Program-made: the position numbers and the translations under genes
Part shown: positions 1 through 64,000 of the stretch, one piece after another
Position numbering within the stretch: the first letter of the stretch is position 1
Layout: every line of letters begins with the position of its first letter
DNA from: Undaria pinnatifida
Lineage: Eukaryota; Sar; Phaeophyceae; Laminariales; Alariaceae
Length of the DNA stretch: 64,000 bases
Assembly (NCBI GenBank): GCA_012845835.1
Contig: JABAKD010000009.1
Coordinates: 3,758,904 to 3,822,903 of the forward strand
Direction of reading: 5' to 3'
Notes under the pieces: model-generated
Told to the model about the DNA's origin: nothing
What the model saw: the letters and a program-made list of their open reading frames with translations, nothing else
Databases searched by the model: none

Positions 1-252
1 CAGACGTATCGAAGCCGTCGAGTTTTAGACCGTTTTCGAAATCAGCCAGACAAAACAAAACGATTTGGCTCAGCTGGGTCTCATTAAGGGGCTAGTTGAG
101 AAAACCATTGACTGATTACGCAAGGATGACACCGGGTATTTTACCAAAAGCCGTTGACGTCCCCAAGTCCAAAAATCTCATAATTCAATGTCGAACAGTA
201 GAAGTAACAAACCTTGTGTACTAAATCATGATACATTCTACCATACTCCAAA

Positions 253-558
253 TCATATGTTCCATAATATAATCTCGGTGAAAGGAAAATTATCAACGGC
301 AGACTTGCAGTGTACCTTCCGCGGTGAACTCGTGTTCCTAGCCACCGCTCTCACTGCGTTCGCAATGTCTGGACGTGTCTGATTAGCCAGGCACTTCAAG
401 CATCCGACCAGCCCGCGAAGAAGGCCAGTCTGTTCGAGACCTTCTTTGAGCGGGTTTGTCCTACCCGAACTAACGAATATATCACCATTAACCGCGCAAA
501 TCCCGGAAAAATCTATCAAACCCCGCAAAATGACTCTAGATTTGATCGTTGACTCCAC
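253..558 (-). pseudogene. Ty1/copia Pol fragment, end of reverse transcriptase
   Basis: The minus strand reads as 101 residues ending in a very recognisable copia-type stretch, LVGCLKCLANQTRPDI followed by ANAVRAVAR and SPRKVH. In Ty1/copia polyproteins this motif (usually LVGxLxYLxxxTRPDI) lies just after the reverse-transcriptase palm, before RNase H. The polymerase core, integrase and RNase H are not readable beside it: upstream the frame closes within about 20 codons, and downstream (towards base 1) it runs into stops after VDNFPF. This is therefore a short internal scrap of an element whose pol gene normally exceeds 1,000 residues. It starts at a GTG only because the fragment is open there, so no true start is implied. 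The family assignment is firm; any current function is very unlikely. Confidence 0.8.
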
Positions 559-869
559 AACGTTTGATGCCGGTATAACCCGAATTCAACAGCGTGTTTT
601 TTTCTGTTTTTTAGAGTATCGATAGATCAGAGCGCAAACGCCTCAATACACCTTACGAGGTTGGTATATGAAGGGTCAAGTTATTCCGACAGGCACAAGC
701 ATTTATCCTGCCTGTCCTTCTGCCAAAGCTACTGTGTCTGTTACTATTATTTAACCCGTAAAAAAACGTATTGAACGCAAAGAATGCGAAAGAAAATGAT
801 CATCTCAGCCGCAACGAGTTACATGTAATCGCTACTAATTCAAATACTGCTGTTGTATAGTTATCAGTA

Positions 870-1463
870 TCATATATCGCGACAGCATTTCACATAGAGT
901 ATTTCGACACAGCAAAAGTCCAACACCTGCTGTACTACTCTATGAGCGAGACAAAACTCATACAGAAACAATTGTTGATAACATGACCCGTGATTGTTGC
1001 CGTACTCTAGTGCAAACGATGGGAAGAATTCTCCACCTGGGTGTCTGTTCCTCCCACACCCAGCGAACTCCAACGCAACCAGCCACCTCGTACCGACCCC
1101 AACCCGGCCCCACACATCAACGGGCTCAACGGCCGGCGCGCCCACGGAGCACGAGATATACTGCCCGTATTTTAGATTCACAACCAAGTCGTCGAAGCAT
1201 CCCTTCTGCCTCGTCACAAACTGCTCCTGATGCCCCTGCTGCTGCAGTGCAGTGCTCTCGCTCCTAGTCTCAAGCATCTGGAATACTAGGTATGACGTCC
1301 AAAAAGGGGGTGGTGCTGCCGGAGGCTGCAGCTGCTGATGCTCAATGACAGCTGCAAGAGGTCCTGCTGCTCTTTGCTCCTCATCTCTAACTCCACATTC
1401 AGTATTGCTTCCGTTTTCAACTACTGCGCCTGCCGCGGCTGCTGCTGTGCAGTTCTCCCACTC
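870..1463 (-). pseudogene. Glutamine-rich open frame, function unknown
   Basis: From the TAG at 1464-1466 the minus strand stays open for about 197 codons, down to a stop at 870. The first ATG is at 1277, so the upstream 60 codons are open without an obvious start. The N-terminal part is rich in Ala, Gln and Pro (HQQLQPPAAPPPFW), followed by ETRSESTALQQQGHQEQF, then a more ordinary stretch containing GCFDDLVVNLKYGQY. The ETRS...TA.QQQ segment has a second copy about 200 bp upstream (about 1435-1475), just beyond the TAG in another frame, so part of the region is tandemly duplicated. I do not recognise a family. It could be the gag-like or regulatory part of a mobile element or a decayed host gene. 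The Gln tracts come from CAG repeats, so part of the openness may be compositional. Confidence 0.4.
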
Positions 1464-2340
1464 CTAGTCTCAGGTACTGGGATTACGAGATGGTTCTCGC
1501 ATCTGGCCACGCCCACTCCCCTCTCTGGTGCCTGACACGGCTGATAAATGTCTCGCATCTGCTTTAGCCGTAAAGAGAAGCTTGAGAGCTCGAGAAGAAG
1601 TCGAGAGTACTCGCAAATGATAAGGTCGCTTTCCTCAATGCAACCTTCGATTCGGTAAAACTTGTGTCATCCTGCCGAAATCTCGTTTATGGTCAGGAAC
1701 CCAAACCGTAAATCATCCTCTATTTATTCTCATGTTGGTCACGTATTGCGAGCAGCTGATTCAGCTCCCGCATCTTGGCCCTTCGAGACCTCCCGATCTC
1801 TCTGCCAACGTTTTAAGGTCCCGGTTCACAACGCCCATATTCGCCGCACCTTCAGGCATGGGTAAAGTGTAGCACACAGCTCGCTCCCTTTAACAGGGAG
1901 AACTGTTTTTGTGATATCTCCACCTACCAAGTAGCTTTCTTGGTACCCAACACCCTACCACGTCACCCAACACCCTTTGCTTCGAACCGGGAAGGTACAG
2001 CGTAAGGTACGCAATATTTATCGTATTTGTGGATCCTTACGAAGCGTAGAAGGCTCACCCGTTGAGCTGACGATGGTGGGGTAGTAGAATCACCGGTATG
2101 AAGACAAGTATTACACGTAGATATAGATTAAGTTGCTCCAAGCCAAGGCACATCGTGAAGCGAGGAGTAGACACACTCGGTGGAAAAAACAAAACGAGAA
2201 AGGACGGCGAAATAGCCAAGCTAATGCCGCCATCCGGATATTCCACTACAATGTAGCCAACCTATCACTGAAAACCCATTTAACACACAACCGTTATTAT
2301 ATCCGCATCGTATCCAAGCATACAATCAACAATGCCGTCC
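1464..2340. other. Unassigned spacer
   Basis: I see no long open frame and no repeat match inside the window. The left end (to about 1660) continues the CAG-rich duplicated sequence of the frame beside it. There are short direct copies of a phrase around CACCCAACACCCT near 1950-1975. A GGTTCGAAGC box on the minus strand near 1983 resembles a tRNA B box, but no acceptor stem or A box pairs with it. Confidence 0.4.
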
Positions 2341-2344
2341 AAAT

Positions 2345-3690
2345 ATAACGGGTATCACACGGGCACGGGCTTAATGATGCACACTAACAACAATTTGAAG
2401 GCAGTCGTATTCGAACACGCTACTATTCAAAATATAGCTTAGTAAGAACGATCCATATAGACTATGTGTTCTCGCAGTATGGGTTTATTCATTGCTGCCA
2501 TAGTAACTACTTCGACGTAATGCCGCTCCTATTGCATTGCGGCATGTTTTTGCTTGCTTCCATGAGGCGGTCGACTACCGTTGTTTTCAAGTAAATGGGC
2601 AAACACCCAGGGTTCGGCACTGGCATCGTACCTACCAACTGGCAGAGGACGCCAGCTACGATTAAGGTGGTACCACTAGGCTGAGACGTTTTGCAACTGA
2701 CGACATGGTTGGTCCCACAATCGTCGATACTTCTATTCTTCTGTGGAATACGTATGTTTCAAACCCTATTGTTCGACGAAGAGTTTCTCATCGGGTAGCC
2801 CCTATTATCTTTCAATCGGTTTCCTTGGTGCGGTTTAGAGACCCTCATATCAGAAGACAAGGGATACAAGGGGTTCAACCGTACTGTGGAATTCGCCGGA
2901 GAAAAACATTTGTGTCAACGGAGACCGTGGCTACGGAAGGACGGGGGTGGGAGAATGCCTGCCTTTGATTCATAGCCGTAGTCCTCTGCGACCTGCGACC
3001 CCCGACGTAAGATACCGCGACAGAGCACGCGATAAGGTTTCACTGATAACTTAGACATCGCGTACACCGACCGAAAGAACGCTCTTCGGCGAGCCGGGTA
3101 AAGGGTGAGCCGCATGCAACTAAGAATATCTTGTGAGGCGGACTACCGCATATTGTGCGATCTCCTTTGCATACGTGAAAGAGGCTTGGCATGGATTGAC
3201 GTACTTTTGTTCGGAAACACTTCCAGAGAAAGCATCGGGAATCACGTTTTGGCCAACGTACTTCTATGACTTTGAGATATTCCAGCGAATCTACATCCTC
3301 TTTGCTTTTGCGCTTCTTGCTTTCAGGAAAAGCTTCCCAATGAAAGGTGGAGAATGCTTGTTTTGCTACGTCAACAAGGAAACTTCAGGATGTCGGCAAA
3401 CTATCAGAAACACGTCAGCTGTTCGTACGGTAACCTTAAGGTCCATCCTTCGCCGGTGTTGGAGTGGTCTAGTTTCCTCATTTGTAGCGAGGGTACCGTT
3501 TGAAAATACCGCAGTCTCCCTAACCTTTACTAACGCCTGAACTGTTTCCTTCTTGACTGTTGAAAGGTGGTCCTTAAACTACGTGGCTCTGGCGGAGGAA
3601 AATCGACAGAAGAGACATGGACGAAGCACCTGCGGATGGCCAACGGGGCAATATTGTTACGGCCTCATTATGATTGAGGCAAGTCCTGCG
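2345..3690 (+). repeat. E repeat copy 1, module A
   Basis: This stretch aligns by eye, with many substitutions and small gaps, to 16908-18395, 31140-32480 and 35605-38130. Anchors shared by the copies are GGCAGAGGACGCC near 2643, GTCAACGGAGACCGTGG at 2916, GCATAGCCGTAGTCC (2971 here, without GC at its start), CGACAGAGCACG near 3018 and a CTTGTGAGGCGGAC phrase near 3131. I estimate roughly 70 percent identity between copies. No frame is open across it and I recognise no protein. It continues directly into module B. Confidence 0.75.
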
Positions 3691-5584
3691 GTGGAAACGT
3701 AATGCGCATATATTAGGTCGATTAGTTTCGTTCCATGTACACAATGTGGACAAGCATTCCTTTTTCTCCATAGAACAGACCATCGGGCGCATTTCCAATA
3801 CGTGTCACACCAAACATGTGCAGCGCCTAAAAGCAACGTACGCTTTATTATATGGCGCAGGGACATGGGGGCATTGCTACACACCAAGATTCGTGCGGCG
3901 CCCATTGCTCTAGCCTGTTCCTGTTGGGAACCGTGTATCTGGCCTGACGAACAACACCTTTGCATTTGTTCCCTTGCGCCTTTTGTCAGATCTGGCGCGC
4001 GGACGCAAAAATGTGCTCACTCTCTGTAGTACCGGCGTCCTTTGACGACGTACCATTGACTTTTTCATTCACAAAAAACACTACACCTCATTAACGCAGT
4101 CGTAACTGTGATTTGGTGGCCTCGTTATTTTCAGCTCAATACCACCAACGCAAAATACACACGATAAACATGGAGTGCTCTGATTTAGTTGTCAAGCGTT
4201 GTAGTGTTTGTACCTACCGGTAACCCTTAACCACTATTGATGGTAACCCCAGAAGGCATTTACTTCCGGACGACTACTGCGGGTGCGGGTAACCAGACCC
4301 CCATCACGCGAGACCTTACACTTATTTCACTACAAAAATTGGTTTCGCGACACACATGCCCATGTGGCCGCTTGCTTGCAGTTGCATCCAAGAGGTACAC
4401 ATTATGACTATTTTCGACGTCCCAAACTCGTTGATGAAAATAAGAGTGTATCGCAAATTAACTCTGTGCCATCGATGTTGTAGGAAAAAGAGCGTCTAAA
4501 CAATCGTAGGTACCTTTAAAGGACGCACGTTAAGCTTACCACCGTCATCCTGGGCGTAGGTTTCGAAATAGCAAGCAGTTCGTTTGACATGAACAGAACA
4601 GGCGGAGGAAACGTGACGGAGAACGTCGGGGATTCACCAACCAGGCATAATTTGCTTGCACGGAGTGCGAAGCGCCGTGAGGTATTCGGCGAGCCGCAGA
4701 GAGGGTGAACTTCATCTTTCCAAAAATCGCTTGTGAGCCGGACTTCGGCACATTTTGCCAATTTCTCGCTTATGAATGAGGGCGCCAATGATACATACTT
4801 TGTTCTGGTGATGCCACTCCGGAGACAGCAATGGGTATTCCTATGTACCTGCCTCGTGGGTGCCTTAATATATTTACATTGCGTGATGCGATCATTCGCC
4901 ATGTGCGGAGTTGAGGTTCTCCACCCCGAAATATATATTAACTACTCGACCACCAATCTGGTGACCACCGAAAAATACAAAAAGCGGTACCCCGGTTGTC
5001 TAGCTAGCTATGAGATTTTCACGTTTAACAGCGTTCGTGCCAAGAAATGTCAATCTCAATACGCACAAAACATTTTGCAGCGTCGGCGCCGACCGTCACA
5101 AACACAGGGGGTTACAATAATACTGTTACCAGCACAGGCTTCTGTACAGCAGGTGCACCTTCTGTGTTATGAAGCTCCTTGCTTCAGGTGCTGTGTACCT
5201 CAATAAACACAACTGGAGGTTCACGCCAATCGCTAACACCAAGGCCTCTGTGATCCCCGCAATCCTCATGCTCTACAAAAATGACATTTCAACGAGTTAG
5301 GGGTTTAAGAAGGCCAATCATTCGGACAAATGTTTGCTCTAAAATTATAGCTGTTGCGTAATACTCGTCTACTAGTATAGTTACGTTTTTCATTCCGACC
5401 GAACCGTGAAGCACAAGCTTTAATCGAAGAAGCCAATGTGAAGAACTCTTGTCAATCCAAAATAAAAAAAAATCGCCTTGCAAAGAAGCTTTGCGTCGCG
5501 CTCGGGAGTTTGATATTTATGCCTCACAACGACTGTATCCAAAATATGTTCAAAGGCTAGATCCAAGAGAGGGCCGGAGTCTGG

Positions 5585-5619
5585 ATCACATGCGCGGGCC
5601 ATCCAGGCGCGCATGTGAT
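5585..5619. repeat. 12-bp perfect inverted repeat (hairpin)
   Basis: The arms ATCACATGCGCG (5585-5596) and CGCGCATGTGAT (5608-5619) are exact reverse complements around an 11-base loop, GGCCATCCAGG. The homologous site in E copy 3 (about 59565-59600) keeps the loop sequence, GGCCATCCAGG, but has imperfect arms. Confidence 0.85.
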
Positions 5620-5680
5620 GAGGTCGCGAGTTTGAAGTGGAAAACATTCAAGTTAAGATATTGATATTAACCAAATATTT

Positions 5681-5912
5681 ACTCTGGTTGTGAGATCGAA
5701 GATTTTGTCGAAAATCATCTGTGCAAGTGATGTGTCATACTCCGATCGCGCGTATTAGGGTGTGTGTGTCCTCATTAAGCATATGGGTCGGCGAAACCCC
5801 TTTGAACTACAATTTGATTATCAGGGTCACCCGCGTGATGTTGGTTAGTTTGTGCGCGAAAACTACAGCACCCGTTATTGAGGGGGAGAAAACGTGACAG
5901 CTGTGGGAGGAT
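5681..5912 (+). mobile_element. F repeat, fragment inserted in E
   Basis: This carries the F terminus (GGTTGTGAGATCGAAGATTT, then CTCCGATCGCGCGTATTA and GTGTGTCCTCATTAAG) and reaches the internal ACAGCTGTGGGAGGA at its right end. The same order is seen at 57158-57740, and in reverse at 29415-30047 and 44640-45225. Module B is continuous in copy 3 at the matching position, so this is an insertion. It has no coding capacity and so would be non-autonomous. Confidence 0.75.
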
Positions 5913-7359
5913 ATGCGGAAGTTGATCAATTGTATCAACTGTAACTCGTATATTTGGTGAGAAAAGGACTTTTACGTGGCAGGGTTGAGGAAACAATGAT
6001 GTGGAATGGTCGACGTTCTACGGTCGGCGGTGATCTGCCATCGCCTTTCTAGCGGTTGCGCTTCTGTCCGAGAATCCCGTGGACTAATTGTGATAAACGA
6101 GGAAATTTTGTTTTGTGTGGCGTCGCCGAACGCGTGTGACAATGAGCAAGTAAAATTGAAAGATGATCGACGAGCGGTGGGATTGCTGCGATTACTTTAA
6201 ACTCAGCCCGAACAAAATGACGACACGCTCTGGGGAGATAAGTCGACACGCGTGCGACCACGGCATGTCAAAAGAGTTGGAAACAAGTGCGAGGCACGTA
6301 CAAAATGCGTGTCAAAATTGACACACAACGACAACATTACGCACTACACCATCATTAAGCCGTGTAACATGCGCTTCGACATGGGTAGCACCTACATCGT
6401 CACGTGAGGAGCTCTACGCATACAACGCATTTTACCACTGACTTTAAAGCTCAATGATCGTGCGACCCGACCTTTGAAGGACATCGAACCAATGACTATG
6501 ATAAACAGGAAGAGGCAGCCTGATACAACAATCTCAGGGCCTACTGCACGTCGGTACCAATAAATGGCATTAAAACGGTGTTGAGCAGCTCCTCACTTAA
6601 CCCTGTACATGGATTCCTCCAACACTATGAAAGATTTGAAGATGTTCTTTTCAATGGAATGTCACCTGAAGAGGTCTATCTCCCACCCAGAAGGGTATTT
6701 ACATCGAAATGAGACGCAACCCGACAAAAACACCATCACCAAGGATTACAATAAACCTTTAGTTGTGAAACAAAAACGTTTTAAGAGCGATTTATATTAG
6801 GGAAACCAGACATTCAGACAGAAAATGTGACAACTGAAAAGTGCTACCCATATCAACGTGGCACGTGTCTCAGTTCCAAGGTGGTATTAATCATGTAGCG
6901 CGCCTACTACTGACTCCAAGTCAACACTGTAAATGGTTACCTCAGAGTGTCCTAACAAATGATAACCTATGAGTGTGCTGGGGCCTTATTACCAATGCCG
7001 TATTTAGCACACCAGTCGGTCATCCCGCAGTCGAAGATGTCGTCACGTTTTCAAGTAAAGAAAGGTGGAAGAGGACACCCAAGCACAGACAGAAATCCTC
7101 AACCGCGAGCTACGCCTTTATTTAGAAGAGAGGACTATGCATTTTATACTGACATAGGCATCAACGCTCCCGAGTGTTATGAATTTCGTAACACCATCCA
7201 CCTGGCTTTGTTGTCAACAAAAAACCGAACATGACCACTACAACAAAATCTGACATTTACTAGGCTTCAGTCGCCTCTTTCGACCCGGGCAGCGTTTCCG
7301 AGCAAAGACATGTTCCGGTCGACCGTGACAGCAGAGTTAGAAATATGACACCGAGCCCT

Positions 7360-8520
7360 TGCTAACAAGAGGCGGTGAACGCGAGGCTCAGTCACCCGCG
7401 CAACGACAAGGGCGGGAATTTCGTTTTAACTGTTTTTTTTGTGTGGCAGCGCCCCGGCACTACAACCGAATGATATTGTTTGTGGAATTCGTAGCACGTA
7501 TGGGGGAGGAGCGCCTGCAACAGAGGGTTTCGTCTAAGGAGCTTGTTAGGGGTGAGGGCTACTCAAGGGGGCACGAGGAGATCTGTCTGGTTCATGTATA
7601 GGACGAGATGTCGGCCTTTGGAATAAAATTCGAAAGGTGGCAAAAGGTTGTTCAAAAAGTCGGCAGATGGTGTCGACGAGCGGAGCAGGGAGCAGAGTTG
7701 TTCATGCCCAAATGGCATGAGACTGAGAGACGCAGAGCTGTAGAGCGACGCGCAAAAGCCGCGAAAGCGCCATGAACTGTGAGCATCTCCTAGCGGCAGG
7801 GCGGACGGGGGGGGGCGGGGGGGGGGGGGGGCGACGTCCTGCTCTTGAGCCTCAAGTCTGGAACAGGCCATCATCGTGTTGAAACTTGTGAGAGTTCCAA
7901 CGGCAGTCACAAGCTACCCTAGAGCCGACCTGAAAACTTCGCCTTGTTGCGTTGTTTCCCCAGAGCTATTGATGCACCTGAAACCTTCAATGAGCTCGAT
8001 GCCGTTTGAGTCAGTTCGTAGGGTCTGGTAGTATGACGAAAATATTTCTCTTTGCCCCTCTTTGCTTCCTCTTCCCGTCTTGTCTTTAAATTTTTTCTGT
8101 CATCCTATTTTTTCATGCTTTTTTCGTCAATATTTCTTTTCTTTCCTTACCTTTCTAAGTTTTTTTTTCTTGTATTCGTGTCCTTTTATCAATTGACTTG
8201 CGTCTTACGTGCGTATGCGAAGTTATATGTACTACGTGTAATATATGCGCGGTAGTCTTCTTGAGTAGCAAACGGTATAGTTTGTTTTTACCGTATAGAC
8301 TTGACATATCGTAGGCTGACTCTCGAGTATTTATTATTCATGTTTAAGGCGGAGTCATGAACTGCGTCCCCTGTTATTAATGCGTGTACCACTTTCAGTT
8401 TATTTCTGCTTTTCCCTTAAGGTATTCTTCTGTTCCAGAGTGACTGGAGCCTGTCCTGTGACCACGGACTTGATTGTGCGAGTTAATATGAGAATATCAA
8501 CAACAACTGCAGGAGCTCAA
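7360..8520 (+). mobile_element. LINE-2 copy 1, 5'-truncated 3' end
   Basis: Only the end of the LINE polyprotein and its 3' UTR survive. Readable coding remains are ILFVEFVARMGEERL at about 7470-7515, then a frame giving GAELFMPKWHETERRR near 7695-7735. Both match 15735-15970 in copy 2. The 3' UTR has a T-rich tract (8050-8200) and a conserved ACTACGTG(T/C)AATATAT phrase (8230; also near 16499). It ends with the AGAGTGACTGGAGCCTGTCC block and a short CAACAACAAC tail at 8499. There is no reverse-transcriptase core. A long poly-G run (about 7806-7830) sits after the stop. The element splits E between module B and module C. Confidence 0.75.
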
Positions 8521-9250
8521 CAGTATATACTCGAGTCCACAGCTGACACGCGCTGCAATAGAGATGACACTTCTGCGATGAAGGTAGACCAGTAAAGCAG
8601 GATAAACTCGTACACCAGTAGTTGACATTTTGCCAGTATTGTTGTCTGCCGTGGCATGGCTCGTCGTATTTCTTTCAAGACGTTTTCCAAAACCACTCGT
8701 TACCCGGAAAGGTCAAGAGCCCCTTACCGTGAATAGCCTCAAGAAAAGTGCAATCGAACAATACCGTAGTACGACATCTCCCCACGTACGTCAAAACGTT
8801 AATCGTCATGTGCCCCGAGCATGGGATTGGGAACCCGTCGTTGTTCTTGTCAGCGTCGGTTGGTATACGGGACACATGGTACCAATAGTGCTGTAGATGT
8901 GCGCCATCTCTTGATAGTTTCATAGAAACTCTTCGAACATTGAGGTGTTCTGCGAGTTTCTCTTCGAACCTTGAGGTGTTCTGCGAGTTTACTTCAGCCA
9001 AAACACTTCACTGGCGGGAACGAAAAACATTACCGGACACACCGATCCATGCCCGTCCTTGGTTTGCAAACAGAGCAATGTTGGGACATGAGAATGGCAT
9101 CCTGACAACCCTAGGTTAAAGCGACCCGCGCTTCGAAACACATCTCAGCTACAAGCAGTCACCACTATCGTATCGCGCGTTGTTTATGTGATGTGCCTAT
9201 TGTAAAGACCATGGGATTTTACATCGTAGATGGTTTGTAGCCTCGGATCT
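8521..9250. other. Unassigned spacer with a 31-bp tandem duplication
   Basis: I find no gene and no clear match to the other E copies here. An 88-codon plus-strand open stretch at 8630-8896 has no recognisable motif. The one clear structure is a tandem duplication at 8929-8959 and 8960-8990, CTCTTCGAAC(A/C)TTGAGGTGT onward, differing at one base. Confidence 0.6.
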
Positions 9251-12200
9251 CAATCACGTTACAGTGTAAAGTTCCTTGCAATTATACGAAGCCCTTGAGA
9301 ATATGCATTGATATATGCCGCCGGTACCTTAATATGCGTCGCGGTTGCTATAGGCATACCCCAGAGCACGTATGGCGTTTCGGTACTTGTCAATTGTGGT
9401 GCAGTGCACCTCTGACCCGAGGTAGAAGGCGGTTGATTTTGACAGACATTGAAAGCGCAATCCGCCAAACGCAACCATAGCTTAGGTATGCAGAGAACGA
9501 TTTTTTGTGGCTGCCGTCGTTCTACCCCGATAGAAACACCAGCGTTTGAAGCAGAGCGGAATCTCACACCGCCAATCGAATACCATTCCCGGAAAACCCA
9601 TCTGTGGTTGCTATCTTATACCACATTGAATCAACGTAATTGAACGAACATATGTATAAGAGTGGAAGGCCTGCTTGTGACCCCGGGTCTGAATCACCAC
9701 TGGGAGGGAGCACGAGAGTAGTGTGAAGGTAAGGAATCGAAAGGAGAAGAAAGACGAAAATGTGAGGTTCTCACACCTTTAGTCGGGTCGTGACATAGTT
9801 CGGGGAACGCTCCCCATTTATTTTGCCTTGAAACGGCGGTATATGAACACGAGATAAAAGCCGAGACGGAAAATTTCCAGGACCTTTCACTGATCATGGC
9901 CCAACCAGCGGGTAGGGTACAGAGAGTTTCACAACATGGCGGGTCAGGTCGTTTTTTTTCTTTTTCAATTTCACCAGTGAAGAGGGCGTGTTGCGTACGA
10001 TCGACGTAGCACTTTGTGGCTAATACAAAGAAATATTGTTTCCTTGATGACCTAAACTCTTTACCCTTATTAACCCAGAGGATATAGTCGGTTTGATATT
10101 CTCCCTTTAAAGAAAGCATTTTCGTAACGCCTCCGTCATACGACTCTCATTCAGATTTATCACACTTTTTTTAAAATTTTTTCAAATCTGTTTGGGGCGC
10201 GTGGAGTATAGAGTAGTGTCGGTCACATGGGGAGCCTCAGGAAAAAAAGGGTGCATCTCCACCGTTACACGTTGCCAAGAGCCAACGATCGTTGTGGCTG
10301 ATTCGGTGAGGTTTAGGTTTAGTGTTTTTAAGATGAATGGTTGCAGCCGATGAAGGTTATATATCTGGGTTTTATTTGGGACCAGGATGACCATGTGCTA
10401 CCCTACAGACACACCAATACGTTTACAAGATTCCTCGCAAAAAAACGCGATATGTTTAACACGAAAGCTGAATTTGCTACCGAGGAAAAAAGAATTTGCT
10501 ATCCAATGAAAACTCCCATGGCCCGGGTATGCACCAAGAAATATTACAGAATCAAACGAATCATTTCCGGACGAATTTGGAGTTAGAAAGCCCCTCGTTC
10601 AGAAACCGGTCCAGCCCCAACGTGCATATTTCAAACTAACAGGCATCGCGGGTAGGGTAACGGCTTCGCTCAGGGCCGGAAGTTAGGCGTGTTTAAATGA
10701 GTAGACGAAACGTGTGTGTGACAACCAGGTTTTCCACTGCAATACTTTCTACCCCTTTTTCTCAGCCAACTAGATCATCAATAACGGTAGAATAAGGCAC
10801 GAGAAAAACCCGCGCACAAATCGGTGATAGATACGTTCCAACTCAAAGAGGTAATGAAGGGCGGACCAAGGTTGTGAAGGTGATCAGACCCATATACCCT
10901 CTTGGCGCGTGAATCGGCTTCAGTGCACGCCCGCAGGGTTTGAGTAAGGCTTTGGATGAGGGAAAAGCGACTTATGAAGTACTTGGCGCCGTTTATTGCG
11001 CGCGGGAATCATTGTGGACGACAAAACATCCTTACACCGAGACTGATGCAGAGACGACGGCAAATACCGTCTACCAGGCCCTCGTCGATGCACGGGTTGT
11101 GAACGAATGATCAATAGTGTTGCATACCTCGTAAAGAATACTCCTCAAAAAGATTGTTAGTTGGAACGATTTCTGAACTAAGGTGAGCGCGACAGGAATA
11201 GGGTATTTGCTCTAAAGTACTCCTGACTAACGGGGGTCTACCTCAACTGACGGCTATGCTACCACCCAGGAGTCGTCGGGGTTGTTCTTAGCTAATGATG
11301 AAAATCTAGGACACCATTGGTTCGTGGGAAACGTTGCGTTGTTGTTACATTCAACCGTTGAGAAACTAACATGATTCATCTTATATATTTGGGTACGTGG
11401 TTCATTCAGAAGTCCCCGTCAACCACTTGATATTTGCCCTAAATGACCGTCTACCTTCATCGTATCAAGCATTAACACGAGACCTTTTCTTCAGATACCG
11501 AGTTAAATCGTCCAAGCGTTGACATCACAATGAATGGTAATCAAACCTTGTTTGGGGGTGGCGGAATCGTTTACCGTTGGCCTATAATGGTGTATGACGA
11601 AAATGTAACGAAAGATATCTCGATATATTGTTAAGGTTGACCTATCCCCAACAATGACTTCATCACGGACGTGTTCTTTCGATATGACACGAAATATCCC
11701 AGAGTATTTTTTTTATGTGTGCTTTTTCTTGAACGTCGATACAATCGTCCGCGAATGCGTAAATAGCACTTGCGAAGCGCCGACTGAGGTTCGAGTAAGG
11801 GTTATCGGACGCAAGTGACAAAAAGGAATAATTACTCGTATTCTGAGGTTCCCGACATGAGCAGGTTAATGCTTAGAGAAAAACAAGAAACATGGATGAA
11901 CGCAAATGTACGAGGTGATGAGTAATCGCATGGCCTAGACATCAAGCGAAACCGCTCGCGAACCAAGAATGGTATGGCGAATATTTTCAGGGTAAATATA
12001 CCCTGTCATTCGGACAACGTTTGAGCCACAAGAAGTTACCCGTATCGCAGCACGCCTGTACAGCCCGCCAAAGGTGGCGCGACGACGACACATCCGTCAT
12101 TACTGTCAACATCGCTTCAGACGCGCGCGACTTTATAAGACACGCGCCGCGATAGAAGTGGCAAAAACGGTTTCTTAACGACGTGGATCTTTAGCTGAAA

Positions 12201-13545
12201 ATACGTCATGATTATTGTTGTTGGTTTGCAGTAGGGGTTGTCGTAAAGCTAGGGGCCATGAAGATTATCGATCTTCGAAAATATGTCCGTTTTTTTAAGG
12301 CAGTCGTTTGGTAACGTATAAGGCGCTTGGAGTCAGGAGTTACAAAACGTATACATGATGCAACTCCACCGTGTTACCTGACGTGCGTCCATAACGCGGT
12401 GAGGCTTGTAACATGACGAGCTGCTTCACCACCATCCGACAATTCACGTCAAAAACAACTCCAACCATGGCCGATATGGGTTATCGTAGGCTGATTGTCC
12501 AGAAGATACTATGGTGGACAGCGCATACCCGGGATACTGTGGGAGGTGTACACACATGTTGACTGCATCGTGTTTCTTATTACACATAACTCTTAAATTA
12601 GCTTTAAAACTGTTTTTGTTGCTGCTTAGAAAAGGTAAACCACTCGCGAGAATGCCTCGTATTGAGTCGCTGACGGCGGACTAAACAACAATAACCCGCC
12701 TTGCCGCAGCCGTACTGTCGTCAACATCGGGTCCGAAGACTTTGGGTAGTTCCTCAGCCGCGGAGCCACTCCGTCGAAAACGCGAAATCGGGGTCCGAAG
12801 ACTTTGGGTAGTTCCTCAGCCGCGGAGCCACTCCGTCAAAAACGCGAAATCGTTCATATTTATGAGAAGATAGAGTACGCGTGTTCGAAGCCCGACTTTG
12901 TCATTTTTAAGGTTTGTAACGTGAGGAGATGTATACCTCGACCTAAAAACCACTATCGAGAAACATGAAGAGGCAACCTATAAACAGATCCATGGGCTAG
13001 GTACACGAGAACATTCGGTTTAGAAAAAATGCGTTCGGACGACTTTGGGGTCGGTGGGCTCCGCCATTTAGAAATCGTTTCCTATGCCTAGCTCAGCACG
13101 CGGCATTTTACCCAATATGTTGGTCTTGTATATCCTCAAAGCAATTCAGGGAGACCGGGGAAATCAGCAATCATGGCGCGTACTACGAGTAGGCATATGC
13201 ACAATAAACCTTGACACGAAAAACACGCAAACTTCTGGTGATCGCTACAGGACGTTATGGTTAGGTATATGAAATTCATTCCATCTGGGAACAGCTAACA
13301 ACGACTTCATGCGTACCCGGCATTGTTACCATGGAAACCGGTAAAGGCTACAACGAGCATAGGGGTGGTCCACTCCTAAAAAATAGCATTAGTGTGCGGG
13401 CAACGAGAATCGTCTCGAATTTCAGCCGGTTGGCGCTATTGTTGTGTTTTCCGTTCGACAACATGCATCTTGAACTTCAGCATTTGACCACTAAGAAACG
13501 TTGCTACACAGAGGAGATGAAACCCACAGGGAATCTACATTAATG
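9251..13545 (+). repeat. E repeat copy 1, module C
   Basis: This aligns with 21270-25950 (whole length) and 61360-63990 (left part, cut by the window edge). Landmarks are AATATGCGTCGCGGTTGC (9331; 61417), the GGGAGGGAGC...GAGAGTAGTG phrase (9701; 22360; 61799), the ACGATCGA(C/G)GTAGCACTT phrase (9998; 22653) and GCCGGTTGGCGC near 13424 and 25823. A short plus-strand frame at about 10930-11105 (QGLSKALDEGKATYEVLGAV) is matched in copy 2 by PQDLGRTLNEGSAKYGVLGA at about 23637. This may be a remnant coding block of unknown family. The rest has no convincing frames. Confidence 0.75.
12729..12852 (+). repeat. Recent 62-bp tandem duplication
   Basis: The unit beginning GGGTCCGAAGACTTTGGGTA occurs at 12729-12790 and again at 12791-12852. 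The two copies are almost identical (one G/A change seen), in a module whose other copies are heavily diverged. The matching site in E copy 2 (about 25168) has a single unit, so the duplication is young and specific to this copy. Confidence 0.9.
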
Positions 13546-14454
13546 GGTAGTACATGTCCTCACCTGACAAACCAAAGTGACAGACAAAGCCATGTTTATT
13601 GCGTTTGATATGCATAATTTAGAATTTTTGTCGGGATGGGGGTCCCAGAGGATTCTATGGGTATGAAAAGACGAGCCCCCCAAGACCAGTGTTGGCTGCA
13701 CCTGGACGCGTGACCGCTAGGAAAAGGGCACGACGAACACAAGCGAGTTAGGGCTTATGCCAATGACGTCGACAGACATAAAGTAGTCCCTAGATATGTC
13801 GCCAAGCCGGGCATTTAGGTATTGTACGCCTGTCAGTTGTCTGCAGGGGCACGGGATCAACCCTGGCCAAGGGACCCCCAACTCTTGGGAATATTGGACA
13901 TCGACTTGCTGGCCTATACTGGCCACCCGGATAACGGGCGGGGGGATACGTATCCTATGCACGTGGTGGAGTATTGACTACGAACTATACTCGAATATGT
14001 ACGAGTAATGCCGGGTGCACAATGGCATACCATTCTGCCACCTACAACAGCTGATGTGTAGTCGCGGCGAACGCGTCAGGGCAGGTCGCCTTCACATGCC
14101 ACTGGACAGAACCGACAATGCATTGCGCCAAAGAATCGCTGATGCAGGCGAGGTTCTGCTTCGCCTCTTTTTTCATAATCTATATACATACCGGGCCGTA
14201 ACCAGCGAATTTCAGTCGTACGAATAGGTCGTACAAGTAACACCTGGCGCTCAATGGCTATATCATCCGGCCAGCAACAGTCGCCTCGGTGGAGTAAGGG
14301 CGATGGTGGGTGGTGTCGCCCTCATAGGCAATTTGAAAGGGATCCTTCTGCATTATATACTACGGCCGCTGATGCAGGTAGTTGTCTACTCTTCCTTTGC
14401 TTCTGTAACCCGGGGTTACACAAAAACGTTACTTACAACTTTTTGTCCCAAGTT
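13546..14454 (+). repeat. Spacer with a diverged ~215-bp tandem duplication
   Basis: No gene is recognisable. About 14015-14230 and 14245-14450 are diverged tandem copies. Both contain a (G/C)CTCAATGGC or CACAATGGC start, a run of CAGC, then CGCTGATGCAGG (14138; similar at 14369) followed by a TTCCTTTGCTTC or CGCCTCTTTTT pyrimidine stretch. A possible older third unit precedes them. LINE-2 starts immediately to the right. Confidence 0.5.
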
Positions 14455-15057
14455 TAATGCACGTCGTGCAACGGCTGTGCCACGTCGCTAGCAAAAATCG
14501 CCGCTGTGGAGTCATAGCGAGCGCGTAATAATGGACTCGCCCCCACAAATGGTTGAACGAAACCTCGTCTCACGCCGGCAGAGTACTGCTTGAAGTCATC
14601 GCGAGTGGCCAAAGTGACTATTGCGAACACGAGAACATTCTGGCTGAGGAACAATGTTGGTTCAGCCCCAGCGCTCGACGGTTGACATGATGTTCCTATA
14701 CCGACGACTGCATGAACTGGCACGGACGGAGGCCCCCTTGTACTCGTGCTTTATCAATCTTACTAAAGCTTATGACTCCGTCAACCAAATCTTTCTGTGA
14801 CATACCTTAGCTTGTTCCGACGTTCAACCGAGAATGCTCGCCGTCACCCGTGAATTCAAAACGGCATTGAAGCATGCGTGCAGTTCCAAGATGGAGAGTG
14901 TTCAAACAAATTTGACGCGTGGCAAGGCCTCAGGCAAGGATTCCTTCTCGCACCACTGCTCTTCAACATGCTTTTTACGGCGGTATTGAGCGCCGACAAG
15001 AAAGGTTTCATCGACGATGCAGCAATAATGAAAAACATGGCACAACTCTAACGAAAG

Positions 15058-15315
15058 ATGGTGGAAGGCGAGGACAAGGGCACTTCTCGCACAGGCCAGA
15101 TCGACGGCCGAAGGGGAAAGGAGAAGCAGGAGGTGCAGATAGTATGGAGTATGCTGTACGCTGACGATGAGGGCATCGCATCGCGAACAACGGAAGGGCT
15201 CGGGAGGATGACGACGGTGATCGTGACTGGGCGCTCGGCGTTCGGGCTTACGGTTTCCGAGGCGAAAACAGAGATTATGTGCGTGAAAACCAAAGACGGG
15301 GGGGAGGTGTCGTGA
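15058..15315 (+). pseudogene. LINE-2 reverse-transcriptase segment with intact YADD
   Basis: This 85-codon open segment is the longest surviving piece of the LINE-2 polymerase. It holds the polymerase box C (Y-A-D-D at 15157-15168), preceded by a charged Lys/Gly-rich linker and followed by the FGLTVSEAKTEIM box D region. It opens at the first available ATG, but in the parent element it is internal, so the start is not genuine. Stops and frame changes lie on both sides. Confidence 0.8.
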
Positions 15316-16667
15316 ACAATCAATGCCGCCGGCCAGGTGTGAAAACAATGTTGACAAGTTTGAGTACTTTGGCGGGGCTACCACCGCAGAAAGAGACCCT
15401 AAAACTAAAATAACGCGGCGTCTTCAGAGGACTTGGTCGTGCTTCCAGCTGTACAAGATGTAAACCTATGATCTCCCGGGTGTGCGCTTACGGTTGAAGG
15501 TGGGGTTACTGAAAGTCGAGGTTATCAAGACACCACTACACTGTTGCGTGACATGGAGCCGGAACAAGCCTGACTATGACACACTACAACGAGGTCACCA
15601 CTCCATGCTCCTCCGATGCCCCGCATTACGGAGCTGGAAAAGCGACGACCACACCCTATCGTACGCCAACTGGCTTGCCGCGATAGCTTCCGAAAGGATA
15701 GAGACGTAAAGCGCGAACGAAGGGTGGAATCGTGGCACGAATAAGGGAGGAGCGTCTGCCACAGAGGGTAATATTGAAAGAGCTGGTTGGCGGTATGGGC
15801 TAATCAGGGGGGCAAGAGAATGACTGACTAGAGAATCTAAAAGAGAATATGTCGGTCTTTGGAACGAAATTCGAAGGGTGGCGAAAAGCTTCTCAGAAGG
15901 CCGACAGACGGTTTCGACGAATAGAGGAGGGGGCCGAGTTATTTATGCGTAAATGTCACGAGCCGGTGTGACGCAGAGCTGCAGAGCAACGTGCAAACGC
16001 CACGGCAACACCGTCCATGGTCTGCATCTCTAAGCGGCTGGGGAGAGTGGGAAGGGCGGGAAGGTGGCAGGGAAGGTAGGGGGGGCGGAGGGAGGTAAGG
16101 GGAGCGTCCTGCCCAAGAGCTGGTAGCCTGGGTCTGGCCATCATCGTCTTGAAATTTGTGTGCCTTTCCCATGACCGTCAACAGATCGCGCAAGGCCACC
16201 CTGGCTTTTTCGCCTCGCTGCATTCTCTCCCCTGTACCATTCATGCAGCTGATACCGTCTATGAGCCTAATGGGGTCTTTAGTCAGTTCCTAGGGTCTAT
16301 TAGTATGAGGATATTTTCTATTTTCCTTTTGCTTGCTTCTCATTGTCTCGTCAATTCTTGCTTTTTTGGTATTTTCTTTATTTCCTTTCTTTTCGCCTCT
16401 TAGTATATCCTTTCCGTTCATCTACTTTTCTCTCTTTTTTTTCATGTTCTTTATCTCAATAGGCTTGCGTCCGGCGTTAGTGTGGGTAGTGATACATACT
16501 ACGTGCAATATATACGTGGTAGTATTTCTTAGGTGGCAAGCGATGTAGTCGATATTTCAAGGCAAGAGGAGTGAGATGTATGCCCCAGTATGGACCTGAC
16601 ACGTCGTAGGGTGACTCCCGACTTGATAGTTTTGTATGTTTATGGCGCAGATATGAATTGCGTCATC

Positions 16668-16780
16668 TGCGATATATACACAACCCGTATTACGCGCGAT
16701 CGGAATATCACACACAGCTTGCAAAGATGAGTTTCGACAAAATATTCTATCTCACAGCTGGAGTATATTTCAAAATTTAA
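16668..16780 (-). mobile_element. F repeat fragment inside LINE-2 3' UTR
   Basis: This is the reverse complement of the F terminus, with CACACAACCCGTATTACGCG, CGATCGGAATATCACACA and CTCACAGCTGGAGTATAT in order. LINE-2 copy 1 lacks it at the equivalent position (about 8370-8420), which marks it as an insertion into the LINE. Confidence 0.7.
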
Positions 16781-16907
16781 TATAAATACATGTGTGCCAC
16801 CTTTGATTTGTCTGTGTTCAATCCCTGGGATATTAGCTCCAGAGTGACCGGAGTTTGTCCTGTGACAGCGGACAGCAGCAACAACAACAACAATAACAAT
16901 TAAAATG

Positions 16908-18395
16908 ATAGTCAACGGAGACCGTCGTTACAGGAGGACAGCAGGGAGGTTGCCTCAATTGAGGCATAGCCGTAGTCCCCCAAGGCCGATGACCCCCCTA
17001 TCCTCAATATGCCGCGGCAGAACACGTGAAGGCTTCACTGATCAGTCAGACATCGCGTGAACAGAAGGCGAAGGGCAAACGCGAGGCTCGGTGAGGTGAC
17101 TGGAACGCCGCGTGAAGGGTGAGGCTCATGATACAAAAGAACCCTTGTGACGCGGACCTCCGAACCACGTGCGACCTCTATTGCTCACCTGATGGAGATT
17201 TCGGCAGGATTGACTTATACAATTTTGTGGCTACTTCCAGAGACAGCAGGAATTGGCATCCCTTTTCAGCCGACGTCTTTCTTTAATTCTCAGACATTCT
17301 AGCCATGCTACTTCCGCAACGCTTGTACGCTTGTGCGCTTCGAGGTTTAACGATAAGCTTGGACAAGAAAAAAGAGAATGTTTGTACTGCTTGCGAAAAC
17401 AAGTGGAAGCAAAAGTTGGTAATTACTTCGCGAATGCGTCAGGTTTTCGTAAACTAGCGTTAAAGGTAATATTGTTCCGATATTTGGGTGATCTAGTTTC
17501 GGCATTTTAAATGAAGGTATAGTTTGGATATACCGTAGTCACCCTAACATATTATGACACCTCAACTACTTCCCCTCTGACTCATTAGTCCTCAAATAAC
17601 GTCCTGCCTTCAAAGCGGAAGAACGACACAACAGCCGAGCACAGGGCACCTGCTGATGGTCAACGCGGCAATGTAAAGGTCCGTGTTGTTATCGAGGCAA
17701 GTTTTGTCGTGTTCCATTGTGTATGTTTTCGATATCAACACATGAACATTGAAATCATGGCAGGAAATATAAGTTATACATACCACGGTATATACTGATT
17801 GACATACCCTCTCCTCCATTATTCTGTGCGAACTTCCTAATTTCTTCCAAAAACGACAGTTTTTGATGAACCGACACGAACTCGGATTACTTAGCTTTGG
17901 ATGATTTCCACTCCCAATATCAAACGATAGCGAGAGGATGGTCCGTACGTTACTCAAAAATAAGGGATCAACTACTTGGTACAATAGAGGTATACAATTT
18001 GCTGAAGCAAATACGTTTAACCCCCAGATAGATTCGTTCGCGACCGATAAACTACCCGTTGTCTTTTACACCCCTTCTTGCATTTCCAATGTTCAGCCAT
18101 GTGCGGCTGTCCGTCAGGTAATTATATTTTTGGTTGTGTCCTCCAAACCGGGTTTTGTTTGTGGTATGGCAATTTTCAAGTATAGAGCCTAGGAAAAATA
18201 GGGGGGCATCCTTGCCCCGCTATTCCTTCACTAGTACCATATCCGACAAACACTATACCTTGTCTTCAGGACAACGCATCCTACGACTATGGCGGGTTAC
18301 ACGCGTCAACCAAATATGGTTCTGGTTGGCGTAGCTCCTGAAGCATGTAGTACCGTTTGTGTATTATACCTTATCACATTAATCGTTATACATCC
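16908..18395 (+). repeat. E repeat copy 2, module A
   Basis: It starts at GTCAACGGAGACCGTCGTTA, immediately after the LINE-2 tail, and follows copies 1, 3 and 4 through the CATAGCCGTAGTCCCCC and CTTGTGACGCGGACC landmarks. After about 17700 it departs from copy 1 but stays with 37430-38130 (shared CAAACGATAGCGAGA...GATGGTCCGTACGTTACTC at 17921 and 37662). Module A therefore exists with two different right-hand continuations. Confidence 0.7.
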
Positions 18396-19744
18396 ACTTG
18401 GCCATTAATATCTTGGTAGGAGTTCATTCCCACCGTCCTCGGAATATATCTTCGTTTGAGCCTCAGAAAATGTACATATTCGGACGTATATCATTCATTG
18501 CCTCACATGGTGTGGATCGTTCAAGAGTACTGACTACGCAGTTGCGTTCGAGTGGGGAAAAAATTGTTTTTCTTTGTGTTCGTACGAGGGCGGTTTACGC
18601 AAAAGCAGGCGATGCACCCGCGCTCAACCATGACGCATGCAACGATAAAGGTGGCAAATTTCGCAAAAACGTGTTCCGTTTATCGGGGATTCTCAAATAA
18701 ATCAATCGCTGTAACGACTACCACACTACCCCGTGTCGTTGGCACCCCAATGTTTATGTGATATGTATCATACGCAAGCCATTATTTTTATTATCGGGGT
18801 GGACTTTCCATCTATCTCAAAGTCGCGTTTGAAGAGACATGCAGCATCCCTGATACAAGGATGCACATCGAGGACATGGCCCATCCTCGTGTGGGGAGAG
18901 TTGCAGAGGTGGCGTGGACGGACCAGTGCACATTACTTGAGATGGAGAAGAAAAAATGACAGCTTGGAAAAAAATGCTTACGTACAAAACGGGAAAACAT
19001 AATAAGAGAAAGAAAAAAAACAGATAATAACGACATATAAGGAAATAAAAAGAGGAGAAATGGAGTTTTCGACGTGGGGTGCGCTCTAACGTGATCCCCA
19101 CCGTAATAATACGCGCATGCTACGGGCATATGTACCCTACATTTGGTCGTTCTAGCCGACAGACCATCCTAGAGTATAGTTTGTCATAAATACTCCCTGT
19201 GACATTCCCCGATACTCAAAGTCATAAGCTATTTACAACCTTAGTATAGTATACACCGACCGAAAAAAAAAACGCGGTTCCTCGCATATTGTATGTCTCC
19301 CCATTAAAACTAATTCGCGTAGTGCGCTGAGGTCAGCTTTTGCCCATCAACTAAATAGTAGTCGACTTCAGCTATTCCATGTTTATTTAGGTCTCCTTCA
19401 GTGAGCGATCCGTCGCTAGAGACGTCTGAGACTCGGGAATATGATCACAAATGGTACGCCATACTCAGACTGTGCATAACCAGCGGCAACATGGATGTAC
19501 TCATGCCTGTCGAAAAAAAAAAGAAAACGCGTGCAATGACAAACCCAGACCTACAATATTCACAGCTGTGATACGTAAGTAAATATGTCATGAACGACAC
19601 GCGCGGTGTAATCACCTGTGAGAAAGAGTCAAGAAAAAAATCGCAAACCAGAAATTACACCTAGAGCAAATGATACCAACGAAAGTATAAAACTGTGGAC
19701 ACTGGCCCACTACAGTGAACGGGGCCGCGATTCACTAAAATAAA
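18396..19744. other. Unassigned spacer
   Basis: I find no gene or clear repeat match. The region is AT-rich with several A tracts (18945-19040, 19264-19273, 19513-19523). Short frames at 18733-19002 (plus) and 18812-19129 (minus) overlap each other, carry no motif, and look like chance openings. Confidence 0.5.
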
Positions 19745-20095
19745 TTATTATGTGTGTATGAAAGCTGAATGCAACTGTGAGATTGCAAATTTTGTGCGAT
19801 CCTCGTCTTTACATGCTGTGTGTGTTGATTAATCTCGCTATTTACTAGGTGTGTGTCCTCACTATTGATCTAGGTCGGCGACTTCGCTAAGGCCAAACGT
19901 TGATCAGAGTGAACAGAGTGACGTTAATCAATATTTCCACAGAGAATGTATAACCCCTTTTTGAGGGAGGCAACACCAATGACTACTGTAGAGTTCAATA
20001 TTACACATATACCCTGTAGTCTTACGCCATGAGAAAGGGGGGGTGGGGGCGGTAACACAGAAGGGTGAGGGGGTACTCACTGGTTGCTTGGCCAG
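19745..20095 (+). mobile_element. F repeat, diverged fragment with G-rich end
   Basis: The terminus TGCAACTGTGAGATTGCAAA at 19769, GTGTGTCCTCACTATTGATC near 19850 and GGTCGGCGACTTC near 19873 follow the F order. Downstream similarity fades, then a G-rich stretch (20035-20075) resembles the G/C-rich core of complete F copies. The call is firm for the first 150 bases and tentative after that. Confidence 0.6.
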
Positions 20096-20099
20096 GTCA

Positions 20100-20810
20100 T
20101 ATGACTATTGATCGCGCATCCCTTCGAGAACGAACACCGTTTCCACTTCTAGTAGCAACACCTTCAACATATGGGCGCTCAATACCTTTTCTCCACGTAC
20201 TACATATACGCGGTTAGTTTATCCTTTGCCCTTCCAGTTTCTCCGCCTGTACCCACAATCTGTTTGTTGGAATAGCGATTGTATCCTCGTTTCATTCAAC
20301 GATTAGTCTAAACAACTCTTCCATGTCACATTTGTCCAATTTCCTCTTCAACTCCTCGAACGCATGCCCGTCCTCCGTTTCTATTTTACATTCACATACT
20401 GTGTGAGTCTTACTTTCTAGTTTTGTGCCACACAGGCAAATATACACCTGCATCCACGTACTCCTTCTCGTGACTACTGGTATATCTGTTTCTTTTTTCT
20501 GTTTGCTCCAGGTTTCCTACACAAAACCGAAACTGAAGTGTTTTTCGTACGCCATTGCGCCGTGTACGTTTTATTCAAATTTCTTCGTCCAACCCCCCGT
20601 TTATCTCTATTCGAGTATTTCTCCAGTATGACATTTTTTTTTTGCCCTGGTCTTTTCCTTCGTTCCACCCTTTGTATTACTCTTGTCTTGTACAGGCCAA
20701 TATTCTCTCTGGACGGTACTATTTCTAAGTCTCCTCCTAAACTTTTGAATGTTTTTTCTGCGGTCTACGGTAGGCCGTTCACATCAATGATTAGCACACC
20801 AGATATTTTG
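20100..20810 (-). mobile_element. LINE-1 3' fragment, reversed
   Basis: The minus strand reads almost continuously in one frame through LINE-1 C-terminal sequence: IEINGGLDEEI (near 20620), RYTSSHEKEYVDAG (near 20475), ESKTHTVCECKIETEDG (near 20410), LKRKLDKCDMEEL (near 20350) and ERPYVEGVATRSGNG (near 20170), with only a few stops. The same order appears on the plus strand at 26700-27400, 29200-30480 and 34950-35590. A Cys/His pattern (CxC...H...C) typical of LINE C-termini is visible. The polymerase is absent. Confidence 0.8.
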
Positions 20811-21269
20811 CGGTAAAAATCCTTATGAGTTGTAAGCTGAACATCAACGAATGGCATAAAACGTTTCAAGACCTGTCGTTGGGTCCTCCTTGGGGAGATA
20901 ATACCAGGTTGCCATCGTCTACTGCATCAGCCACAAACAGTCATTTTGGGCGCCGAGTTTACGGGATCTCGCCACCTCGCAGGCGCCGGGTCTCCTTCAT
21001 CTTGGTTTGTGATAGGCATGTGACGCTCGTACTCAGAATAGACGACTAGAAATTCGACCCTATTGTCGAAGATAAAAACATCACCATAAAAACAAAAGGG
21101 TTTAGCCCCGTCTATCGCCAACTTGACGTCCTGGTTTAACAGGCCACCGGGTCGGCCTCGAAGTCTGTGGTTACCCAACATGAAAACTGGACTTGGCCAA
21201 CGCCGGGTCGTCGCGCTCAAGGTGGTGTAGAGTTTCTCATGGCCTTCGTCTGTTGTATCCAACCAAGAC
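20811..21269. other. Unassigned spacer left of module C copy 2
   Basis: A minus-strand frame (21385-20927, 152 codons) crosses the boundary. Its first 25 codons lie in module C. The remainder (containing DGAKPFCFYGDVFIFDNRVE) has no counterpart in the other copies and no family I know. It may be a coding remnant or a chance opening. Confidence 0.35.
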
Positions 21270-24200
21270 AAAAACGAGGGCTTCTTGAGCACCTCTGTAC
21301 CTCTCACCCGGGGCAGAAGTTGGTTGATTTCGACACATGTTGAGATCGCAATCCGCCGAACAGACCCATGCCTCAGGTATGTCATGATTGCTTAGTGGAA
21401 CGTTGTGTCTGTTCTCGTTCTACCCCGACCGCGATAGGACGGCTCGCACCCTATTCCGATATTCAACACTGGCCACAGTGTATTCAGAAAAACTCTACAT
21501 ACGTGACGAGGGAACGGGTTTGATGTGTGATGTGTACGAGATGGATATCCCATACACAATAACCCGATGCTGTACCGTCGAAATCGGAACCGGACATGTT
21601 CATGTCAAGTACGGACTATCCATAGGGCCTGCCACTAGACCGGCCATGTTGAAGCCAAAATGGTGTTTTCGAAAAAGACGCTGAGCGCCTTCCAATCGAG
21701 CTTGGAACACCGCTGCGGAGCACTGGCCTAGACTACATACCATAATGTTAAATTTATTCACCAAACGTGTTGAAACAACGAAACTCTGTCTTGCAAAATC
21801 TTCAGCCACACAGGCGGCTGATGTGGGTTTCTGGTTCTTCCCGGATATCGATACGGACACCAATATATATAGCCGAGCGAGTTCCCCGATAGTGAATCGC
21901 ATACCATCTCCGGAGAACCTATATTCGGTTGCATCCTCACAACGCCCTGACGTGTTTCATCACTGCACAAGGGGGTGATCAAGGATACGGCCCGGCAGTA
22001 TAATACACCCACATTGAAATAAACGGGTGTTAGCTATATCATATTATCATTCTATCGTCCTCGCGCGAGTGAATCTGTACCCTCGCTGAAAAAATCACGA
22101 ACAAGATTTTTTTTTTGCAGCGAAGATACCCAGATCTCTTTTTGGGATAATATCGACAATGTTAAACAGAACTATGATATTATTATACGAAGTACTAGTA
22201 TTAGACTGTCACCGCAGAGACCAGAGGGGTCACTCGCGCCAATGACATCGAGCCACTGAAAAATAAGTGGCCCAAAGGGGGTAAAACAACAAAAATCCAC
22301 AACCGTGCATTGTTGGGGAGGAGGACCTGCTGTGCCACCCCGACTGTTAGTCACTGCTGGGAGGGAGCGCGAGAGTAGTGCAGGGATAATGAAATCGGGC
22401 TAAAAACAAAAACAAATGTGGGGGACTCTCCAACCTTTAATGGGGGTCGTGATATAGTTCGGGTAAAGCTCATCATTTTGTTGAGTATTTTAAGAGGAAA
22501 CGGCGACTATCTACGAGACGGAGGGGGAGATCCCAGGGGCCTTGACGGGCTAATGCGGGACACGCACCTCGGGTACATATTTTATCACAAACTGGCGGGT
22601 CCGGTCAGGCTTGTCTTTTCCAATTTCATTGGTCGAGAGCGCGTGCTACATACGATCGAGGTAGCACTTAGTAGGTAGAAAATATTGATTTGTGAATGAT
22701 GTTGGTCCTTATCCCGTAACCCTTGACTAAAAAGGAACGGTCGGAATGATATGTTTGTTTTGTAGTGAACGATACATGAAATATCTGGGCCATAAGATTA
22801 TTCGTCATATGTTTTGCCGCCTAATCGTTTCTCCAAATGTGTTTTGTGGCGTTGAATGTAGAGTATCTGGTCATACCAGGAGCTTTGAAAGATATCGAGG
22901 CATCTACACCGTAGCCCGTTACCGGGGTGCGTCACCGTCAACGAGCAGACCCGATCCGATCCGTGCAAGCGCCTGGAAGAGCCAACGATCGATTGGCTGA
23001 TTGGATGAGGTTTAGCGTCGGGAACACGTAAGGGTTTCAGCTGCTTCAGATACTATGTTAGTGTTCGACTTGGGACCATGGTGGACGCATGTTACGGTAC
23101 GGACACACCAGTATGTTTACGAGGTTCCTCGCGATAAATAAGCTCTATACTTGACATTGAAGCTGAATCGGTGAAAACGCCAATTTTGCTACCTGACGAT
23201 AAATCCCATGCCTTAGGAATGCACCAAGGAGTATTGCAGAATGGAAGGGACCAGTTTCCGACGACAATTTAGGCTTAAAAGCCCCTCGTTCAGGAAACTC
23301 TTTGCGCCCAAACGTGCAATTTTTAATGTAACAGCAGTGGGGCAAAGGGTTAGGCCTGTTCAATAGAGCGGACGAAAAGTGTGTGTGTGGCAACCAGGCT
23401 ATTGACTGCATTAATTTCTCCGCCCGAAAACTCAGCCAAGTCGATGTGGGGAATGAGTCGATGTGGGGAGTGAGGGTAAGGCATGAAAGGATGTGGCACG
23501 GGGACGACCCCCGCTCGACTCGGGGATGAATATGTGGCAACTCCGAGAATATTTCAAGGACGGACCAAGGTTATGAAGTTGGTTATACCCAGATACACAC
23601 TTTGCGCGAAAGTCGACTTCAGTGCATGAGTACAGTCCGCAGGATTTGGGTCGGACTTTGAATGAGGGAAGTGCGAAATATGGAGTGCTTGGCGCCGTTT
23701 ACTCACGACGAAAAAATCAGCAACGACAAAACGAGCATACGCCGAGATTTAGACACAGCGGCATAGACCGTCTGTCGAGCCTGTGGCAATGCTCGGGGCG
23801 CATACGAGGCGTGGATCGTGCTGCACAGCTCGTCGAGGAGAGTGTTTTAGAGAGTATCAGTTGTTATCTTGGTCGAGTTCTACACTAGAGGTAGCTCGAT
23901 GAGGGTAAACTTTTTGCTGTAAAGTATTGCGGACAGATGAGGGTTTCCTCACTAAACGTCTACGCTTCGACCCAAACCTCGTCGGGATTGCTCTTGGCAA
24001 ATGTGAAACTCGGCCGTCCTTGGTTGGTGTGAAACGTTGCTTTGTTGGTTTTCGAACCCTGAAAACTTAAACTGCCTGACCCAATGCAATGGGGTAGTGC
24101 TTGCTTTATTTAGAACACGCCGTCGACCACTTGCTGTTTGACTCAAATGTGCGTCTACCGTCATCGTATCAATCGTTGACACGGGACATTTCTTCCGATG

Positions 24201-25950
24201 CTTGGTTCAACCGTCCATGTCTGCACCTCCTCAGCGACGACAAATGTTTGGGCGAATTTTTACGATAAATGTAAATTACCTGTATTCTGAGGTTCCCGAC
24301 AAAAGGAAATCAATACTAAACGAAAACCTATAAATTTGGAGAAATTCAAGGATGCCACCTGATGAGCAATTGCATGGCCTAGAGATGAACATAAACAACT
24401 CGCAGAGCAGGAACTGAATCACGACCATTTTCGGGCTAAGTAGACCCTGTCATCCAGAAGCTGTTTAGGGCAGAAAGTGTTACCCGTATCACAGCACGCT
24501 TGTTCAGCGAGCCAAAGGTGACACAACAATCACTCATCCCAAATAAGGATTACCACCGCTTCAAACGCGCGAAACTGTAAGAGAAAAGCGCCCCGATAGA
24601 AGTGGCACGTTCTGACCGAGACGGTTCGTGAACGACGTAGTTTTTCAGCATTTTTGCCCCGAAATGATCGTGATTTTTTCCTTTCTTCATTAAGGTTTGT
24701 TGTATAGCATGGCGCCATGAAGGTCATTCATGTTGTGAACGTTATTTCTCACTATGTTTCGAAGTCAGGTGTTGGGTGAGGTGTGAAGCACTTGAAATCA
24801 CAAGTTAGAAAACGTGTATATGGCGGACCTCCACCGTGTTACACGTAACATGCGTCCATAACATTTTGAGGCTCGACACCTGACGAGCTTTATAATCTCC
24901 GTCCCCCAACCCCCGTCGAACACCAATTCAAGCTAAATGGCCATACGTTATCGTTAGCAGGTTGTCTATAGAATGGCATGGTTAACTGAACATGCCCAAG
25001 GTACATTGAGAGTTACCCGCATGTTCGCTTATAACACCTGATTCAACAAACGCGTCAAAACTGTTATTCTTGGCGCTGAAAAACATTGACGCGTGCGCCA
25101 AATGCCTCGCCCTCAATCTCCGACAGGGGTATACAACATTTTGCCCCGTGCCGTAGACTTATTTTAGTCCACATCGGGTCCGACGACTATGGGTAGTTTT
25201 TCAGCCGAGGAGCCCCGCCACCCAAGCCGCTTGGACGTGCAACTCATCCCAAAGATTGAGTGAGCGTGGTCGACGAATGACCTTTTTGTTATTCGGAGTC
25301 TTGTCACAGGGAGAGCTCTATACATCAACCTCAAAATAGTATAACAAGGAAACTTCAAAGTACAACCGGAAAAACAGACCCATGAGCTAGGAACACGACA
25401 AAATGCGTTTTATAATCTGGCGGTCCGACGATGTTGGGGCTTGTGAGCTCCGTCATTCTGAAATGGTTTTTCCATCAAGTCCCATGCCTGTCTCCGAACG
25501 CTGCGTTTTACCCGATATAATTGCATTGTATGTCCTCAAAACAGTCGAGGGAGATCCGGTTAATTGGCTATCATTGCGTGGACACTATGAGTAAGCATAA
25601 GCTACATAGAACTCTCAACACCCTAATTTTCGTGAGGCGCCACATGACATTGCCGTTAGCTACATGAATATCATGCCATCTAATACCAGCTAACCATGCA
25701 CCTCCTTCTACGTCCCAGGCATTGTTGGCGTGGAAAGAGATAACTTCCTCGACGACAATGGGGGTGGTTCATTTCATGCATATGGCACTTGTGGGCGGGC
25801 AATAGGATTCGTCACACTTTTAGGCCGGTTGGCGCCATTGTTGTGCTTGCCGTTCAAAAATGTCCATCGTGGACCTCAGCTTTTGATTACAGAAACACTT
25901 TGCCACAGAGAGCAGAGCAAGCCCACAATAAATCCACAAACAAGGAAACG
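21270..25950 (+). repeat. E repeat copy 2, module C
   Basis: This aligns end to end with 9251-13545 through the shared GTACCTCTCACCCGGGGCAG (21298), GAGAGTAGTGCAGGG (22371), ACGATCGAGGTAGCACTTAG (22653), CTTGGCGCCGTTTACTC (23689) and GGTCCGACGACTATGGGTAG (25167) landmarks. It carries only one unit of the 62-bp sequence that is doubled in copy 1. Frames are broken throughout. The 88-codon plus frame at 23622-23888 contains the VLGAVY block also seen in copy 1. Confidence 0.75.
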
Positions 25951-26699
25951 TCTACAGTATTATGCAACATGTCTCGCTTCCTACTGTGAATAATTCCGGA
26001 TAATTTTGTTCGATTTTATCCAGCTGCCGCTATTACTTCCCCCTTTTTCTTCGTCACATGCATGCTCACCTACTGTCGGCATCCCAACGTAAACTTTCTT
26101 TAGTGTCTTGTAGTATTGCTATATGACACGCGCTATCAAATAGGTTCGCTATTTCGACTATGAGACACTTCATTTAGGGACTTTGTACCCCACAAGAAAC
26201 ATTACAATTCGAAATTTGTATTTATTTATGAGGCTCATCAATTACGCGTTCTGTACCTCACACTCAACCGTATACAACGTAAACTTAAGGCACTTTCCGG
26301 CCAACAAAACCACGGCCTAGGTATTAAACACAAATATATTTTGTTAAAAAAGAACGTACTCCGGCTTGTCAGTATTAAGGATTCCGGTCATGCACAACAC
26401 ATTTACGCCCAAAAGCTTTCCCTCTACCGTACCGACCGTGACGGTGTAAATCAGTGTAACCCCCGCTTGATAATGTTGTTGACGAAATATGGAAGGGTAG
26501 TGTCTATGAAGTTGTTAGCCGCTACGCACAAGACGAAGGCGACAGGAGGAACGGAAGACGCGTGCTACCAAGAAGGTGCACCACTTTTTTCAAAGGTCCC
26601 GTACTGTTTCGGAGTTTACGATCTATATAAAAACTGGTTTTGAGTGAAATATACTGGATGAAACTTTCCATGGATTAAGTACACAACGATAATCACTTT
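25951..26699. other. Unassigned spacer
   Basis: No repeat match is apparent. A 100-codon plus frame at 26341-26643 ending before a TGA is the only notable opening. It is basic and has no motif I recognise. The sequence is AT-rich from 26100 to 26350. Confidence 0.4.
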
Positions 26700-27400
26700 A
26701 AAAGTATCGGATCCCCGTCATTACGCAAAACATCTCCGACGGAAAGTGATACCTCTCTTGTAGCACCAGCGAAAAAAATATAACACAAGAAATGGGAAAA
26801 GGCAAAAGCTTCTGAAAAACAAGGTGAAAGAGAAGCACTTGGAGATACACGGGTGGTTGAATAAAGACATTGGAATTAAACGTATCTGCATGGCCCGATG
26901 TGCTAAACAAAACAGCTGACACTGCGATTTCGAGCAGTGGACCTTGAGCTACGAGAATCAAGGAAATAATACTTCTGTAGTCTGGAGGAAGATTATGTGG
27001 CTACACATATGTGCCTTTGTGGCACAACAACATAGAGTAGGACTCACGTAGCAGGAAAATGTGATATATGCAAAGAGGAACGATATGCGTTAAGAGGAGG
27101 GGAAGAGAAAATCGGACCTATGTGACATGATGGAGTTTTCGAGACTAAAGAGTAGGAAGAAAACATCCATTATCCCAGGATATCGAAAGTGGCCGCTGAC
27201 AGCGAAACATGACGGGCATAAGAGAAGCAATCCGTTTTAGGTTGACATTTGAAAAAAGCGTTAGTGTCTCTATCAGGAGTAGGAACGGTGCTCCGTCTAG
27301 GAAGGGATGCTTGGTCAGTGGACAAATGAGTAAGGTAAGCAACAGGTATACACGACGCCCCCCTATCCATTCAATAAACAGAGATGGCAGAGAAGAAGGA
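26700..27400 (+). mobile_element. LINE-1 copy a, 3' end
   Basis: This contains only the C-terminal third of the LINE-1 polyprotein: KHLEIHGWLNKDIGIK near 26835, THMCLCGT near 27005, then SVSIRSRNGAPSRKG at about 27264-27306, where the reading is in frame in an 82-codon opening. The last motif is the most conserved part of this family in the window. Stops and frame changes separate the pieces. It lies head to tail with the next LINE-1 copy. Confidence 0.8.
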
Positions 27401-28643
27401 ATAATTTTCGGTAATGGGTCACATACGAAGCAAACGAACACTTTGATTGCGGGATGACGCGCAAGTGGGGAGAGATATAAAGGATACTGGATCAACAAGC
27501 CTGCTAGGCAGACGCAAGAACAGCTACATTGGGAAAACAGCACGGTGAAATAACTATTTGCTAGACACTTGCAGAACACTACGCCAACCTAGGAACACCC
27601 AGAGCCAACGAAACGTTCGAAAAATAATTCGAAAAGAAAACCAACACGTGGGCAGGAGGGAACGTAGGTGCGTCAGAAAGGCAAGACCGTGGTTCAGTCC
27701 GGTTACAGAAGAACGTGAGATGACAAAGGCGGCAGGGACAAATACACTTCTAGTGAATGAATTACCGAAGTACCAATGCCTCTATCATGGTGGATATGTT
27801 GTGTAACTGGATATGAAATAACTAGTACGCGGCTATGAAGAGGAGAGAAGGAGCAGTAGTAAACTCATCAAAAAAAGGAGACGTGGCTGGCCTGAGGAAC
27901 TGCCGAGGGATAACGCTATTACACACCGTAGTCAAATCATAATGTAATAATTTGAACGATGAAATGGAAATAATGTTCGAGAAGGACAAAAACATATGCC
28001 AAGAGAAAGCAGGACTTAGGCCAAACTGTACATGTGTAGACCACGTGTACAGAATAGGCATGATTATTGAAGGTATGAATAACGCCGGGCTAACGACGTA
28101 CTGTTGATTCCTTGATGTAAAGAAGGCATATGACGAGTATGGAATAATGGGTTGTTGGAAAAGATGTGGGAAATTGGGACGGCAGGAACGACATGGAGAA
28201 TGATTAAACATATCACGGAGTGCTGCACGGGGAAAAATCTAAATATGTTGCAATTTTTTCCAGAGTTGTACTGTGATGTACACTATGATTAAATATGTTG
28301 AAGATATGCATTAATGAGTTGGCAGAAGAAAGTCAAAGCGGCAGCAGGGAGTCACGATAGGGGAAGATGCGGTGTCCGGGTTGATAATTGCGGTTGATTT
28401 CGTGGGGATTTCTGAAACACCAAAAGGACTGCAGAAACAGCTACCTTGGTAAACGATTAGAACACGCCAGGAAATAGAGAGCAACAACGAATGGGAAAAA
28501 ATGCGCAGTAGTTATATGTTACCAAGATAAGGCGCCAACCAGGCAATTTCAAATGGAAGTGGGGAGAAGATAAATTAACAATCGTAGACCAGTATACGTA
28601 CCATGGCGCGGACACCTAAAATGATGGCTGTTATGAAGCAAAC

Positions 28644-28940
28644 ATGGCGAAAGTTGTAGTGAACGGTAAATCACCAGTAGTAGTCCAAACGGATCGGATC
28701 TCTGCGGACCCGCACCTTGACACTACCAATAGTATTAATATATGTTTTGTGATTCATGTGATCGTACCAAGGCGAGAGTATGCAGGTGAAATATGTGAAG
28801 GAAACGCGAAGTTGGTAAAACAACTGGAAGCAGGTCAGATAACGGCAGCTAAACAAATACTAAGAAGGTCAAGTACGACGAGTAATACAGCATTTGGAGA
28901 AGAGCTAGGCATGTGCCCGCTCAAAGAAATAGAGACGTGA
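28644..28940 (+). pseudogene. LINE-1 copy b, post-polymerase (thumb) segment
   Basis: This is a 98-codon open piece of the LINE-1 protein between the reverse-transcriptase palm and the C-terminal domain. It includes DPHLDTTNSINICFVIHVIV, then REYAGEICEGNAKLVKQLEA, then ITAAKQILRRSSTTSN. The matching region in copy c (about 34550-34740) is badly frameshifted, so this is the best preserved example here. The start ATG is internal to the parent protein. Confidence 0.8.
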
Positions 28941-29414
28941 AAAAGTTTAAATTTCAATATTACGGAAATACATATGCTCCGAAAAAAGTTTTAAACCATA
29001 GTTGACAAGGCTGTATGGGAAAAAGTAACAAGAGGGCGAGCTGGAATAAGACCGGATAACGTAATCGAGAAAAGAACCAGGGATATGAGAGGAGACCAAG
29101 AAGAGGTACTATCCATTGAGGAGTTTGGGGGGTAACAGACGAAAATTAAGGAAATGATTCATTACAGGTAAAATCTTGCGCAAGTATATGAGGGGAGAAA
29201 AGAGAAGCGGTTAGAGATATACGGGGGGTTGCAAGAACATGTTGAAATGAAAACGCATCCGCGCGGCACGATGCACCAAGCGGAAATGTGAAACTTTAAT
29301 TCCGTTAATGTAATCTGCACCTACCAGAAACAAGAAAAGATATTCCAGTAGTCGGGAGGCGGACGACGTGGATGCACAGATGTTCCCGACTAGCACCACA
29401 ACTGATTGCACGAC

Positions 29415-30047
29415 TTACCCCATGATATACATGATAAACTGATGCATTCTTTCCAAAACAGTCACATTCATCCCCTCAAAAAAATGTTTAGTTTCCACGC
29501 ACAGATTGAGCTGCCCCACACGCCTCAACCCCCCCCCCCCTTGTGAAAAACTGTTGATTTTTTTTTTTCCCCCAAACCGTCATATTTATCCCCTTCAAAA
29601 GATTTATAGCTCCCACGCACAAATTACCCGCCCATCTGCCCCCCCCCCCCCACCCCCCCACTACCCCCCCCCCCCCCCCCCCTTCTCCCCCCCGCTAACC
29701 TGCTCGCTTTCGATCAAAACCAGTCCCCCACGTCCTCCGAAACTCCGACCCCCCCCTCACCGGTTATTAAACTTCTAGGATTCACTTGATATACGGGTAC
29801 ATTTCCCTCCACAGCTGTGAGATTTTGTCCCCCTCAAAACGAGTTTTAGAGAACTTTTCCCCGCACAGACTGACTAACATCACCCTATTGACCGTGATAG
29901 CTACACTGTAGTTGGAGTCGCCGATCTATATCCTTAATAAGGACACCCAACTCGTAATACGCGAGATCGGTGCATCACACACAGCTTGCAAAGATAAATT
30001 TCGACGAAATCTTTGATCTCAAAGCTGGAGTGTATTTTCATTTTTGA
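29415..30047 (-). mobile_element. F repeat, near-complete copy inserted in LINE-1
   Basis: LINE-1 coding stops at about 29400 (ADDVDAQM...) and resumes at about 30050 (ESRIHVV), with F between. The copy runs in reverse from a GATAAACTGATGCATTCTTT start to CTCAAAGCTGGAGTGTATTT. Three diverged sub-units repeat the order GATGCATT / CCCCTCAAAA / TTTCCACGCACA / C-tract (about 29432-29540, 29560-29690, 29775-29880). The C-tracts exceed ten bases. There is no open frame other than proline-coding runs. Confidence 0.8.
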
Positions 30048-30244
30048 TAATAGAGAGTAGGATACACGTTGTAAGAGAATCTCTAATAGATATGGTTGGA
30101 CGGTTTGCGTTAAGGAACGGCATGAAGAAATATGACGTTTGTGACTAGAGTAGCAGCAAAACGATATCAGTCGTAGGAGATAGATGGTGGCTGCCGAACG
30201 CGAAAACATACGGGGAAGGATGCGCAGACAGTGTCTATGTCATG

Positions 30245-30345
30245 AAAAAATACAAAACTACACTCCAGCTGTGAGATCAAACATTTTGTCGAGCCTCATT
30301 TTTGCACTCTGTGTGTGATACGCCGATCGTGTGTATTACTGGTAG
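30245..30345 (+). mobile_element. F repeat terminal fragment in LINE-1
   Basis: It reads CTACACTCCAGCTGTGAGAT, then a GTCGAGCCTCATTTTTGCAC phrase and GATACGCCGATCGTGTGTAT. LINE-1 sequence (ERPNVGG-like, decayed) is interrupted between about 30240 and 30350. Confidence 0.7.
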
Positions 30346-30529
30346 AACCACATTGAGCGCACATAAAATGAAGGTGTCAATATTGGGAGTAGGGTGGGGG
30401 CTCTGTCTCGAAACAGGGGCGTGGTCAACGGTGAGTCTAGGTAAGCAACGAATGAATACACCTGCCCTCTCCGGTTCCGCATAATAACGCAGTCGAGAAC
30501 CATTGAAAGATATAGGGGGGGACTACTGC

Positions 30530-31130
30530 CTTCACAGAAGATTGCCGAGTACGTACTAGAAGAGAGTATCAGAACGAACAGATGGAAGGGAAAGGCTAGC
30601 GCTAAGAACCAAGGTGAAAGAGAAATAGCACTAAATAATATACGGGGGGTTGAGAAAAGATGTTTGGATGAAAGGTTGTCACCACGGCCCCAAAGATGAT
30701 AGGACCAGTCGGGAAGAGGCGAACGTTCTTTCAAAATGTCTTGTGTGCCACTCAAAAAGCGAGTAAGAATCACATATTAGAAAAATGTCAAATATATACG
30801 GAGCAAAGGGATGCGTTAGAATAGGGGATAAAGTTAAAGGTATTCTGTATGGAAGAGTATGATAGATTATGGAGTGGCGAGAAAACGATCTCTATGCCAG
30901 GGCATACATGGTGACCGCAAACGGCCAAACAGGACCGGTATAGAATATCCGTGGATTTGCGGTTAAATATACGGAAGAAGCGTGATGAGTCCCCAATTTT
31001 TGGAGGCGTTGCTAGTGGGAGTAGGAACAGTTGCTCTGTTTCGAAAGGGGTAAGCAGTCAACGGTCAAATGACTAAGGCAAGAATCAAATGAGTACCCCC
31101 CCGCCTACCCCCCATGGTAAAGTTTTGCCC
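30530..31130 (+). mobile_element. LINE-1 copy d, 3' end
   Basis: This is C-terminal LINE-1 sequence again: ERLALRTKVKEK near 30585, IYGGLRKDVWMKG near 30640, SREEANVLSKC near 30710, then VASGSRNSC-like remains near 31010. It ends just left of an E module A whose start is also preceded by a LINE-1 end at 35590. Confidence 0.7.
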
Positions 31131-31139
31131 GTTTCCTGA

Positions 31140-32480
31140 GGTTGACGTCAGATGGCAGTACGTGTCGCACTACTTGAGCTGAACAGCCAGCGTACCGCCA
31201 ATGTTTGTCGTTTTTATGTTTTGGTGGTGACCAAGATGGGAATCGAGTTTTACCATTCGCGACATATAGAACCTTGGCGCGGCGCAGGGGGGTTGGAATC
31301 GCGAAATGGGCATATGGGGAGCCACCCTCGAGGACGTCACATGGTATCCTATTGCTGTTTGAAAGTGGTCACATCACAAGATGAATAAGTTTATTCGAAA
31401 CTGACATCCGTCCGACACAAGGCACACACAAGGTGCCAAAGTCCGCCTGATATGGGGTTGATAATAGGACGGAGCCAACCGTTAATGCAGTTTACCGAAA
31501 AACCTCACTGAGATTCGGGCTTGGTGAACCCGATGTCTGTCTGGTGAATGAAAACCTGATGGGTTCCATCTCGGCTTCTTAGAGGTGCGAGGTGATATGG
31601 TTCAATGATGATAGCTTTAGACGAAAAGATTGCCCCCCGCCATACCATCATACCGGGTATAATACGATCGAACGAGATGCACACCTACAATATTCTGAAC
31701 ACAGTAGAATTTAAACACAGTACGATTTTATTCATACCTTACGAAGGACGATGCATACATGTGTTCTCAATCGGGTATTCGGGCAATGCTGTGGTTGAAA
31801 CTACCTCGACGTTACACCGTCCCTATTGTGTTGCAATGACGCTCGGCCTCAGTTATTTTCAAGGAAAAGGGGCAAACATCCAAGGTTCGGCACTGGAACG
31901 GTAACTCTTGGCAGAGGACGCGTGATACGATATTCGTTGTAGCACTAGGCTTAGAAGTTTTCTGACTGACGCCGTGGTTGGTCCCGAAATCATCATAATT
32001 CATATTCGGATGTGAGATTCGTATGTTTATATAGCTTTTGTGGGACGTGGGACTGCCTATTGGGTAGCACTGTATTGATTTCCACTCGATCTTCTCAGGA
32101 TGGGGTGTAGAGACTCTCATATCACGACATAAAGCAGACACCGAGTGCAACCGTACTGCGGCACGCGCCGAAGCCATTAATTATAGTCGAAGAAAACTAT
32201 GCTTACGGAACGACCACGACAGGGGAAAAAAATGGCACGAATTTGATGCATAGCCGTAGTCCTCTTGCTTATATGACCCCCGCATCCCTACGATGCCGCG
32301 ACAGAGCACAGGGAGGTGTTGCTAATCAGATAGATAACGCGTGCACCGACCGGAAAGCAAAGCACGAGGCGCGGTGAGGTGATTGGCGAGCCGTAACGGG
32401 TGAGCCGCATGCTACTAAAGGCCAGTTGTGAGGCAGACCTCAGCACTTTGTGGGATTTCTCTATCATAACCTTGACGTGA
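31140..32480 (+). repeat. E repeat copy 3, module A (extended left end)
   Basis: It aligns from its first bases with 35605 onward: GTGTCGCACTACTTGAGCTG with CGTCCCGCACTACGTGAGCT, GGCGCGGCGCAGGGGGGTTG with GCACGGCGCAGGGGGTTGG. It then runs through GGCAGAGGACGCGTG near 31911, GCATAGCCGTAGTCCTC at 32247 and GGCGAGCCGTAACGGGTGAG near 32383. It stops near 32480, without the right-hand continuation. No frames are open across it. Confidence 0.7.
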
Positions 32481-32829
32481 GTGTGATGTTTAATTTCACG
32501 TGGTTTCACTTCAACCATCACATGATTTCACGTAGAAGCTGTAAACTATCGCTGTACGGAGAGCACTCGATTACACAGGTGCGCATGTTCCCAACTAATC
32601 GAATCAAGTTCAATGTTTTCGATTCATAGAAAAGAAAATAATTTTCGATTCAAAAGGGCCCTTCGAAACGGTAATAATTGCCCACAGGTAAAATAAACGG
32701 AAGAAACATAATCAGTACCTACAGTACTGCCACAGCTGTACATTCGGTGCTCTATTGGTTCCACTGGCGACAAGATGGCATCATTGTATATGAGATTTTT
32801 CACTATATGGCTTACTAGATTTGAGGTAA
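32481..32829. other. Unassigned spacer
   Basis: This short AT-rich stretch has two copies of a TGATTTCACGT or TTTCACGTGG phrase (32496-32535) and a TTCGATTCA(A/T)A phrase repeated at 32619 and 32646. No gene is visible. Confidence 0.5.
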
Positions 32830-33205
32830 TGCATGTGGGCTCCCCGGGTGTTGTAACAAAGTTTTACCCGTACCTCGGGTATTGTGCCACTGTACGACAG
32901 AATACACAGACGTTCCGGGCTAGGGTATGGTACGGAGGTGTTACAGAACTCACAGAAGATCCGGGTATTGTGGCACGGGCGTACAGAACTCACATACGTT
33001 GTAAATACGATATACCCGTGCCCCTGGTATTTGTGGCACTTGCGTACAGAACTCCCAGAAGATCCGGGTACGTGGTATAATTGCCGTAAAAAACTTACAT
33101 AAGTTCCGGGTATGGGTATGAATGTCCTACAGAACTCACATAAGTTGAAGATATTAGTAGGGTTATACCCGGGGTAAATACCCCGGGTATGGTTTGTGCG
33201 TACCT
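32830..33205 (+). repeat. Minisatellite of ~45-60 bp units
   Basis: Degenerate tandem units are built on the order GTACAGAACTCACAGAAGAT, CCGGGTATTGTGGCACG. The GAACTCACA-type box recurs near 32950, 32986, 33040, 33080 and 33133, and the CCGGGTA box near 32956-33190. The array ends in a 12-bp-arm palindrome at 33165-33190. Confidence 0.8.
33165..33190. repeat. Near-perfect palindrome closing the minisatellite
   Basis: ATACCCGGGGTA (33165-33176) and TACCCCGGGTAT (33179-33190) are exact reverse complements separated by two bases (AA). The arm sequence matches the CCGGGTA box of the neighbouring units. Confidence 0.9.
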
Positions 33206-33219
33206 TACTGAACACAAAC

Positions 33220-35595
33220 TTGGTAATACGTAATTTATAGAAGAAACAAACATTTGGAAATCAGAATGTAGCAAAATGTCTAGAGATAAGAGGTATGTTG
33301 GGTCAACAAGCAGGCGAGGCAGACACGGGAATAGCGACTTTAAGAGCACATAACGGTAAAATAGTTAGTCGCACATAGACAAATAGACAACTACTTGTAG
33401 AACTTTCCTCGAAACTAGAAACACGCAGAGCCGTAGAATCATTTTACGCAGAACTCGAGAAAGACATCAACGCCTGGGAAGAGGCGAACGTATGTGCGTC
33501 AGAATAGAAAGACCGTCGTTCAGACGCGTCACAGAGGAAATGCACAAGACAAGAAGTTAAAACTTGTGCAGATACACTTGGAAATAGAAAGTCCGCAGAC
33601 ACAGATCAAGTGCTTGTGACAACATAATGAAGTACGGTGGAGAAGATATACTTACCATGGTGCCTATTTGGTATAATTGGCGGAGAAGGTATGTTTGCCA
33701 GGATGAGTATTTTGTAAAGTTGAATATGAAAAAACGATTACGCGCCTAAGAGGTGGAGAGAAGGAGCAGTAAAAATAGTGAACGTATTCAAGAAAGGAGA
33801 TAAGGCTGATCCGGGAAACTACCGATGGTTAATGCTTCTAAGAACCGTAGCCAAAACATTCAGTAACATTTTGAAAGATAGAACAGGAACAACTTTGGGG
33901 AAGGACAAAAACAATATGCCGAGGGAAAGCAGGATTTACGCGAAACTGTTGTTTTGTAAGCATTATGCACGACAATTGAATATAGGAAAGACGCCGGGCT
34001 AACCACGTACTGCTTCATCATAGATGTACGGAACATTCTTACAAAGTGCGGAGGAATGGGTTGTGGGAAAATATGTGGGCAATTAAGATCAGAGGAAATA
34101 TGTGGAGAATGATGAATACAATGACGGATTGTGCGAGAAATGCTGTGATACGGGAAAATACAGTATGTTGATGTATTAAGAGGAGTTGCACAGGGATGTT
34201 CACTATCACCGAATATATCTAGGTTATGTATGAGATGATTGTAGCCGTCGAAGAAGCAGCAAGCAATCACGATTAAGGACGGTGCGGTATGGAGGTTTAT
34301 ATATGCGGATGGTTTCGTGGGCACGTCAGAAACATGCAGAAACGTACAAGAGTCCACGAGAAAATGGCGAGTGACAGCGAACGTTAACAAATGCGGAAGA
34401 TTTTTATGTAACGGAGATCAGGTGCACCCGACAGGAACTTGGGGGAAGATGAATTACCCGATCGTAGACAGGTAGACGTACCTCAACCTAGAGATCTCAA
34501 ATGACCGCCCTTGGAATAGTCTATACATATAGCGAAAGCATTAGACAACAGACCCGAACGTCAACACTAGGGTTGAAATAAGCATTCTGTCCAATGTGAT
34601 GGTACCAAAGTTTAGCGTGCAGGGGAAGTATGCATGGGAACGCCAAGTTCGTGAAACAACTTGGAACAGTGCAGATGGCACGACAAAAAAACGACGCTCG
34701 AATGCTCAAGTACGACGTGTGACAGAGTTTGAGGTCAGTTGATATGAAAATTTACGCACTTAAAATTAACTCAAGATGCGAGGCAGTTGGAATGGTATAG
34801 TATAGGTTGGAATGTGCCAGAAACGAGGTTATCCTTTATAATAGTTTATAGGGATGTGTGGGAGAAACCATCAAAAGGGCGGGCTCGAATATGGTGGGAT
34901 AACGCAGTCAACAAGGAATGGAAGGATTAACGAGGAGACTATGAAGAGGTACTATTGATAGGAAAGTTTGACGGGTACACGACCGAGGTGCAGAGAGAAA
35001 ATATAAAAAAGAAAAGCCAGCGCGAAGAAATGCGGTGGAAGAAGAGAAGCACTAAGAAATATGCGCGGAGTTGAGGGAAGATATTTGATAGAGAACATAT
35101 CTGCATTGTGCAATGGACAAAGCGAAAAAGCTGAAATTACCATTTAGTGTAGGGGACCTGGGCCTACCAAAAAGAAGAATAAGATGTTCCAGTAGTCGGG
35201 AGAAGCACGTGCCTCAATAACTTGGCCGTGTGACCAGACCAATAGAGAGTAGGACGCACATAGCAAGGGGATGCGTAAAATATACAAAATAAAAAGGAAT
35301 GTGTTAGACGGAGGAACGTGGAAATTAGACGTATGTGACATTAATGATTTTCGTAGACGAGAGCGTAGCGAAGAAACGATCGCAATCGTACGAGATACAT
35401 TGTAGCCTCAGACGGCGAAACAGGACAAGTATAGGATAAGCAAACAGTTTATGTGTAGTTTTCGAAAAAGTCGTAATGAGCGCCCATGTTTTGAAGGTGT
35501 ACCCGTAAGGAATATGGCAAGAAAGGGATGCACGGTCAATGGTTAAACGACTAGGCCTGCAACAAGTGAGTACGCCCGTTCTGTGGGGTTGGCGT
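33220..35595 (+). mobile_element. LINE-1 copy c, reverse transcriptase to 3' end
   Basis: This is the longest uninterrupted LINE-1 here. I read VFKKGDKADPGNYRWLMLLR at 33784-33843 (start of the polymerase domain) and GLTTYCFI near 34000. Next come YVDVLRGVAQGCSLSPN (motif B) near 34165-34215, IYADGFVGTSET (catalytic box, ADD changed to ADG) near 34300-34335, and KWRVTANVNKCG near 34365. The C-terminal pieces follow through to ERPCFEGVPVRN near 35490. Motif A is poorly preserved (FIIDVRN). No upstream endonuclease is recognisable. Frameshifts and catalytic loss make it dead. Confidence 0.85.
33778..34002 (+). pseudogene. LINE-1 copy c, N-terminal reverse-transcriptase segment
   Basis: This is a 74-codon open piece beginning VFKKGDKADPGNYRWLML, the standard entry of a non-LTR reverse transcriptase (KKGD...NYRGI in relatives), where the usual Gly-Ile is replaced by Trp-Leu. 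It continues to KDRTGTTLGKDKN. Copy b has the same region at about 27850-27990 with more stops. The start is internal to the parent protein. Confidence 0.8.
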
Positions 35596-35604
35596 CGGTT
35601 GGCA

Positions 35605-38130
35605 ACGACGCTGAAATTTACGTCCCGCACTACGTGAGCTAGACAACCAGCGTGCCGTCATTGATTCTCGACATGATATTTTCACAGTATCCGAGATGGG
35701 GATCAAGTTTCATCGAGTGCGGCGTGAGGAACCTTAGCACGGCGCAGGGGGTTGGTATCACGAACTGTGCATATGGTAAGCCACCCGCGAGGCAGATATT
35801 TATTCCAATTGCCAGGTGGAATTGGTCACATCACAAAGACGGATGAAATGGTTAGAAAACGGTATCCGTACGCGAGAAGGTGCACACAAGATGCTGAATT
35901 TCGATTGAAGAATGGTTGTCAGGAAGACGGAGGCCACCCATCATGCAATTCACCGAAAATCTCATTGGGCCTCGAGCTTGGTGAACGCCATGTCGGCTTC
36001 TGTTAGAGATAACCCAATGTGCTCCACCCCGGCGTTTAACGGGTGAGGGGCGATATGATCTTATGACCATGGCTAAGAACGACAATGGTCCCGCCTTTGC
36101 CATAAACTTATACGGGTATCATACGAGCAAAATGAATGCTCACCAATAATAATATGAAGTCATTGTACCCGAAAACACTAAATATTGGTATCATAGCTTA
36201 CGAAGACCGATGCATACATGTCATGTGCTATCGCAGTCGGGGTTTTGGGCAATGCTGTCATCGGAACTACATCCACGATTTCCCGGCCCTTTTTATCGCA
36301 ATGGCTTCCCTTGTGACGCTTGACCTCAGTTTTTCGGCACTGGCACGGTACCTACCTATTGGCAGAGGACGCCTGCTACGACATGGGAGGTACTACTGGG
36401 CTGAGCCGGTTTTTGACTGGCTCAGTGGTTGGTCCCAAAATCGTCGAAATTCTCATTGTGATGTCGAATCCGCGTGTTTCAATATCAGCCATTGATAAGT
36501 ACGGGGTTGATCATCGGGGAGCACTGTATTTTACTCCAATCGTTTTTTTTTCACGTGGTCAAGACACCCTCATTTCAGGAGATGAGCAAAACAAGCGGTG
36601 CAACCGTACATATATGGCATTCGGCGAAGCCTTATATTTTTGTCAACGGAGACCGTGGTTACAAAACGACGAGGCGGTGGCGGGGTTCAGGAATTTGATG
36701 CATAACCGTAGTCCTCTATGGCTTATTAGTCTCGCATCTCTATGATGCCGCGACAGAGCACGTGTGGAGGTTTCACTGATCAGCGAGACATCGTGTGCAC
36801 CGCCCTCAAAGCGCTATTCATCGAGCCGCGTAAAGGGTTAGCCGCATTCTACTAAGAACCACCTGTGATATGGACGTCCGCACCTTGTGCAACCTCTCTT
36901 GCATACCAAACGGAGGCGTGGGATGGATAGAATTATTTATTTTTGTAAACATTTCCAGAGATGGCAACGGGGATCCCTTTTAGGTCCACGTGTTTCTATG
37001 ATTTTGAGACGTTCCAGCGAAGCTACGTCCTAATTGCTTGAGCGCTTTTTGGTTTCAGATAAAGCTTATTCATGTAAAATGAAGAATGCTTGTCATGCTA
37101 CGTCAACAAGTGAAAAAATACAATTTCGACAAACATATACTTACGTGTCAGTCGTTTAGTCGATAAACTAAACAGTCATATTTTGCCGGTGAACAAGTGG
37201 TTTATGTGCGGCAGTTTAAGTGAGGGTACTATATGAAAACACCGTAGTCTCCCCATTTTTTTGTAACACCTCATCAACTACTTCTTTAATTTTATTAACA
37301 GATGGTCCTCACACTACGTGCCCCTAAAGGCGAAAACCGACAGATGAGCCACAGACTCAGAACCTTCGGACGGCCAACAGAAGTTGTGAGGCCCCCCTCC
37401 CAATCAAGGCAAGCCTGAAATATGTATGTAGTGTCGATGTTGTAAGAAATAACTTATACTTTCGATGAAGAAAATCGACTTCGAAATTAAAGCCCGAGAA
37501 AATGAGTTATGCATACAAGAGTACATATTAAGGTGAATATTTATTGACATAACTCCTCCGTAATTCCATGAAGACAATTCTGCTTCAGCACAAGCTATGG
37601 CTTAGTGAACAGAAACAATCTTGGATATAGATGCCGCCAGATGATCTCTGCTCACTTCACCAAACGATAGCGAGAAGATGGTCCGTACGTTACTCAAACC
37701 TTGAGACAAGCTACTAGATACGGTATATAGGTATAAAGCTTGCTGAAGCAAGCAATATAAACTGCCAGATATGTTCTCGGCCGATGAACTATACGTTGTC
37801 CTTCGAATTCCTTCTTTGCCTCTGCAACATCTAAGCCAAGTGCGGCCGGCCGCCAGGTTGATATGATGCAGTGCTTGTTGCGTTCTCCAAACCAGGTTGT
37901 TTGTGGTCTAAGACTCTTCAAACTTGGAGCATCGGCAATAATAGGTGTATGTCTGCCCCGCTATTCCTCCTATCGTACCATCCGTCAAGAACGGCTGAAT
38001 ACCTCGCTTTGAGTATTACCAATGGGCACCACAACAAAGCGCTGAACTTTTTACCTGAATACTGTTCTGGTTGGCGGGCCTCGAAATGTAACGGACTATA
38101 CAGTATAGTTGGTATGCAAACTAAAACATG
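35605..38130 (+). repeat. E repeat copy 4, module A with right-hand continuation
   Basis: This is the fullest module A. It aligns with 31140-32480 on the left, with 2345-3690 in the middle (GGTACCTACC(T/A)A(T/C)TGGCAGAGGACGCC at 36347, GTCAACGGAGACCGTGGTTA at 36643) and with 16908-18395 to its right end (GATGGTCCGTACGTTACTCA at 37677). It is followed by an inverted D module. The 141-codon plus frame at 36320-36745 is not kept in the other copies, so I do not treat it as a gene. Confidence 0.75.
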
Positions 38131-38196
38131 AATCCTCATACATCCAAGAGACCCACCTGTTGATTTGTCGTGGTTCGTTTCCGTCGTCGAGTTGTG

Positions 38197-38475
38197 CTAC
38201 GGTAGCCCCTCTAATCTTCCTTCGACGAAATCGCCTGTTTCGAAACCAGCTCCCTGTGGTATGTCCAGAAATACGGCGTCACTCGACACCTCGACGTAAT
38301 CGATCGATAAGCCTTGGCACACAAAAATATATGTGAATACATTGTGTTCAATCGTATCCTTCCTTGTGTCGAGCAGCCATGAAACGTTCCCTAAAAATTC
38401 GATGGTGTTGGGTATAGAATAATCTCTCCATCCTCCAAACGTTTTTCCGTTTGTGGCTCGGACTTCCAGATGCAC
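38197..38475 (-). pseudogene. D module: recurring coding-like segment, inverted copy
   Basis: This is a 92-codon minus-strand frame. Its central part, NVSWLLDTRKDTIEHNVFTY then VCQGLSIDYVEVSSDAVF and PQGAGFETG, recurs on the plus strand at about 60898-61050 (NVSWLLDKRKDTIENKVFTY, VCQGLSIDDV) and partly at 39450-39530 (DDVRVSRDTVFQEIRPGAGL). Conservation at the protein level is higher than in the E modules, and several differences are silent (CTG/CTT, ACG/ACA, TTA/CTA). I do not know the family. It abuts the end of a reversed LINE-1 fragment, so the two may have been inverted together. Confidence 0.55.
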
Positions 38476-38489
38476 ATTTTCGTATCTTC

Positions 38490-39300
38490 AATAGAGGGTG
38501 GGCGCATCTCGTTTGTTGCTTGTAAGACTATTTCACCCATCGGCCACGCACATCTTTCGAACATGAGCACCGTGTCTACTACTAATAGCGACACCTCCAT
38601 CACTTGGGCGCTCATTACGCTTTATGCATATGCTACGTACACACTGTTTGCTTATCCTATCCCTGTTCGTCCGTCTGTGGCCACAATCAATGCCCTGGTG
38701 TAGAGATCATTTCCTCAATACACTGTACAATTAGCCTAGCAAATTCTTCCATGTCACTTTCGTATAATTTCCTCGTCGCCTCCACCAACACATCCTGGTC
38801 CTCATCGACTATGTTTACATGTTTTTACTATGTGAGTCCTACTCTATAATTGTTGCGCCACACTGGCCAAGACATATGCGCACTAATCGTCCCCCACCTC
38901 CCGACTACAGGTATATCAGTCTCCTGTTTCCGATAGGTCCAAATCCTCTACCCGACAAAGAAGCTTGAGTTTTTTCGCCTTGACCATAGGGCCGTGAACG
39001 TTTTCAGTACAATATATTCCCTCACCCCCCCGTGTGCCTCTAAATGTTCTCTTCTTTCACGTAAATTCCAAACGCTAGCTTTTTCATTTCATAAATATTT
39101 TCTCTTACTTTCGTCTTTTAGCCGCCAAACATATCTATGGACAGTACGTCTTTGTTTACTCCCCTTAAGTCTTAAAATGTTTTTTCTTGCCTACGGCATC
39201 CCACTATATTGCCAGTTCGCTATTTGGTTGTTTTCCCTAATACAGCCCTATCGGCTATAGCTGGTATCTTCTTTCCCGGCACATTGCTTTCTTAATATCG
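38490..39300 (-). mobile_element. LINE-1 3' fragment, reversed
   Basis: The minus strand gives decayed C-terminal LINE-1 sequence: a WPQTDEQG piece near 38685, then a GGVAI...RHGAHVRK-like piece near 38590-38550, and N-terminal-ward remains up to about 39300. Boundaries are approximate because the frames are broken. It resembles 20100-20810, also reversed. Confidence 0.7.
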
Positions 39301-39419
39301 CCATTTCAACTTCCGACCGAGTCTACGATAGCCCTCTTTCAAAACGAGCAGATTTCTTTTGCGAACGTTTCCTGTCTGCTCGACACCAAGAGGGATGCTA
39401 TTTACAAAAAGTCTTCATA

Positions 39420-39545
39420 TGTATCATTGGGTACAAAGGTCAGTCGAACGATGACGTCAGGGTATCAAGGGACACCGTATTTCAGGAGATACGACCGGGA
39501 GCTGGGCTCGACCCCCATGGTCACCTGCCCCGATAGTTAATTTAT
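39420..39545 (+). pseudogene. D module, short plus-strand copy
   Basis: DDVRVSRDTVFQEIRPGAGL is encoded at about 39450-39510, followed by GCTCGACCCCCATGGTCACC. It matches the D copies at 38197-38475 and 61000-61050. A third trace of the last phrase lies reversed at about 40785-40815. It ends where an A/T-rich tract starts. Confidence 0.5.
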
Positions 39546-40008
39546 CTTCGCGCGAAGTGAGAATTTTTTCTTGTGGCCGATTTTTTTTTGTCAACGGCAC
39601 GTGTAAAAGATCACAACTACAGGCAGTAAATGATGCATAACTATTGATCAAATGGGAGTACGTCGGCAAACAGGGTGTCGGATTGAAGCGCTTGGTGTCA
39701 TCTGCCCCATGGGATGCCACGTAGAACGATCAACGAGGAATACAGTGGCAAAGAGGAGAGCCAAGACCGAACGAAAATTAAATATGTGTCAATGTATTTG
39801 TTCTTTCAAGAATACAAAAGGAGAGCCCCGAGTACAACCGAGATTGTGCCACTACATGCTCCCTCAAGCTACATCCATAAACGCATGCCTGCACAACGCT
39901 CCTACCCTGTGGGCACTATAATGAGCTGCCCGAGACAACCACGCTTTCGAGGTACGTGCTCTCGCTAACAAACGCGAACCCTTTCATTGACGTAGACTTA
40001 TGGTCCAC
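39546..40008. other. Unassigned spacer
   Basis: No gene or repeat is recognised. A poly-T run lies at 39583-39590. An 89-codon plus frame at 39652-39921 has a CxCxC-like run (KLNMCQCICSF) but no known motif. Confidence 0.4.
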
Positions 40009-40560
40009 CTACTTCGAGCTGCACCCTCCCGGGTAAGCATCATCCCCGACGCAGTGAAACTCGCTGCCGAACATCGGGATGGGCCTCGTGGCAATTGGGT
40101 TGAGTTTGACGCGGCTTCGACTCTCTGGCACGGTGCAAATGGGACCTGGAGATGACAAGAACTGGTTGTGGTGACTTTTAATGGCTCCGACTCGCATCTT
40201 GTCCCCACACGTACGGCAGTGCTGGTGTTGCCGCTTAGCACCCGCCGCCGAAGAAGCGCCTGGCACAGCGCTTAACCCAGCACTGCTGTTGCCCACGGCG
40301 GAGTTACTTTGCTCTGCTCCTCCAACCCTCGAGCAAAGTTTTCACCGGCTATCATGCCGTTTCGTCTCCATGATCTTGCGTCTCTTGTAGGCCTGGGACA
40401 TAGGTCCTGGCTTGCCCGCACCCGCTCGATTCTGCTTCCCTGCTGGCCTTCCGACAGGAGCAGGAGAAGCGACCACACGCTGAATTCCATCCCGGACAAA
40501 TAGCAGCAGCTCCACAAAGACCGCCCTACGGCATGCGTGGACAACATGTATTTGCCTCAT
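40009..40560 (-). pseudogene. GC-rich gene remnant with one in-frame stop
   Basis: From ATG 40560 the minus strand reads 72 codons (MRQIHVVHACRRAVFVEL...), meets a TGA at 40342-40344, and continues in the same frame for another 110 codons to a stop near 40009. The total is about 182 residues interrupted once. The TGA follows an Arg codon in an Arg-rich run and may come from CGA by CpG decay. The first half has a basic GRPAGKQNRAGAGKPGPMSQ linker. The second half has HCRTCGDKMRVGAIKSHHNQ, a possible CxxC...H zinc-binding site. The region is clearly more GC-rich than its neighbours. I do not recognise the family; a transposase-associated or small nuclear protein is a guess. Two CCAAT boxes lie upstream on the same strand. 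Confidence 0.5.
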
Positions 40561-40676
40561 ATTTTTGTGCTTTTGAGGTACGCCGCCGCTAGGGCAGAGC
40601 CGACCACAGCAGTTCTACCGCAGCACTAGTACTTGTACAACCAGAGTTGCGCCGCGCACAACCCCCGTGTCGCTCG

Positions 40677-40770
40677 CTGATTGGCCTGTACTATGTATGG
40701 TGTACTCTGGGGAGGGACTGTGTAGAAAAAAAGGCCTGAGTGGAACCTTCTGATTGGCCTGTACTATGGG
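40677..40770 (-). promoter_or_regulatory. Twin CCAAT boxes upstream of the GC-rich remnant
   Basis: On the minus strand GTACAGGCCAATCAG occurs twice (ends near 40679 and 40749), 70 bp apart, about 120 and 190 bases upstream of the ATG at 40560. Both are flanked by the same bases (plus strand CTGATTGGCCTGTACTATG). The spacing suits a eukaryotic promoter, but the repeat may simply be a short duplication. Confidence 0.45.
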
Positions 40771-40829
40771 TAGGCAGGTGAGACCATGGGGGTCGAGCCG
40801 GGAGTTGGGGTCAAAACTTGTTTTTTCGT

Positions 40830-42540
40830 GAAAGAGGGCTATAGCAGAACGCCTTTTCCCCTCCTCCCTTTATATGTTAAAGAGTAAGTTCCGTGTCTTG
40901 CGCGTAGTACTGTGTTACGCGTATACTTGAGCAACACGGTACTACGAGCAATTCTCGGAAGTAATCCTTCAACACAGATAGGGAGGCAGGGAAGAGTCGT
41001 TCTGCGGCAGCCCCTCCAACAACTACTAATGTGTCTTTTTCTCTTCTGCCATCTGCACCCTCTGCACTTGTTTTACCATCTCCGCGTCCGCTTCCCATAA
41101 TTCTCCTGAATACTCTCGCCTTGGTACAATCACATTTATCGGAATATAAATAGGTATCCTAGTGTCAAGGTGCGAGTCAGTTTGAACCGCATCAATCTTC
41201 TCTACTTGTTATTATACCTTCCCAATACTTTCGTTTTTTGTGTGTCCAATGAGCACTGTTTCGAAATATTGGCGATAAGGTACGTATGCTGGTCTACGAT
41301 TAGCATGTCAGCTTCTCCCCATTTCTATTGAAAAAAATACCGATTTCAGCTTGTCTTTTGCTACATAAAGTTTCTGCACACGCATTTATGTTTGCTGCCA
41401 CTGACCATTTCCACGTGACTGTGGTGCCCTCTCTGCCTGTCAATGCAATTTTTTGGCGGTTTCTGCAGAAGGGAGGTTGAAAGGGGGGCTTGTCGCACAA
41501 ATGAAGATGAGGTTACAGCGCACGTGGTACTCGCAGACGACGGTGTGGGCGGCAGGGGGGGGGGTAAATATGATCTTGACCATATCATAATTTTTTTTTG
41601 AGCGGCTGCATAGATGGTTGGAAAAAATGATTTTGAGCGGCGTAATATATGGTTGGAAATGTACTGAATATATATTACTTGTCGGATAGAGGTTGTAACG
41701 CTGGCCGTTTGTAACTTTCGTGGGGCGAAGCGAGAGAGAGGGGGGAAGTGAGGGGGGTGGAGGGGTTGATATTAATGAGGGGAAGGAGGTGTGGATAAGT
41801 TTAAAATGTAATGACTGCATGCAAATGCACAAGCTCAATATTTGAAAATTTTATGTACGTACATACAAGAATGTTTTTTTCGGAATATAGGAAGTACGGC
41901 CATAATCACTGGTGGTGGGTGTAGTCGTACCAAACCAAATATACCCGCGGTCAGGGTATTACTAGGGACGTGCGGCGGTGCGCTGGCGAACGCTCTCCGC
42001 ACATTTTTCTTTGCGCATCACACCCGGAGTCGATGTACGGCTTGCTGCAGCCCCGTTGCTCTGTGCCGCACCTTTCTCCGTGAAAGGAGGAAACCTTCGT
42101 GACGCTCCCTTTTCGCCATAGACGTGACTTCTGTTGCGCCGTACTCGTAGTCAAGAGGCTTTTTCATCCATTCGCAATAGGTGAGTTTTCATAATGTTCG
42201 TTTCGCCGTAACCGAATTCTTTCTCGGGCCGTTTTCTCATCGGAAAATTCTTCATTACGCTGTTTTCCGACGCGGGAGCTTTTTCAGCCGTCAATTTGCA
42301 GGATGAAACGTCTTTGCCGCGGGAGGTTTATTTCGTAAGGCACCGTGTTTGCCATATTTATGCCCGACGGTCCACACGCCGACTAAAAAATCCAACGAGT
42401 CATCATTCATTGGGGTATAGCACAAGATCAAAGTCCGGGTATTGGCGTTGGATGCTTCGGGGGTCCAACAAACTGCTGGTACTGGTGTTGATAAACACCG
42501 CGCAAAGCGTGTCATTCTTGCTCCTGTTCTGACTCTGACG
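40830..42540. other. Unassigned stretch with G-rich tracts
   Basis: I see no gene I can support. There is a short duplication of a TTTTGAGCGGC...ATGGTTGGAAA phrase near 41597 and 41630, a poly-G run near 41555, and a purine-rich GA/GGGG block at 41728-41790. The 132-codon minus frame at 41440-41838 is the complement of this purine block and is probably compositional. Confidence 0.5.
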
Positions 42541-43274
42541 CCTGGAGTCTGTCTGTCTCAACGTACTCGTAATACCACTGCTCTTCTCTCATTTTTGTCT
42601 ACCGGAAAAAATACGTTTGGGTGCTATGATGCCCGCCAGGACCTAAGTCTTCGTCCACGACCATTTTACATTTTATGAAGTTTTCTTTCGGTTGTCGTTG
42701 TCCTTTTTGTAGTAGCTTTGGTACCTCTTTTACTTTCGCCAGTTTGTTATAGCGTTTCGATACACAGAAGATGCCTGGATGCCCGCCTGGACTCTGTGTC
42801 AACGTACCCTTAACAAAACTGCGCTTCTCTCATTTTTGTCTACTGGATAACGACGTTTGGGTACTTAGGCGATGCTCGCCCAGATCGAAAACCTAGTCCA
42901 CGCCCGTTCCCCATGGGTGAAGTTTTTCTTTCGTTTGCCGTTATCCTTTTCGTAGTTGCCTTCGTACCCGCTATAATCTCCGCCCACATGTTATAGCGTT
43001 TCTCTATACAAAAAACACCAGGATGCCCGCCTTCAACCAAAGGGTATATTGGACGAGTAAGACGAGCATATTGAGAACATTTGCGCACTATTTTCGAATA
43101 TAGTCTAGTGTCGAACTTTTGGACTCGGTTCGTAGTGCGAGGCCGCACCAATTGTCGGAAGCGTAAGAATAAGCCTGGTCGTGGTGCAATTACGTTGACC
43201 CGCGAGATATACTCTAAAGCATTACAGCGCCAGGTAGTGTCGGTTGCATAGTTACTGGCGATAGAACTCCCCAC
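42541..43274 (-). pseudogene. Tandemly duplicated coding-like segment, family unknown
   Basis: A ~244-bp unit occurs twice (about 42541-42784 and 42785-43028). Both units are open on the minus strand in the same frame, and their translations align: GGHPGIFCVSKRYNKLAKVK against GGHPGVFCIEKRYNMWAEII. Many base differences are silent (CCA/CCT, GGC/GGT, TTC/TTT), which is what selection on a protein leaves behind. The upper frame extends to 43274 (144 codons, with YARLTRPIYPLVEGGHPGVF). Each unit closes just before a shared GACAAAAATGAGAGAAG. I cannot name the family. The duplication may have made a two-domain protein that later broke, or it may be noncoding with lucky frames. Confidence 0.5.
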
Positions 43275-43289
43275 CCATCTCTAGAGAGT

Positions 43290-43450
43290 TAAATCGGGTT
43301 TCCAGAAATTGAGGCATCGATGGTACTGAGGTAGCTCCATGATTTAGAACCGGTGAATTACTTTGAATATCTAGGCCACATCGATCATTGTGCTTGTTTC
43401 CCACGAACCCAAAGCCAGAGAACGTACGTTAAATAGGAAAAACTACGGAT
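43290..43450 (+). mobile_element. LINE-like fragment G, copy 1
   Basis: DLEPVNYFEYLGHIDHCACF then PRTQSQRTYVK is readable. The (Y/F)xYLGxI pattern is usual just after the reverse-transcriptase palm in non-LTR elements. A second copy is at 52238-52400. This belongs to neither LINE-1 nor LINE-2. The rest of the element is not visible. Confidence 0.55.
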
Positions 43451-44639
43451 ACGAGGAGACTGTCGTCCGCGTCGTCCCAAGCGGCTCGGTCGTTGGGACA
43501 GATCGCGGCCGCTCTAGCCGTGGAGTGAACTTCGCGGACTCCCCGTTTCGCACAATTCCAAATACGAACCAGCATCAATATGACAGCACTCTTCGGAGCA
43601 GGAAGAAGCACGAGTGTATGGGACTTATCGCGGGGGCTAACCTCCGTGGCGTGAACTGGCGTGGACTGTGACATGAGTACCCGAGCCGGGCTGGCAGGTT
43701 TGCCTGCCTCCGTTTACGCAGTAAAACCAACTCGTAGACGTCTTATGGCGTTATGGTTGCACTGAGTTGTGGGAGAAAGCTGACATGGGTGGATGCGACC
43801 ATACTGTCAGCTTGGAGGAGACGTGTGCCAGGTACCAACCAGGTATCCTTCGAACAAAAACTAACATGTAGCTGAGGTTTTCGCACGCACCTCGTACAAC
43901 AGTACCACCGTATGTATATACCAGGTATGAAGCAGGTAGATTCCTACCAGCAGATTGAGCACACCAACGATATATAGCAGCCGTTCCCGTGGTCTCTGCT
44001 GGGTCGAGCGACTACTACCGTTGCGTTGCTCTTTCATTGCTGATGATGGCACTGCTTCTTCTATTTACTCGTAAGAATGTATTTTCACGAACAAAAAGAG
44101 GGCTTCGGACAAGTACTCGGCATGGGGTGTTGGTCGGCGCGTTATGATGCTAAACGTACGAACAACTGCCCCGTAGTGCGAGCTCACCACACCGACGAGG
44201 CATACCGGGTGTTTCGGCCTTCTCTATAATATACCAGATGTGCCCTAGAGTGCACCGCGCGCAATGAACGTACCGGTACTGCTGTTGATGGTGGTGGGCC
44301 CTTTCACAACAAAATTGTGAAGAATGACAAAAAATATGAAAAAAAAACGATTCAGACATGCTTCCATGATTTGATATCGGATAGTAAAAGGAATATGACA
44401 CCGCCTCTCCGGAGCACTGTTTTTCTCAGGATAGTCCGTAGGCCGCAGGACCTACAGTATAGTAGGAAGGCCGCCAGGAGTCAGGCGATGTCTATGGGAC
44501 GTGGGATGTATGCTACATTGTCCGGTACCCTACAAGTATATGAACCAGGATACACGGCCCTAGGCGCGAGTTAAGGCCCCAGGATACCACGTACCAATGG
44601 CTGCTGGGATGCACGAATCGATGTATTGTAGAAATCTTT
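43451..44639. other. Unassigned spacer
   Basis: This holds a 93-codon plus frame (43390-43671) overlapping fragment G, then no motif I know. A 44317-44574 frame is basic and unremarkable. A tandem hint of ACCAGGTAT occurs at 43838 and 43918. I see no repeat match in the window. Confidence 0.4.
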
Positions 44640-45225
44640 AGTTCCACATATATCTACCCCTGCCCCCAACGCCCCTTCCTTCCCCACCACCGGTACCATC
44701 GCGTAGACACAGCACCACGCCTATAGCAAACCCCTACATCTATGCGACCTAAAGCCCCCCCCCCCCGCCCCCCCCGCCACATTGCCCCCCCCTCCCCCAC
44801 CAGGAGGATTTAGAGTTTCCACGCACCACAAGTTGACCTGCCTCACCCGTCCTCTCCCCCCCCTTCCCCCGTCCCGCCCCCCTTTTGATCAGAATCAGGC
44901 CCCCACGCCCTGAAAAACTCCGGCCTCCCCTCACCGGATATTCGACTTACAGGATTCACTTGATAAACTGATGCATTTATTTCCTTCCACAGCTGTCAGG
45001 TTTCGTCCCCCTCAGAAACGGGTTTTATAGTTTCCGCGCACGGACTGCCTAACATCACTCTGTTGACCCTGATAGCTACACTGTAGTTGCAACGGGAGTC
45101 GCCGACCTATATCCCTAATGAGGACACACAACCCGTGATACACGCGATCGCAGTATCACACACAGCTTGCGAAAAACAAATTCGACAAAATATTCGATCT
45201 CACAGCGGAAGCGTATATAAATTTT
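44640..45225 (-). mobile_element. F repeat, near-complete copy
   Basis: This is the reverse orientation of 57158-57740. Shared features in order are a C-rich block (44640-44700), GACCTAAAGCCCCC near 44749, further C-tracts, TTTTGATCAGAATCAGGCCC near 44882, CCTCACCGGATATTCGACTT, CCACAGCTGTCAGGTTTCGT, GACCCTGATAGCTACACTGT, GAGTCGCCGACCTATATCCC, and the terminus near 45207. The matching orders in two other copies show this is a defined element of at least 590 bp. It has no protein-coding frame beyond Gly/Pro runs. Confidence 0.8.
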
Positions 45226-45279
45226 AAACATATTTCTGGTACCTTTCGTTTAGTCTATATTGTTTTATTTCGTGGTTTT

Positions 45280-45870
45280 AGAAACAATCAGCAGTAGTAC
45301 CAACCTTGCTACTTGTACGTATCCGAAGAGGCCACGCTTATACTTCACCTACGTACCAAGCACGGCTCGACAGGATGTGTTGTCCTGATATTATTTCGAC
45401 TATTTTGTATGATTTGCTGTACACAGCCACATCCCATGCCTGCAGAGAAGTACCAAGCCCTGTGCTGCTGAGGGCATTTCGCGCATGGCATTGCTGGCAT
45501 TTCGTGTGTGATATCGAACAATACTCGGGACTGCTGAGTGGTATCTGCTGATGTATAGTGCGGCTTATGATTGATCACGCACTATTATTTCGCTGGTGGC
45601 TAGCTGCTGGTATACGCTTTGTTGATTGCGGTTGATATGCCGCTCTCGTCTTGGAAACAATTAGCAGTACCAACCTGGGTACTTTTACAACCTCGGTACT
45701 TGTACAACCTCGGTACTTGCACTTATCCGATTTCGCTACGCCTTAACCTTGACCCAAGTACAAATAATGGCTACACAGTGCGTGGCGTCCCGATTTTTTT
45801 TTGTATGTCTTGCATTATCTGCGCGCTAGTGACTGCTGACATACGCTTTGCTGATTGCGGTTGATATATT
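45280..45870 (+). repeat. Direct duplication leading into the satellite
   Basis: GAAACAATCAGCAGTA(GTA)CCAACC (45281) recurs as GAAACAATTAGCAGTACCAA (45653). Each unit ends in CATACGCTTTG(T/C)TGATTGCGGTTGATAT (45613, 45840). That ending is the first satellite box, so the array seems to grow from this duplicated unit. A 16-bp tandem (ACAACCTCGGTACTTG) sits at 45690-45721. Confidence 0.7.
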
Positions 45871-48800
45871 GTTCTGATCGACGCGGCTGTGTAGTCCAGC
45901 CGTGTTTTCGACTCTGCTGCCGATTGTTGATATACGGCATGCTGGCTATGTTACGCATGTCTGCGGGACGGTGCCTGGAAGGTTTTACTGTGATGATTGC
46001 TGTTGATATACAGCTGTGCCGGATAGGCTTTCCGTTCGCTGATCCCCGGTGATATACCGTGTTGGTATTACACAGCTCCGCCGGATGCGCCATTGCTTTG
46101 CTAATCACGGTTGACTCACCGCCCTGGTCGACACCGCTGCGCCAGACATGCGTTTGCTTTGATGGCGGTAGATGCCGCTGCGTCAGACATGTTTCGCTTC
46201 AATCGGGGTTTATAGACCGTGCTCATGATATACAGCTGCACCAGAAATACTCTCTCATTGCCAGTCGCAATTGATACACCGCCCAGGTCGACACGGCTGT
46301 ATCGACCAGAAGTGCTATTTTATCAAGTTTTGATTGCTGTAGATGTACAGCTCTCGTGGTTGATATACCGCCCGAGTAGACACGGCTGTGTCATCCAGAA
46401 GTGCTTTCGCTTTAGTACTAATCGCTGTTGGTATACAGCTCCACCGCGCTTGTGGTATACTGCCCCGCCTGAGATGCTTTTTCTTTCCTGTTTGCGGTTG
46501 ATACACCGCGCAGGTCGACACGGCCGTGTCGACGAGAAGTGCTTTCGGCTTAATTTTTATTTGCTGCTGATTCACAGACCTCACGGTTGATATACCGCGC
46601 TGGTCAACATGGCTGTGTCGTCGAGAATTCTTTCGCCTCAAGTTTTACTGCTGTTGATACACAGCTGCACCGCACTGGTGATATACAGTTACGCCAGAGT
46701 TGTTTTTGATTCGCTGATCGCGTTGGATACACCGCCGAGGTCGACACGGCTGTGTCGACCAAAAGTGCTTTCGCTTTTGTTTCTTTGCTGCTGATAAACA
46801 GATCTCGCGGTTGATATACCGCCCTAGTCGGCACCGCTGCGCCAGACATGCTTTTGCTTCGATGACGGTAGATACTCCTGCGCCACACATGTTTCGCTTT
46901 GATCGCGGTTTATAGAGCGCCCTCTTGATATAAAGCTGCAACAGAATTACTCTCCCATTGCTAATCGCAGTTGATAAACCGCTCAGGTTGACACGGCCGT
47001 GTCGACCAGAGGTGCTTTCGCCTTAGATTTGGTTGCTGATGATATACAGCTCTCGCGGTTGATATACCGTTCTAGTCGACACGGCTGTGTCGTTCAGAAA
47101 TGGTTTCACTCTTTTTCGATTGCTGTTGATACACAGCTGCACCGCACTGATGATGTCCAGGTACGCCAGCGATGCTTTTGCTTTGCTGATCACGTTTGAT
47201 ACACAGCGGAGGTCGACATTGCTGTGTCGACCGGAGACGCGTTATTATTTTTTTTTTTAATGTTGATATGAAGATCTCGTGGTTGATACCCAGCCCTGGT
47301 CGACACCGTTGCGCCAGACATGCTTTTGCTTTGATGGCGGTAGATACCGCTGCGCCATACATGTTTCGCTTTGGTCGCGGTTTAAAGAGCGCTTACGCGA
47401 TATAAAGCTTCACCGGAAATACTCTCCTATTGATAATCGCAGTTGATTCAACGCCGAGGTCGACACGGCTGTATCGTCCAGAAGTGTTTCCGCTTTAGTT
47501 TTGATTGCTGTAGATATGCAGTCCTCGTGGTTGTGATACCGCCCTGGTAGACACGGCTGTGTCGTCCAGAAGTGCCATTACTATAGTTTTTGTTTGGTGT
47601 TAAGATACAGCTACACCGCGCTGGTAATATACAGCTGCGCCAGAGATGCTTTTGCTCTGCTGATCGCGGTTGATACACCGCTGTGGGCGACATGGCTATG
47701 GCGTCAGGAAGCGATTTCGCTTAGTTTTCGATTGCTGTTGATGTACAGCTATACCGCGCAGGTGATATACATCTGCGCCACAGATATTTCTGGTTTGCTG
47801 GTCGCGGTTGATACACCGCACTGGCCGACACGGCTCTGTAGACAATATATGGTATTTTTTAGGGTTTTGATTGCTGTAGATATACAGGTCTCGCGGTTGA
47901 TGTACCACCCTGCTCGACACGGCTGTGTCGTCCAGAAGTGCTTTCGTATTATGTTTTGATTGCTGTTAGTGTACAGCTCTACCGCGCTTGTGGTTTGCAG
48001 CCCGCCCAAAATGCTTTTGCTTTGCAGATCGCGTTTGATACAACGACGAGGTCGACACGGCTGTGTCGACCAGAAGTGCTTTCGCATTGGTTTATTTGCT
48101 GTTGGTATACAGATCTCGCGGATTATATACCGCCCTCGTTGACACGGCTGTCTCGTCCATAGTGCTTTCGTATTGAATTTGAATATATAAATATATATAT
48201 ATCTATATATATATTGATATACATCTACATCTCGCTGGTGATACACAGTTGCGCCAGAGATGCTTTTGCTCTGCCGATCCCGGTTAATACATCGCCCTGG
48301 TCGACATGGCCATGTCGTCCAGAAGCGCTCTCGCTTAGTTTTTAATTGCTGTTGATATACAGCTATACCGCGCCAGTGATATTTAGCTGCGCCACAGATA
48401 TTTGTTGTTTGCTGGTAGCGGTTGATACACCGCACTAGCCGACACGGCTGTGTCCACCAGATGTGCTATTGTTTCAAGTTTTGATCGCTGTAGATATACA
48501 GCTCTCACGGTTGATACACCGCCCTGCTCGACACGGGTGTGTCGTCCAGAACTGCTTTCGCTTTATGTTTTGATCGCTGTTGATATACAGCTGTACCGCG
48601 GATGTGGTATACAACTCCGCCCGAGATGCTTTTTATTGCTGTTCGAAGTTAATACACCGCCCAAGTCGACACGGTGCCGTGTCGACCAGAAGTGCTTTCG
48701 CCTTAGTTTGATTGCTGCTGACATACGTCTCCCGCGGTTGATATAGCGCGCTAGTAAGCACGGCTGTGTCGTTCAGAAGTCCTTTGCTATTTTTTTTTCA

Positions 48801-50542
48801 TTGCTATTGAAACACAGCTGCACCGCACAGGTGATGTACAGGTACGGCAGCGATGCTTTTGCTTTCTGATCGCGTTTGATACAACGCCGAGGTCGACACG
48901 GCTGGGTCGACCAGACGTGCGTTTGCTATTCTATTATTGCTGTTGATATGCAGATCTCGCGGTTGATATTCCGCGCTGGTCGACACCGCTGCGCCAGACA
49001 TGCGTTTGCTTTGATGGCGGTAGACACCGCTGCGCCAGACATGTTTCGCTTTGATCGCGGTTTTTAGAGCGCTCCCGTGATATACAGCTGCACTAGAAAT
49101 ACCGTTCATGGCCAATCGCAGTTGATACACCGCCCAGGTCGACACAGCTGTATTGTTCAGGAGTGCTTTTGCTTTAGTTTTGATTGGTGTAAATATGCAG
49201 CTCTCGCGGTTGATTTTCCGCCCTGCTCGACACGGCTGTGTCGTCCCGAGGTTCTATTACTATAGTTTTTGATCGGTGTTTATTTACAGCTACACCGCGC
49301 TGGTGATATACAGCTGCGCTTGATATGCTCTTGCTTTGCTGATTGCGGTTGATATACAGCCCTGGTCGAAACGGCTGGGTCTGCCGAAAATACTTTAGCT
49401 ATACCTATTTTTGCTGTTCATATGCAGCTCAGATATGTTTTTGCTTTGCTGATCGCGGTTGATACCGCCCTCCTCGACATGGCTGTGTCGTCCATAGTGC
49501 TTTCGTATTGGATTTAGATGGCTGTTGATATACATCTAAACAGCGCTGGTGATACACAGCTGCGCGAGAGATGCTTTTGCTCTGCTGATCGCGGTTGATA
49601 CACCGCCCTGGTCGACATGGGTATGACGTCAGGAAGCGCTTTGGCTTAGTTTATGATTGCTGTTGATATAAAGCTATACCGCGCAAGTGATATACAGCTG
49701 CGACACAGATATTTCTGGTTTGCTGGTCGCGGTTGATACACCACACTAGCTGACGCGGCTGTGTCCACCAGATGTGCTATTTTATCAAGTTTTGATCGCT
49801 GTTGATATACAGCTCTCACGGTTGATATACCGCCCTCGTAGACACGGCTGTGTCCTGCAGAAGTGCTTTCGCTCTATGTTTTGATTGCTATTGGTATACA
49901 GCTCTATCGCGCTTGTGGTTTACAGCCCCGCCCAAAAAGCTTTTGATTTGCTGATCGCGTTTGATACACCGACGATGTCGACACTGCTGTGTCGACCAGC
50001 AGTGCTTTCGCTTTGGTTTTTGTGCTGTTGATATACAGATCTCGCGGTTGATACAGCGCCCTCGTCGACACGGCTCTGTCTTCCAGAAGTGCTTTCGCTC
50101 TATGTTTTGATTGCTGTTGGTATACAGCTCTATCGCGCTTGTGGTTCACAGCCCTGCCCGGGATGCTTTTGCTTTGCTGATCGCGTTTGATACACCGCCG
50201 AGGTCGACACGGCTGTGTCGGCCAGACGTGCGTTCGCTTTTGTTTTTTTTGCTGTTGATATACAGATCTCGCTGTTAATACACCGCATTGGTCGACACTG
50301 CTGCGTCTACCAAAGTGCTTCCACTATACCGTTTTGTTGCTGTTGATATGCAGCTCAGAAATATTTTTGCTTTGCTGATCGCGGTTGATACCGCCCTCGT
50401 CGACATGGTTGTGTCGTCCAGAGTGCTTTCACATGAGATTTGGATAGCTCTTGATATACATCTACACCGCGCTGGTGATATACGGCTGCGCCAGAGATGC
50501 TATTGCCCTGCTGATCGCGGTTGATACATCGCCCTGTTCGAC
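45600..50542 (+). repeat. Complex satellite array, ~40 units
   Basis: The box GCGGTTGATA(C/T)ACCGCCC recurs about 40 times, on average every 120 bp. Units contain two related parts. The longer holds GTCGACACGGCTGTGTCGAC, CCAGAAGTGCTTTCGCTTT and TGATTGCTGTTGATATACAG. The shorter holds ACCGCGCTGGTGATATACAG, CTGCGCCAGAGATGC and TTTTGCTTTGCTGATCGCGG. A third unit type with CTGCGCCAGACATG twice recurs at about 46135, 46828, 47298 and 48984, giving a loose higher-order pattern. The (AT)n run at 48183-48221 sits inside. Many units stay open on the minus strand (the longest is 228 codons), but stop-poor repeats explain this. Confidence 0.9.
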
Positions 50543-50842
50543 ATGGCTATGATTTGCTTTGCGTTGGGGATTGATGTGGGTACTAATCCCTTTGGGACTG
50601 CAGACAACGACGTTACGGAATATATACGGCAATCGCAGGGTCAGCCACACGACGTTACACGGGCTGCTAGATTAATGGCCGGGGATTTTAAGGTGCAACT
50701 ACGTCGCAAAGGAATGCGCGATACCCGCATGAAACATCATGTGCTGCGCACTCATGGTATGACAATGGCCACCTTTTATCCTTATTTTATCGCTATATGC
50801 GAGCTCCGAAAGGGTTGCTGTCGTCTATGCAGCTGTCGCTGA
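50543..50842 (+). pseudogene. Coding-like island inside the satellite
   Basis: This 99-codon plus frame starts with ATG right at the edge of the last full satellite unit. It reads ALGIDVGTNPFGTADNDVTE, then QGQPHDVTRAARLMAGDFKV and KHHVLRTHGM. Unlike the array, it has no tandem relatives and an ordinary amino-acid mix. Satellite-like sequence (CTGCGCCAGAGATG at 50881, GTTGACATACA) resumes after it, so it looks inserted or captured. The family is unknown to me. The first few codons come from satellite sequence, so the true start is uncertain. Confidence 0.45.
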
Positions 50843-51010
50843 TTCACGGCTGTGTGGATATGCAACTATCTCTGGCATTGCTGCGCCAGAGATGGTTTCA
50901 CTTTGCCGATCATTGTTGACATACAACGGTGCCAAAACGTTTTTCGATTTGTGGGTCGCTGCTAACATACATCTATTGCCCAGACGGATGTGTCGTCGCT
51001 GTTGCCTCGC
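50843..51010 (+). repeat. Degenerate satellite right flank
   Basis: GGCTGTGTGGATATGCAACT (50847), CATTGCTGCGCCAGAGATGG (50877) and TGTTGACATACAACGGTGCC (50915) echo the array but are more diverged. No further tandem structure is seen before the 40-bp repeats. Confidence 0.6.
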
Positions 51011-51050
51011 TAGTCGCTAGTCGGGGTTGCCAGGGAGGGGGCGACCATGG

Positions 51051-51210
51051 CCTACTCGCTTCTCTTGCCAATCCGCCGCCCCTCCATGGTCCTACTCGCT
51101 TCTCTTGCCAATCCGCCGCCCCTCCATGGTCCTACTCGCTTCTCTTGCCAATCCGCCGCCCCTCCATGGTCCTACACGCTTCTCTTGCCATTACGCCGCC
51201 CCCCCCTGGT
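51051..51210 (+). repeat. 40-bp tandem repeat, four copies
   Basis: The unit CCTACTCGCTTCTCTTGCCA plus ATCCGCCGCCCCTCCATGGT starts at 51051, 51091, 51131 and 51171. The first three are identical and the fourth has a few changes. The period is not a multiple of three, so every frame is cycled and the proline-rich openings across it are not meaningful. Confidence 0.95.
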
Positions 51211-51512
51211 CCGCCAGGGCGATAGCTAAGCGGGCCGGGTACAAACGTCGGTCGCATACCTTGTTTTGTTTAGCTACTGGTCGTTTCGCAGACACATGCG
51301 TGGCTCGTGGCAGCTTTTCGTACTTAGTTAAATCGTAATTTTGCTCTTAGGTAATGATAGGTAGGAGTGGCCGGGAGTCGCGCTGTTAGTGTCTGTGCTA
51401 CCGTCAGGTTTTCTCGATGGATTGGCTGGGCACACAGCATCACTTCGACGTTGGCTTAGTTGTTCAGCAGAACAGAGGGTGTGCAACTATTGCCCGCTGT
51501 TTCTAACGTATA

Positions 51513-51948
51513 ATGCTGTGTATTGACATTCGGATAGCCGTGTGTCGGCATTCGCGGTCGGTGGGCGCGGATGAATGGCTCCGGCACCTATATCATCGCC
51601 TGACTGGCGTGCGGCCTATCTTACACTCTACTCCACAGTTTTCCGCCGACGAACGTCGGTGGGTAGACAAATGGGCGATCCTAAACCCCTCGCCCACATT
51701 GACTGTTTGGGCAGACGTACTTTTAGAGATCCGATGCAATGACCGATCCGGCGGTTGCCGTGTTATACGCCGGCGTGGGACGCGGGGCGGGGGGTAACGC
51801 GGTTGTGCCGGGTTTCGTGCGCAAACACGAAGCGTTTTGGGACAAAGTAGACCTGCAGGAGCACCCACTTCGTGCCAAGCTTATGTCATGCTGGAGTTTG
51901 GAACATGCAATAAGCAGTAACGGGGGTCCACGTATGTTTTTCGGTTAA
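51513..51948 (+). pseudogene. Frameshifted gene remnant, family unknown
   Basis: Two overlapping plus frames read as one protein with a frame change near 51740. The first gives VRPILHSTPQFSADERRWVD then KWAILNPSPTLTVWADVLLE. The second gives DPAVAVLYAGVGRGAGGNAV, FVRKHEAFWDKVDLQEHPLR and CWSLEHAISSNGGP, ending at TAA 51946-51948. Composition is typical of a real protein, and GC is higher than in the flanking repeats. I do not know its family. An intron rather than a frameshift is possible, since the frames overlap by about 60 bases. Confidence 0.45.
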
Positions 51949-52177
51949 CGCTGTTGCTTTTGCGGGGAGCACTTATAAACCCAGTGACGGTGATTTTAAG
52001 CGGATGCAAAAGTAGGGTAATCCTAATTGATTTACCACACCCGCCGGTTCTTCGCCTCGTGAACGCCACGGTAGTATAATATAAAATAAATTTAAGGTTT
52101 GGGTGAAACGACGAACCCAGTCCGGTAGCCGAGGCAGAGTATAAGAAACTAGGGAAGTATGGGTAATCCCACCGACT

Positions 52178-52400
52178 TGGGGAGGAGGCCTCATCTAACC
52201 CAATACTCGCTTTCAATGATCGGTGAAGCCGCAGAAAAAAACTACAGTAGAATCGGGTTTCCAGAAAATGAGGCATCGATGGTCTCTATGATTTGGAACC
52301 AGCGATTTACTTGAACCATTTAGGCCATATCGATCATTGTGCCTGTTTCCCACGAACCTAAGGCTACAGAACATACGTTGAAAAAGAAATACTGACCATC
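52178..52400 (+). mobile_element. LINE-like fragment G, copy 2
   Basis: DLEPAIYLNHLGHIDHCACF, then PRT, a stop, and GYRTYVEKEILT is encoded at about 52290-52395, matching copy 1 at 43290-43450. Just upstream, TQYSLSMIGEAAEKNYS (about 52200-52245) recurs as NQYLLLMIGEAAEEYYSKNK at 52838-52895 with silent changes. Two parts of the same unknown element are therefore duplicated here. Confidence 0.55.
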
Positions 52401-52699
52401 CCACCTACCCAGCTTGTGCATGCAAAGGTTTTTTGTTTACAGACTTTGCGGACCGGAGAAGTCTGCGAGCGCCTTGCAACACTCAACCCCGTGCGGAAGC
52501 AATTAGGGATGTCTTCCAATAGATCCGAGATTGAACCAATACTGTTGGATACGGCCTACTTAACCCTTTCTGATGCACAATACCCGAGCCACAACCATTG
52601 CTTTCAACCTCCGCTCAACAGGCACGAACAAAAAGAATCGGGAACAATTTCAGGCCACCCTATACATCCTGCGTGCTGAGTAGCTTCTGTGCCGTGTTT

Positions 52700-52972
52700 A
52701 ATTTTCCTTTATTTTCAATTCATTTTGTTTTTTTTTTTCAATTTTTTTTCCACGACTACGGCCGCGCTGAGCGTTTAGCTGGAAGGTATACCCGTGGCAA
52801 GAGCCTCCTGCTTGGGGGAAGGAGGGCTTACCTAAATCAATACTTACTTTTAATGATCGGTGAAGCAGCAGAAGAATACTACAGTAAAAACAAACTAAAA
52901 GGGAAAATGAAACTCGGGAGACCTATCAAATTGTATCTATCCACTTCATGCGCCGAAAAGCATATACAGTGA
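52700..52972 (+). pseudogene. Second copy of the MIGEAAE segment
   Basis: An open plus frame ends at TGA 52970 and contains YLNQYLLLMIGEAAEEYYSK, then KLKGKMKLGRPIK. It matches 52178-52245 over about 70 bases at the DNA level. The preceding T-rich stretch (52690-52755) is unrelated. It is probably part of the same decayed element as fragment G. Confidence 0.4.
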
Positions 52973-53429
52973 TGCGACCACAGCGGTACAGCACCTTTAA
53001 ATATCTCATCGTGAGAAACCACACACATTCGCATACCAAGTAGGTTTGATACACATCACTTGCCGTACGTTGGGTGATAATAAGTCAAACAAATTGTGGT
53101 CAGGTTCGACACGACCTACGACATACTGCGTGTACCGACTTGTCAACAATGAGTTTTTGCAGAAGCCGCATCTTAACTTATGTGTTTCACAACCTAACCA
53201 CATACCACGTGCTAGGCGTTCGATTGTGCATGCACACCTGCGAAACCCAGAGACCTCACGCAATGTGAATTTCAGTACAATCGCCACTCACAAACGTGAG
53301 CATCCATCCCGGACAAAACTCCGGTCAAACACGTGCTCGGCGACAAAACGCCACTTGTGGCTGCGTCAGAACCTATCAACGCCCGACGAAGAAACCTAAG
53401 ACAAAAGGCTATTATATCAGACATCAGAA
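52973..53429. other. Unassigned stretch with overlapping frames on both strands
   Basis: A 117-codon plus frame (53046-53399) and a 93-codon minus frame (53287-53006) overlap. Neither has a motif I know, and at most one can be a coding relic. No repeat match is seen. Confidence 0.35.
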
Positions 53430-54785
53430 CTACTGAAAATATGGAGCTCTAAATCCCGCCCCCCCCCAAACCACAACGTGACCACGAACGCACAATATAT
53501 CGCTGTATGAATGTTCGATTCTTTGATTTGCCTTCAATCGCAAGCCCTTTAGCTTATTCGTAACACGCCTCTTTGCGTAAAGGAACACGTCAGACACCGG
53601 CTCCAAGGTGCTCACCGCCTTTTCCAGTCCATCACACGAAGGCTCGACGCCCATCGTCGCCGTCACAGAGCGGCGGTCGCTGAAAGACTGCCGCATTCCA
53701 CGGTAGGCGAATACGGTCTGATAATAGCTTTCCCCGGACAACTCTTGCACCTCCTTGTAGCCACACGATACTGTGCTCCACGCGTGTGGCTCGACTTAAA
53801 TCGCAAGACGGAAAATTCATGTTGCTCGCGACAAACAACATCGCGCAACATCTTGGCATATTTCGCCAGAAACCCATGGTCGACAGCGTCATTGATCAAC
53901 GCCTCAAACCACCCAAACGATCCCGCCCCTCAACATCAGGATCCTTAAAGGTCATGGGCCGTTGAGACTACAGCGTCAACGTGGCGTTATCGTCCACCTC
54001 ACCTGACCCATCGGCGCCCGGGCCGAATGCCGCGATAGCAATCGCCACCCACAGCACAGCACCAGGGCTGGGCTCACCCATAAAATGAGCTGTAACGTCC
54101 ACCCCAATTCCAGCTTGACGTCTGCACGCCTTTCGTACAGATGGCTCGAGCGGAGTCACGACGCCGATGTCGCGTTTCTCTCTCAGAGGTATCTTCCTGA
54201 TGATTATCACGTCACCTCCCCGAAGGAAAGTAATTCACATCGCGGTAAGGCGTTGAAGCCCCCATGGAGTGTCGATTACGACTTATGGTGGACACGATGA
54301 CGTTTTTGATCACACTCCTCGATCAACGACGTCACCACGCGCGCATGCCTAACAAACGCCCTTGTTAACGCCAATTGCGTCCTTCTCAGCTGTCCCCGCA
54401 CACCCTCTGCTCTTTGCTTCGTTATTCATTGTTGTGATATCTCAACCAGACTCCACGACCCCTTGACCACAGAAGCCGCGAAAGTACAAGGATCCGTAAG
54501 ACGCTCACGGGAGATGCTGCGTTCTGGCCTCTCAGTGACGTTCGTTTTCCATCGAATCCAATTTGGGTCACCAGATTGGACAAGCTACACGACCGCTACA
54601 CAATCAGGAAAAATAGAGTTGGCATCTACACACCACTGCTGCGACGCGGATGCCCGTGGTTGCACCGGAACGAGATGAAGAAATGGCGCTGTATTCAATG
54701 GCCATGACCGTTTGAACGCCTGGTGCTGCACCATGTTTGTGATCCAGTTATCCAGCGGCGCCACGCTCACCAACCGCACGCGCAA
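53430..54785 (-). pseudogene. Large frameshifted gene remnant, family unknown
   Basis: The minus strand carries one long protein-like trace of roughly 430 codons in three frames. It runs from MRVRLVSVAPLDNWITNMVQ (54785) through two in-frame stops (about 54585 and 54427) and RTQLALTRAFVRHARVVTSL. It then shifts to IIIRKIPLREKRDIGVVTPL (54210) and AHFMGEPSPGAVLWVAIAIA, and reads past a stop to MTFKDPDVEGRD. It shifts again to INDAVDHGFLAKYAKMLRDV (53899), and finally to LSGESYYQTVFAYRGMRQSF and KRRVTNKLKGLRLKANQRIE, ending at 53430. Frame changes fall where one frame closes and the next opens, as expected of indel decay. I recognise no domain. Introns could replace some of the shifts. Confidence 0.5.
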
Positions 54786-55062
54786 ATGTACAGAGTGTTG
54801 GCATGCGTCTTCGTCGTTGCTTTAGGCGCACCAGGTTCTGTCTTGTTCCGACTAGCTCTATGGGGTGGACAGGGGCACGGGACGTCCCGGTCATCCAACT
54901 CCGGCCGTGCTGAGCGGGGCCGATTGTGGACTACTCCTGCTTCTCGTCGGTCTAGCCGTCGTGCTGGCCATGGAAGCCTCTCTTCCTTTTACACTGCTGG
55001 CGTTAGTGGTAACCCACCTTTGTTTTGAACTGGCACGCCGCACCCAAAACGCTCGTTCTTGA
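54785..55062 (+). pseudogene. Small membrane-protein-like remnant
   Basis: A plus frame at 54865-55062 encodes a strongly hydrophobic core, GLLLLLVGLAVVLAM then LPFTLLALVVTHLCFEL, followed by a basic tail (ARRTQNARS) and a stop. That is two candidate membrane helices and a positive end. A second plus frame upstream (MYRVLACVFVVALGAPGSVL, from 54787) could be the signal-like start after one frame change. It lies opposite and between two minus-strand remnants, so it could instead be antisense noise; GC-rich leucine codons make chance hydrophobic frames more likely. Confidence 0.35.
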
Positions 55063-55306
55063 CCTACCAACGGTGCGCTCTGTTCTCACGACGGCGGCGT
55101 TAGCACTCACGCGTTAGTCGTGCTAGATGGCAGCACTTCCCGGCGGTTTCGTCTCCGGGGCAGACCCTGATGTAGCGTCACAAGGCTTTGCCGTTTGCCT
55201 GCGTGCAGCATCGTCGACCTCAGTTACAACTTGGCTCCGTTGCTTCTGGGCAACAATGCTGCACAGTGCCATATGGTCATGCGTTTTGAGATCGAATCAC
55301 ATATTT

Positions 55307-56215
55307 TTACCCTTGGGGGCGCAACTTCAGTGGCTTCATTTCCGCTGCTATCTCGGACTCCAGCACGCTGCCTTGTTTCCGCCTGTACTGCTGACGTTTT
55401 TGCTTCACGAAATCGGTAAGCCCGTTCTCTGAAAGGTATTTCCCCAAAGCATGCTTTACAATCAGCTCCCTGCAATGTACGGTAGACCGCTTGCATAGAT
55501 CATTATAGCACATGGAATACCTAGTGCAAAATCCCTCAAAACTCGTCAGCTTAACATTAACGGCAGCAACCGTTAAAATCGCACTCGTTAGATCCTCCTC
55601 GAAGAGATCGACGGTGACCATGTCATCGTAGACCTCATCAGCCACCATCCTTTGAGTCTCCGAGTTTTGAAGCGCTCCCTTTCTCGCGAGCACCTGGTCT
55701 CCTCCATCCTGGCATGTGACACGCATTTGCTGCTCGTCCTTCGGAGCAGGCATCGAGGAACTTGTGCATGTCCTCGGAGGAAACAACTCCACGAAACGAC
55801 CGAAGCGGTCTATCTCCCCTGATTATCACTATGACGTCCGGCGTCAACCGTGGCCTCCACCTCTGTGGTTTCCTCAACATTCAGAATGGACCCCGCCATC
55901 GCTCTGCGGTAAAGCTCCTCTTGCTGCTGTAGGGTCTCTAATTGTCTTCGCCTGGTGTTTCACATCAACAAGCAAAACATTATTTTTTGGCCTCCGGAAA
56001 GGAGATAGGTCACGTTTGGGCGCTATAAGCGGACTTACCAAATTAAATTGAAACCGATCGACTCGCCACCGCGGGCCAGATGGTGTGAGCTCCGAGGACC
56101 TCTCCTCGTAGACTCGGAATGCGTTTGTCCACCGTGCGAAAGTTTGATAGTTATCACACGGAGACACACCCGTGCCATCGGCCATGGACATTCCCGTCCA
56201 TCTATCAAGAGTCAC
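55307..56215 (-). pseudogene. Frameshifted gene remnant, family unknown
   Basis: Three minus-strand frames follow one another: TLDRWTGMSMADGTGVSPCD to NNVLLVDVKHQAKTIRDPTA (56215-55874), then RLTPDVIVIIRGDRPLRSFR to DMHKFLDACSEG (about 55840-55740), then RMVADEVYDDMVTVDLFEED to LIVKHALGKYLSENGLTDFV (about 55730-55310). The last frame is 161 codons long, one of the longest in the window, and has normal composition with a basic C-terminus. Together they suggest a protein of about 300 residues with two frame changes. There is no family I can name. It may belong with the remnant at 53430-54785 as parts of one locus, since both are on the minus strand and both are GC-rich. Confidence 0.5.
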
Positions 56216-56679
56216 TACAAATAGTCATGGAAAATGAAACTTCCGAACACGTTATCTCCAAACCCTAATATGTGTAGTATAATGGTCGACCATACGATCA
56301 CAACCATACATGTTTGAGGCCAGAGACAAACAAGCATTCCGACCGGCTGTTGACCAACGAGATGTTGCGGTGAATGTGGCGAAATAGTGCGAAATCCACA
56401 TGATTGCATGACATTTGCTGATAGGGATTAGAATAAATAGATGCGGCGTGAGTGTTCCCCGCTGCTATGCTATACGAGTAGATAGCAGGCTGCAAGATTT
56501 GCTAAAGTCCAGTTTCCCTGTCTTGGACAACAAAAAGATGTAACGTGTTAAATAGTGTCGGTTGCCCGCTACAGTGTTTCTAAATTCGCTTAGCATACTT
56601 GAAAACAAAATATAGGGTCAATACTCGGAGTAGTGGAGGTGGCGGCTATAGGGCCGTTTTTTTTCAGCTGGGACTTGCC
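56216..56679. other. Unassigned spacer
   Basis: AT-rich sequence without a clear gene or repeat match. A purine-poor TTTTTTTT run precedes module B of E copy 3. Confidence 0.45.
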
Positions 56680-57155
56680 GGCGCCAACGAGGGAACACCA
56701 CGGCAACACGCTTATGACAGCTCCCTCGAAATAACCATAGCGCATAATCTACGTCCTACATTTTTGTTCCATTCAAACAATGTGCACAAGCATGCTGTTA
56801 TTTTTCGGAGTGACACTGCGCGCATTGACGATACGTGTCGCAATAGAATGTGCTGGACCTAAAACAGGGTCCTCATTACCATCTGGCGAACAGACGCGAC
56901 ACACCAACATGCGTTAGTCGCTTTTTTCTTCAACGTGTTCGTGGTGAAGACCGTTTGACGTGTTGCTGCCGATCTATACCTTATCTTTTCTTCCCGTGTG
57001 ACGTTTGCCAGATCTTGCGCGGACATCTTTTTTTTTACATCTTTATTTCGAGTACGGGCGACGTTCAACGAGGTTCCATTGCGCGATTTGGCCACAAACC
57101 ACAACGCACGTTATCTTTGCAGTCGTAACTGCGATTTTGGCACCCCGTTCCATTG
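56680..57155 (+). repeat. E repeat copy 5, module B (left part)
   Basis: This matches 3691-4140 of copy 1 through ACAATGTGCACAAGCATGCT (56779), GCCAGATCTTGCGCGGAC (57008) and GCAGTCGTAACTGCGATTTT (57119). It is cut by the F insertion at 57158 and continues on the other side. Module A is missing here. Confidence 0.7.
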
Positions 57156-57157
57156 AA

Positions 57158-57740
57158 AAAAAAATACACTCCAGCTGTGAGATCGAATACTTTGTCGTAA
57201 CTCATCTTTTCAAGATGTGTGTTATACTCTGATCGCGGGTATTACAGGTTGTGTGTCCTTATTTAGGATACAGGTCGGCACTCTCCTTGCAACTAGAGTG
57301 TAGCTACGAATCAGGGTCAAGAGGGTGATGTTAGGCAGTCTGTGCGCGGAAACTCTAAAACCCGTTTCTGAGGAGGACAAAATCTGACAGCTGTAGAAAC
57401 AAACGCATTAAGTGAATCCTGAAATTCCAATAACCTGTGAGGGGAGGGCGGACTTTTCAACGACGTAGCAACCTGATTTTGATCAAATTAGTGAGGGGGG
57501 CGGGGGGAGCGGGGGATGGACAGGTGGGGCAGCTTAATTTGTGCGTTGAAACTATGAATCGTTCTTGTGGGGGAGGGAGGTGGAAGGTGGGCAAGGGAGG
57601 GGGGGGGGGGAGGGGGGATGGCTTTAGGTCGCATTGACGTAGGGGTTTGCTATACGCGTTGTGCTAGGTCAAGGCGATGGTGCGGGTGGTGGGGGAGGAG
57701 GGGGCGTTTGGGGCGCGCGGGGGGGGGGGGGGGTAGAATT
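57158..57740 (+). mobile_element. F repeat, near-complete copy inserted in E
   Basis: It begins AATACACTCCAGCTGTGAGA and follows the full F order to the G-rich block: GATCGCGGGTATTACAGGTT, GGTCGGCACTCTCC, AGGGTGATGTTAGGCAGTCT, GACAGCTGTAGAAACAAACG, GTGAGGGGAGGGCGGAC, TTTTGATCAAATTAG, then poly-G runs (57600-57616, 57718-57732) and GGCTTTAGGTCGCATTGACG. It is the mirror of 44640-45225. Sequence to 57900 may be a further, unmatched end. Confidence 0.8.
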
Positions 57741-57904
57741 GCAGCAGCGGCATGGACTGCTCAAAAAGGAAATGAGGTAATATCCATGGCGTGGAAGTGT
57801 TTATTACTCTGGTGGATTTCGATATTAGGTGGATCGTTTGAGCAAGAGAGAGCAAGGAAAAAAATGGAGGTGGGGGGGTTTCATAAGGATTAGGTCACTT
57901 AATA

Positions 57905-57990
57905 ATTTGAATACACTCCAACTAGTAGCTCAAGAATTTGATCGAAACTCATCGTCCAACATTGTTTGTAATACTCCGATCTATTCTGTT
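57905..57990 (+). mobile_element. F terminal fragment
   Basis: AATACACTCCAACTAGTAGC, GATCGAAACTCATCGTCC and GTAATACTCCGATCTATTCT give a decayed second F terminus directly beyond the full copy. It could be the other end of that insertion or an independent fragment. Confidence 0.55.
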
Positions 57991-60960
57991 AAACACCTCA
58001 ACCACAAAACGGACTCGAATAATAGAGAACGCCATGATTGGGTAGTCGGGAATTGTAGCGTGTAAACCTATCCGCGACCTTAGCTAATACCTTTGGTAAC
58101 TCCAGAAACCATTGGTTACCGGACCGCGGTTGTGGTGAAGGTGCGGGCGCTTTTAGATCTTGGCTAAGGGCTTGTCCGAGCCTCTCATGCGAAAACCTAT
58201 ACTAACACATGTATTTCTCCGCGGTATGGCAAAACACACATACCCATCACACCATGTTTATACGCTGCTACCGCAAGAGCCATATTATGGCTGTTATTGA
58301 CAGCCCAAACTCAGTGGAAAAATGAGCGAGGATCCCCATTTGATACTCCACGCTCGCCGTTATACGAAACCCAACGTCAACCCTACGGTTGCTACCTTTA
58401 AAGGGCGCACTTAAAATTGTCTCCTTCATACTAGACCAAGTTGGCAAAAACGAAAATTTTTCCATGGCCGTCAACAAAGCAGCTGGACGAAGCGTATATG
58501 GCAGCTACGGTGAAGGTAAGGGGGGGGGGGGGGGGGGGGGCAGGTTATTCGTGGTCGTAGTAATGTATCGAAACACTCTCGCATCCTTACTATGCCGAGG
58601 AAGAGCACGTCGAGGTTTCACCTACCAGCCATATATAGCTTGCTCCTACCGCGAAGCCCCGAGACGTGTGCCTGTCTCATGTCGGAAAAACGGTATCCTC
58701 TAAAGAACTTCTTTTAAGATAGACTTCGGCTCCTTGTGGCTACCTTCTCGCTCATGGATGACAGCGCCTAATGTTTTGTTCCGTGGTCATTCTAAAGACA
58801 GGCATGGGTATAACGTTAAAACTGCCTCTTTAGTGCCTTGCAATATTTACGTTTCGCAATGCGATCATTCACCCTTGTGCGGACCAAGGGTTGTCCACCC
58901 GGCACAATTTGATCCAACTCCGTAGCCACCATGGTCACCGTCGAAAATGAAATGTAAAAATATACCGGCACACTGGTTGTCCAGCTTTCGCTGTGATTGA
59001 CGTGTTTTATATCGTCGTTGTCAACCAACGCCAACACCAATACGCATAGTACAGCGTACGTACCCACCGTGGCCAACGCCGGGGATTGCAGCAATATTGT
59101 TACTCACACATTCGTCTGTCAAGCAGGGGCACCTTGTGTTATGAAGCTCCTAGCTTGAGGATTAAATGTTGCACCTCACCAAACACCACTGGTAGTGCAA
59201 CCCGACGATCAACCCCACGGCCATACTTTCAAAAGTAATCGTAACGCCCTACATGAATGACATTTTAACGAGTTGGGTATAAAGAAGGTCCGACCATCTG
59301 GGATGGATTTGCTCGAAAGCGTTACCTCTAGCGCATCACGTGTCTATGACTGTTGTTATGTTTTCTATTCCAACTGTAATATATATGCAACATGAACTTT
59401 AAAACACAAGAAACGAAACTAAAAAACTGTTCTTCGTTTAAAAATAATGGTGTTTCGAGGAAGCTCCGCGTGGTGCTCGAGAGTTAGTATTTTATTTAGA
59501 ATAATACCGCAACGGAGGTATCCAAAATTGACCAAAAGCAAAGAGAGAGGGCCAGCGTCTGGTTCGCATGCGTTGCAGGCCATCCAGGTGCGCATGAGAT
59601 AAAGTCGGGTTCACAATGAAAAACAGTAACAACGTTCTCCAGCAGTGGTGCAACACGTTTGTGGCATGGTCGTCTTTAAACGGTCAACGGTAATCCGCCA
59701 TGCTCTTTCTTGCGGTTGCGCTGGAGTTCAAATATCAACGGACTACTCGTGATATGGGCGATTAACTTATTTTCTTGTGTGCCGTCACCGAAAGCGTGAG
59801 ATAATGAGCCAGTTAAAATCAACGATGATCGACGTCCTGTGGGAAAGCTGCATCCTCAGCGAAAGAAAAAAGTGGGGACACGCGCTAGGGAGGAGATAGG
59901 CCGACACGCATGCCACCATGGCTTATCTACAGCACGAGGGGAAAAGGACAAGGGTCGCACAAAATGAATGTATCATATTTTACAATACACAATACATGAT
60001 AAAGACATGAAACACGCGCGTCAACAATGAATGGGTAGTACCAATATTTTCACTTGAGGACATCTGCGTATACCTCGTCCAAGGACTGATTTCAGGGTGA
60101 AACAATTCTTCAACCTGGCTAACGAAAAACATCGAACCAGTGACAACCAGAAACAGGAAAGTGCAACGTGATCAACAATCCCACGCCCTACTGCAAGTCA
60201 GTACCAACAATGGCATCATACCGGTACCGAGCAGGTCTTTGGTTAGTTAACCCCGTGCATGGATTACGCCAACATCGCGGTACAGGTCAACCAGCGACAC
60301 CGGGAGGATCATTACTGTAGGTGGTCTGGCCCCACCGAGAATCAGATCTACGTCAAAATAGGAGTGCAGCGAGATGAAATTCGCCATAGCCTTGGATACA
60401 CAAAAACCGAAATATTGCGAAAATAGAACGAACAACCTTCAGACGATTGGGGTTGAAGAAACCAGTCATTGAAAACGTAAATTCGTCAAAATATTCTACC
60501 CCTATCAACGTCGGACGTGTCCCAGATCCAAGGTGGTATAAGTCGTATAGCGTGCCTACTACCGACATACCATAAGGTATGCAAATATGGAATCCTTGAT
60601 TCATGAAATGGTTAGCTTAGAGCTCATCAGCAACGCTATAATGTGGCACAAAAGTCAGTAATCACGCAGTTGAAGATACCCGTGCTTAAAACAAGTAGAG
60701 AGGGGGGAAAACACACCTAACAAAAACCGGGAGGCCTGACCCGCGGGCTACACTTCTTTCATGGGAGAGAACGGCGCAATATATAAAATTAAATACACAA
60801 AGGCTGTCGGGTTTTGGGATGTATCTGGCATCATCAATATTGGACTGATTCTACGATACCAACCACCGAAAGCAGCGATTAGCTTTAACGAACGTTTCAT
60901 GGCTTCTCGACAAGAGGAAGGATACAATTGAAAACAAGGTATTCACATATTTTCTTGTGT
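57991..60960 (+). repeat. E repeat copy 5, module B (right part)
   Basis: This continues the alignment with copy 1 from about 4180 to 7260: the GTAACTCCAGAAACCATTGG phrase (58094), ATGACATTTTAACGAGTTGG (59256), GAAGCTCCGCGTGGTGCTCG (59460), GGCCATCCAGGTGCGCATGA (59578), GATGATCGACGTCC (59823) and a CCAAGGTGGTATAAGTCGTA phrase (60530). A 22-base poly-G run (58518-58540) is unique to this copy. LINE-2, which ends module B in copy 1, is absent. Confidence 0.75.
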
Positions 60961-61065
60961 GCCAAGGCCTATCGATCGACGACGTCCGGGGTGACGAGGG
61001 ACTCCTTATTTCAGGAGGTCCGACCGGGAGCTGGTTTTGAAACCATCGATTTCGTTATAGAAATG
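60895..61065 (+). pseudogene. D module, plus-strand copy between E modules B and C
   Basis: NVSWLLDKRKDTIENKVFTY then FLVCQGLSIDDV is readable at about 60898-60993. A one-base shift then gives VTRDSLFQEVRPGAGFET (about 60995-61050). It matches the inverted copy at 38197-38475 and the short copy at 39420-39545. Its position between modules B and C suggests D may be an original part of E that copy 1 lost to the LINE-2 insertion. Confidence 0.55.
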
Positions 61066-61359
61066 TTGAGAGGGCTAGCGTAGAACGACTCCTGGCTATC
61101 TTATCACTCCGTTGCTTGTGGGACGCTCCTGACTGCTGTACCGGAAACCACTTTTTTGGGAGAGGACGGTGTATACTGAATTTGGCATGAATCCTCCCGA
61201 CACCTTTGGGTTGAGGCGCCCCTCGCGTCAAATCATAACACCCGCATAGCGTTATACCTCTATCGCATCATGCTTTTTTCATGTGGCTTTAACCCATGTG
61301 TATGCCAGCTTAGACGTACGGGTTTTTCATCTTCAGATCTCACCCAGGGTATCAAATTC
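61066..61359. other. Unassigned spacer between D and module C
   Basis: I find no match to 8520-9250 that I would trust, and no gene. It may be the original E sequence with the other copies too diverged or replaced. Confidence 0.4.
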
Positions 61360-63990
61360 CATAACTTGAAATGAAGCGCCTGAAAAAAAAGTGTATTACT
61401 ACATGCCGCTCTTACTTCAATATGCGTCGCGGTTGCTCTAGACTCACCTCTACAGTATGGCATTTTGACACTTGTCACTTGAATACATCTGTACCTCTCA
61501 CCCAGGGCGGAAATCGGGTGATTTTGACCTACGGAGAAAGCGAAAAGCGCCATTCAATACCATGGTTTAGTGACAAAGCAAACGTTTTGTGTTTTCCTTT
61601 TGCTGTTTACCTTATATCTCGAGATAGGGACACAAACATACACAGCAGAGAAAAATACCCTATCGTGAACTGAATACCATCTCTTGAGCACCCATATGCG
61701 GTTGCGTCTTTTAATCGGCTTCAAGTAGTTCAATATTTCCTCAAGGGGGAAGAGGGCCCGTTATGTAACCCTGGATCTGAGGTATCTGAAGCACTGCTGG
61801 GAGGGTGGGAGCGCGAGAGTAGTGCGAGGAAAATAGATTGGATGACGAAAAACAAAAAAAAAAAGAGATTCTCCAGCCGGCAACGGGGGTCCTAACGTAG
61901 TTCTGGTGAAGTATACCACTTTCTTTTAGGTTTGCGAAGAAACGGCCGTAGATGTAAACTAATATTGAGACCGAAGGGAACATTGCCAGAGATCGTTTAG
62001 TGTCATTCCCTGACCCGCGGGTCGGGTCACTTTTTTTTTTCAATTTGAAATTTTAAACGCCGAGAGCGCGTGCTACGTACGATCGAGGTGGCAGTTTGTC
62101 GCTAATAATAAACAAAGTATTGTTGTATGAATGATGAGGGTCCCTAATACTCAAAACTTTACCGTCGGAATCATGTTATTGCTTTGAGAGAGTTTTGAAG
62201 TAGAACCAGGGCCATACGATTGATCGTCGGATACCATAATGATGGGAGTAACCTCCCCCACTGGCGCTAGGATATTGCCGGTGAAAACAGACGGCCCGGG
62301 GCGTTGACCGCGATACCGAAGCGCGGTTTCTGAAAAAAGATTTCAAGGGTTTGCCGCCCCCCCCGGCGATTCGAAAGTAAATGTGAAAGACACATCTCTC
62401 ACACGCGGAGCGATGCAAAAATACAAAGAATAGTCCATGCCTCTGATACGCAAACAAAAACAGCACGGCCGCATGAGGTGTTCATCATCGTGAGTTCATC
62501 GTGGTTGAAGGTGACGACAACGCCAAATATGAGGACAGCAGCGGCGGGAAGAGGGACGTCGGGTCTGGTGCCGGTGCCAGCGATGAAGTCATCAAGCTGT
62601 AGCGATGTGTGTTTGCAACGCTAGTATTGTAATTTTGGCAAGGGAGATATAGCAGTGTTAGTAGCAGGGAGTGGGAATGCTGATGGTTCAAACGCTAAAA
62701 ACGATCTGGGCCTTTGGTCCTGGAGCAGGAGTACCGAGACAAGGGACACGATATGATATTGTAGCCATTGTGTTTTTTTTTAGCATCTTTGATCCATGAC
62801 TGAAAGATCGCCCCACCGGTGCACCGGTCATCAGGTCTGTGTCTTTCCTCGTCATCAACAGGCGAGACCATCGTCATCCCATACACACCAGCACGAGTTG
62901 TTGTAAACGCCTCACCCCAATGCATGCCAGCACGGTAGTCGTTCAGCTAGCTGTGTGACAATTATGTTTTAAAGTCGGAACGTCCAAAACATGTTTGGTT
63001 ATCCGTCCGCGTCTGCCTTTTTCTGTTTCGCTGTTGTCGGGCAAAATATTACCAACCCACATCCCATGAATGAAGTTTCCAGTAGAACGCATCCCTTTGC
63101 CTGCGACGAAACCAACTCTATCTCTAACACTCAAATGGCCTGCAAGCTCGGCCGCGGGGCGTTTAACTTAAAAATAAGATACGGGGAGGGGGGCATTTAC
63201 TTTGCGTTCCGGGCGTTTTCCGCATCTTTGTTTTGACAGCGGATGTTTTCTCCGAGTTTGCCCGTTGTCGCGAAAAATCCAGCGCCCCGGGGCGTCTACC
63301 GCGAGTCGGCCTTTACCCCAATTATCACGTTATATAGTATTTCATTTTTTTCTCTCAATCTGTTTGTGGCGTAGGGGTAAGGGTAGTTGGACGTATGAGG
63401 GGCCTTACAAACTCAAGGGTGCACCTATACCGTAGGACGTTGCCGGGATGGGCCACCCTCACCCTTACCTTCACTTATCTTTACCCGACCCGACCGGACC
63501 CGACCAGACAATACCCCTGGAAGACGCAACAATCGCAGTGGCTGATTAAGTGATATTCAGGATAAGCGACCCGTGAAGGTTAGGGCTACTGCACACACAA
63601 TACATAAAGCAAATTTCACCCCGCTGAAAATTCCCATAGGGTAGACATACCAAAAACAAATATCGCTAAATGAGTATTTTCCGACCATAGTGTGATGTAA
63701 GGACGTTACGGAGGCCCGATATTTAAAGCACAGATGTTGCAGCAAGGGTCACGGGTATTGTAAGATCTTGGCTGAGAGAGCAGGAGTTAGGCCTCATAAA
63801 TGGAAAGAAAAAGATACGTGTGACAACTAGTTGTTGGACTGCACGATTAGCTATATATACCCGGTACTTGAGCCTACATGATGGGCAATGAGGGTGAGGC
63901 ATAGCAGGAGGAGGCGCTGGGATGAAACACAAACGACTTGGATATGCATGCGATCTAACTCCGGTCGTGAATGAAATTCGGATCAAAGAT
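61360..63990 (+). repeat. E repeat copy 5, module C, cut by the window end
   Basis: This aligns with 9251 onward and 21270 onward: AATATGCGTCGCGGTTGCTC (61417), CTCTCACCCAGGGCGG (61495), GGGAGCGCGAGAGTAGTGCG (61807), the ACGATCGAGGTGGCAGTTTG phrase (62079) and AAAACTTTACCGTCGG (62151). Beyond about 62500 the match becomes hard to follow by eye. CCGACCCGACC-type short repeats occur at 63486-63507. No gene is recognisable; the copy presumably continues outside the window. Confidence 0.6.
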
Positions 63991-64000
63991 ATTAACGTAG

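What the first reader, a model, noticed from the sequence alone, without database searches (positions are those of the whole stretch)
2345..13545. An unclassified repeat of at least 11 kb (E) in several ancient, same-orientation copies
Modules A, B and C occur in a consistent order at 2345-13545, 16908-25950 (A, C), 31140-32480 (A), 35605-38130 (A) and 56680-63990 (B, C). All are on the same strand and are diverged to roughly 70-75 percent by my estimate. I find no reverse transcriptase, transposase, integrase or capsid-like frame in it. It may be a giant non-autonomous or virus-like element, or a very old tandem segmental duplication.
Basis: partly seen in the sequence, partly recalled or inferred. 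Interest (0 to 1): 0.75.

Follow-up and report, generated by a model that had tools for sequence, protein, structure and literature searches.

The report
Ancient giant tandem array, brown alga
The repeat is a set of worn, neighbouring copies of a roughly 20-kilobase non-coding DNA block clustered in a gene-poor region of nearly five megabases of what is most likely a brown-alga chromosome; it looks like old tandem and inverted duplication, not a new mobile element or virus.

Summary
The similarity is real: A, B and C align at 64-75% on one strand in one order; five shuffles gave nothing comparable. But the 11-kb 'element' is not a unit. A/B/C belong to a tandem repeat of about 21.8 kb, clearest in a sister stretch where A recurs every 21.8 kb and a 43.6-kb step is 95% identical. 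The window holds four consecutive degenerate units. Of 149 listed match rows to three probes, 118 lie on contig C61 at 0.24-4.89 of 21.3 Mb. Copies range from 98.6% to about 64% identity. Much of the window has an inverted counterpart 2.6 Mb away at 83-91%. No coding signal held up; no Pfam domain was placed in A/B/C (one weak hit unplaced). Mobile-DNA marks belong to nested elements: a LINE, an LTR-like element, a 9.6-kb insertion. The host is most likely a brown alga. Best reading: an ancient macrosatellite or segmental-duplication array, grown by unequal exchange and block duplication and decaying neutrally.

The parts
2345..16907 (+). Degenerate tandem unit 1 (A, B, C in order), about 14.5 kb, with LINE insertions (the phase at which a unit is said to begin is arbitrary)
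   Evidence: Matches reference positions 147-17711 in order; inverted counterpart of most of it at 83-88%
16908..31500 (+). Degenerate tandem unit 2 (A, C)
   Evidence: Matches reference positions 836-21831, with some local repeats out of order
31500..35965 (+). Truncated tandem unit 3 (A)
   Evidence: 31635-32095 matches the start of the reference unit; 33683-35954 matches 18135-21831
35970..64000 (+). Tandem unit 4 (A, B, C) with large insertions; runs past the window end
   Evidence: Matches reference 1-15092 at 67-75%, two short rows out of order; next listed A copy at C61:3830570, i.e. window coordinate 71667
2339..3692 (+). Module A copy 1
   Evidence: own-genome search listed 40 matches (40 of 443 candidates scored), 34 on C61
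4619..6624 (+). Module B copy 1
   Evidence: 65-67% to 58603-60274
9288..13539 (+). Module C copy 1
   Evidence: 66-68% to 22320-25938; own-genome search with 10277-11514 listed 64 rows, 53 on C61
16911..17672 (+). Module A copy 2
22320..26157 (+). Module C copy 2
31635..32459 (+). Module A copy 3
36112..37378 (+). Module A copy 4
58603..60274 (+). Module B copy 2
61373..63975 (+). Module C copy 3 (cut by window end)
7482..8281 (+). Probable decayed LINE 3' end, nested in unit 1
   Evidence: 68% to 15724-16549, which follows the RT remnant
14848..15294 (+). Reverse transcriptase remnant (RVT_1) of a LINE, nested
   Evidence: Pfam PF00078 E 5.2e-8, 33.3 bits over cut-off 29.6
43289..52890 (.). 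9.6-kb insertion absent from two sister copies; holds an 89/138/227-bp satellite
52967..56221 (.). Dispersed LTR-like non-autonomous element carried inside the unit
   Evidence: probe 53344-54700 listed 45 rows, 14 on nine contigs other than C61; the one such copy read, on C23, has 258-bp, 87% direct terminal repeats

Best explanation
E is not an element. It is part of one very old, gene-poor, non-coding macrosatellite (segmental-duplication) array in what is most likely a brown alga. Shown: a unit of about 21.8 kb is repeated head to tail in a sister stretch and, degenerate, in the window; copies of many ages from 98.6% to about 64% identity coexist; at least one block has been duplicated in inverted orientation over 2.6 Mb; no reading frame is kept. 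Inferred: unequal exchange between units and block duplication create and remove copies, old units are not homogenised throughout and so drift apart, and transposable elements (a LINE, an LTR-like element, a 9.6-kb satellite-bearing insertion, short interspersed repeats) land in the array and are copied along with it. It persists because it lies in a gene-poor, probably heterochromatic region where neither selection nor deletion clears it.
For: Tandem order and period: A at 3546, 25369 and 47131 of the 50-kb sister stretch, with 829-6414 against 44416-50000 at 95.4%; four consecutive units in the window. Location: 34 of 40 A rows, 53 of 64 C rows and 31 of 45 rows of probe 53344-54700 are on C61, all at 0.24-4.89 Mb of 21.3 Mb; the 17 other A and C rows are on C21, C22, C30 and C36. 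Age range: K2P 0.011-0.452 in the core of 26 copies. No codon-phase bias in 44 HSPs of 600 bp or more (lowest p 0.07; satellite and the window's own locus left out) or in those of 500 bp or more (lowest p 0.065). Longest run free of shared stops in 12 well-aligned copies 163 codons, against a mean of 140 and maximum of 217 in 40 shuffles. Inverted block: window 796-27383 and 55369-64000 match C61:1.124-1.156 Mb inverted at 83-91%. Gene poverty: 14 of 227 exon rows for four common families lie on C61, all at 8.2 Mb or beyond.
Against: Identity is not even in every pair: of 21 pairs that I chose out of 325, several are roughly even, but L018-L021 runs from 0.75 to 0.93 and L026-L033 from 0.97 to below 0.5 at one flank, and in old pairs the A core is slightly more alike (about 0.70-0.75) than the downstream flank (0.63-0.69); mosaic exchange or weak constraint is therefore not excluded. 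The 26-copy shared-stop test gave one 266-codon run above the maximum of 220 in 30 shuffles; it lay in poorly aligned flank and vanished in the 12-copy test. Unit spacing is irregular (about 18-42 kb between neighbouring listed copies). Only 40 of 443 A candidates were scored, so dispersed low-identity copies elsewhere are not excluded. Block order and orientation on C61 rest on an assembly I could not check. In the first 6 kb of C61 I saw only short, weaker matches.
Confidence: 0.78

Rival explanations
1. A giant (11-20 kb) non-autonomous mobile or virus-like element that inserted many times and then decayed.
For: Many copies; nested dispersed elements exist in the unit, one of them (52.9-56.2 kb) with 258-bp direct terminal repeats in its C23 copy. 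Copies of A and C also occur on C21, C22, C30 and C36.
Against: Homology runs on past both sides of A in many of the loci compared. The copies form head-to-tail series in one region. No Pfam domain was placed in A/B/C in six-frame scans of the parts given (one weak RVT_1 hit unplaced), and there was no NCLDV capsid match in the genome (although no control genome rang either).
Confidence: 0.07
2. A tandem gene family (coding or non-coding RNA) whose gene lies in a part of the unit that I did not resolve.
For: Megabase clusters of 10-30 kb units are typical of multigene families (established knowledge). The A core is slightly more conserved than its flank in old pairs.
Against: No codon-phase bias, no ancestral reading frame in the 4.2-kb A region, no 100-bp window above 87% identity outside interspersed repeats in the HSPs of 500 bp or more between window and sister stretch, no Rfam family at gathering score and no tRNA.
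Confidence: 0.08
3. The array is an assembly product: misordered or duplicated contigs piled at the start of C61.
For: Block orientation flips along C61 (66 of 87 A and C rows sorted; the other 21 rows agree). C21 ends inside array-like sequence without a TTAGGG or CCCTAA in its last 6.2 kb.
Against: Duplicate contigs would be nearly identical, whereas neighbouring units differ by 5-35%. Tandem order inside the window needs no scaffold join (no N).
Confidence: 0.05

Closest known systems
Macrosatellites such as human DXZ4 and D4Z4 (abstract starts seen in the listing: PMC3218863, PMC4278900, PMC3018141)
   Same: Long, not obviously coding unit repeated in tandem, confined to one or a few chromosome sites.
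   Different: Those units are about 3 kb (3-kb DXZ4, 3.3-kb D4Z4 in the abstract starts) and, by recall, much more uniform; here the unit is about 21.8 kb, copies differ by up to 35%, and inverted block copies occur.
Segmental-duplication (ampliconic) clusters of eukaryotic chromosomes (recalled)
   Same: Large blocks copied directly and inverted within one region, with a spread of ages and nested transposable elements.
   Different: No gene family was found to travel with the blocks, and the base unit is itself tandem.
Ectocarpus centromeres and subtelomeres (PMC11541908, passages seen)
   Same: Brown-algal, repeat-rich, gene-poor chromosome regions; telomere motif TTAGGG, which is also frequent here.
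   Different: Ectocarpus putative centromeres are short (median 38.6 kb) and rich in ECR retrotransposons, and its subtelomeres carry a ~98-bp satellite; neither resembles this unit in kind.

Membership tests
Tandem macrosatellite / segmental-duplication array | Long units (over 1 kb) in head-to-tail order | tested here: met
   21.8-kb steps between three A copies; window units 1-4 in order
Tandem macrosatellite / segmental-duplication array | Confined to one or few chromosomal sites | tested here: met
   118 of 149 listed rows on C61:0.24-4.89 Mb; only the best candidates were scored, and the third probe hits a dispersed element as well
Tandem macrosatellite / segmental-duplication array | Units homogenised by recombination (classical satellites) | tested here: not met
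   Neighbouring units differ by 5-35%; this is why I describe it as an old segmental-duplication array rather than a classical satellite
Transposable element as the identity of A/B/C | Fixed ends with target-site duplication | tested here: not met
   For A only: homology among loci continues on both sides, in the best pairs through all 4.2 kb fetched. Target-site duplications and the ends of B and C were not tested
Transposable element as the identity of A/B/C | Transposition protein or its relic | tested here: inconclusive
   No Pfam match placed in A/B/C in six-frame scans with stops as X; one weak RVT_1 (E 0.024) was not located. Indels about every 43 bp between copies (85 gaps in 3675 columns) limit sensitivity. 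About 46.3-51.1 kb was not scanned
Endogenous large DNA virus (Nucleocytoviricota) | Major capsid protein | tested here: inconclusive
   0 matches to PF04451 in the genome, but none of the tool's control genomes rang either
Centromere or pericentromere repeat | cenH3 occupancy or Hi-C centromere contact | not testable with these tools
   No chromatin data

The most novel reading that the evidence does not exclude
The first 5 Mb of C61 is a specialised, long-lived non-coding chromosome domain (a kelp-type centromere or pericentromere, or part of a non-recombining sex-linked region) built from a 20-kb unit that has kept duplicating for a very long time without being homogenised, with related seeds at single places on several other chromosomes.
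Probability: 0.18. Interest if true: 0.55.

Novelty: new member of a known kind. Interest (0 to 1): 0.3.

Why it matters
Over a third of one published brown-algal genome of this size is 'unknown' repeat (36.1%, PMC7058681). This case suggests that part of such DNA can be old tandem and inverted duplication rather than unclassified mobile elements, so repeat pipelines that call consensus 'families' here could misname it. A record of many duplication ages in one region also makes the rate and mode of array turnover measurable.

Tried and rejected
Coding ancestry: codon-phase tests on pairs, on 26 aligned copies and by shared stops gave nothing that held. A as a discrete 1.35-kb element: the boundaries at about 2340 and 3690 are ends of similarity to this one diverged copy; many other copies align through them. 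Constraint on A: column conservation looked higher in the core and old pairs show a slight excess too; I put most of it down to alignment quality at the flanks, without proof. Giant virus: no capsid match (control silent). Sex-determining region: the two HMG-box rows on C61 lie at 17.75 and 18.35 Mb, not in the array; this neither proves nor excludes it. Centromere: cannot be tested. Species: 511,146,479 bases in 68 contigs is close to, but not the same as, Undaria pinnatifida 511,280,173 in 114 scaffolds (PMC7058681; outline and part 1 of the Materials and Methods section read), so I claim only 'most likely a brown alga'. The weak RVT_1 match (E 0.024) was not located; its first frame had no match and one of the eight others was re-scanned without a match. 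Interest is held low because no function or new mechanism is shown.
Full report
OBSERVATION. Five shuffled windows gave no match of 150 bp or more outside the satellite region. GC runs from 0.43 to 0.54 in 2-kb bins. There are no tRNAs and no Rfam families at gathering score.

WHERE THE COPIES ARE. The window is C61:3758904-3822903 of a 511,146,479-base assembly in 68 contigs. Three probes were searched in that genome; rows are matched pieces, so one copy can give several. C (10277-11514) gave 64 rows, 53 on C61 and 11 on C21, C22, C30 and C36 (40 of 96 candidates scored). A (2345-3660) gave 40 rows, 34 on C61 and 6 on C21, C22 and C30 (40 of 443 candidates scored). The segment 53344-54700 gave 45 rows, 31 on C61 and 14 on nine other contigs (40 of 369 scored). 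Every C61 row lies between 0.236 and 4.892 Mb of a 21.3-Mb contig. The A and C rows come in orientation blocks: minus at 0.24-1.19 Mb, plus at 2.03-2.13, minus at 2.34-3.48 with a plus place at 2.52, plus at 3.72-4.89 (66 of 87 rows sorted; the remaining 21 rows agree).

THE UNIT. I fetched 50 kb of the array elsewhere (C61:4716001-4766000). There A recurs at 3546, 25369 and 47131, steps of 21.8 kb. 829-6414 matches 44416-50000 at 95.4%, while the middle copy is 76-77%. Taking one step as a reference unit, the window follows it four times over, with gaps, insertions and a few short rows out of order: unit 1 from 2345, unit 2 from about 16908, a truncated unit 3 from about 31500, and unit 4 from about 35970 beyond the window end (the next listed A is at C61:3830570). 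Neighbouring listed copies of the 53344-54700 segment are about 18-42 kb apart, so the array is irregular.

AGE AND MODE. Among 26 A loci of about 4.2 kb, similarity covers the whole locus in the best pairs. In the core, K2P runs from 0.011 to 0.452 with a median of 0.344, and transitions and transversions are about equal. I compared 21 pairs, chosen by me out of 325, in bins along the locus. Several are roughly even (for example L016-L018 and L016-L031); others lose homology on one flank; L018-L021 is mosaic (0.75-0.93); and in old pairs the A core is slightly more alike than the downstream flank. Even neutral decay is therefore the main pattern, not the only one. CpG is not depleted (observed/expected 1.01-1.05). 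A second 50-kb fetch (C61:1106001-1156000) shows that window 796-27383 and 55369-64000 have an inverted counterpart at 83-91%. That counterpart lacks 5026-6219, 10047-14224 and 27384-55368 of the window; whether these are insertions here or deletions there was not settled. Two further close pairs of A copies are likewise inverted between the 1.0-1.15 Mb and 3.8-3.95 Mb parts (L019 with L021, L032 with L028).

NO CODE. None of 44 HSPs of 600 bp or more (satellite and the window's own locus left out), nor those of 500 bp or more against and within the sister stretch (lowest p 0.065), shows a significant codon-phase bias, and most gaps are not multiples of three. In the alignment of 26 copies 9 of 55 overlapping bins reach 2.0-3.4 times the mean power at period three, about what noise would give, with no run in one phase. 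In 12 well-aligned copies the longest run without a shared stop is 163 codons, against a mean of 140 and maximum of 217 in 40 shuffles. The first version with 26 copies gave 266 against a maximum of 220 in 30 shuffles, in a poorly aligned flank. Six-frame Pfam scans with stops as X covered the window except about 46.3-51.1 kb, in 30 frame pieces. They found RVT_1 once clearly (E 8.7e-7; a re-scan of 13501-16500 places an RVT_1 match at 14848-15294), RVT_1 once weakly (E 0.024, not placed) and DUF6733 once at E 0.25. Frameshifts are dense, so this scan would miss much of an ancient protein.

NESTED ELEMENTS. A LINE remnant occupies about 14.5-16.5 kb, and its probable tail recurs at 7482-8281. 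Window 43289-52890 is an insertion absent from both sister stretches. It contains the 89/138/227-bp satellite and, near its ends, repeated pieces (43292-43444 with 52251-52393; 52176-52249 with 52811-52886), as if two related elements sat head to tail; a Helitron-like identity is only a recalled lead. Window 52967-56221 matches dispersed copies, and the one that I read, on C23 (L059), is flanked by 258-bp direct repeats at 87%, the layout of a non-autonomous LTR-type element. A short interspersed repeat recurs at 5673-5961, 16678-16770, 29401-30052, 30245-30343, 44656-45225 and 57153-57863.

HOST. An open exon of the light-harvesting family from C25 has as best solved relative the chain 'FCP17' (9ygv, 376.6 bits over 180 residues; organism not shown), then other fucoxanthin-chlorophyll proteins. 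Its sequence resembles kelp FCPs that I recall. TTAGGG repeats occur within 200 bases of the start of C2, and TTAGGG is the putative Ectocarpus telomere motif (PMC11541908, passages). I conclude that the host is most likely a brown alga. The total length is near that of Undaria pinnatifida (PMC7058681), but species identity is not shown.

GENE CONTEXT. Exon rows for tubulin (22), light-harvesting (61), HMG-box (9) and protein kinase (135; 131 of 844 candidates scored) place 14 of 227 on C61, all from 8.2 Mb onwards. With about 23% of C61 in the array, none in 14 has a probability of about 0.03 if rows were independent; some are exons of one gene, so this is only suggestive. C21 ends within array-like sequence without a telomere repeat, and the first 6 kb of C61 hold short, weaker matches to the unit.

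INTERPRETATION. The simplest account is an old, gene-poor tandem array with block duplications, evolving mainly neutrally. The steps shown are tandem order, age spread, lack of a kept frame, confinement of the listed copies and an inverted block copy. The mechanism (unequal exchange and block duplication without thorough homogenisation) and the heterochromatic setting are inferred. I saw no description of this array in print: full-text searches for 'macrosatellite' with 'brown algae' (0 papers), for 'Undaria', 'tandem repeats' and 'centromere' (2 papers), and the broader ones (listings only, apart from the passages of PMC12592211 and of PMC11541908) showed none, within an open-access library.

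Noticed in passing
46053-50552: Satellite of nested 89/138/227-bp periods rich in short inverted repeats, inside a 9.6-kb insertion.
   Followed up: partly
43289-52890: Insertion absent from two sister copies, with head-to-tail repeated end pieces (43292-43444 with 52251-52393; 52176-52249 with 52811-52886); possibly a long element followed directly by a short relative.
   Followed up: partly
L059:1778-5383: Dispersed element of about 3.6 kb with 258-bp direct terminal repeats, 87% alike; no coding domain found in its window relative. A probe from it matches nine contigs other than C61; the terminal repeats were seen in this one copy.
   Followed up: partly
5673-5961, 29401-30052, 44656-45225, 57153-57863: Short interspersed repeat, about 74-91% alike, in both orientations; one copy in the sister stretch is self-complementary over 0.7 kb.
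   Followed up: no
12729-12852: Fresh 62-bp tandem duplication (98%) inside module C, at the junction where other copies align in two pieces.
   Followed up: no
29639-29693: Poly-C run of about 55 bases next to a copy of the interspersed repeat; poly-G runs occur near related copies in L049.
   Followed up: no
genome G000, (examples L044-L047): 2994 exact matches to five TTAGGG in a row, many far inside contigs: abundant interstitial telomere-like repeats.
   Followed up: no
G000:C61:2.03-2.14 Mb and 4.58-4.72 Mb: Matching series of A and C copies 2.55-2.59 Mb apart in the same orientation, up to 98.6% alike: probably a recent direct block duplication; the block as a whole was not aligned.
   Followed up: partly
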